From a virus: a stretch of DNA of 34,626 nt. The DNA lies in IMG/VR virus record IMGVR_UViG_3300030098_003923, positions 1 to 34,626 of that record; one strand, 5' to 3'. Below the pieces are notes generated by a model. The model made no database searches, was not told the origin of the DNA, and saw nothing but the letters and a program-made list of their open reading frames with translations. Shown piece after piece: positions 1 to 34,626 of the stretch. Each line of letters opens with the position of its first letter. Within the stretch, counting starts at the first letter, position 1. The position numbers and the translations under genes are program-made.

Positions 1-126
1 TCGCTGGGCGCGTTCAGCCATCACTTGCGAGAGTGTGCGTCGTTGGGGTTCGTTGGTCTCGTTGACCTGACGCTTCCAATCGTCTGAGTTGTTGAGGTCG
101 TGAAGTGAGATGTAATAAGTAGGCAT
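1..126 (-). CDS. hypothetical protein, 3' end beyond the window
   Basis: An open frame starts with ATG at 126 and runs leftwards off the window for 42 codons without a stop. It begins MPTYYISLHDLNNSDDWKRQ and continues as a charged, soluble-looking sequence ending in AERAQR at the edge. A good Shine-Dalgarno, TAGGAG, sits about 8 bases before the ATG and supports this start. The stop of the tiny reading frame at 137-190 overlaps this ribosome site, which suggests translational coupling. The gene lies on the leftward (replication) side of the genome. I do not recognise the family and the missing C-terminus prevents a function call. Confidence 0.7.
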   Translation of the reverse strand, partial: MPTYYISLHDLNNSDDWKRQVNETNEPQRRTLSQVMAERAQR

Positions 127-136
127 GGGTGATCTC

Positions 137-190
137 CTAGCTGAGGATGATGAAGTAAACAATAGACATGAGAAACTCGAATCGGGTCAT
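137..190 (-). CDS. possible tiny membrane peptide (17 aa)
   Basis: A short frame encodes MTRFEFLMSIVYFIILS. After a charged start it is almost wholly hydrophobic, as in a minimal single-pass membrane peptide. A Shine-Dalgarno-like GGGAG lies 9 bases before the ATG. Its TAG stop overlaps the ribosome site of the next leftward gene, so it could act as a coupling or leader peptide. Against it: at this length an open frame can arise by chance, and there are only 27 bases between it and the terminator stem at 218-257. Comparison with related phages is needed to decide whether it is kept. Confidence 0.35.
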   Translation of the reverse strand: MTRFEFLMSIVYFIILS

Positions 191-319
191 CGTGAAACAC
201 TCCCTACGAACGTGTATAAAAAAATGCAGGGCCGCAGCGCCCGTCTGCCATTTTTTTAGCCCCGAACAAGGCAGCCGCCGCACGAACAACGGGGGTACAG
301 GGAGTGTGTAACATGACCC
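184..319. repeat. inverted repeat around the bidirectional terminator
   Basis: The left arm (184-205), read on the minus strand, is AGGGAGTGT-TTCACG-ATGACCC. The right arm (299-319), read on the plus strand, is AGGGAGTGT-GTAAC-ATGACCC. The outer 9 and 7 bases are identical and only the 5-6 base spacers differ. Each arm holds a Shine-Dalgarno-like GGGAG and an ATG, pointing away from each other. The hairpin at 218-257 lies between the arms. Confidence 0.7.
218..257. terminator. bidirectional intrinsic terminator
   Basis: Seven A (218-224) followed by TG pair with CA followed by seven T (249-257). Inside, CA/TG and a GGGC/GCCC stem (229-232 with 239-242) close a CGCAGC loop. On either strand the stem ends in a run of seven T, so it should stop transcription in both directions. 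It would end leftward transcripts coming from the helicase operon. It also lies very close upstream of the left-edge genes, so they need readthrough or a very close promoter. Confidence 0.75.
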
Positions 320-468
320 ATAGCCGCGTAGTCATAGTGTGTTCATCTTGTTGCGCGTGCGCGTTAGTCGTCCGCAACACAAGGTGCCCGGTCTTTCGAC
401 TGGCTCCCCGTATCTCTGGGGCTCGTTGCGCCAAAGACTCGCAGTCACTTACCCCCGTCGGCCCCTAG
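313..468 (+). CDS. doubtful small ORF (51 aa)
   Basis: The right arm of the inverted repeat supplies GGGAG eight bases before an ATG that opens 51 codons, beginning MTHSRVVIVCSSCCACALVV. The N-terminus is hydrophobic and cysteine-rich; the rest is Arg/Ser/Pro-rich and looks like translated structured DNA. It coincides with the hairpins described for this region, so the frame may be accidental. It is listed only because the ribosome site is good and mirrors that of the leftward tiny peptide. Confidence 0.2.
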   Translation: MTHSRVVIVCSSCCACALVVRNTRCPVFRLAPRISGARCAKDSQSLTPVGP

Positions 469-543
469 CCAGTGGCAGATCATTACTATATAAACACCCT
501 ATTTTTCTGGAAATTCTCTATACCGGGAATACCAATGGTCTAT

Positions 544-590
544 CTCCTTTTATAGAGAGAGATCTATATAAAGAATAGGGCTTCCATGGA
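544..590 (+). promoter_or_regulatory. promoter-like element, copy A
   Basis: This 47-base stretch aligns over its whole length, with a few one-base gaps, with 33980-34028 in front of the phosphoesterase gene. The most conserved parts are a CTCC..TTTAT block, (C)TATATAAAGA.T.GGG, and CCA.TGGA at the end. The TATAAAG...GGG layout resembles promoters of single-subunit phage RNA polymerases, but no consensus is known for this phage and no such polymerase is in the window. As oriented it would fire rightwards, antisense to the small gene and helicase, towards the structural block. Confidence 0.4.
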
Positions 591-616
591 GCAGCCGGTA
601 TCGACCCCCCACTTGA

Positions 617-853
617 TCAGTCCATCTCGCCGTGGAAGTAGTGGACCAAGTAGGTCAAACAGGCGTTTTTAAGGGCCTTCTCCTGAGGGTCCAAGACCTT
701 TGCCGGGACGGGCATGATCTCTGGATTTTCCTGCCCACTTATCGTGAACGATGGCTCCTGCTGCTCCCGCAAGTAGTCCAATACTTGGAGAGCAGCAGCC
801 ACCTTCTGAGTCACTGGGGGGAGGACCTTCATGTTGATTTCAGGAGTGCTCAA
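617..853 (-). CDS. hypothetical protein, second gene of the helicase operon
   Basis: This 78-residue protein starts with TTG at 853, overlapping the TGA stop of the helicase gene (TTGA), so the two are probably translationally coupled. An in-frame ATG at residue 8 (position 832) is an alternative start but has no clear ribosome site. The product is soluble and mildly acidic, with a helix-prone C-terminus (EKALKNACLTYLVHYFHGEMD region) and no motif I recognise. Its place straight after an SF3 helicase suggests an accessory replication role, but that is only inferred from position. The stop lies beside the non-coding control region. Confidence 0.65.
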   Translation of the reverse strand: MSTPEINMKVLPPVTQKVAAALQVLDYLREQQEPSFTISGQENPEIMPVPAKVLDPQEKALKNACLTYLVHYFHGEMD

Positions 854-2277
854 TGCTCGTCATCATACTCTCTTTTCAACGTCATTCCAGCAACACCTCG
901 GTGATGCCCTTCATTCATTGAAAGTCGAGTCTGCCTCAAATCCCATGAGCAGTCCTGAACCACACGCTGAATCAGCATATTCCTCGGGACGTGCATCTTG
1001 ACCTTGTTGGCCCGCAGCCAACTTTCCCATTGCCCCCTGACAATCTCGTTCGCGGTAAACCCTTTCTCGTTTCTAATAAATCTTGCCTCCAAGAAACTGT
1101 CAAACGGGTTGTTCTGCAAGTGATACAAACGAATGGCGTTCTTAGCGGACTCAGGCACGGGCCACTTTCCGTCGCGGTCAGCTTTCTCCAACGCAATTGC
1201 ACCCCGTACAGCCCACGCTGCAATACCCGGAATCTCCCTTTTCAGGTCCGCATCCAGATCAAAGTCCTCGCGCCCCTCAAAACTAACATCAAACGGCAAC
1301 ACCAGCATCTTGCCTGACAAACCCCGACCCTTATTAGGTAACACCGGGATCTCATTGGACTGCATCAAGGGCGCAGCGTTCACAACCACGTTACGCAACT
1401 GCCTTCTGTACTTCACATTCACAGTCATTGGGTCGCGGCCCACAATGTTCTTCAAGATCCTGCAAACACGTTCGCCTGACTTGCTGTCAATCTCGGACAC
1501 CTCACTGATACTCAACACTTTGCTGAGTTCCATGCCGTCCAAACCAAACTCGTTTGCCAGATCTTCCAACGAAGTACTCAAATACGTTGTTGGTCCTGTC
1601 AGTTGCTTCAACACACTACAGATTGTGCCCTTGCCACCCCTGATCTTGCCGTACATCAACAACCACTTCGCATACTTCCTCGTACCCATCAGGCAATAAC
1701 CAAACCAATGCTGCAACAATCGACCCCACTCCGGGTCACCACCGCCCCATTCGTCTAGTGCTTTCATCCAACGTGGGCATTCCGCGTTCATATCCACCTT
1801 GTGCGGAATAACGCTGGTGTCAAACCAACGCTGATCACGTTCCCTTACAGCCCATTCGCTTTCGGTGCTGCCTTTGATATCAATAATGCAGTCTTTAAAT
1901 GCAATACAATGTGCTGGATCTATCATATCTGTCTGTGGTATGATCCAACACGGAACCTCTTCCTTGTCTAGCCGACAAAGAGCTTCCAATGCACCAACGA
2001 CCCCCTCAATTTTGTGTTTGTCGGGAGCGTATCTACGGATGACGGGACCATTGACAGTAACTTGCTCCCAAACGGCATCCTCCAGAATCAGCAGTACTCG
2101 CTCTCTGATTTCGTCTTCTCGTAGAATTCTCCATTGTTCCCCGTCCCAGAACCAAAATTCTCCTCGCCACCTATACAATCCTTGATGTCCAGTAGATCCT
2201 GTGAAATAATCTCGTAGTATTCTTCGTGCAACCTTGATAGGTTCCAACGATTCCAACGGGTTATTGTTCCAATCCAT
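850..2277 (-). CDS. D5/P4-type SF3 replicative helicase
   Basis: The 475-residue product has the layout of the C-terminal part of phage/plasmid P4-family primase-helicases. Residues 33-62 (LYRWRGEFWFWDG...W) match the D5 N-terminal type of domain. Walker A is GKIRGGKGT at 210-218. The Walker B region is VLSISEVSE at about 254-262. The SF3 sensor Asn lies in QSNEIPVLPN (306-315), followed by GLSGKMLVLPF, where the arginine-finger region of the family lies. It should unwind phage DNA as a ring at the origin. There is no N-terminal TOPRIM or AEP primase domain, so priming must come from another protein outside the window or from the host. TAAGGAG precedes the ATG. Confidence 0.85.
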   Translation of the reverse strand: MDWNNNPLESLEPIKVARRILRDYFTGSTGHQGLYRWRGEFWFWDGEQWRILREDEIRERVLLILEDAVWEQVTVNGPVIRRYAPDKHKIEGVVGALEALCRLDKEEVPCWIIPQTDMIDPAHCIAFKDCIIDIKGSTESEWAVRERDQRWFDTSVIPHKVDMNAECPRWMKALDEWGGGDPEWGRLLQHWFGYCLMGTRKYAKWLLMYGKIRGGKGTICSVLKQLTGPTTYLSTSLEDLANEFGLDGMELSKVLSISEVSEIDSKSGERVCRILKNIVGRDPMTVNVKYRRQLRNVVVNAAPLMQSNEIPVLPNKGRGLSGKMLVLPFDVSFEGREDFDLDADLKREIPGIAAWAVRGAIALEKADRDGKWPVPESAKNAIRLYHLQNNPFDSFLEARFIRNEKGFTANEIVRGQWESWLRANKVKMHVPRNMLIQRVVQDCSWDLRQTRLSMNEGHHRGVAGMTLKREYDDEH

Positions 2278-2302
2278 AACTCTCTCTCCTTAAGGTTTAA
2301 AA

Positions 2303-2617
2303 ATGCTGCGTAGTTCATATCGAGACCCTGCAAGGCACCACGCTGGAAGATCACCTCTTGCTGTTCTTCAAATGCTGGGGCTTACAAAGAAACGTAAAGA
2401 CAAAGTAATGGAGGATCTACTCAGCGGTCCTTCTATTGATCCCCGCATGAGCAACCAAGCCGCCATTACCGGCTCGGGTTTGGGTTTGGGTTTTGGTTTT
2501 AGATCCGCCGGAGCAGACCCAAGATCAGGCATGAACGCAAGAAGAATAGCAGCCAAACGTAAGAAGTTAAAAGAAGACAGGAAGAAGCGAGAAGACCGCG
2601 ACTTTGACAACTATTGA
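2303..2617 (+). CDS. small basic hypothetical protein
   Basis: A 104-residue frame with TTAAGG nine bases before its ATG opens the rightward block. It has three visible parts: a His/Arg-containing start, a Gly-rich hydrophobic linker at about 55-68 (GSGLGLGFGFRSAG), and a very basic C-terminal helix (RRIAAKRKKLKEDRKKRE). The last part could bind nucleic acid or act as a charged tail. An internal ATG at residue 24 (MLGLTKKRKDK) is an alternative start. I do not recognise the family. Only 25 bases separate it from the helicase start, so each gene's promoter probably lies inside or beyond the other. Confidence 0.6.
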   Translation: MLRSSYRDPARHHAGRSPLAVLQMLGLTKKRKDKVMEDLLSGPSIDPRMSNQAAITGSGLGLGFGFRSAGADPRSGMNARRIAAKRKKLKEDRKKREDRDFDNY

Positions 2618-2662
2618 TTCTTCCCTTCAACAGAAGAGAGACTGTACCAGAAGTACCAACGC

Positions 2663-3172
2663 ATGTCAAACACAGACGAACAGATCTATCTAACTTTCGG
2701 CGGCGGACTCCGTTTGTTTTCGGAAGAGTACTTCATTAAAGAACTCAAACCACTCGGCATGACTCGAAAGGGTTTCCGTGGTTTGTGTAGAGCGTTAAAA
2801 GTTCCGCTCATTCACATCGGAACAAGTGCAATGGTTGACATTGTTTCGTTTCAGATGGCAATGAAATCTATCTGCCGCGTTGGACAAGAGGACTTTTACG
2901 TTTCGGGTTCTGAACCCATTCGTAAAAACCTGAAGCGTGGTAACCGCGAACTCGACATGACTTACTTCAACAGTCAGTGGGAAACAGTTCTTGCAGAGCT
3001 ACTGGCTGCGCGAAAGATGCAAGGTGTTTCCACACCCCAAGAGGTTTCCTCGCTTGCGAGGAAAGCTGCTAAACGCCTGACCGAGATGTCACTGCATATC
3101 ACCGCGTCTGACTTCCAAGAAGAGTACGAGAAGAAAGCCCGACAAATCCTTGAGAAGGAACTCGACTCATGA
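2663..3172 (+). CDS. hypothetical protein, possible helix-turn-helix DNA binder
   Basis: The 169-residue product has an N-terminal stretch (about 24-70, LKPLGMTRKGFRGLCRALKVPL) that reads like the small winged or excisionase-like HTH domains of phage proteins: a short helix, GMTRKGFR turn, a recognition-like helix and a beta hairpin with HIGTSAMV. The C-terminal half is helical and charged. The gene overlaps the next by four bases (ATGA). The ribosome site is weak (AGAAG, 10 bases upstream). Lying a few genes ahead of terminase, it could be a regulator or take part in packaging, but this is inference from position and a loose pattern. Confidence 0.7.
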   Translation: MSNTDEQIYLTFGGGLRLFSEEYFIKELKPLGMTRKGFRGLCRALKVPLIHIGTSAMVDIVSFQMAMKSICRVGQEDFYVSGSEPIRKNLKRGNRELDMTYFNSQWETVLAELLAARKMQGVSTPQEVSSLARKAAKRLTEMSLHITASDFQEEYEKKARQILEKELDS

Positions 3173-4227
3173 CCATCATGAATTTGTCTAGGGCTCTCCA
3201 GCGCGTTAACAAAATGAAGGGTAAAATTGAACTGCCGGAAGGTACTCCCCTCAACAAATCGTCAATCTATGCGGCCCTCAATGAACGAGATCAATATGCC
3301 AAGAAAGTTCTTGTTGAAGCTAGGCTGCAAGAACTAAGAAGGCTAGGGCACATTCCTAAACGAGGAGGGATGACATCTAGAGAACTTTCTCCAGATGAAG
3401 CTCTTGACTACGTATTTTCTATAGGCCCAAGAGCGCGTAAGGTTTCTTCTGGCAAACCTATAATTTCTAAAGAACCTAAAGGTGTTTCTGAAGAAATAAG
3501 ACGTGCTAACCAACTCATAGAAGAAATGCCTGCTGAAGCAATCGCAAGGATTGACAACATGGCTAGGGACATCAGCAAATACTCTAAGTTTAAAGCTAGG
3601 AAAGTATTGAAGAGGGTAACCCGAGACATGAAGTTACCCGCTGCTCTTTTGCTTTCCCAAAGGGTGTTGGCTTTGAAAGGTCTCGGTCCCATTTCTCAAA
3701 CTACAGGAAGACAGAAAAACAAAATCCTAAACGAGATGCTTGGTCGAAAAGACGTAAGCGAAGAACTCCAGTTGGCTAGAAGGCCAGTACCTTCAAGAGA
3801 GCGAATTAAAGAAGAAGGAGGGCTAGAAATGGTGACAAGAGACCGTAAAGGACACCTCCTTATCGACGACTTAGATGAAACTGGTTTTGTTTATGACGAG
3901 TATGGTTATTCGGGTAAAAGAGCTAGTGCTAAAGAAGTGGAAATGGATAGTCTTCTTGGGGTAGGAGACATAGATGATCCGGTTCGTAAACAAGTTAATA
4001 TTGAGGCCGGTATGCTCTCAGGCGAAGCACAAGAAGCAGTTTATGGCTCCCTTGTAGAACCAATCGGAAATTACAAAATGACGTTAATGGGGAAAGACAT
4101 TAAGGGGCCTGAAAGAAGAAAAGCTTCCGTAGTAGATAACCTGCCCTTGGGCTCAAAGACTAAAGAGGTAGATGACTCTATTCGTATTGCTCAAGAACTT
4201 ACGAAGAAGTACGGAGTGGGAAGGTAA
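3169..4227 (+). CDS. hypothetical protein upstream of the terminase genes
   Basis: The 352-residue product is charged, helix-rich in the first 200 residues and mixed afterwards. No catalytic motif or membrane segment is visible and I do not recognise the family. It starts with an ATG that overlaps the previous stop, with AAGGA about nine bases upstream; a second ATG follows three codons later. Codon use is richer in AGA, AAA and GTT than in the terminase and portal genes, which suggests lower expression or a different history. A conserved-looking acidic middle (HLLIDDLDETGFVYDEYGYS) is the only distinctive stretch. Confidence 0.75.
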   Translation: MTIMNLSRALQRVNKMKGKIELPEGTPLNKSSIYAALNERDQYAKKVLVEARLQELRRLGHIPKRGGMTSRELSPDEALDYVFSIGPRARKVSSGKPIISKEPKGVSEEIRRANQLIEEMPAEAIARIDNMARDISKYSKFKARKVLKRVTRDMKLPAALLLSQRVLALKGLGPISQTTGRQKNKILNEMLGRKDVSEELQLARRPVPSRERIKEEGGLEMVTRDRKGHLLIDDLDETGFVYDEYGYSGKRASAKEVEMDSLLGVGDIDDPVRKQVNIEAGMLSGEAQEAVYGSLVEPIGNYKMTLMGKDIKGPERRKASVVDNLPLGSKTKEVDDSIRIAQELTKKYGVGR

Positions 4228-4229
4228 CA

Positions 4230-4703
4230 ATGCCACCAGAACCACATAAGAAGTTGGACAAGAAGAACGCCAAGATAGAAAAGGTACCGAGCGGCGAAGA
4301 AGTCGTGAGGTCGTTTTTTTCGCTTGAGGGGGCAGCACTTGCGATTAAGGCCAACGACTGGGATGTCCAAGAAGAAGTCGGACAACTAGTTCGTCACTCA
4401 AGGGATGCAGACCCCAAGGTATCACTGCGTGCAATGTCACAGCTTCGTGGTATCCTGAAGGAAGTTGCTGTTGCCAATGGACTCATTGGGCAACAGAAGT
4501 TTGAAATGACCAAGGAAGAAGAAGGACGCAAGGTCGTCATGACCGGCGTAACCAACAAGCTAGTGAATAACCTCAAGGAGATTCCCGATGTCCTCACAGA
4601 TGAAGAAAAACCCCACTTTGCGGCCCGTTACCTCCCAGCCCGTGACTCCTCCGGTGGAGATGCTTCCGCAGGTTCTCGAAGCGGAGACAATGATCAGGGC
4701 TAG
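4230..4703 (+). CDS. hypothetical protein, candidate terminase small subunit
   Basis: This 157-residue protein lies two genes before the large terminase. The basic N-terminus is followed by a helical core at about 45-100 (VQEEVGQLVRHSRDADPKVSLRAMSQLRGILKE), resembling the short helix-rich proteins that feed DNA to TerL. The tail is Ser/Gly/Asp-rich and probably disordered. AAGG lies five bases before the ATG. Small terminase subunits are poorly conserved, so the call rests on position and general shape; the next gene is an equal candidate. The last 116 bases may also encode the start of the next protein in another frame. Confidence 0.75.
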   Translation: MPPEPHKKLDKKNAKIEKVPSGEEVVRSFFSLEGAALAIKANDWDVQEEVGQLVRHSRDADPKVSLRAMSQLRGILKEVAVANGLIGQQKFEMTKEEEGRKVVMTGVTNKLVNNLKEIPDVLTDEEKPHFAARYLPARDSSGGDASAGSRSGDNDQG

Positions 4704-4965
4704 AGACGTAACCGCAGTTGCCTTCAGTGGGGGGGTTATCCTTCAAGAGCTTGCTATCCGAGACCCAGCACACTGGGCAGGCGGAACTATCAAGCTTGGC
4801 GAACGTATCAGAGAGGAAGTCTTTACCAAGGAAGGCAACCTCAAGGAAAAGTACGTAAAGGCAGGCAACAACATCGTGAAAAACTTGGATTCTCGTATCC
4901 AGCCCGCTCTTCTCTCTTCACTTATCCTTAGGTGTGCAGCTATTAACTTGGTGACTGGTCAGTGA
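4588..4965 (+). CDS. hypothetical protein immediately upstream of TerL
   Basis: The frame gives 125 residues from ATG 4588, where AAGGAG seven bases upstream is the best ribosome site. This start overlaps the previous gene by 116 bases. A shorter form from ATG 4690 (GGAG five bases upstream, overlap 14 bases) has 91 residues and removes a Pro/Gln-rich, probably disordered leader. The common part begins MIRARDVTAVAFSGGVILQE and is helical with no recognised motif. Its TGA overlaps the GTG start of terL. Position suggests a packaging-related role, possibly as the small terminase subunit. Confidence 0.7.
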   Translation: MSSQMKKNPTLRPVTSQPVTPPVEMLPQVLEAETMIRARDVTAVAFSGGVILQELAIRDPAHWAGGTIKLGERIREEVFTKEGNLKEKYVKAGNNIVKNLDSRIQPALLSSLILRCAAINLVTGQ

Positions 4966-6908
4966 AGGTTAGGGAAATACCCATGAGGGATCAGGGTAAC
5001 CCCCTGTATCCTTTACCTCCCGACTACCCTGAGTTGTCACCCGAAGGCCAGCGTCTTGCAAGAGTCAATGCTTGCAGGCAGTGGATGGTGCGCCATAGTG
5101 ATCCCCAACGAAGAGCGACAGCGTTTGCGTCGGCAGTCCACTTCTTTGATAGTTACTACCTATATCCCGACGATGAGTCGGAATTTAACCCGATGTTCTA
5201 CGACGACGATCCGCTCGAACCCCCGCTCGGGCATTTTGCGATTTATCGTTTGTGGGCTTTGTCTCGTCGGGCGATTGTTGTTGCACCCCGTGGATTTGCT
5301 AAGAGCAACTGCATCCGAAAGTCAACACTTCTCCAGATGCTATCACGGCCCGGGTACTCGTTTATCTACGCAACGTCCTCACATGATAACGCCGCGCAGA
5401 CGGCACAGATTCTAAAGACTCAGTTTACCAGCAACAGTCGTATCTACGATGACTTTGCTCCCGAGTCTCCCGGCAACCGCATCACACCCAAGAGAGGCGA
5501 AAAGTCTTTCGGTATCGAGTTGATGTACCTCGACAACGGGTCTTGGTTCAGAGCGTTGTCCGCTGAATCAAGACAGCGTGGTGGTCGCCCTCAGTGTTAC
5601 TTGCTTGATGACCCAGAGTATGACGGCAGAGCAGGAACGTCCTTGTCCCTGCTCCGCTCGTACATGGAACAACTTCTGTTCAAGGTCGTCATGCCAATGG
5701 TTACAAGGAGAGATACCAGTGTTAGATGGTTGGCTACATTCGTTTCTCGTCGGCACTATGCGTGGCACGCTATGGATGTGGAGGAGACACCGGACGGTCC
5801 TCGTTCTCGGGATCCTCGTTTTGATGAGTGGTCTCGTCTTGTCCTTAAAGCAGAGTACAAAGACGAGAATGGAGTGCCTCATTCTTGTTGGCCTACTATG
5901 TGGCCTCTTACTGATGCCGACAAGTCCAAGGACTCTAGACTAAAAGATGCCGTCTCGCTTGAGCAGGTCAAGCGACTTATTGGTTCTGCCAACTATGCCG
6001 CCGAGTACATGGCTGAACCCGGTCAAGCCCAAGACCAACATTTCGGTGTGCTGGAGGAAACCAAACACGGATGGTGGATGGAAGAACCTGATGGTGAAGA
6101 ACCTCGCCACAGCAAGACATTCATTTGTTGGTACGACAAAGAGGGAGAAAAGCAGTCGGAGACTCTTTCTAACTTCCTGTCTAGCAGGGTAAGGACATTC
6201 ATAACCTGTGATACTTCATACACCAACACAAAAGACTCAGACTACAAAGTGGCAACCCTCATGGGTTATGAGCCTGTTACAGCAACTCTTTTTGTTCTTG
6301 ACTCATGGGCGGGTCAGACAAAAGAGTCGGTGCTTATCCAGAAGGCATTCCAGATGGCACAACGCTGGGGTTGTGGTTCAATCCACCCCGAAGTGGTCAA
6401 GCAGTCTTTTTCGCTCTACGCAACGATGCAGTCCATTGTCCAGCAACGCGCTGTGGAAATGGCTGGTGTGGATTCGCTTCCTCGCATCGTGGCGTTGAAG
6501 GTTGGTCAGATGGACAAGTCATCCAAGATCAATGCCTTGGGTTTCCGCTTTGAACATGGCTTGATCAAGATGCCTTTGCGCCGCAGGTATGACAAGCCAT
6601 GGGACATGCTGTTTAACCAAATCGAAGAGTTCAACCCGGACGCTTCCAACGGCGGCCTGCAACATGACGATGTTCTTGATACAGTTGCCATGTCTATGTT
6701 TATAGTTAAAGGCAGGCAGTACGCTCCAAAGACAGAAAGTGAGCCTGTAGATGTGTGGGAAAAAATCAAGTCAGGAATAACCCGAGACCCTGAAACAGGC
6801 ATTAATTACGTTGAATCTTTAGACCCAACCAAGCTCAACGCACAGCAGATTTCGGAACTATTCGATGCAAACTCAAGACCACCAGCCGACTTCGAGTCAA
6901 GGGTCTGA
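4962..6908 (+). CDS. terL: terminase large subunit (TerL)
   Basis: This is the packaging motor: an ATPase that drives DNA into the prohead and a nuclease that cuts the concatemer. The 648 residues (from GTG 4962, overlapping the previous stop; ATG 4983 is an alternative) contain Walker A APRGFAKS at 108-115 and Walker B CYLLDDPE at 212-219. In the C-terminal RNase H-like nuclease, the first Asp is in FITCDTSY (D417), followed by D427 in KDSDYK, and the last acidic pair is HDD at 568-570. It lies just before the portal gene, the usual order. The family call is secure; the packaging type (cos, pac or direct repeat) cannot be read here. Confidence 0.93.
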   Translation: MKVREIPMRDQGNPLYPLPPDYPELSPEGQRLARVNACRQWMVRHSDPQRRATAFASAVHFFDSYYLYPDDESEFNPMFYDDDPLEPPLGHFAIYRLWALSRRAIVVAPRGFAKSNCIRKSTLLQMLSRPGYSFIYATSSHDNAAQTAQILKTQFTSNSRIYDDFAPESPGNRITPKRGEKSFGIELMYLDNGSWFRALSAESRQRGGRPQCYLLDDPEYDGRAGTSLSLLRSYMEQLLFKVVMPMVTRRDTSVRWLATFVSRRHYAWHAMDVEETPDGPRSRDPRFDEWSRLVLKAEYKDENGVPHSCWPTMWPLTDADKSKDSRLKDAVSLEQVKRLIGSANYAAEYMAEPGQAQDQHFGVLEETKHGWWMEEPDGEEPRHSKTFICWYDKEGEKQSETLSNFLSSRVRTFITCDTSYTNTKDSDYKVATLMGYEPVTATLFVLDSWAGQTKESVLIQKAFQMAQRWGCGSIHPEVVKQSFSLYATMQSIVQQRAVEMAGVDSLPRIVALKVGQMDKSSKINALGFRFEHGLIKMPLRRRYDKPWDMLFNQIEEFNPDASNGGLQHDDVLDTVAMSMFIVKGRQYAPKTESEPVDVWEKIKSGITRDPETGINYVESLDPTKLNAQQISELFDANSRPPADFESRV

Positions 6909-7119
6909 CCCAAGATATGTAACAATTCCTTTTGAATACTACCGAACTTTGGTAGAACACTATTATACTGTGGTACCCTCTGCTCAACCGGATGAGGTAT
7001 TCCAAGCCCCCAACCTCAACCCCACCCCAGAACCAGTGGGGGAGTCGTTCAACCTGAGGGGCGTGGACCTTTTTGAGGAAATGCCCGAAGGCTATAGGAA
7101 ACTAAACGATGGCGATTGA
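6865..7119 (+). CDS. small hypothetical protein between terminase and portal
   Basis: The 84-residue frame starts inside the last 44 bases of terL and its TGA overlaps the start of the portal gene (ATGGCGATTGA). It bridges the two genes exactly, which is typical of a real, coupled phage gene. The ribosome site is weak (CGGAA). The sequence has a Tyr-rich central part (YVTIPFEYYRTLVEHYYTVV), then Pro/Asn-rich text and an acidic end. It has no recognised motif. Small proteins in this slot are common in podoviruses and usually have no known function. Confidence 0.7.
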   Translation: MQTQDHQPTSSQGSDPRYVTIPFEYYRTLVEHYYTVVPSAQPDEVFQAPNLNPTPEPVGESFNLRGVDLFEEMPEGYRKLNDGD

Positions 7120-9106
7120 TACGATACATCTGCCCAAGGATAAAAAATCCCTCGCCCGAGTTATCTCCCTCCATGTTGATAGGGAGTTATCTCGTTTGTC
7201 GTACCGAAGAAGTATGTGGCTACTTGCTTGGTACTACCTGAATGGGTATCGAAGGTTTGATGCGTTTGATCCCGGTCGTAACCACATTGTCCCCCACTAT
7301 CTGGATAAGGATGGCAACCTTGAGTTTCAGTCTCAGGACTTGATCTCAATGATTGACCGAATCACAGGTCGCCTGTCCTCCATGGACCTGAGGCCCAAGG
7401 CTCTCCGCCAAGGCAACTCACTGGCAGGACTTCGAGAACGAGCATCAGCCCAGCTTATTGCTGATGCTGTTTTTTCTGAGCACCAGATCGAGGAAGTCAA
7501 AGCTCAGTTTGCCAGCATCTTTGTAACCCTTGGATCATGTGGCATTACAGGTCATATTACTGAGCACCCCACTATTGGGTTGTCAGCAGACCTCGAAGTG
7601 GTTCACCCCAAGGAACTGTTCCCGTTCCCTAGCCTTAACGTTGACAATAGTAAGGTTCGAGGTCTTGTTCGTCAGCGTATGGTCCCGCTTAGTTTCCTCA
7701 AGAATATCTACGGTAACAAGATTGAGAAGAACAAGAAGGACATGGATGTGTGGGTCTGGGAGCAGGGCCACAACATGGAGGTTCCTGAAGAAGAGAACGA
7801 GATCAACCAAGCCTACCCCAAGAACATGTATGGGGCTTCGGGCCTGAACTACAAAGCTGGCAAGTACGAAACTGAAATGGATGTCGTCAAAATCCGCGAA
7901 GTGTGGATCGACGGACCCCGAGGTACTTGCTCACGATACATTGTTAGCTCTGGCGATTACGTTATTGAAGATCAGGACTTGTCCGAGCTTGAGGTGTACT
8001 GCCCCATCGGGTTTGCTCGGTTTATGGATACGGGCACGTTCCATGGCATTGGCATGTTTGACTTGATGTTCTCACTGGTCAGAGAACTTGAGCGCATGAT
8101 GAAGTCCCTATTCAACAACGTGCGAGACATCGACAAGTATGGCGTGGTTCTGCTGCCCCACGGAACAATCAACGATCGTGCCATGCTGCGTGATGTGGGC
8201 AAGGGCCTGCGCTACATGACTTACTCCAAGGACGCACTGATGGGTGAGGACTTCAAGCCCATCGTGATTTCCCCCCACAATGCTGGGGATGCGCCGGGTA
8301 AAGTCGCTGGGTTTGCCCGCGACATAATGAAGCAGATTTCTCCTCTACAGGATCTCATTGCTGAAAAGGGTCGAGTAGATAGTGCTGCTGGTCTTCAGTT
8401 CCTTGACGACCAGTTGAATCGGGCAATGACCAACCCAACTTCAGGACTTCAGCGGGCGTTTGGTCAGATGTACAAATCTACAGTGTCTGCTGCCACACGA
8501 CACATCGTAGTAAGTAATCCTTCCCTTCCTGTAAATAAACTTACCCTCGACCTTGCTGGTGCGATTATCGACCAAGAAACTAGCACGGTTAACTTCAAGC
8601 AGAACCCGATTCCCAACATGAGTCAGGTCTCGTTTGCAGTCAGGGAAATCAATCCCAAGTCTGAACTGGCTCGTAAGCAGGAAGCAATGCAACTCCTAGA
8701 CAAACGAATGACTGACCCAACAGGAGTCAAGTTGTTTGCTTTGAAGGAGGGTCTTGACTTTGCTATGTGGATGGACGAGGAAAAAGCAGCCTACGAAATG
8801 GTTGTTAGAAACATCCTCACCCTGTTTGGTTCGGGTGGTGATCCTCAACAGATCATTATTACACCGCACACCAGTAGGCCAGACATCCAACTTCGTGTTC
8901 TTTCTGCATTCATGACCGGACCCACAATGGGTGTAGCGTCACCTCAAGTGCAGGATTCGTTTAAGGTTTATCGGGAAGCGTTGATTTCGTTCATGGGGCA
9001 GACGCTTCCTGCCATGGTTCCTAACCCAGATGAAATGGCTAATCTGGGTATGCAGCCTCCAATGCAACCAGCCCCACAACAGCTTCAAGGAATGAATAAT
9101 GTCTGA
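7109..9106 (+). CDS. portal protein
   Basis: The portal is the dodecameric ring at the capsid vertex through which DNA enters and leaves. The product has 665 residues, the size expected of podoviral portals. Seen in order: a helical N-terminus with WYYLNGYRRFDAF, the MIDRITGRLSSMDLRP segment typical of the body, HPKELFPFPS in the beta-rich wing, and a long amphipathic helix region FDLMFSLVRELERMMKSLF at about 317-335 consistent with the stem/clip. The Gln/Pro/Met-rich tail fits a flexible C-terminus. TerL precedes it and scaffold follows with an 8-base overlap. Identification rests on size, order and general pattern. Confidence 0.88.
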   Translation: MAIDTIHLPKDKKSLARVISLHVDRELSRLSYRRSMWLLAWYYLNGYRRFDAFDPGRNHIVPHYLDKDGNLEFQSQDLISMIDRITGRLSSMDLRPKALRQGNSLAGLRERASAQLIADAVFSEHQIEEVKAQFASIFVTLGSCGITGHITEHPTIGLSADLEVVHPKELFPFPSLNVDNSKVRGLVRQRMVPLSFLKNIYGNKIEKNKKDMDVWVWEQGHNMEVPEEENEINQAYPKNMYGASGLNYKAGKYETEMDVVKIREVWIDGPRGTCSRYIVSSGDYVIEDQDLSELEVYCPIGFARFMDTGTFHGIGMFDLMFSLVRELERMMKSLFNNVRDIDKYGVVLLPHGTINDRAMLRDVGKGLRYMTYSKDALMGEDFKPIVISPHNAGDAPGKVAGFARDIMKQISPLQDLIAEKGRVDSAAGLQFLDDQLNRAMTNPTSGLQRAFGQMYKSTVSAATRHIVVSNPSLPVNKLTLDLAGAIIDQETSTVNFKQNPIPNMSQVSFAVREINPKSELARKQEAMQLLDKRMTDPTGVKLFALKEGLDFAMWMDEEKAAYEMVVRNILTLFGSGGDPQQIIITPHTSRPDIQLRVLSAFMTGPTMGVASPQVQDSFKVYREALISFMGQTLPAMVPNPDEMANLGMQPPMQPAPQQLQGMNNV

Positions 9107-10019
9107 AGAAACAACGCCTCAAGAAGAAATGACCCAATCCGAAGTCGAAGAAATCGGTATGGATACCGAGATTGAGTTTGAGGGTAAGACTTATACCCTT
9201 GGTGACTTGATGCAGGCTCAGTCCCAAATGGGTGAAATGCAGTCTCAGCTTAATCAGTTGAATGAATTCAAGCAGAGCACCGTTCAACTGATGTCTAACG
9301 ACTCCAACAATGACGCACGAATGAAAGCTGCCCGCGTAGTGCTTTCAGAGTCGGGGTACACCCCCCGAGAAATCGAAGAGTATATGTCTGAGTATGGAGA
9401 AGCCCTTAACGAAGCCCCCGATGTGGGGGGAGAAATTGACTACACCCAAGAAGAAACCTCAGCGGAGCCTGCAAACATGAATTACGAAGACGCTGAAGCT
9501 CGTGCAGAAGCTTCCCGAGCAAGTGAAGAACTCAGACAGTACCGTCTTCAAATGCTCCAGCGAGAGATGCAAAACGGAATCAATAATGCTCTTGACAGTA
9601 ATAAGCAGGTTGAGGTATTGTTGGGTCGCCTGAAGTCAGGTGACAATACAGAAAATTATGACAAAGCAAAAAGTAGCCTCCAGCAGCAGGTTCATGACCA
9701 AACGATGAAAGTACTCCAAGCCCGTAAGGCTCGGGAAGGTACCTTCAGCGAAGCTTGGGTTCAAGACGCTGCAATGGAAGCTACTAACGAAGTGCTTGGT
9801 ACGTACCGGACGGTAATCGGTGACATCGACTCTATTGGTCGTGCACCGGAAACAGTATCCGGGGAACCGACTCTTTCATCAAAGCCCCCAGTCCCCGAGC
9901 CCGAGTTTAAAGAGGGCATGACTAGAGGCGACGTTGATACGTCTGTAAAGAATTGGAACACAGACGTTCTTTCTAGGCTGGCAGAAGAGTCTTCTGCTGG
10001 CGACGAGTCAAAGGCTTAA
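9099..10019 (+). CDS. capsid scaffolding protein
   Basis: The scaffold guides capsid shell assembly and then leaves. This 306-residue product is strongly acidic, Glu/Gln-rich and mostly helical. There is a coiled-coil-like stretch at about 33-60 (DLMQAQSQMGEMQSQLNQLN) and another at about 128-160. The C-terminal end is short and helical. It lies between portal and major capsid genes, the standard slot. No Ser-His-Asp protease signature is seen, so it is a scaffold rather than a scaffold-protease fusion. AAGG precedes the ATG. Confidence 0.85.
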   Translation: MSEETTPQEEMTQSEVEEIGMDTEIEFEGKTYTLGDLMQAQSQMGEMQSQLNQLNEFKQSTVQLMSNDSNNDARMKAARVVLSESGYTPREIEEYMSEYGEALNEAPDVGGEIDYTQEETSAEPANMNYEDAEARAEASRASEELRQYRLQMLQREMQNGINNALDSNKQVEVLLGRLKSGDNTENYDKAKSSLQQQVHDQTMKVLQARKAREGTFSEAWVQDAAMEATNEVLGTYRTVIGDIDSIGRAPETVSGEPTLSSKPPVPEPEFKEGMTRGDVDTSVKNWNTDVLSRLAEESSAGDESKA

Positions 10020-10047
10020 CAGCCACATTCCCTAAGGATAAATTCAA

Positions 10048-11622
10048 ATGGCTTATACCGTAACTGCTGACTCCCTTTTTAGTACGCACAGTGGGCGTAT
10101 TGAGGAAGTCATTAACAAGAACATCGGCACTATTCTGCCGTCGATGGACCCCGCATGGCGGGACACCATTGTTTCCTCGCAGGGCGTTGGTCCCGCTTCG
10201 GAAATTGGTCGTGACATGCTCATCACTAAGGTGTTCATGGGTTCCATGGCTGGTGTTGTTCAGATGAGCAACAAGGCTACAACCAACGACTTTACTCTGT
10301 TTGGTGATACCAATACTTCACTTGGTTCAAAGATGCACCTTCAGAATATCACTCAGACCTTCCCTGATGCAGCCGATGGCCCAAATGCTACGCCGTATCG
10401 TCTTCAGGTTCCTATGCGTGCAATTCACACCAACCTCATGATGACTATGGGCGAGCTTCAGGCTGAAGCCACTCCTGCATTCATCGGTAGCGTGATTGCT
10501 CCTAAGATGGAAGGCTTTGCTCGTAACATTGCTCAGACTGTTTGTAATACTTGGTACACCACCGAGAACGACAACTACGTCCTCGGCACCATTGCAGGCA
10601 AGTCAACGACGGGAACTGGTGATGGGCACCCAACTAACTCTGTCAAGGTTACCTTGAACGAGAAGACCTATCACCGCTTTGCGGTTGGTATGCGCGTTGA
10701 CGTTCAGGATGAAACTGAATCTGCGGGCTCCCACACCGATGACCTTGATGCAGACATGATCGGGCTTTACGTTGTCGCAGTTGATGAAGTAAAGGGCGAA
10801 ATTGTTCTTGCTTCTGCTTCTGGTTCTGCTGACGCACTCCACGGTGCTCTTACAGTGGGTGCAGCCGGTACTGGTGACCGAATTGTTCTTCCCGGTTTCC
10901 GTAAGTCAGGAGACACCGATAAGTCAGCCGATGGTGCAATTGCAGGCATCAACTCATGGCTTAAGTCTTCGGGTAAACTTCTTGGTAACGATGCTATTGC
11001 CAGCGCACAAATCGACGTTGGTACTCACCCTGAGCACAAGTCTTACACCAAGGGTTCCGTTGGTGCGCTGACCGAGCACAAGCTTCGTCAGTACCTGCGT
11101 GGATTCCACCGCGCCAAGGACCGATACGGCATGTACATCGACTGCCTGATCGCATCCGATGGTGTGTGGCTTGACTACGAGTCACAGAAGATTGGTCAGT
11201 ACATGGTTGACCGTACTGGCAAGCCTTCGTCCATGAACTCGCAGGGTTCTGTTGATGGCTTTACCTTCATGATGGACGGGCGTACTTATCAGGGTTACAC
11301 CTCGAACTACGTCGAAGACGGCGCAGTTTACGGCATCCGTAAGGGTGGTAACAACTGGAAGCGTTACGTTCCCCCGTCACCTGCTGGAACGCAGAAGGCT
11401 AGTGAGGTTGAATCCTTCCTGCCCTTCGAGTTTGTTGCTCCGGCTCTTGGTTATGCGGGCATCAAGGCACCGATTGCTACTACTGCCGGTGGTGCTGGTG
11501 ATCGTACTACCGTTACGGAAGGCGTTCAGCTTCCGGGTATGCTCCGAATGCAGCTTGTCCCTGATCAGCCTGCTGGTCTCAAGCTCACCGGATGTAACAC
11601 TGACACCATTTATGGTGATTAA
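10048..11622 (+). CDS. major capsid protein
   Basis: The 524-residue product is the likely shell subunit. The N-terminus (1-60) is helical, followed by an extended segment and a long central helix around 148-172 (SVIAPKMEGFARNIAQTVCN), consistent with the HK97 fold. Residues about 198-283 (VKVTLNEKTYHRFAVGMRVDV ... GDRIVLPG) look like an inserted small beta-barrel domain, as found in several phage capsid proteins. Codons are of the abundant type (GGT, CGT, AAC, GTT), as expected for the most produced protein. TAAGGA lies before the ATG. A strong hairpin follows the stop at once, which may limit downstream transcription or protect the 3' end. Confidence 0.88.
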   Translation: MAYTVTADSLFSTHSGRIEEVINKNIGTILPSMDPAWRDTIVSSQGVGPASEIGRDMLITKVFMGSMAGVVQMSNKATTNDFTLFGDTNTSLGSKMHLQNITQTFPDAADGPNATPYRLQVPMRAIHTNLMMTMGELQAEATPAFIGSVIAPKMEGFARNIAQTVCNTWYTTENDNYVLGTIAGKSTTGTGDGHPTNSVKVTLNEKTYHRFAVGMRVDVQDETESAGSHTDDLDADMIGLYVVAVDEVKGEIVLASASGSADALHGALTVGAAGTGDRIVLPGFRKSGDTDKSADGAIAGINSWLKSSGKLLGNDAIASAQIDVGTHPEHKSYTKGSVGALTEHKLRQYLRGFHRAKDRYGMYIDCLIASDGVWLDYESQKIGQYMVDRTGKPSSMNSQGSVDGFTFMMDGRTYQGYTSNYVEDGAVYGIRKGGNNWKRYVPPSPAGTQKASEVESFLPFEFVAPALGYAGIKAPIATTAGGAGDRTTVTEGVQLPGMLRMQLVPDQPAGLKLTGCNTDTIYGD

Positions 11623-11644
11623 TTAGCCTTTCTCCCTTGAGGCG

Positions 11645-11675
11645 GGTGGTCGGGGGCCTTCGGGTCCCCGCCACC
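11645..11675 (+). terminator. UUCG hairpin after the major capsid gene
   Basis: GGTGG (11645-11649) pairs with CCACC (11671-11675); after one bulged T, CGGGGGCC pairs with GGTCCCCG around a TTCG tetraloop. This is an exceptionally stable stem. The following bases (TCCTTAAG) lack a long T run, so it is probably a partial terminator or a stabilising 3' end for capsid mRNA, giving more capsid than downstream products. Confidence 0.8.
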
Positions 11676-11697
11676 TCCTTAAGCAACCGAGGTAAAC

Positions 11698-12429
11698 ATG
11701 GCGACTAAAACGACTTCATACCGCTGGACTGTTAACCAAGGACAAGACGAAAGCCTACTTGTTAGGCTTACCGACTCAAGCGGTGCTCTGCCGGACCTTA
11801 GTAGTGGTGGAGTCACCGCTACTATGTTTATCAAGACTTCTTACTCAAGCGTCAGTGCTGTTGCAAAGATCTATAGCTACACGATTGCAGCAGGAGGCTC
11901 AGTTACTTTTGCAAGCCGACCTACTGCGAACGACACAATTACGTTGACTGATAATGCTGGAAGCCCTGTCACAAAAACGTACAAGGCAAGTGATGCTACA
12001 ACAAGCGGTACCTTGGATGGGACTGATGTCTTGTTTGACACCGACACAAACCAGACAACTACTGCCACTCAGTTTGCTGCCGCAGTAAATCATTCCAATG
12101 GGCACAACGGAAGCATCACAGCAACTGCAAGTGGATCGGCTGTAACTCTTACCCAAGGAACTGCGGGCAAGGGTGGAAACACCACGATTACCGTAGTTCA
12201 AGCAGGCTCTGCAATTTCAGCCAGTAATTTTTCTAATGGCTACGATGCAGAAATTACACTGGCTAACAAGGGTGAAACTACGATCAACCTTACGAACGAA
12301 GTTACGGCTGCGTTGAGTGCGCCTTCTACGTTCCTTTACGACATTGAACTTGGAAACTACCCTTCAACCGGAAAGGTTTTCCGACTGCTTGAAGGCACTG
12401 TTGTTACCAGACCCGAGATTACGAAGTAA
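11698..12429 (+). CDS. Ig-like head or tail protein with an inserted module
   Basis: Residues 1-57 (YRWTVNQGQDESLLVRLTDS...) and 184-243 (AEITLANKGETTINLT...FLYDIELG...VFRLLEGTVVTRP) together form a beta-sandwich of the type seen in phage proteins that read 'tW.qG.D...l...YDie...g.v.rll.G.v.v.p.vT'. Between them, residues about 67-178 are a separate Thr/Asn-rich module with NHSNGHNGSITATASG and GKGGNTTITVV, also present in the tail nozzle gene at 21263-24721. The protein is probably displayed on the particle surface, as a decoration or connector component. The role is inferred from fold pattern and position. Confidence 0.75.
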   Translation: MATKTTSYRWTVNQGQDESLLVRLTDSSGALPDLSSGGVTATMFIKTSYSSVSAVAKIYSYTIAAGGSVTFASRPTANDTITLTDNAGSPVTKTYKASDATTSGTLDGTDVLFDTDTNQTTTATQFAAAVNHSNGHNGSITATASGSAVTLTQGTAGKGGNTTITVVQAGSAISASNFSNGYDAEITLANKGETTINLTNEVTAALSAPSTFLYDIELGNYPSTGKVFRLLEGTVVTRPEITK

Positions 12430-12614
12430 TGGCAGAAGTTACGACTACAGTTACCCAGCCTGCAACACCCACCGTTTCCTCTACGGTGTTGGCTGTGGAA
12501 ACCGTGTCTGTTTCTGTTCCTTCTACTCCCACTGTCAAGTCTTCAGTCCCAGCTACACCTACAGTGTCCAGCACTGTAACTAACTCTGCATCAATTTCAG
12601 TTACCGCTGAGTAA
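12429..12614 (+). CDS. low-complexity Val/Thr/Ser/Pro repeat protein
   Basis: The 61-residue frame starts in a TAATG overlap with the previous stop. It is almost entirely Val, Thr, Ser and Pro, with three imperfect repeats (PATPTVSSTV, PSTPTVKSSV, PATPTVSSTV). This composition suggests an extended beta or linker peptide exposed on the virion, possibly a decoration fibre. It ends in SASISVTAE. No family is recognised. Start coupling and the lack of a gap on either side favour a real gene, though low-complexity frames deserve caution. Confidence 0.65.
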   Translation: MAEVTTTVTQPATPTVSSTVLAVETVSVSVPSTPTVKSSVPATPTVSSTVTNSASISVTAE

Positions 12615-12623
12615 GGAATAAAC

Positions 12624-12749
12624 ATGGCTTACGGAAACAAACCAAAGTTCCTCATGAAAAAGGACTCCAAAAAGAAGAAGAAGATGAAGATGGTCGGGGG
12701 AAAAAAGCCTGCGGCTGCAAACACTAAGCCGCGCATGGGTGGATATTGA
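12624..12749 (+). CDS. tiny Lys-rich protein (41 aa)
   Basis: ATG 12624 follows TAAGGAATAAAC, a good ribosome site that recurs in this genome. The product reads MAYGNKPKFLMKKDSKKKKK and ends PRMGGY; about a third of the residues are Lys. Such short Lys/Gly/Met proteins recur beside capsid genes in marine phages, as far as I recall, with no known function. The charge suggests contact with packaged DNA or with the acidic inner capsid wall. The TGA overlaps the next ATG (TGATG). Confidence 0.7.
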   Translation: MAYGNKPKFLMKKDSKKKKKMKMVGGKKPAAANTKPRMGGY

Positions 12750-12901
12750 TGGCTAAGAAGAAGCTCAAAGCCAAACGAGACGCTTGCTACAGCAAGGTCA
12801 AAGCTCGTTACAAGGTTTGGCCTTCTGCTTATGCGTCAGGTGCTCTTGTTAAGTGCCGCAAGGTTGGTGCTGCCAACTGGGGAAACAAAGGTAAGAAGTA
12901 A
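12749..12901 (+). CDS. small basic Trp/Cys protein, RYKVWPSAYASG family
   Basis: The 50-residue product begins MAKKKLKAKRDACYSKVKAR and continues with RYKVWPSAYASGALVKCRK and GAANWG. I recall this motif from small proteins and domains widespread in marine phages and some giant viruses, with unknown function. Two Cys (13 and 36) could bind metal or form a bond. Start and stop both overlap neighbours (TGATG and TAATG), showing tight coupling in the small-gene cluster. Codons are of the high-expression type (AAG, CGT, GCT), hinting at many copies. Confidence 0.75.
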   Translation: MAKKKLKAKRDACYSKVKARYKVWPSAYASGALVKCRKVGAANWGNKGKK

Positions 12902-13185
12902 TGGCTAGTAGGATTCAAGGTTTGATGCAGCTTCTTGGAAGCATGTCTAAAGCTGATAAAAAGAAGTTTTTAAAGAAGATGCATGAGCATCGTGAATACG
13001 ATAGAGTTTCAGGCCCCGACACTAGAACAATTGGTTTTTCAGGACAATCAGATTATGAAAGGGTTGAAGAGCTTATGGAGCTTTTACAGCGTCGGCCCAT
13101 GTCTAGATCTGAATACGAAAACCCTTCTCAAACAAGTAAATTAGATCGCTCAAAATTGTTGCAGCTTCTAATTGGAAACCGATAA
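12901..13185 (+). CDS. small helical hypothetical protein
   Basis: The 94-residue product begins MASRIQGLMQLLGSMSKADK and is charged and helix-forming, with LL-rich ends (ELMELLQRRPMSR and SKLLQLLIGNR). It has no recognised motif. The start overlaps the previous stop (TAATG). Unlike the genes on either side it uses AAA, AGA, TTT and TTA codons, so it is probably made in smaller amounts or arrived separately. Similar short helices with Leu-rich ends occur in the internal virion proteins of this phage, but I see no clear homology. Confidence 0.65.
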   Translation: MASRIQGLMQLLGSMSKADKKKFLKKMHEHREYDRVSGPDTRTIGFSGQSDYERVEELMELLQRRPMSRSEYENPSQTSKLDRSKLLQLLIGNR

Positions 13186-13188
13186 GTA

Positions 13189-13437
13189 ATGGCTACCAAG
13201 TTCAAGCTTGAAAAGTCAAAGGGTCTGCACGGCTGGTTTGCTCGTAACAAAGGCAAAGGCTGGGTAGATTGCAAGACCGGAAAGGCTTGTGGTCGCAAGT
13301 CAGCTAAGGGGGGTAGCAAGCGTGCGTATCCTGCTTGCCGCCCCACTATGGCAATGTGTACTTCGGCAGCTAAGAAGAAAACGGGTCCTGCCAAGATTTC
13401 TTGGAAGGGCAAGAAGAAAAGATACAAGGTTAAGTAA
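13189..13437 (+). CDS. small Lys/Cys-rich protein, GKGWVDCKTGKACGRKSAKGG family
   Basis: The 82-residue product contains GKGWVDCKTGKACGRKS, then KRAYPACRPTMAMC, and ends in Lys/Arg-rich KISWKGKKKRYKVK. The four Cys are placed as in a recurrent family of short basic proteins I recall from marine phages and environmental bacteria; the spacing suggests metal binding or disulfides. High-expression codons (AAG, CGT, GGT) point to many copies. It stands in the cluster straight after the capsid genes and its stop overlaps the next start. A DNA-binding or capsid-internal role is plausible but unproven. Confidence 0.75.
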   Translation: MATKFKLEKSKGLHGWFARNKGKGWVDCKTGKACGRKSAKGGSKRAYPACRPTMAMCTSAAKKKTGPAKISWKGKKKRYKVK

Positions 13438-13682
13438 TGGCCGCAAAGATTGACAAGAAAAAGATGGCCTGTAATAGGCCGCGTAACCAACGAACCAAGA
13501 CCAAGAAGTTTGTGGTCAAGGCTTGTCAAGGTGGTAGGGAAAAGATCATCCGATACGGCGATGCCAACATGACGATCAAGAAGAATCGTCCGGGTCGTCG
13601 TAAATCTTTCCGCGCTCGTCACAACTGCGCCACTGCCAAGGATAAGATGAGCGCACGTTATTGGTCTTGCAAGAAGTGGTAA
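13437..13682 (+). CDS. small Arg/Lys/Cys-rich protein, ARYWSCKKW family
   Basis: The 81-residue product has the recurring elements VVKACQGGREKIIRYGD, NMTIKKN, RKSFRARHNC and the C-terminal ARYWSCKKW. I recall this combination from a conserved short protein of marine phages, function unknown. It is strongly basic, with four Cys (12, 29, 64, 78) that may bind a metal ion. The ATG lies in a TAATG overlap with the previous gene. High-expression codons again suggest a structural or DNA-coating protein made in quantity. Confidence 0.75.
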   Translation: MAAKIDKKKMACNRPRNQRTKTKKFVVKACQGGREKIIRYGDANMTIKKNRPGRRKSFRARHNCATAKDKMSARYWSCKKW

Positions 13683-13685
13683 CCC

Positions 13686-14171
13686 ATGGCTGAGTCTTAT
13701 AAAGCACAACAAGAAGCCGAAAAAGTTTTACAAGACTTGCTTGGCATGGACAGAGGAAAAATAAACTTTGCCTTGGTTGACCTTATTGACTCTAATGACG
13801 GGGGTTTGTTTCGCCCTTCAGGGCCTACAATTTTTCTTAACAAGGATAGGATTAGTGACCTTAATCAAGGAGAGCTTAGAGATCTTCAATACCGAGTAGC
13901 TCATGAAGCAGGCCACGCAAAAGACTTTTTAGGCCGGGGTCAAGGTAAAGAAGAAAACTATAGAATGGCTTCTCCTAAACGAAGAGAGTACATGGCCGAC
14001 AAAGAAGCCATGAAGTACTTTAAAGAAAAAGGTTACGACCTCGGGCCTAAGTCAAAAGAGTTTGCTAAGGGGAATAAACAGTTTCAAGGGTTAGCTAGGA
14101 GGTTTGGTATTTTACCTCTCCTTTTTTTGAGTGGGCTTTTGCCTGCTATGGCTTTAAGTGGGAAAGAATAA
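13686..14171 (+). CDS. HExxH metalloprotease-like protein with C-terminal membrane segment
   Basis: The 161-residue protein carries VAHEAGHAKDF, an HExxH zinc motif at 73-77, followed 24 residues later by REYMADKEAM (100-109), which matches the E..AD..A third-ligand helix of gluzincin-type peptidases (M48 or ImmA-like). Residues about 139-158 (RFGILPLLFLSGLLPAMALS) form a hydrophobic segment able to span a membrane. It could cut a virion or host protein at the membrane, or be an inactive structural relative. It uses AAA/AGA/TTT codons, unlike the flanking genes. No immunity-repressor partner or HTH is beside it. Activity is inferred from motifs only. Confidence 0.75.
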   Translation: MAESYKAQQEAEKVLQDLLGMDRGKINFALVDLIDSNDGGLFRPSGPTIFLNKDRISDLNQGELRDLQYRVAHEAGHAKDFLGRGQGKEENYRMASPKRREYMADKEAMKYFKEKGYDLGPKSKEFAKGNKQFQGLARRFGILPLLFLSGLLPAMALSGKE

Positions 14172-14173
14172 AC

Positions 14174-14740
14174 ATGGAAATGGAAATTGTATTTGACCCT
14201 CGTCAGGAGGCTGCGGAACGCCACCTTTGTATGGACGAGCGGCATGAGGTTTTGGCTGACGGTGAGTGGATTCGAGCGGTTCGACGACTGACTGGTCGGG
14301 ACCGCTTGTTTGTTTACCACCACAAAGAGGTTGGCTCATTTGTGCTGGCTGAGTGGGTGTATGACGACAGTGATGGCATCCGAGTCTGTATCGAACTAGA
14401 GGGTATGCCTCACCCCCCAGACCTCTATCGGGAAGGTCGGCCCACCATGGAAGACCTCCGATTTAGGTGCAAGCTGGCTGACGAAATGGTCAAGGACATG
14501 CACGAAAAGATCAAGAAGCGTAGGTACCAAGAACGCTTGGATCGAGAGGACGGCATGGCTGAAAAGGCAGATGCAATTAGCCGACTCAAGAAACTGGGCT
14601 TGGAAGATTCGGCTCGTCGTGTAGAATCAGGCGAAGATGCATTTATCCCCGAGTCAATGGGGGGAGAATCATTCAAGGAACTCAAGGACGAAATTACCAG
14701 TATGGCTAAGTCTTCCTCCAGAATAATTACGACGGGCTGA
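14174..14740 (+). CDS. hypothetical protein before the adaptor gene
   Basis: The 188-residue product has a beta-rich first half (about 1-90, with WIRAVRRLTGRDRLFVYHHK and SFVLAEWVYDD) and a helical, charged second half (about 95-150, KLADEMVKDMHEKIKKRRYQ), followed by a Ser/Glu-rich end. The start MEMEIVFDPRQ follows AAAGAATAAAC. The TGA lies one base before the next ATG. I do not recognise the family. A head-completion or connector-associated role would fit its position next to the adaptor candidate. Confidence 0.75.
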   Translation: MEMEIVFDPRQEAAERHLCMDERHEVLADGEWIRAVRRLTGRDRLFVYHHKEVGSFVLAEWVYDDSDGIRVCIELEGMPHPPDLYREGRPTMEDLRFRCKLADEMVKDMHEKIKKRRYQERLDREDGMAEKADAISRLKKLGLEDSARRVESGEDAFIPESMGGESFKELKDEITSMAKSSSRIITTG

Positions 14741-14741
14741 C

Positions 14742-15668
14742 ATGCATTCAACTAACTCATTTATCTACACAGTCATCGAGCGTATCCGTGGTTACTTGGA
14801 TGACCCTGATCTGGATGCCAAGTACAGCGATGACTTTCTGCTGCGTCACATCGTGATGCCGTCGATGAGCAATGTGCTGTCTCGTATAAACAACAGCTTG
14901 AGTAACCCGGTGGTGTCTAGGCTGCGGTTGTCCTTGATTGCTGACCAACAGTACTACCAGCTTCCCCCCACTGTGGGTGAGATCTGGAATGTTTGCGTGT
15001 ATGACGCTGATACGGGCAAGATTACTGAGGACTTTGTTCCTCGGGGTCACTGGAACCCGCGTGGTGTTAACTGGTCAATCGAGGGTAACCAGCTTTCCGT
15101 AAAGCCTATTCCCCAGAAAGCCAAGGACATTGACATCTTCTATACCCACACTGGCGACCTGTTGCTTCACTACGGAACAACGGATGCCGGTTTTGAGTTG
15201 GACGAGTCAGATGAAGGAGAAAAGAAAGTTCTCTCTTTGGATGTCAGCCCTACCATTGGTGCAATTGATAAGCGACCAAACGCTTATGCAGGTTCGATGC
15301 TTCGAGTATTGTCTGGCAATGTGATTGAAGAACTGGTCATTGAGTCCAGTAGCTCAGACGCAAACAGTTCAGAAATCAAAGTGACTACTCGAACTCCTGC
15401 GGTCTACCACGATAGTGATAGCACGATTACTTACGAGATTGCCCCTGTTGGATTCCAACCCCTGTATGAGGCTATCTCTGCTTCGGGTGCTTTGAAGCTT
15501 GCGTCGTACAAGAAGATTACGGGTGTTCACTTCCAGATGATCCAGATGCAGTACAAGGATGCACTGAAGACAGCAGCCGATCATTACTCTAATATGCAGA
15601 TGCGTATGCCCAAGCACTGGGACAAGGATACGATGGATAACTCGGACAACCATCTCTTGCCTTATTGA
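14742..15668 (+). CDS. probable head-tail adaptor protein
   Basis: The 308-residue product begins with helices (VIERIRGYLDDPDLDAKYSD, LLRHIVMPSMSNVLSRINNS), continues with a beta domain containing QQYYQLPPTVGEIWNVCVYD, and ends with helices (YKKITGVHFQMIQMQYKDAL). This helix-beta-helix order with a 'yyqLP.~v~ei..v' element is typical of podoviral proteins joining the portal to the tail. Its position after the capsid cluster and before tail genes supports that role. The family call is by pattern only. The ribosome site is weak (CGGG). Confidence 0.6.
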   Translation: MHSTNSFIYTVIERIRGYLDDPDLDAKYSDDFLLRHIVMPSMSNVLSRINNSLSNPVVSRLRLSLIADQQYYQLPPTVGEIWNVCVYDADTGKITEDFVPRGHWNPRGVNWSIEGNQLSVKPIPQKAKDIDIFYTHTGDLLLHYGTTDAGFELDESDEGEKKVLSLDVSPTIGAIDKRPNAYAGSMLRVLSGNVIEELVIESSSSDANSSEIKVTTRTPAVYHDSDSTITYEIAPVGFQPLYEAISASGALKLASYKKITGVHFQMIQMQYKDALKTAADHYSNMQMRMPKHWDKDTMDNSDNHLLPY

Positions 15669-15675
15669 GGATTAA

Positions 15676-16707
15676 ATGTCTCCTGTATATTCACCTTCCA
15701 ATGCAGCCTACATGTCGGAGTACGGTCCCATTCATGGGGCGTATGGTCCGTCTGCTGAAAGCAAATTCCAAATGGGGTTTGGTCAGTCCCAAGCCCTACC
15801 CGGTCTTGACCCCTCCGTACAAAGAGGCGGTAACAATGCTGGCGGTGCGTGGGCTCCGAACAACGGCGCATCACTTCAGTCAGGACTAGACGGTCTGGAC
15901 TTTGGTGAGATCCCCCCATGGTCTGGTGGTGGGGGTGGCAACATCCAGCAGATCACCAACAACTTTGCTGGCGGGGCTGACGGCGTTGGTGTTTTTGAAA
16001 TAAATAGCCAATCGCTTGACACAGGTGATGTTTCTCTAATTAAAGAAACAACCGGAAGCACGGACATTGGAGAGTCTGGAACAACTACAACCTTAAATGC
16101 GTTGAAGTGTTCCGACGGCACAGTGTCATTTAGTTCTTCTGGTGGGAAGATTGACATCACCGCTTCTGGTTCGGGTGCTTCATACAGCAGCACAGCTACT
16201 ATCAGTGTTAGCGGTAATGACCTTGATGGTCGGTACTCCTACAGTAGTCCTGATTTTTTTAGGGACGCGGACGGTGGTAACGACGACGTGTTTGTTGCGG
16301 GTACCCACCGAACAACCAAGTTCCTTTTTGGAATTGCAGCTATTGAGCCAAACACAACAAACCACGTCCCGGGTGACCCTGGTTACCCTTTTACTTACAA
16401 GTTTACCCGTGTCGCAGGGGATATTGATGCAAGCGGTGACGAGTGTTTTAATTTAGTTGAGGTAGACAACTCAGGCGTAAGTCCTCGATATGTTGGGGGT
16501 ATTTTAATGTCCGGTAGTGGGTATCCCAGTACTTACTCCCCCTCTCCAGCAACCACAACAAAAAATACTGGGGCTTCAAGCGTTCACCGACAACAGTGTT
16601 TGGTGTTTATGTGGAAGGATGTAGCAGGACTTATAGGCAATGCGGGAACACATTACTTCCAGTTGCAAATCCCCCACGATGGATCATGTCCTTCTAGTAG
16701 CGGTTAA
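15676..16707 (+). CDS. Gly/Ser-rich virion protein
   Basis: The 343-residue product starts with a Tyr/Gly/Pro-rich region (1-80), then a Gly linker (GGGGG at 84-88), then beta-rich repeats with Thr and Ser (KCSDGTVSFSSSGGKIDITA). The C-terminal domain is also beta-rich (HYFQLQIPHDGSC). Composition fits a surface or tail-attached fibre-like protein. No enzymatic motif is seen. It lies directly before the cysteine-rich giant gene and may act with it. GAGG lies a few bases before the ATG. Confidence 0.7.
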   Translation: MSPVYSPSNAAYMSEYGPIHGAYGPSAESKFQMGFGQSQALPGLDPSVQRGGNNAGGAWAPNNGASLQSGLDGLDFGEIPPWSGGGGGNIQQITNNFAGGADGVGVFEINSQSLDTGDVSLIKETTGSTDIGESGTTTTLNALKCSDGTVSFSSSGGKIDITASGSGASYSSTATISVSGNDLDGRYSYSSPDFFRDADGGNDDVFVAGTHRTTKFLFGIAAIEPNTTNHVPGDPGYPFTYKFTRVAGDIDASGDECFNLVEVDNSGVSPRYVGGILMSGSGYPSTYSPSPATTTKNTGASSVHRQQCLVFMWKDVAGLIGNAGTHYFQLQIPHDGSCPSSSG

Positions 16708-16721
16708 TCAAGGTTGAGAAA

Positions 16722-19700
16722 ATGACGATACGTGCATGTGCATCTTTGCCTTATGGGTGCAATGAAAAAGGACAAGGCGATTCAGTTGGGGCTCCCAAAG
16801 TCTTTAAGTTTGTCCCTTGTGGCAAGTGCAGTGCAATCATGCCCTGCGCTAAAGAGTTTATTTGCGACACTTTTAAAACCCACCAAATAATAAGTGCGGG
16901 GGGTAATAACTATGACATGTGGAAAGAAATTGATGGCGGGGGCTGTAAAAAGTTAGATTTTGACGGTAACGAACTTCAGCTTTCAACCGAGTTTGATGCT
17001 GACGGAAACCCAGACCCTACGTTTCCACAACATGTATACCGAGTCAAGTTTGATAGCGATTACATTAGAAGTAATCCTGATTGCAAAAACCCTTTTAACG
17101 AAGAAAACTGTCCTGACCTTGAGCCTTGCGATGGAAATGAAAGATCACACCCCGGTTGCCCTGCAAGCGCAGAACAAACCGGCACTGCGGGCTTTGCTGC
17201 TCGTTACACCATTAGGATGACAAGAAGTCACGCTGTCTTTGGGTATGAACTAGATGAGGACGGAAACCCAACCACTACCCCCATTGTCTGTGAATCACAA
17301 ACAGTAAATGAAGACGGAAGTGATGCAGGTTGTGTTTACGAACAACTGGGTAGTTTTGCTTGCTCCGAAGAAGGAGAGCCTTGTGACCCAACACAAAGCG
17401 CACCCCAAGGATGCGAGTGTGTTTGCACACCTGAGTTTATTGATCAGGAGATTTGCGGTTACTTTGTAGAGCCTGCTTGCGGGGACAACACAGTTGAAAC
17501 CCGGGAGATTTGCCCTGAAGATCCCGCTCATGTGATATCAAACTTTACTCGTGGGCCGTGGCCTTTTAAAGGTGTGGGTTGGGCACCTAGTTTTGCTGGC
17601 TATAAATACCACATCAAAAAAACGAGGACGGTTCCAAGCGCGGACCCCACCACTCAAGCATTTACTTGTGAAAGAACTGAAACAGACTGTGGTGAGTCTG
17701 AGTTGGTTCCTGATTGCGTCAATGAAATCAGTAGTTGTGTCCAGCCCATGGACAGCTTTGGTATCAACGTCAATCAAGACTTGGGTACAGATCCTGAAAC
17801 AGGTAAGAAGTTTGTCTGGCCTAAGCACCTTCAGTTCAATCTAAGCTCCCTTGTTTACTCAGCGGAAACTGAAACAGAAGACTGCAACATTCCCGAGATG
17901 GATTGTTCCAAGGCTTACTACTACGAAAACAACTGGAGTTCCGGTGGAAGTGCCTGTTTTAACCAAGTAGTCCAAGGAACTGTTGGGGGGAGAAAACAGC
18001 ATTACGTCAATGGGGACACACCCTACGGTTCTGAATACATACACCCCGACGGGTTTCCAACTCGAACATCTTCAGACCCCGATATAGATGGAACTCCTTT
18101 TCGTAGTCGAGGTGTGCGGTGTAAGGTTGACCTTGAAGCCGAAAACTGCAACGACAACAACAGGTGGGGAAACAACGGGAAGCTTGGTAATGCCAGTCAT
18201 CCCCCCACTCAGCGGTTTGGTCAGTTTTCCATGTGCTCTCCCTTTGCGTTATGGGAAGAAATACAACGAGACGACCTCGGCACTTACGATGACAAAGGAG
18301 AAGCTATAGGTGAAAAGCGTGTTTATCGAGAGGCTTGTTGGTTTCAAGGCAAAGGCAAAGCTCGAATAATTAACTCGACTCGAATTGAAACGGAGCCTGT
18401 TTCAGTTCAGTTAACCGCACCTGACTTCCAAAGAACCAACTCTCGATTTGTCGAATACTTTGTTGACGTTGAAGGTTTGGTTCCTCCCGTGTGCGATGAC
18501 GGCAATGTTCCTTGTTCAGGGGCGGGTGCTAACTTAATTAAACCTCTTCCTTGTTTACCTTACGCACAAAATGACAAGGTTGATTCGGATGGGGTTCAAG
18601 GCCGCCCACAAGCTATGCGGCTTGAAGGTGGGTGGGTTTGTAAAAACCAGAAGTACGATGTGTACTACGTTTGCAGCAGAGCAAATAGGATGACGGACTA
18701 CTTCTTGTGGTTGTGTTGTCAGAGCTTTAGTTGTTTCTGTTGTCGTGAAAGTTGTGAACCTAACGCTTGCCCCCCACAGTGTAATTGTGGGGGTGAGGGT
18801 ACTGGTTGTCCTTGTGACTCATGTCGAGAGTGTAGAAGAACTGCACTTTATGCGTGTGGTGCTATTGGCTCAGGTGGCAATGGTTATGAAGACCCCGGAG
18901 ATGGAGATGGAACTATTGGTGGCGTTAGTGGTTGTCCGGGTGGAACCACGCATAATCAATGTGGTTCTTTTAGTGATGGGTGCGGCAACTCAGGTTACAA
19001 GTGCGTAAACATTTCTTCTGCGGTCAACTTGGAACACGGAGCTACTGCACCTTGCCCCGGGTCAGAAACTTCAGTGCCTTCGTATCAAGGTTTCAAGAAA
19101 GACTTGTACATTAGAGTGCTTCTTCGTTGTGATCCTGAAGCAACCCACTATGACCCCCTTACCGGAGAATCAAGCAGGGGGGTTATCAGATCTGAGTTGA
19201 CTCTGTGGTCACAGAAACACCCAAGATACGATGACGATGGTGACAGTGACGGCATCCCTGTTAGCGATGGGGGAGCAACCAAGGGTTGGGAACCAGTTAC
19301 TGGAGGACCTACAGCAACTCCCTGCACCCTTGAAGATGGAGGAAACGACTTTTGTGATGCATGGGATGGGTTTATTTACGGAGATGAACCCGGAGCTATA
19401 CCCTGCGAAAGTTGTTACAACATTGTTCTTGCAGACCGGCTTTACAATGAAGACCCTTCTTTAGGCTACCCGCCGCTTGCTTCTTTTTGTGGCTGCCAAG
19501 GTGATGATGACATTGGAACAGCATGGCCTTGTAATGGTTGTGAAGAAGGCAATACTAAATGTGATGACTTTAACCCGGGATGCCTTCCAAACATATTTAA
19601 CCATGAGTGGAGTGAGGGGCTCATGGACATCAAGGCAGTTTCAGGACCTACCATAAACGAAGAAGGAATTGGTGGAAGTGTTCCCGCAGGGGGCCCAATT

Positions 19701-20939
19701 AACCGGTCTAACTACTGGCGATGGGGTTGTGATTTTGTTCCCACTGGTTATGGATTAACGCCCGGTCGTTTTAGCAATTGGACTGGAGGCTTAGGATCAT
19801 ATCCTATGCCCGACCCCACAAAAAGTTCTGCGGCTATGTTTTGTAGGAGGGACTGCAATCACATTGAAGAGCGGTGCATTAGCCCGTCTTGTAATTGTGA
19901 AGGAGATTGTTTCTGTAGTCCTGATCAGGGAGGAAACACTAATCCAAATTGCCAAGATGATCCTGATCCTGAACTTGACTGCCCCGACAACGAATTTACT
20001 TACCAGCAAAAGATTAACACTGTTAATCCGGGCGACAGGTTGTCTAAGGTTCTAGGTGTTATGGATATTAGAACCACTTCCGAGTGGCAAATTAGAACTT
20101 TTGGAACTGGTTCTACCAACGGCAGTTCCGCTTTTTGCAACAGACACCGTTACGGGTTCAACAAGCACCTCCACCCCATGTTTAACTTGTTTGGTTGCAA
20201 CTACACGGGTCTTGGTAAAAGTTTCTGTGACGGTTCTGACGAAGGTGATGGTGGTGGTATTCCGCCCTGTAGTGAAGTCACAGGAGAAAGAGGCCCAGCA
20301 CCTATGTTCCCTGCTTACCGGGAACTTATAGATAGCTACCCTAACATTGAAAAGATGGGTATTGGTGGAAGCCAAAGTGGCCCTCAGCACTTTACATCAG
20401 GGATGAGAAACACAACGATGCAGTTTGCCAAGCCCTGTACTGGGTGGACCAAGCTGGTCAATGAGTTGAATTATCCTGTGGTTCCCGCAGGCCAGTACAC
20501 CTATAAGCAGGGGTACGGACCCGGCGACTTGGAAGATAAAGACTACGGTTCTGACCACGAAAACTACACCCAGCCCGGTGAAAGAAGTCTTAGTGCTAGT
20601 CATGCGGGGTCGGTTGATCTTCCCGTGGGTTACGCAACTGACCGGGTGGATTCAGAAGGTACGGCTCTCCCGCACTGTACCTATACCGACATGATCGTAG
20701 CTATCAGTGGGGGGGCCTACGAAGACATCCAGCCAGATGCTCGACAAAAAGCAGACCTTGGACCCGCCATCAGTGAGCAGTTCAAGTTGAGCTACATCTT
20801 CACCAAAGAGTGTGACGCAAACTGGTACTCTATTGACTCAGGGCACATGAAGCACCAAGCCAACGGTTGTGCCAAGAAGCCTACACTTACAGGGGGTCAG
20901 GTCTCGTTTGACTTCTACGACCCCACAGATCAAGGGTAA
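16722..20939 (+). CDS. giant cysteine-rich virion protein of unknown function
   Basis: This 1405-residue product has roughly 85 cysteines, about 6 percent. They are clustered: C33, C36 and C42 near the start; C221-C264; the densest patch at 665-712 with 14 Cys in 48 residues (FSCFCCRESCEPNACPPQCN); 923-954 (CGCQGDDD...CNGCEEGNTKC); and 1041-1087 (SPSCNCEGDCFCSPDQGG). CxC and CxxC pairs are frequent. Asp/Gly loops such as FDADGNPDPT, LDEDGNPTTT and DDDGDSDG could bind calcium. No signal peptide or membrane segment is seen. It sits among tail genes, so a receptor-binding or surface role is likely. I know no phage family that matches it. Confidence 0.8.
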   Translation: MTIRACASLPYGCNEKGQGDSVGAPKVFKFVPCGKCSAIMPCAKEFICDTFKTHQIISAGGNNYDMWKEIDGGGCKKLDFDGNELQLSTEFDADGNPDPTFPQHVYRVKFDSDYIRSNPDCKNPFNEENCPDLEPCDGNERSHPGCPASAEQTGTAGFAARYTIRMTRSHAVFGYELDEDGNPTTTPIVCESQTVNEDGSDAGCVYEQLGSFACSEEGEPCDPTQSAPQGCECVCTPEFIDQEICGYFVEPACGDNTVETREICPEDPAHVISNFTRGPWPFKGVGWAPSFAGYKYHIKKTRTVPSADPTTQAFTCERTETDCGESELVPDCVNEISSCVQPMDSFGINVNQDLGTDPETGKKFVWPKHLQFNLSSLVYSAETETEDCNIPEMDCSKAYYYENNWSSGGSACFNQVVQGTVGGRKQHYVNGDTPYGSEYIHPDGFPTRTSSDPDIDGTPFRSRGVRCKVDLEAENCNDNNRWGNNGKLGNASHPPTQRFGQFSMCSPFALWEEIQRDDLGTYDDKGEAIGEKRVYREACWFQGKGKARIINSTRIETEPVSVQLTAPDFQRTNSRFVEYFVDVEGLVPPVCDDGNVPCSGAGANLIKPLPCLPYAQNDKVDSDGVQGRPQAMRLEGGWVCKNQKYDVYYVCSRANRMTDYFLWLCCQSFSCFCCRESCEPNACPPQCNCGGEGTGCPCDSCRECRRTALYACGAIGSGGNGYEDPGDGDGTIGGVSGCPGGTTHNQCGSFSDGCGNSGYKCVNISSAVNLEHGATAPCPGSETSVPSYQGFKKDLYIRVLLRCDPEATHYDPLTGESSRGVIRSELTLWSQKHPRYDDDGDSDGIPVSDGGATKGWEPVTGGPTATPCTLEDGGNDFCDAWDGFIYGDEPGAIPCESCYNIVLADRLYNEDPSLGYPPLASFCGCQGDDDIGTAWPCNGCEEGNTKCDDFNPGCLPNIFNHEWSEGLMDIKAVSGPTINEEGIGGSVPAGGPINRSNYWRWGCDFVPTGYGLTPGRFSNWTGGLGSYPMPDPTKSSAAMFCRRDCNHIEERCISPSCNCEGDCFCSPDQGGNTNPNCQDDPDPELDCPDNEFTYQQKINTVNPGDRLSKVLGVMDIRTTSEWQIRTFGTGSTNGSSAFCNRHRYGFNKHLHPMFNLFGCNYTGLGKSFCDGSDEGDGGGIPPCSEVTGERGPAPMFPAYRELIDSYPNIEKMGIGGSQSGPQHFTSGMRNTTMQFAKPCTGWTKLVNELNYPVVPAGQYTYKQGYGPGDLEDKDYGSDHENYTQPGERSLSASHAGSVDLPVGYATDRVDSEGTALPHCTYTDMIVAISGGAYEDIQPDARQKADLGPAISEQFKLSYIFTKECDANWYSIDSGHMKHQANGCAKKPTLTGGQVSFDFYDPTDQG

Positions 20940-20942
20940 ATA

Positions 20943-21266
20943 ATGTCTGATGCTAAAGTATACGATATGCCGGTAAGAGTGTTTGTGGATCGCCGACCCT
21001 ACACATTCAAAGTCCGGGTAGATGAGAAGAAGATGATTGCTAGGGTTGTGACGGCTATGGAGCCTGTAGACAAAGAGCTTACGGGTGTTGGGGATGTAGT
21101 ATCTCGGGTAGCCAAGGCAGCGGGGATAGAAAAGAAGGCCGGGTGCGGCTGCTCTAAAAGACAAAAAATGCTAAACGATGTACTGCCCGTAAAGCCTGAT
21201 GGTATAGTGTCAAAAACAACTGACAAACTGACCAAGATTCTTGGTGCATTTGGTAAGAAGAAATGA
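20943..21266 (+). CDS. small protein with GCGCSKRQ motif
   Basis: The 107-residue product has an N-terminal beta region (YDMPVRVFVDRRPYTFKVRV), a helix, and then KKAGCGCSKRQKMLNDVLPV at 65-84. The GCGC(A/S)KR...LN motif recurs, as I recall, in small phage and bacterial proteins and may bind a metal through the two Cys. The C-terminus is Lys-rich (LTKILGAFGKKK). Its TGA overlaps the ATG of the nozzle gene (ATGA), so the two are coupled; it may be a small partner of the tail. Confidence 0.7.
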   Translation: MSDAKVYDMPVRVFVDRRPYTFKVRVDEKKMIARVVTAMEPVDKELTGVGDVVSRVAKAAGIEKKAGCGCSKRQKMLNDVLPVKPDGIVSKTTDKLTKILGAFGKKK

Positions 21267-24200
21267 ACGAACTGACAACCCAGTGGACCTACAATCTCGA
21301 CGAAATGAGTGAGGACAAGAGCCGCCCTCGGGTGGGGACTCCTCCTCAAAAAGCGTTTGAGATCATTGGTATCGACGGCAACATGAATGGTGGCCTTCGT
21401 CCTATTTCTGGGTTTAAACAGGTAGCAGAACTAGACTACTATTACGACTCAAGTATATCTGACCATTCTGATGTTGCTTCTGCTTTTCAATTTAACCACA
21501 CCTCAGAAGTTATTGATTTCTTCCCCGTCAACTTCAGACTCAATCACAAGTTGAGAGCCGATGGAAGCTTTGAAACAGAGGATAAAGAAGGCTACGCTTA
21601 CGGTTATGTGTATCGGGTAAAGCAGGACGGCAAGACTACCTCTGTATTCATTGAGTACTACGACTCGTTGACTGGAGACTGGGTTAGCTTTGGTGGCAAA
21701 GGCCATATATCAGATCTTGATGCAGGCAACCAGAAAGGTTACGCCGCTGACCCTGCCGACAACCAAGTTCTTGCTACCGCCACAATCACCACAGACCATA
21801 ATGGCGATAGCACTACTGATGACCATCTCCCCGACGAAAAAAGTTTTATCCGGCTTATAGATGCTTCGGGCACAACAAAGACGTACGTCTTGGTTGATAG
21901 CTCTCAGGCAGGTACTCAACCAGATACAGGCTTCATACTAGAGTCAAGCACTGATACAGGAGCGGGAACTGCGGATGGTTTGGCTGGCGGTATTGCAGTC
22001 AACATTGATAGGACTTCAGCTACTCCCTACCTGTATTTGGTTGAATTGAAAAAAGCTATTGAGCACGCTAATGGTCATGCCGGTTCTATTGCTGTTTCAA
22101 TTCCTGCCGCAGCGGCATCCAATCCCCAAGCTCTTACCCTTACTTCTGGGGTGTACCAAGGTAGTGCAGCTAAAGGCAATAAAACAAACACAGGCGACAC
22201 CAATGATGAAGTATCAATTACTAACTTTACTGGTGGGACAGACAACGACACTACGCTGTTGACCGACAGGTTTACTGATGAAGATGCTCAGATGTCTGTG
22301 TCTACTTGGGGTCGTTATGTGTATGTCTTTTGCCAAGGGCAGAAGCCTCTCCGCTTCCACGTAAACGAGTGGGGCAAGCCGGAAACTCTTGGTAGGACAT
22401 CTACTGGACCATTCCCCGGTGGGGGGAAACAGCCCAAGCTACACGAAAAGTTCCTCGACGTAGATGTGACAGATAATGGCATTGATATCACAAACATTGG
22501 AATTAGAGACTCCACGAACTCTACAAGTAGCGGTTCTCTTGACGGGCCTTCTACTGAAGGAACAGGGGGTTGTTTTCCTTCTCAAATTGGCAAGGCTCTT
22601 TCGACAAGCTCTACTGTTCAAGTGCCTTGTATGGCTCGTATCATGGGGGTCAAGTCTGCAACTGCGGGGGCTCTTGACGGGATTGATTATGGGGGTGAAT
22701 CTAATGCTGACGGCGAGGCGTACCAAAACGTAGCGGCTGTTGATAACAACCCCGCCCCGGCATCAACTGTAAATGATGATGCCCACCTCTTTGAGACAGG
22801 TGATTACGCATTTGCGTACTACTTGGCAAACAGCAAGACTGGATCAAAGACCCAGTTGTCTCCTGTGTGTGAAGCCAAAACTGAAGACTTTGAAGCTGAC
22901 ACAAGCAAGTACATTTGTTTGGATATCAGGTACGACTCAGACCAGTACGACCAAGCTTTTGTGTACAGGTCAGTCAAGACTCAGGACGCAGGTGGTTCCT
23001 ACATTGCAGGCATCCTGCACCTAGACAACATCATTAACCTTGAAGACTGGCACGTAAACAATGGTGCTAGTGGGGACTCCAAAGACTCAACTGGGGTTCG
23101 TACTGCGGTTTACTGGTATCAGTTGAATGACACTTCTCTTGTTTATCAGGATGTCTACCTCGACAAAACCATCCACGACGAGTTCATGCCCAGTGGGGGG
23201 TCCTCCATCTTCTATGAAGGTGCGATGGTTGTCAGCAAGATCAAGGACATTACAGCCAGCCAGATTGGTGTAGGCACTAGTAAGGGGTTTACTAATCGGG
23301 TGGGTGACCTCGACAGTGGTTTGGGTGAGACGAAGTGGTCATCCATTTACGAGATCTCTCCCGAGTTGTTCCCCCCACTGAATCGGTATGTACCTCCAGT
23401 ACCGACTAACGAGATCTCCCGGTTCATTCAGGTGGGTCCTGCGTTGATGGGGTTTGCCCGTGATCGCCTGTACTACATGATTAAGGATGGCGCGTTCCTC
23501 CGTATGCAGGAAGCCCATCGCGGGTATGGGATTGTCAATGCGTATGCAGGTGACTCGATTGGACCCCTTGCTTACTACGTGACTAGTCGTGGGGTCAAGG
23601 CTGTCCATGCCAACTCTCGTATTGATGATGTGTCTGCGCTAGACAAGTTCATCGTTGAAGACTGGCGAGACAACCATGCTGACATTCAAGTAGCGTATGA
23701 CCCTACCCAGCTTGCCCTCTATATCCACAACCCCGTACTTGAGCAGACTGCCGTCCTGTGGTTTAACACGGGTAAGGTTACTGAAATCCATGACACTTGC
23801 TTTGACATGTGTCGTCGTGGGGCTTGGTCTTCTGACCTGACAAACATAACTTCGGATCTTGAGGAGCGAGTCCTCTGGGTCATGAATAACCCGGATACTA
23901 CTCACACCTCTGCAATCTCCAGTTTGTTCAAGCCGAAGGTTTATATCCTCGACAACGAACGAAAGACTGTCGATGATGGGGGCAAGGGCATAATCCGAAT
24001 GCTCCAGCACAGTGCTACTACACCTTACGGAACCGTGGGGTCTGTTAACACTGGCGAAAACTCTTTTACAATTAGTGGGTCTGGGGTTGTAGTTTCCGAC
24101 ATGGTGGGTTCTTACTGCTATGTAACGCAAACTGGCGTAAGCACCGAAGGGTTTGACGCTGCTGGTGTTGGACAAAAACTTAAAGTCACAGGTGTAGATA

Positions 24201-24721
24201 CAGGAAGTAAAAAGATCTACGTAGCTTCTACGGACATAAGCAAGGTTGGAGCGGGGTACAACGTTTCCGTTTCTCCTGTGTTTATGAGGTTTGTAGGGGC
24301 TCCGATTACTAGTTCGGTGCCCACACCAGAACGACCTCATGGCGGAAACAACCTGTTCCGGGTCAAGCAAATCTCCTCGCTTGGTGCTGTGTTCTCCGGG
24401 GTAGGTTACAACCACCTCACCACCGATCTCATATATTGGAGGGGTGTGGTGTATGAGGGTGAGGAAACTACCCCCAAGAGTCACGCAGTTTCCCTTGACA
24501 GAACAGGTGCCTTGGTCCGATCTATTAACGATGGGGAGTCGGACAACTGGGCTGCCTTTGAAAACCCAACCACCACCACGGTCAAGGGTCGCCACGGAGT
24601 CAAAGGCTTTTCTCTCTCTCCGGGGTTGGAAATTTTCTGTGTTGATGTAGACTATAGACTATTGCAGGTGCAAGCTAAGGGTACAATTACAGCCACCAGC
24701 AACACTAACCTCACTACCTAG
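21263..24721 (+). CDS. tail nozzle / tail tubular B-like protein with inserted module
   Basis: The 1152-residue product has the features of the podoviral nozzle at the end of the short tail. It shows an N-terminal 'R.GTPPQKAFEIIGIDGNMNGG...ISGF' element and long beta-propeller-like stretches, including ALMGFARDRLYYMI, GDSIGPLAYYVTSRGVKAVH, and AVLWFNTGKVTEIHDTCFD. Residues about 165-327 are an extra Thr/Gly/Asn-rich module (EHANGHAGSIAVS, GNKTNTGD) similar to that inserted in the protein at 11698-12429. The gene overlaps its small neighbour by four bases. The call rests on pattern, size and position; similarity searches would settle it. Confidence 0.7.
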   Translation: MNELTTQWTYNLDEMSEDKSRPRVGTPPQKAFEIIGIDGNMNGGLRPISGFKQVAELDYYYDSSISDHSDVASAFQFNHTSEVIDFFPVNFRLNHKLRADGSFETEDKEGYAYGYVYRVKQDGKTTSVFIEYYDSLTGDWVSFGGKGHISDLDAGNQKGYAADPADNQVLATATITTDHNGDSTTDDHLPDEKSFIRLIDASGTTKTYVLVDSSQAGTQPDTGFILESSTDTGAGTADGLAGGIAVNIDRTSATPYLYLVELKKAIEHANGHAGSIAVSIPAAAASNPQALTLTSGVYQGSAAKGNKTNTGDTNDEVSITNFTGGTDNDTTLLTDRFTDEDAQMSVSTWGRYVYVFCQGQKPLRFHVNEWGKPETLGRTSTGPFPGGGKQPKLHEKFLDVDVTDNGIDITNIGIRDSTNSTSSGSLDGPSTEGTGGCFPSQIGKALSTSSTVQVPCMARIMGVKSATAGALDGIDYGGESNADGEAYQNVAAVDNNPAPASTVNDDAHLFETGDYAFAYYLANSKTGSKTQLSPVCEAKTEDFEADTSKYICLDIRYDSDQYDQAFVYRSVKTQDAGGSYIAGILHLDNIINLEDWHVNNGASGDSKDSTGVRTAVYWYQLNDTSLVYQDVYLDKTIHDEFMPSGGSSIFYEGAMVVSKIKDITASQIGVGTSKGFTNRVGDLDSGLGETKWSSIYEISPELFPPLNRYVPPVPTNEISRFIQVGPALMGFARDRLYYMIKDGAFLRMQEAHRGYGIVNAYAGDSIGPLAYYVTSRGVKAVHANSRIDDVSALDKFIVEDWRDNHADIQVAYDPTQLALYIHNPVLEQTAVLWFNTGKVTEIHDTCFDMCRRGAWSSDLTNITSDLEERVLWVMNNPDTTHTSAISSLFKPKVYILDNERKTVDDGGKGIIRMLQHSATTPYGTVGSVNTGENSFTISGSGVVVSDMVGSYCYVTQTGVSTEGFDAAGVGQKLKVTGVDTGSKKIYVASTDISKVGAGYNVSVSPVFMRFVGAPITSSVPTPERPHGGNNLFRVKQISSLGAVFSGVGYNHLTTDLIYWRGVVYEGEETTPKSHAVSLDRTGALVRSINDGESDNWAAFENPTTTTVKGRHGVKGFSLSPGLEIFCVDVDYRLLQVQAKGTITATSNTNLTT

Positions 24722-24732
24722 CAGGGTGTATT

Positions 24733-25899
24733 ATGTCGCAATTCCAGCAGCCTTCCTATCTTGCAAACGCCAGCCCAGAGCTTCAAGCTTTGTATGGCAA
24801 CCTTTTTGGTAGCGGGGGAATACCCGGGCAAAATACACAGCAAGGACAGCAACAGCAACAGCAAGGTCCTTTCTCCCCTACACCTGTGGGTTATCAGTTC
24901 AACCAAAATCAACAGATGGGTCCCTTTGGTCCGGGCAGTGTTCCTACTCCGGGTTTTGGAACTACTCCTACAAGTCTGTATGGAGAGGAACCCGCGAACA
25001 CCTTGCTTGGTCAGCAGATTCCTTCATTCTTTATGTCGGACCAGTTGGCTGGTGCAGCACTTGGTGACTACCAGAATCTAATTGACGCAGAGCAGTTCAA
25101 TCGTGAACGTGCCCAAGGCCAGATAGATCAGTTTGGTAATCTTCTCCAACAGGTGCCCGGTGTAATTCAGGGTACCGCTGCACAGCAGGCTCAGGGTCTT
25201 CGTGATCAGGCAAGTGGGTTTGCTGAATCTCTTGAAGAAGAAGCTAGGTCTGCAAGAGATGCATACAGGGAAACCCTTACGGCCCGCGAAGCTGAAATAG
25301 ATGAAAGCATCGAACGTCTCCGAGACGAACAATCCAACCAAGCTTCAAGCATGGCTCTTGGTGTAGATAGATCTACCCAGAGTATGATGAACCAGATCAA
25401 CTCAGGCATTAACCCTGATGGCACCATGATGACCCCTGCACAGAAGCAGGCTGCCACAGCACAAGCAACATTCCAAAACAAACAAATGAGGCAAAGCGCA
25501 CTTGAAGGTGTGCTTGGTCAAATGGCAACCGAAATGTTTGGTGCGGAAATTCAAGGAACCCAAATGAAGATGGGTCTTGATCAGGCAGGGTTTGGTGCAG
25601 ACCAGTCAGTGGCACAAGCAATGGAAATAGGACAGCAGTATATGGCAAGCGCATATCAAAATGCTGCTGCTATGGAAAGTGCTGCGGCTACTCAGGCTAC
25701 CCAGTTCCTCCTTACTGGACAGCAGAACATGTACGAAATGTACAAGACTAACCCGTATGCCCCCGTCGCTTTGTTTGACACCCTTGCTGCAATCTACTCA
25801 ATTAAGATGAACGAACCCCTGAGTGACTTTGCTAAGGTTGGCCCGATGACTGGCGACTTCTTTACTCAAGGTCTTAGCGGACAACTCCCCACTCTTTGA
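24733..25899 (+). CDS. candidate internal virion protein, Gln-rich
   Basis: The 388-residue product begins with a Gln/Pro/Gly-rich disordered region (1-90, including GQQQQQQGPF), then long helices rich in Ala, Gln and Glu (about 105-345, for example ESLEEEARSARDAYRETLTA). The order after the nozzle and the helical character match the internal proteins that podoviruses eject into the host. A weakly hydrophobic part near the end (APVALFDTLAAIYSIKM, about 342-358) could touch a membrane. No enzyme motif is visible. The role is inferred from position and composition. Confidence 0.65.
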   Translation: MSQFQQPSYLANASPELQALYGNLFGSGGIPGQNTQQGQQQQQQGPFSPTPVGYQFNQNQQMGPFGPGSVPTPGFGTTPTSLYGEEPANTLLGQQIPSFFMSDQLAGAALGDYQNLIDAEQFNRERAQGQIDQFGNLLQQVPGVIQGTAAQQAQGLRDQASGFAESLEEEARSARDAYRETLTAREAEIDESIERLRDEQSNQASSMALGVDRSTQSMMNQINSGINPDGTMMTPAQKQAATAQATFQNKQMRQSALEGVLGQMATEMFGAEIQGTQMKMGLDQAGFGADQSVAQAMEIGQQYMASAYQNAAAMESAAATQATQFLLTGQQNMYEMYKTNPYAPVALFDTLAAIYSIKMNEPLSDFAKVGPMTGDFFTQGLSGQLPTL

Positions 25900-25910
25900 T
25901 AGGTTAACCC

Positions 25911-27566
25911 ATGTCAAACATGCCAAACGCACAACAACTTTCAGCGGTTAGCCAAGGGGCTCAGGCTTCTATTGCTGACGCTAACAGATCTGCCAACACC
26001 AGAGAACAACTGCGTGGTCAACAGGCTATGCAAACTCAAGCTATTCAAGCCCGTGCTGCGGAAGCAGACAAACAACGATTGTTTGACCAAAAGCAATTTG
26101 ATGCTACCTACGGTTTGCAGCAAGAAAAGTTTGCCGAGCAGAAACGTAAACAGCAAATTGAAGAAAATAGAGCAAGAAGTATTGCAGAACTACAGGCTAA
26201 AAAGCTTGAGATTGAAGAGCGAATTCGGAATACTGACCTAGCAAATCAAGAAAAGTTAGTCCGGCAAAAAAACGCTATTCAACAGCAGCTTTCAGCCGCA
26301 CGAAAAGAAGCTGGTGTTTTTAGCATTCTTGCAAACAAAAACAAAGAAGAAATAGCACAGTTTATTGAGCGCATCCCAGCCATGCGTGAACAAATTGAAG
26401 CGCAAAGACAAAGCCTTATTGGCATAGGAGATGATGCTGCTGCTTACGCAATGAACCGATTGGGTGAAGTATTTAATGATCGGTTTAAAGGGATGGAAGA
26501 CATTACTCAATCTACCATTCTTGGATTTGATGTAAGTAACGCAGCAATCTTCGATGAGTTCAATCGTCAGATGAGCAACGAAGAACTGGCTACTCGCGCA
26601 GCAGAGATGGGTTTGGGCGGTATTGCAATAGACGCAACAAAGCCAGTTATGGAACAGCTTACAAGTAATGCAGCTCTTGACTCTATAGCTCGGTCTCTGG
26701 GTATGGGTCCTCTTGCTAAGGCAGTTGGTGAATCTATTGCCGCAGGAAGCCAAGGGCAAATTGACCAAGAAGCCGCTACCAGAATGATGGAACAAATCAT
26801 GGTGGCTGTTGTTAGTGGGGATGCAGGGGACCTTACTACAGAAATTGAACAGGCCTCTCAAGACTACGGTATTAATGGAAACATTGTGAGTAGTGCGGTT
26901 CGCAGCCTGTCACAAATGCTAGGTGAAAAAGCATCTACTTTGATTTTGACTGCACAGAATGAATCACCCACTCAAGCTGAAGCTGAGTTCTTTGGTATGC
27001 CCCACTTGCTTGGGGCTGGTGAGTTTCAAACTCCCACTGGCTTTGGTTTGTTGGGGGTCATGGGCACTGCTATGGGAAGGCTTTCAGAAAGACTTGATCT
27101 GGCTTCCCGTGCGGTAGAAGATAGAAACTTCCAACTTCAAGATAGCCTTGATACCCTCGATCAACTTCAGGGTTTTGACTACAACGAAGCCGCTGCTGGG
27201 GGTTCTGGGTTTGGTTCTGGTGGGTTGAGTGCCGCTCAGATTAGAGACATATTGTCTGAAGATCTTGGTGGTGGTGAGTTGCCTTTGCTGGATCAGTTTA
27301 TTCGTGATCTAGGCGACATCGAGGATGTGCAGAGTCAGGTCTTTAGTGAACTTGGTGCTGGACCTGCTAGTGCTAAGGGGTACACCGAACTGGGTGACCT
27401 TCTTAACGAAGCAGTTCTACGTACGGGAGGGGCTGTTACAGATCAAGAACAAGCCCTACAAAACCTCATGGAAGAAATTCAGTTTAGACAAGCTCAGGGT
27501 CGAAGTCCTTACACTCCGCAAGAGCTTGCTGAACTTGCTGAACTTGAAAGACGAACTGGTGGTTGA
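25911..27566 (+). CDS. candidate internal virion protein, coiled-coil
   Basis: The 551-residue product is helical throughout the first 185 residues. A strong coiled-coil pattern is at about 40-150 (QIEENRARSIAELQAKKLEI and following). The middle (about 200-330) is Ala/Gly/Met-rich and globular, then comes a Gly-rich hinge (GGSGFGSGGLS at about 435-445) and a Leu/Glu-rich end. It belongs to the block of ejection-type proteins. No lytic transglycosylase or lysozyme motif is seen. The family was not recognised. Confidence 0.65.
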   Translation: MSNMPNAQQLSAVSQGAQASIADANRSANTREQLRGQQAMQTQAIQARAAEADKQRLFDQKQFDATYGLQQEKFAEQKRKQQIEENRARSIAELQAKKLEIEERIRNTDLANQEKLVRQKNAIQQQLSAARKEAGVFSILANKNKEEIAQFIERIPAMREQIEAQRQSLIGIGDDAAAYAMNRLGEVFNDRFKGMEDITQSTILGFDVSNAAIFDEFNRQMSNEELATRAAEMGLGGIAIDATKPVMEQLTSNAALDSIARSLGMGPLAKAVGESIAAGSQGQIDQEAATRMMEQIMVAVVSGDAGDLTTEIEQASQDYGINGNIVSSAVRSLSQMLGEKASTLILTAQNESPTQAEAEFFGMPHLLGAGEFQTPTGFGLLGVMGTAMGRLSERLDLASRAVEDRNFQLQDSLDTLDQLQGFDYNEAAAGGSGFGSGGLSAAQIRDILSEDLGGGELPLLDQFIRDLGDIEDVQSQVFSELGAGPASAKGYTELGDLLNEAVLRTGGAVTDQEQALQNLMEEIQFRQAQGRSPYTPQELAELAELERRTGG

Positions 27567-27919
27567 TATTGGCTAAGTGGAAACAGATATCCAAGTTGAT
27601 GGCTGAAATGCATAATACCCATGGCAGGTCCGCTGTCACAATGGGGGGAGAGAATGCATTTGCTAAAGCAGTGGATTCTGAGTTATCCTTTAAGGAAATA
27701 TCGGAAGCCCACCTGCTTGCTTCTTGGAAGGACGTAGAGCTTACACCCAAGATGATCCGCCGCTGGATGTGGGACATCCGACAAGACAAGGTACTCAAGG
27801 AAGAAAACGTATTTGCTTGGACAGTCCAGAACGAAGAAAACTCAGTGGGGGGATTTGGAACCCTCGTTGAACCAGACGAACAATTCCTACCCCTTGAGGT
27901 AACAGATGAGCCAGTTTAA
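27563..27919 (+). CDS. small hypothetical protein, uncertain start
   Basis: The frame overlaps the previous stop and the next start. No ATG is available until residue 13; TTG 27563 or TTG 27569 (giving MAKWKQISK) are possible starts, with GGTGG nearby, and ATG 27599 gives MAEMHNTHGR but lacks a ribosome site. The product is up to 118 residues: charged helices (SFKEISEAHLLASWKDVELT, MIRRWMWDIRQDK) and an acidic, Val/Pro-rich end. Its position between two ejection-type genes suggests a small virion partner or a chaperone for them. The family was not recognised. Confidence 0.6.
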   Translation: MILAKWKQISKLMAEMHNTHGRSAVTMGGENAFAKAVDSELSFKEISEAHLLASWKDVELTPKMIRRWMWDIRQDKVLKEENVFAWTVQNEENSVGGFGTLVEPDEQFLPLEVTDEPV

Positions 27920-28994
27920 CCCTAGTCAGTACGAATTCTTGTTTGATAGCCCGGGCAGAACTAAGCCTCGTTTGGCAAAGCCTAGTGACGCTGAGTTTAA
28001 AAAGGCTATTCAGTCTTTGATTAGAAAGCATGGTTCGATCAAAGACATTCCCGAAGCTGAAGCAAAGAAGCTAGTTAACAGGTTTCAGAACCACCCTCTT
28101 AAGAGAGGCACTGCAACTAAGACTGGCGCAGCAGCTAAAAGCTTTTTGAAAACTGCCGCTGACAAACTCAAAATCCCTGTTGCTGTTGCTGCACCTTCAG
28201 GTCGTAGAGATGTTAAAGGGCAGATGAAACTTAGAGATGAGTATCTTAAGGATAGGCCAGCAACCGCTACTCCAAGGTCAGACCTTGCTAGAAGGCAATC
28301 GACTGAACTGAAAGCAAAAGAAAGTCTTCGTAAAAGAAAAGCTGACCAATCTAACCGACAAGAGATTCAAAGAGAACGTGCTCAAAGTGACCTAGCAAAG
28401 CGTGAACGCGCTGCGGCTGATCGAATAAACGAAAGAAAAGCTAGAGCTAAAGAACGAGGAAGCACTACAAACACAAAGGCACTTGCCCGAAGAGAAGCTA
28501 CAGATCTAGCAAAGAGTGAAACTCCTGACAAGCCAGCATCTAAACCAGCCGCTAGTGCAGGCGGGACCGCAGCTAAAACAGCAGCTAAAACAGCAGGTAA
28601 GGCTGGGTTGCTCCGTAATCTAGTAGGCGGGGCTAGAGCTATGGCTGGTGGTTTGCCGGGTATGGGTTTGCTTGCACTCAGTCTTCTTCCGATGCTTGCT
28701 GGCAGCGGAAAGCTTGCAAGTGACGAGCGTAAAAAGGAAGTCGAACGTCTCATGCTTCAGGAAAAAATGAAGCGTGAAATGAATCGATACAGGGGTAACC
28801 CAATTCAAAGATATGAAGATCGTGTCTATGGAGACCGGCTTGATAGTGCAATGATTGGCGCAACTAGACGAGAAAGCCCCGTGTCCCCCGAACTAGTCTC
28901 TCTGCTGGGGGGAGAACAAGGAAGGCTCGAAGCACTCCAGAATCAAATGGGTAGAAACCAACTCTCTCTTGATCAAGTGCTTAGGCAGCTTTAA
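27906..28994 (+). CDS. candidate membrane-active ejection protein
   Basis: The 362-residue product has three parts: a basic N-terminal region (1-120); a long, highly charged helix with many Arg/Lys/Glu (about 125-205, LRKRKADQSNRQEIQRERAQ); and an Ala/Gly-rich hydrophobic stretch at about 235-267 (GGLPGMGLLALSLLPMLAGS) able to enter a membrane. The C-terminus is amphipathic and ends SLDQVLRQL. A basic, helical protein with one hydrophobic segment in this block fits the proteins that form a DNA channel across the host envelope during entry. This is inference; no family is recognised. Confidence 0.65.
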   Translation: MSQFNPSQYEFLFDSPGRTKPRLAKPSDAEFKKAIQSLIRKHGSIKDIPEAEAKKLVNRFQNHPLKRGTATKTGAAAKSFLKTAADKLKIPVAVAAPSGRRDVKGQMKLRDEYLKDRPATATPRSDLARRQSTELKAKESLRKRKADQSNRQEIQRERAQSDLAKRERAAADRINERKARAKERGSTTNTKALARREATDLAKSETPDKPASKPAASAGGTAAKTAAKTAGKAGLLRNLVGGARAMAGGLPGMGLLALSLLPMLAGSGKLASDERKKEVERLMLQEKMKREMNRYRGNPIQRYEDRVYGDRLDSAMIGATRRESPVSPELVSLLGGEQGRLEALQNQMGRNQLSLDQVLRQL

Positions 28995-29002
28995 GGATAA
29001 AC

Positions 29003-29581
29003 ATGGCTATCGGAGCATTTACTAGACTTCTAAAGAAGGTTCCAAGAAGCCTGTCGGGTCTGGGCCATGGCACAGCCGACATGGTTCAGCATGGAATGAT
29101 TGGCACAACTGGGCGACAGCTTAGAGGGGCTATGAAAAAACCCATCCGAAAGGGTGGCCTTGCTAACCCCGCTACGATAAGGAATCTTGAAAAAATTGGC
29201 CTTGCTGGTCAGGCTGTAGGGTTTCTAGCCCTGCCTACTATTATGTCCCGAATCAATCGGGAGATGTATGGTGATCCCGAGGATGATCCACAGCTTAAGG
29301 AACTCAAAAAGCAGAATCGCAGAGAAGCTGCACAAGAAGAACTTAGGCGTATATCCGAACGCAGAAAACAACAAGAACTTAAAAATAAAGAGCAAAGACT
29401 ACAACAAATTGCTCCTGATCTATATAATCGCATCGCAGCAGGCAGGTACCTACCGGCTGGTGCTGTTGTAATTGGGGGGGCTCCTCGTCGTGATCTCCTC
29501 CGTGAATTCTCCGAGGCAATGCATGAAGGTGCATTTGCCGCTCCCCCCACTAACGTGGACATTTCTGACCTGCTTGCTTAA
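29003..29581 (+). CDS. candidate small ejection protein with hydrophobic and coiled-coil parts
   Basis: The 192-residue product has a basic N-terminus, a hydrophobic segment at about 64-82 (KIGLAGQAVGFLALPTIMSR), and a highly charged helix at about 95-138 (RREAAQEELRRISERRKQQE), then a Gly/Ala/Pro end. This layout is like a small version of the preceding gene: basic region, membrane-like stretch and charged helix. It follows TAAGGATAAAC, a recurrent ribosome-site context in this genome. It is probably part of the same entry complex, judged from shape and position only. Confidence 0.65.
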   Translation: MAIGAFTRLLKKVPRSLSGLGHGTADMVQHGMIGTTGRQLRGAMKKPIRKGGLANPATIRNLEKIGLAGQAVGFLALPTIMSRINREMYGDPEDDPQLKELKKQNRREAAQEELRRISERRKQQELKNKEQRLQQIAPDLYNRIAAGRYLPAGAVVIGGAPRRDLLREFSEAMHEGAFAAPPTNVDISDLLA

Positions 29582-29592
29582 GGACTAAACAC

Positions 29593-30012
29593 ATGGCTGG
29601 CGAAAACACTATTGACGTTTCTCAGTACCCCGATCAGTTCCAAACTCTTTCTGTTGTTGTTACTGGTGTTGGTGCGACCTTGGCAGACTCTGACGACTTT
29701 CCTCTGTATTACGCAGAGCGCGATACGGTTGTCGATTCTGTGTTTTTCATCTCTGCTACTGCGGATGCTAATGACACTTTTCAGTTGAAGAGACTTGACG
29801 CTGCTGCAACCGATCCAGACTCTGCTGGTTCCAACCTTACTGGGCAGCAGATTATAAATGCTGCATACACTCCAGTAGATGCCGTTGTTAGCACAACTGA
29901 AAATTATATTCCTGCGGGTTCAATGATTGCTTTGAATGTTGAAGCAGGTAGTACTGGTGACGAGCATAGTTCAATTACTGTAGTCATTCGATTCCGTACT
30001 CGCCTGAAGTAA
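29593..30012 (+). CDS. small beta-rich virion protein
   Basis: The 139-residue product is beta-rich, without charged helices, and has Thr/Ser/Val patterns (FQTLSVVVTGVGATL, DSVFFISATADANDTFQL, SITVVIRFRTRLK) typical of small jelly-roll or Ig-like virion parts such as decoration or fibre-tip proteins. There is no Cys and no signal peptide. It stands between the ejection-type genes, so a tail or head surface role is likely. The family was not recognised. Confidence 0.65.
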   Translation: MAGENTIDVSQYPDQFQTLSVVVTGVGATLADSDDFPLYYAERDTVVDSVFFISATADANDTFQLKRLDAAATDPDSAGSNLTGQQIINAAYTPVDAVVSTTENYIPAGSMIALNVEAGSTGDEHSSITVVIRFRTRLK

Positions 30013-30024
30013 TGAAGGGGTAGG

Positions 30025-33000
30025 ATGTCGTCCTTCCCGCAGTCATTTGATCCTATCCGGTCGTATGATCGGCCCGATGTTTTTCTGACTCAGCTTTTTC
30101 AGGGTGAGGCTTCGTTCGATTCCCTAAGGCGGACGTTCTTACAACCACAAGAGTTGACTCCCTCTGAACGTGATACGTTCATGGAGGACATCAAAGAAGC
30201 ATTCGGTAACAACGAAGTAACAAACACCATGGTGGATATTGCCACCAACCCGTTTGTTATTCTCTCATTCTTGGTTACTCCTCCCGCCGGTAAAGCCTTG
30301 AAAAGGGCTGGCCGATTATTTACTGGTGGAGACTACAGCAGATTTCTTGGTGAAAACAGCATTGCTTTTCAGACGCTTCATGCTTTGCGTTTGACTTCAG
30401 CATCTAATCAGTTGCAGGGTACACCGGGTAACGCTGTATTGCGTGAAATGGGAGACACTTTGAATGGGCACTATGAGGTGGAACGAGCCATCATTAGTAA
30501 GCCTACTCAAGATGTACTTGACCGCATTGAAAAGAAGACAGGTGTCAGGCTAGACACCTTGGACCCAGATCAGATCAGTGACCCCACAGCTAAAAAGATA
30601 GCTAAGGAAATCAACCACGCCATGTACATTCGCATGGCTGGTTGGGATAAGACTGGGCTAGAAAGAAAAGTTGTTGATGTCACCCCGTTCCTTAAGGGTG
30701 ATGAACCTATCGAAGCATACACCGGCTCACTAACCACAACGAAACTAAAAGACCCAATTAAAGTCACTGATGAAATGACCACTTTTGAAGCAATGGATGT
30801 TGCTATTCAGAATGAAACGGGGGGACCTGTACGTGTTTCGTTGAGTGAAAAAGGAGACCGGGTAAAGGTTGGTAGAAACTCAACTAAAAAACTCTACGCA
30901 GACAGCAAGAAAATTGACGAGGGCTTTGCCAACATTAAAAGAAGGTTGGCTGATGGAGAGATAGACGAAAGCCAAGTTAAAAAAGAAGTTAGTGCTCTTT
31001 ATGGTTATAAAAAAGGTACAGGTACAGGCGAGTCAATTAATCTCCCAGATGACCACCCTGTTTTTTCATTGAGTAGAGAAGACCGCGTTTACCTTCCGAG
31101 AAACAAAGAGCTTGGTGTTTCTGACGGTAAGACTATTGGCTTTTACAAATTCAAAGAGGGTGTAACAAAGCTTGATGAAGTTGAAGTCGTAGTTAATACC
31201 CCCACTCAAGACGGAATGTTTTCCGAACTTGGGCAGCAACGGGCAGTTCAAGAAGTTATTGACAGGTACGAGCTTGACGACTACATCGAAGCACACAAAA
31301 AGTTTCGTGAGGAACGGCTTGTTAACTTGTTTGGTAACGACTCAGTTTACTCAGAGACTGGTGAGTTTGTAGCCGACACATCCAAGATCGAACGATTGAC
31401 TGCTGCTATCGTTGCCAAAGAACGAAACCAGTTTTCGCAGGGAACTCAAGAACTAGTTGATGATGTTGCTTCTAGTTTGCTAGACGATGAAGTTCTCAAT
31501 GCAATCAGGTCTGGTGATGAACTCAACCAAGAGTTTAAAACAAAGATTCAAAAGACTCTTGTTGAAGCTGTAGAAAAAGGTTTGGTTACAGACACCTATG
31601 TTTCCCGCAACCTAATAAAAAGTGTTGATAGAGCGGGTAACGTAATCCCTGCTCCCTCCATTTACCGAGACAAGAATAACGCCACAGGTCATTACTTGGG
31701 TGCGGAAGCGCAGCAAAGAAAAAACCCCACTGTTCAATGGCGACCCGAAGACCTTGAGGAAATGGAAGAGTTGTTTGGGGGAAGCGAGGCCCTAACAACA
31801 CAGATCAATAAGTCTTACGCCGAAAGAGCAAAGGGTCTTCTTACTAAAGATAGACATGGTGAGTACGGAATTAACTTCCACGACACTCAAAGAAGGTACG
31901 CGCAGAGTTCTGCAATTACCCACACCATGCATATCCAAAAGCCCGGTGAGCGAGTCGAAGCTGCTTTGCGTGACTCTCTTACTGAAAGAGTGCGTAAAAA
32001 GAAAAACGAAGGAAAAGGCTTTGCTACTCTGCGACCGGGCTACTCGGGTGAAAGAGCAACACTAGAAGATGTACTCAATCAGTATGATCCTGCCCTAGCA
32101 GACAAGTTGCCTGTTGGTGGAGTCAGTCTTCTTGACATGCTTGAGGGTACTGTCCAGTCTATTGATGACACAAGAACCCAAGAGTTTATTCTCGACTCAG
32201 TACTCCCCACCCTTACAGGTCGCAAGGGGGTCAACGATGTAGTAAGCGAGGCTGTGTTCAAGAACACACAACGCTTTATTAACTACACAGCAACTGGTGC
32301 TGCGGGACGAATTATTGCAGGCACTGGTGAGCCGGGTAAAAGACTCGTAGAGCAAATGAAAAACTGGTCGGAAAAGGCTGAACAGAATATCCGATCAGGT
32401 GAGTTTGGTGGAATCAGTGGTCGTGGTGCTCAGGCTTTGTATGCCAGTCATCTTGGTTTAAACCTTGGTAGTGTGATGCTGAACATGTTGCAGCCAATCA
32501 CCATGGGTATGCCCTTGGTGGGAGTGGGTGCTGCCATGCGTGGTTACAGAGACTCCATGAAGATGATGTCGGGGTACGTAGCTGAACGCATGAAGATGGG
32601 TGCTCGGATTACCGACGCTCAAAAAGCAGATCTACTTGAAAAGCACTTCACTGAAACCATTGAGTTGGCTGACGGCACTACTCGACGAGTTAACTTTGCA
32701 GACTTAGCTGACATCGGTCTTGACCCGTTCCGAATGGTGGATGAGGCAAGCCTTCGTAGTGGTTACAAGAGGCCCAAGGGTGCTGCTGAGTACTGGTTGT
32801 TTGAAGGTACGATGAAGCCCTTCGAGAAAGCTGAGTGGTTCAACCGTGTAACCATGGCTCATGCTGCCAAGCATGTACGCCGTCGCGCTGGAAAACTAAA
32901 CACCTCAGAAGATGTTGCACGTTTGAGAGATGACGCTGCTGAACTAGTACAGAAGACTCAGTTTGGTAGTGACCCGATCAACAGGCCGGAGATCTTTTAC

Positions 33001-33960
33001 AGCAAGTACTTCGAGAACCCACTGGCTAGACAGTTCCTCCAGTTCCCACTGCGCCAGATCACAGGCACGCTCCTCAACCCACAGGAGATGGGGGGTAGTG
33101 CAATGAAGCACATCATCAAGGCGATGGGCTACAGTGCCATAGCCTATGAGGTGGGTAAGAATGCTCTTGACATGGATATTTCCCGTGGCTTGTTTGCAGG
33201 GTCACTCACAGACCTTGTGGGGGGAGACAGGTTCTTTACTGAGCGAGACCCGACTGGTTCTTTTGTTGCCAACATAGCCCCCCCTGCACTGGACATCCTT
33301 GTTAGTGGAGCACAAGCAGTAGGTACCGCTGACTTCGAGTTGCTTAAAGAAACACTACCTCGGGTTATTCCCGGTGGTGTGGCATTCAGTCGTCTGGTGG
33401 GTGCAGTGGGTCAGGTGCCTATGGCTGCTGGATTGCAGCGTCAGTACGCTGACTGGTCGAATATGCAGGGGAATCAGGTCCCTGTGTACAAGAGTGATGG
33501 CCGACTGATTGGCAATATGGACGCATCTAGTGTAGTCTTGAAGGCGTTGGGTGCTGACATGAGGCAGTACAAAGAACCCCAAGAACTTAATAAATTCTTG
33601 CTTGCAAACAGAGAACAGATGAAAGAATACAGAAGGAAGTGGATTTCATCTGTACTAGGAAATAATCTAGGGGAAGCTGAAAGGATTAAAGCGGAATTTG
33701 AGGGCAGGTTTAAAATGCCCCTCACGGTCAGCAAGGCTCAGATGAAGAATGCTGTGAAACTCAGGGAGCAGTCAGTCGTGTCTAGGGTAGGCGACACCAT
33801 GGAGAAAGCGTCAAGGACGACGTACCAGAGTGAGATACCCCAGAACTACTTCGAGAGGGTTGATAGTCCTCAGGTGGAAGCCGAGACAGCCCGGTACATT
33901 TGGAGCACCATGCAGGGGCAAAACCCCGGTAACCCCGGAATGACCACTGAACGTCAGTAA
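30025..33960 (+). CDS. large internal virion (ejection) protein
   Basis: The 1311-residue product is the largest of the ejection block apart from the Cys-rich protein. It is mostly charged and helical (for example LDRIEKKTGVRLDTLDPDQI and AEQNIRSGEFGGISGRGAQAL) with more hydrophobic segments at about 810-840 (HLGLNLGSVMLNMLQPITMG) and about 1020-1065. This matches the length and character of the big internal proteins that leave the capsid with DNA and form a channel in the host envelope. No peptidoglycan-cutting motif is visible. AAGGGG lies before the ATG. The last gene of the block, it is followed by a terminator. Confidence 0.7.
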   Translation: MSSFPQSFDPIRSYDRPDVFLTQLFQGEASFDSLRRTFLQPQELTPSERDTFMEDIKEAFGNNEVTNTMVDIATNPFVILSFLVTPPAGKALKRAGRLFTGGDYSRFLGENSIAFQTLHALRLTSASNQLQGTPGNAVLREMGDTLNGHYEVERAIISKPTQDVLDRIEKKTGVRLDTLDPDQISDPTAKKIAKEINHAMYIRMAGWDKTGLERKVVDVTPFLKGDEPIEAYTGSLTTTKLKDPIKVTDEMTTFEAMDVAIQNETGGPVRVSLSEKGDRVKVGRNSTKKLYADSKKIDEGFANIKRRLADGEIDESQVKKEVSALYGYKKGTGTGESINLPDDHPVFSLSREDRVYLPRNKELGVSDGKTIGFYKFKEGVTKLDEVEVVVNTPTQDGMFSELGQQRAVQEVIDRYELDDYIEAHKKFREERLVNLFGNDSVYSETGEFVADTSKIERLTAAIVAKERNQFSQGTQELVDDVASSLLDDEVLNAIRSGDELNQEFKTKIQKTLVEAVEKGLVTDTYVSRNLIKSVDRAGNVIPAPSIYRDKNNATGHYLGAEAQQRKNPTVQWRPEDLEEMEELFGGSEALTTQINKSYAERAKGLLTKDRHGEYGINFHDTQRRYAQSSAITHTMHIQKPGERVEAALRDSLTERVRKKKNEGKGFATLRPGYSGERATLEDVLNQYDPALADKLPVGGVSLLDMLEGTVQSIDDTRTQEFILDSVLPTLTGRKGVNDVVSEAVFKNTQRFINYTATGAAGRIIAGTGEPGKRLVEQMKNWSEKAEQNIRSGEFGGISGRGAQALYASHLGLNLGSVMLNMLQPITMGMPLVGVGAAMRGYRDSMKMMSGYVAERMKMGARITDAQKADLLEKHFTETIELADGTTRRVNFADLADIGLDPFRMVDEASLRSGYKRPKGAAEYWLFEGTMKPFEKAEWFNRVTMAHAAKHVRRRAGKLNTSEDVARLRDDAAELVQKTQFGSDPINRPEIFYSKYFENPLARQFLQFPLRQITGTLLNPQEMGGSAMKHIIKAMGYSAIAYEVGKNALDMDISRGLFAGSLTDLVGGDRFFTERDPTGSFVANIAPPALDILVSGAQAVGTADFELLKETLPRVIPGGVAFSRLVGAVGQVPMAAGLQRQYADWSNMQGNQVPVYKSDGRLIGNMDASSVVLKALGADMRQYKEPQELNKFLLANREQMKEYRRKWISSVLGNNLGEAERIKAEFEGRFKMPLTVSKAQMKNAVKLREQSVVSRVGDTMEKASRTTYQSEIPQNYFERVDSPQVEAETARYIWSTMQGQNPGNPGMTTERQ

Positions 33961-33971
33961 CCGGACATACC

Positions 33972-33991
33972 AAGGGGTCCTCCCCTTTATT
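33972..33991 (+). terminator. terminator after the structural block
   Basis: AAGGGG (33972-33977) pairs with CCCCTT (33982-33987) around a TCCT loop and is followed by TATT. A competing stem, TCCTCC (33978-33983) with GGAGGA (33992-33997), would break the first, so the site could switch between two forms. It lies 12 bases after the stop of the last structural gene, where the rightward unit would end. Confidence 0.65.
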
Positions 33992-34028
33992 GGAGGAGTC
34001 TTCATATAAAGAGTGGGGAGCCACTGGA
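33980..34028 (+). promoter_or_regulatory. promoter-like element, copy B, before the phosphoesterase gene
   Basis: This stretch aligns with 544-590 over its whole length. It contains CATATAAAGAGTGGGG (34003-34018), matching CTATATAAAGAATAGGG of copy A. The GGGGAG at 34015-34020 also serves as the Shine-Dalgarno of the next gene, eight bases before its ATG. A promoter here would restart transcription after the terminator. No host sigma-70 type -35 element is found at a proper distance. Confidence 0.4.
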
Positions 34029-34626
34029 ATGTCTGGTCTTGCAAAGATAGCGGTGATTTCATGTACTCACTGCCCCTTCATGCCACCTGAGACAAAGGAT
34101 TGGGTCCTCAATACCCTTTCCAATATCAAGGGACTCACCCACTTCGGACATCTCGGGGACCTCCACGAAGCCAGTGCTGGCTCTGTACACCCCAATGAGG
34201 ACACCCACACCCTTGAAGATGAGTACGAGCACAGCCATAATTTGCTGTCCTCTCTGAGGGCCGTACTGCCCTCCTCCTGCCATCGCTGGGTAAACATGGG
34301 GAACCACGACGATAACATCCTAGCAAGCGATCCTAGACGGGTTCCTCGCTCTCTCAGGGGCCTTGTGGACTGGCGGCGACACCCCGAGTTTGGGGAGGAG
34401 TTCCGTAAGTGGTGCTGGGTCCCCTACCAGAAGTCCCTGAAGGGGGCTTACAAGGTGGGTCCCTGTATCTTCTACCACGGGTTCGATGCCGGTCAGTCCT
34501 CCGATGAGTTGGAAGCTCTCCAGTTTGCCAACTTCTACGGGGGGTACCCCCACTTGTTGCTGGTGCGGGGGCACACCCATCGTCCTGTTCCCCCCACTCA
34601 GTGCCGTCGTACCAAGAGTATTCCGC
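34029..34626 (+). CDS. calcineurin-type metallophosphoesterase, C-terminus beyond the window
   Basis: An open frame from ATG 34029 runs 199 codons to the right edge. Motifs in order: ISCTHCP at 10-16, GDLHE at 43-47, MGNHDDN at 90-96, YHG at 149-151 and RGHTHRP at 180-186. These are the metal-binding motifs of the two-metal phosphoesterase family, which cuts phosphodiester or phosphomonoester bonds. The usual D-x-H of motif I reads C-T-H (C12, H14), so one metal ligand is altered. GGGGAG eight bases upstream supports the start. A nucleic-acid-processing role, as for phage Mre11/SbcD-like enzymes, is possible; it may start the next operon. Confidence 0.88.
   Translation, partial: MSGLAKIAVISCTHCPFMPPETKDWVLNTLSNIKGLTHFGHLGDLHEASAGSVHPNEDTHTLEDEYEHSHNLLSSLRAVLPSSCHRWVNMGNHDDNILASDPRRVPRSLRGLVDWRRHPEFGEEFRKWCWVPYQKSLKGAYKVGPCIFYHGFDAGQSSDELEALQFANFYGGYPHLLLVRGHTHRPVPPTQCRRTKSIP

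Follow-up and report, generated by a model that had tools for sequence, protein, structure and literature searches.

The 34,626-base IMG/VR virus sequence analysed here (hereafter the window) encodes a protein of 1,405 residues with 85 cysteines (16722..20939, + strand), which is not an isolated oddity: cysteine-rich, rapidly changing proteins occupy the same position of the tail locus in nearly all of its relatives. Viruses that assemble in a reducing cytoplasm seldom encode proteins with so much cysteine. The protein probably belongs to the host-touching apparatus, as a part that changes fast and is stiffened by disulfides, and its best explanation, held with moderate confidence, is a virion tail-appendage (host-contact) protein that would be made reduced and later hardened by disulfides.

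The + strand of the window begins with a large terminase gene (PHROG 38, E 5e-35), followed by genes for portal, scaffold, capsid protein, small proteins and an SU10-type adaptor (14742..15668), and then by a 343-residue protein (15676..16707), the cysteine-rich protein, a 107-residue protein (20943..21266) and a 1,152-residue tail-nozzle-like protein (21263..24721), all on the same strand; a primase/helicase is encoded on the opposite strand. Portal, scaffold, capsid and nozzle are designations assigned from order, size and conservation. The adaptor, a head-to-tail connector conserved in relatives, matches Pfam SU10_adaptor PF24175 at E 3e-5 and 25 bits, just under the cut-off of 27; the nozzle-like protein (alignment A1) is conserved in 24 of the 29 relatives searched and has no match in the PDB; and the 107-residue protein, with GVGD and CGCSKRQ motifs, has a weak match to PHROG 32048 and a relative in locus L007. 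The cysteine-rich gene thus lies among phage tail genes, as the first-pass annotation had placed it, in a slot bordered upstream by the adaptor and downstream by the nozzle-like gene. Other head-tail open reading frames on the + strand of the window contain 0-1.9% cysteine, many of them none, the exceptions being a pair of small basic proteins (13189-13682), in which cysteine reaches 4.9%.

The open reading frame comprises 1,405 codons without an internal stop, and the exact cysteine count of its translation (85, or 6.05%) agrees with the earlier estimate. The densest cluster, 14 cysteines in residues 665-712 (18714..18857, + strand), is likewise present, and none of 300 shuffles reached 14 in any 48-residue stretch. 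The many CxC and CxxC pairs that had also been remarked upon are at chance level relative to shuffles (8 CxC versus 5.1 expected; 6 CxxC versus 5.1) and follow from the high cysteine composition. DxDG loops, previously described as calcium-type, are in genuine excess (8 versus 1.0 expected, with a maximum of 6 in 2,000 shuffles) and possibly mark calcium loops in the window protein; this excess is a trait of the window protein, hardly of its relatives. The spacing C-x6-C occurs 15 times versus 5.1 expected by whole-protein shuffling (p=0.0005) and 6.6 by local shuffling (p=0.0004), as the top pick among several spacings tested; pooled relatives show no enrichment, and C-x6-C was rejected as a family trait. 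Because 85 is an odd number, at least one cysteine must be unpaired within the chain.

The first-pass annotation knew of no described family, and this holds: the window protein is unmatched in Pfam, PHROGs, NCBIfam and the PDB, it has no GenBank phage match, and literature searches turned up no account of the protein family. Searches of 50,697 phage records by tblastn gave no match to the portal, the capsid protein or the cysteine-rich protein, the same search of phages with the slot proteins of relatives L131 and L138 found nothing, and nothing was found when related loci were sought with the window protein itself or A8 as query. Its closest relative is the slot protein of L007 (604 residues, 43 cysteines), which is homologous to it in blocks: residues 242-425 of the window protein align with 25% identity at E 1e-4 with composition correction off, and overall there are 197 identical positions versus a shuffle maximum of 182. 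Cysteine-to-cysteine matches in this pairwise alignment are not above those of shuffles, so cysteine conservation is better judged in other subfamilies. Comparison by hhalign of the window family with slot families other than that of L007 gave no significant match; profile comparison therefore ties the window protein to L007 only, and the word family denotes here a syntenic position and a shared style and does not imply common descent of the slot proteins, which is not proven.

With the capsid protein as query, 102 IMG/VR relatives were confirmed and 80 kept, and alignments of the adaptor and the nozzle-like protein added more. Among loci with both borders visible, on which occupancy was judged, the adaptor-to-nozzle slot almost always contains a cysteine-rich gene: all but about five records do, those without a qualifying open reading frame being L074/L095 (one record), L120, L127, L152 and L177. 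The slot open reading frames listed for L144, L150 and perhaps L112 and L117 are possibly in the wrong frame, so what is claimed is the pattern, without a precise percentage. Slot proteins range from 98 to 1,405 residues, the longest being that of the window, and are mostly unalignable from group to group. They contain from 12 to 85 cysteines with no common spacing, and their cysteine content, 6% in the window, rises to about 15% in relatives.

Within slot subfamilies, cysteine is the most conserved residue (0.87 versus 0.42 overall, 0.83 versus 0.48 and 0.73 versus 0.33), and conservation so far above the average indicates selection on the cysteines rather than an accident of composition. A CCC motif lies within the first 30 residues of 34 of the 52 distinct slot proteins, versus 0.7 expected; deeper in the chain its frequency is close to chance (13 versus 10.0 expected). 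In several pairs the body is swapped behind the N-terminus: between L030 and L131 the N-terminus is retained (score 138) and the body replaced (score 45), and the slot proteins of L021 and L075 are 94% identical over 31 N-terminal residues with no similarity beyond. The gene preceding a CCC-type cysteine-rich gene, which in the window is that of the 343-residue protein at 15676..16707, encodes a recurrent N-terminal motif, GF-x-Q-x4-PG (KFQMGFGQSQALPG in the window), and its product is a proposed attachment protein; a profile of this anchor recovers non-seed relatives at E values reaching about 1e-10. The window cysteine-rich protein contains neither this anchor motif nor the N-terminal CCC. 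A hidden CCC, frameshifted or upstream, was considered and rejected: the window gene has no upstream in-frame start and no TGY-TGY-TGY near its start.

In a second type of slot protein (L014, L027, L038, L052 and L086), collagen repeats detected by Pfam at or near the cut-off are followed immediately by a cysteine cluster such as CxCC and then by a cysteine-rich body, and the neighbouring protein and the cysteine-rich protein have a common N-terminal region (hhalign 83% probability, E 8.7e-6). The window protein has no Pfam Collagen match for Gly-X-Y repeats. Slot proteins of a third type, encoded directly behind the adaptor gene (L009, L012, L013, L016, L025, L154 and L162), seem to begin with an anchor resembling that of the neighbouring gene; the N-terminus of the L013 protein matches the anchor profile at E 1.8e-4 in a small set. 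Parity of the cysteine count was also considered: in a first set, CCC-type proteins were mostly odd and collagen and anchor types even, suggesting paired disulfides plus three extra cysteines, and the idea was dropped when the next set, a freshwater group, gave about 8 odd and 6 even.

A receptor-binding or surface role, as put forward in the first-pass annotation, fits the fixed tail-gene position, the hypervariability, the modular N-termini, the collagen repeats and the cysteine conservation in relatives; from such features we infer receptor binding and virion membership of slot proteins, as we do their disulfide state and trimerisation. The evidence for a virion location is thus indirect, which leaves some room for a non-structural accessory that is set free at lysis or enters the host and is simply co-transcribed with the tail genes, and the glycosyltransferase-like genes in this region of distant relatives demonstrate that it does hold non-structural genes. 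Such an accessory is nevertheless unlikely, as near-universal presence in relatives suits an assembled part rather than a dispensable one, and both the collagen fusions and the N-terminal region common to the collagen-type protein and its neighbour suit an assembled part better.

The arrangement of the cysteines bears on whether they would form disulfides or hold metal. Comparison with shuffles reveals no enrichment of paired CxxC zinc knuckles (2 versus 0.6 in the window protein; 19 versus 21.8 in relatives), which makes zinc less likely, and histidine is scarce in slot proteins (median 0.8%); to judge from these sequence features, the balance leans towards disulfides over metal. A virion protein with zinc or iron-sulfur centres that its cysteines acquire in the cytoplasm, and with calcium bound by DxDG, would need no oxidation and would accord with synthesis in a reducing cytoplasm, with the eightfold DxDG excess of the window protein and with the conservation of cysteines in slot subfamilies, but we consider it quite improbable given that neither CxxC pairs nor double CxxC knuckles exceed chance, that slot proteins contain little histidine and that the number of cysteines varies from 12 to 85 across relatives without a common spacing. 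No thioredoxin-family gene was found among 24 records, so oxidation would need a host or outside source.

The mechanism of a disulfide-hardened appendage is plausible. The cysteine-rich protein most likely makes up the distal portion of a podovirus-like tail, where the host is contacted, and may attach near the adaptor and nozzle either directly or via its anchor-motif neighbour. Its N-terminus is without a hydrophobic signal sequence, which points to cytoplasmic synthesis, where the protein would be made reduced, and the position among tail genes suggests that it would leave the cell as a component of the particle. After assembly or lysis the cysteines would oxidise, and the resulting disulfides would harden a long, loop-rich protein. 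In CCC-type relatives, the short constant N-terminus might serve for docking or cross-linking of the chain, or for a covalent bond to the anchor protein, with the body being exchanged. Cystine knots link the three chains of collagens, and in collagen-type relatives CxCC at the end of a triple helix could tie three chains, a function that N-terminal CCC could also have in its own type. As the window protein lacks CCC, its own attachment is the least certain step. A disulfide-hardened tail appendage has against it the absence of CCC, collagen and anchor motif from the window protein, the lack of profile links beyond L007, the five records without a qualifying gene, the odd cysteine count and the negative thioredoxin-family search in 24 records; the few or no cysteines of most neighbouring structural proteins count in its favour. 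A more far-reaching version, to which we assign rather low credence, is a lineage-wide host-contact appendage of rapidly exchanged, disulfide-knotted modules, carried either behind a constant CCC cross-link at the N-terminus or on a collagen stalk that a cysteine knot closes; it would be a covalently locked, redox-dependent system for receptor binding, possibly opened by reduction at the host surface.

The known kinds behind the slot protein are branched receptor-binding systems and disulfide-locked virions, and the slot protein is a variant of them. In anchored and branched receptor-binding proteins the N-terminus is constant and the body exchangeable, and in branched systems a short conserved peptide at the N-terminus can provide the attachment of a second protein (PMC6872550). 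Slot proteins of relatives similarly keep the N-terminus and vary the body. Unlike in anchor-branched systems, no T4gp10-like domain, depolymerase or beta-helix was found here (neither 16722-20939 nor 15676-16707 has any match in Pfam, PHROGs or NCBIfam, whether to a T4gp10-like branching domain or to a known anchor domain, and the recurrent anchor motif of the neighbour is a different one), the attachment peptide is CCC in most relatives, and the body is cysteine-rich; the window protein itself is without the peptide and has only remote relatives.

In the Agrobacterium phages Milano and 7-7-1 the virion is held by disulfides: cysteines of cytoplasmically made proteins become disulfide-bonded once the particle is complete, tail fibres and spikes are disulfide-linked, the capsid and decoration proteins of 7-7-1 bear a disulfide network, and contraction of the Milano tail in vitro required a reducing agent (PMC10811340, PMC12796354). 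These phages distribute about 2% cysteine over many structural proteins, whereas here 6% is found in one protein and most other structural open reading frames of the window, at 0-1.9%, do not have the raised cysteine of the Milano type. No sequence relation to Milano or 7-7-1 was found, the genes here are podovirus-like, and the disulfides are predicted from cysteine conservation. The collagen-type slot proteins named above match collagen-like phage tail fibres (PHROGs 5073, 6320, 366 and 819; PF01391), to which they add, unlike those fibres, a cysteine cluster and a cysteine-rich body; the window protein is without the repeats. Collagen-like fibrils are known on virions, and these, together with the network carried by the capsid and decoration proteins of 7-7-1, would fit a head or collar decoration (fibre or whisker), with a stabilising or coating function on the particle, in place of a tail part for receptor binding, but this is very unlikely because the gene is located in the adaptor-to-nozzle interval, at a distance from the capsid gene, and because host-recognition proteins typically exchange the body and keep the N-terminus. 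For collagen-type relatives only, the minicollagens of cnidarian nematocysts, short collagens with cysteine-rich domains that join via disulfides (PMC4863159), offer an analogy of working principle; they are animal proteins unrelated in sequence.

That an uncultured lineage of aquatic phages retains a slot with many unrelated-looking cysteine-rich proteins suggests selection for tail parts that are oxidised and hardened, and the slot proteins constitute a set of natural module swaps for study. A disulfide-hardened tail appendage, if true, would add podovirus-like tails to the short list of phage virions known to be locked by disulfides. An adaptor gene, an anchor motif in the next gene, an N-terminal CCC and a cysteine-rich body may together serve as a signature for host-contact proteins that are missed by homology.

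Structure prediction was attempted for the window protein and a relative. AlphaFold gave an unusable model of window residues 1-660 (pLDDT 28.6). The model of the L138 slot protein (8006-9553, 516 residues) has a beta-rich core (pTM 0.62, mean pLDDT 53.5) and no Foldseek match at E<=0.001 in the PDB and viral models. Outer-membrane beta-barrels (OmpT, OmpA, Pla and OmpG) make up nearly all of the top VIA-align rows for this model, at Z about 6, a range that the tool calls uninformative, although the rows are unusually uniform.

Among GTDB genomes there is one relative of the portal, on a Myxococcales MAG contig of 22.8 kb (L178, PCCS01000007.1) that also carries the terminase, capsid and adaptor genes of the lineage. 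This contig may be a hint of the host or a product of bin contamination, and on account of the latter possibility no host is assigned.

Several further features of the locus were observed. In distant relatives, genes resembling those of sugar modification (DUF6734 with DUF6171, glycosyltransferase family 2, hexapeptide-repeat transferase and MptE-like) sit between the cysteine-rich and nozzle-like genes (L080:16798-17805; L095:7895-8593, - strand; L085:4793-5281, - strand; L098:5297-6127), hinting that some virion protein may be glycosylated; none were seen in the window. The nozzle-like gene has grown to encode 2,300-3,700 residues in some relatives (L098:6132-17309; L099:5490-12578), where its two ends match the N- and C-terminal parts of the window nozzle-like protein. 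Past the nozzle-like gene of the window, at 24733-33960, most large proteins, including one of 1,311 residues, have zero cysteines, in sharp contrast with the cysteine-rich protein of the same module. An 81-residue basic protein with 4 cysteines (13437-13682; PHROG 7595) is up to 75% identical to proteins of Pelagibacter and Roseobacter phages and is the closest link found between the window and cultured phages.
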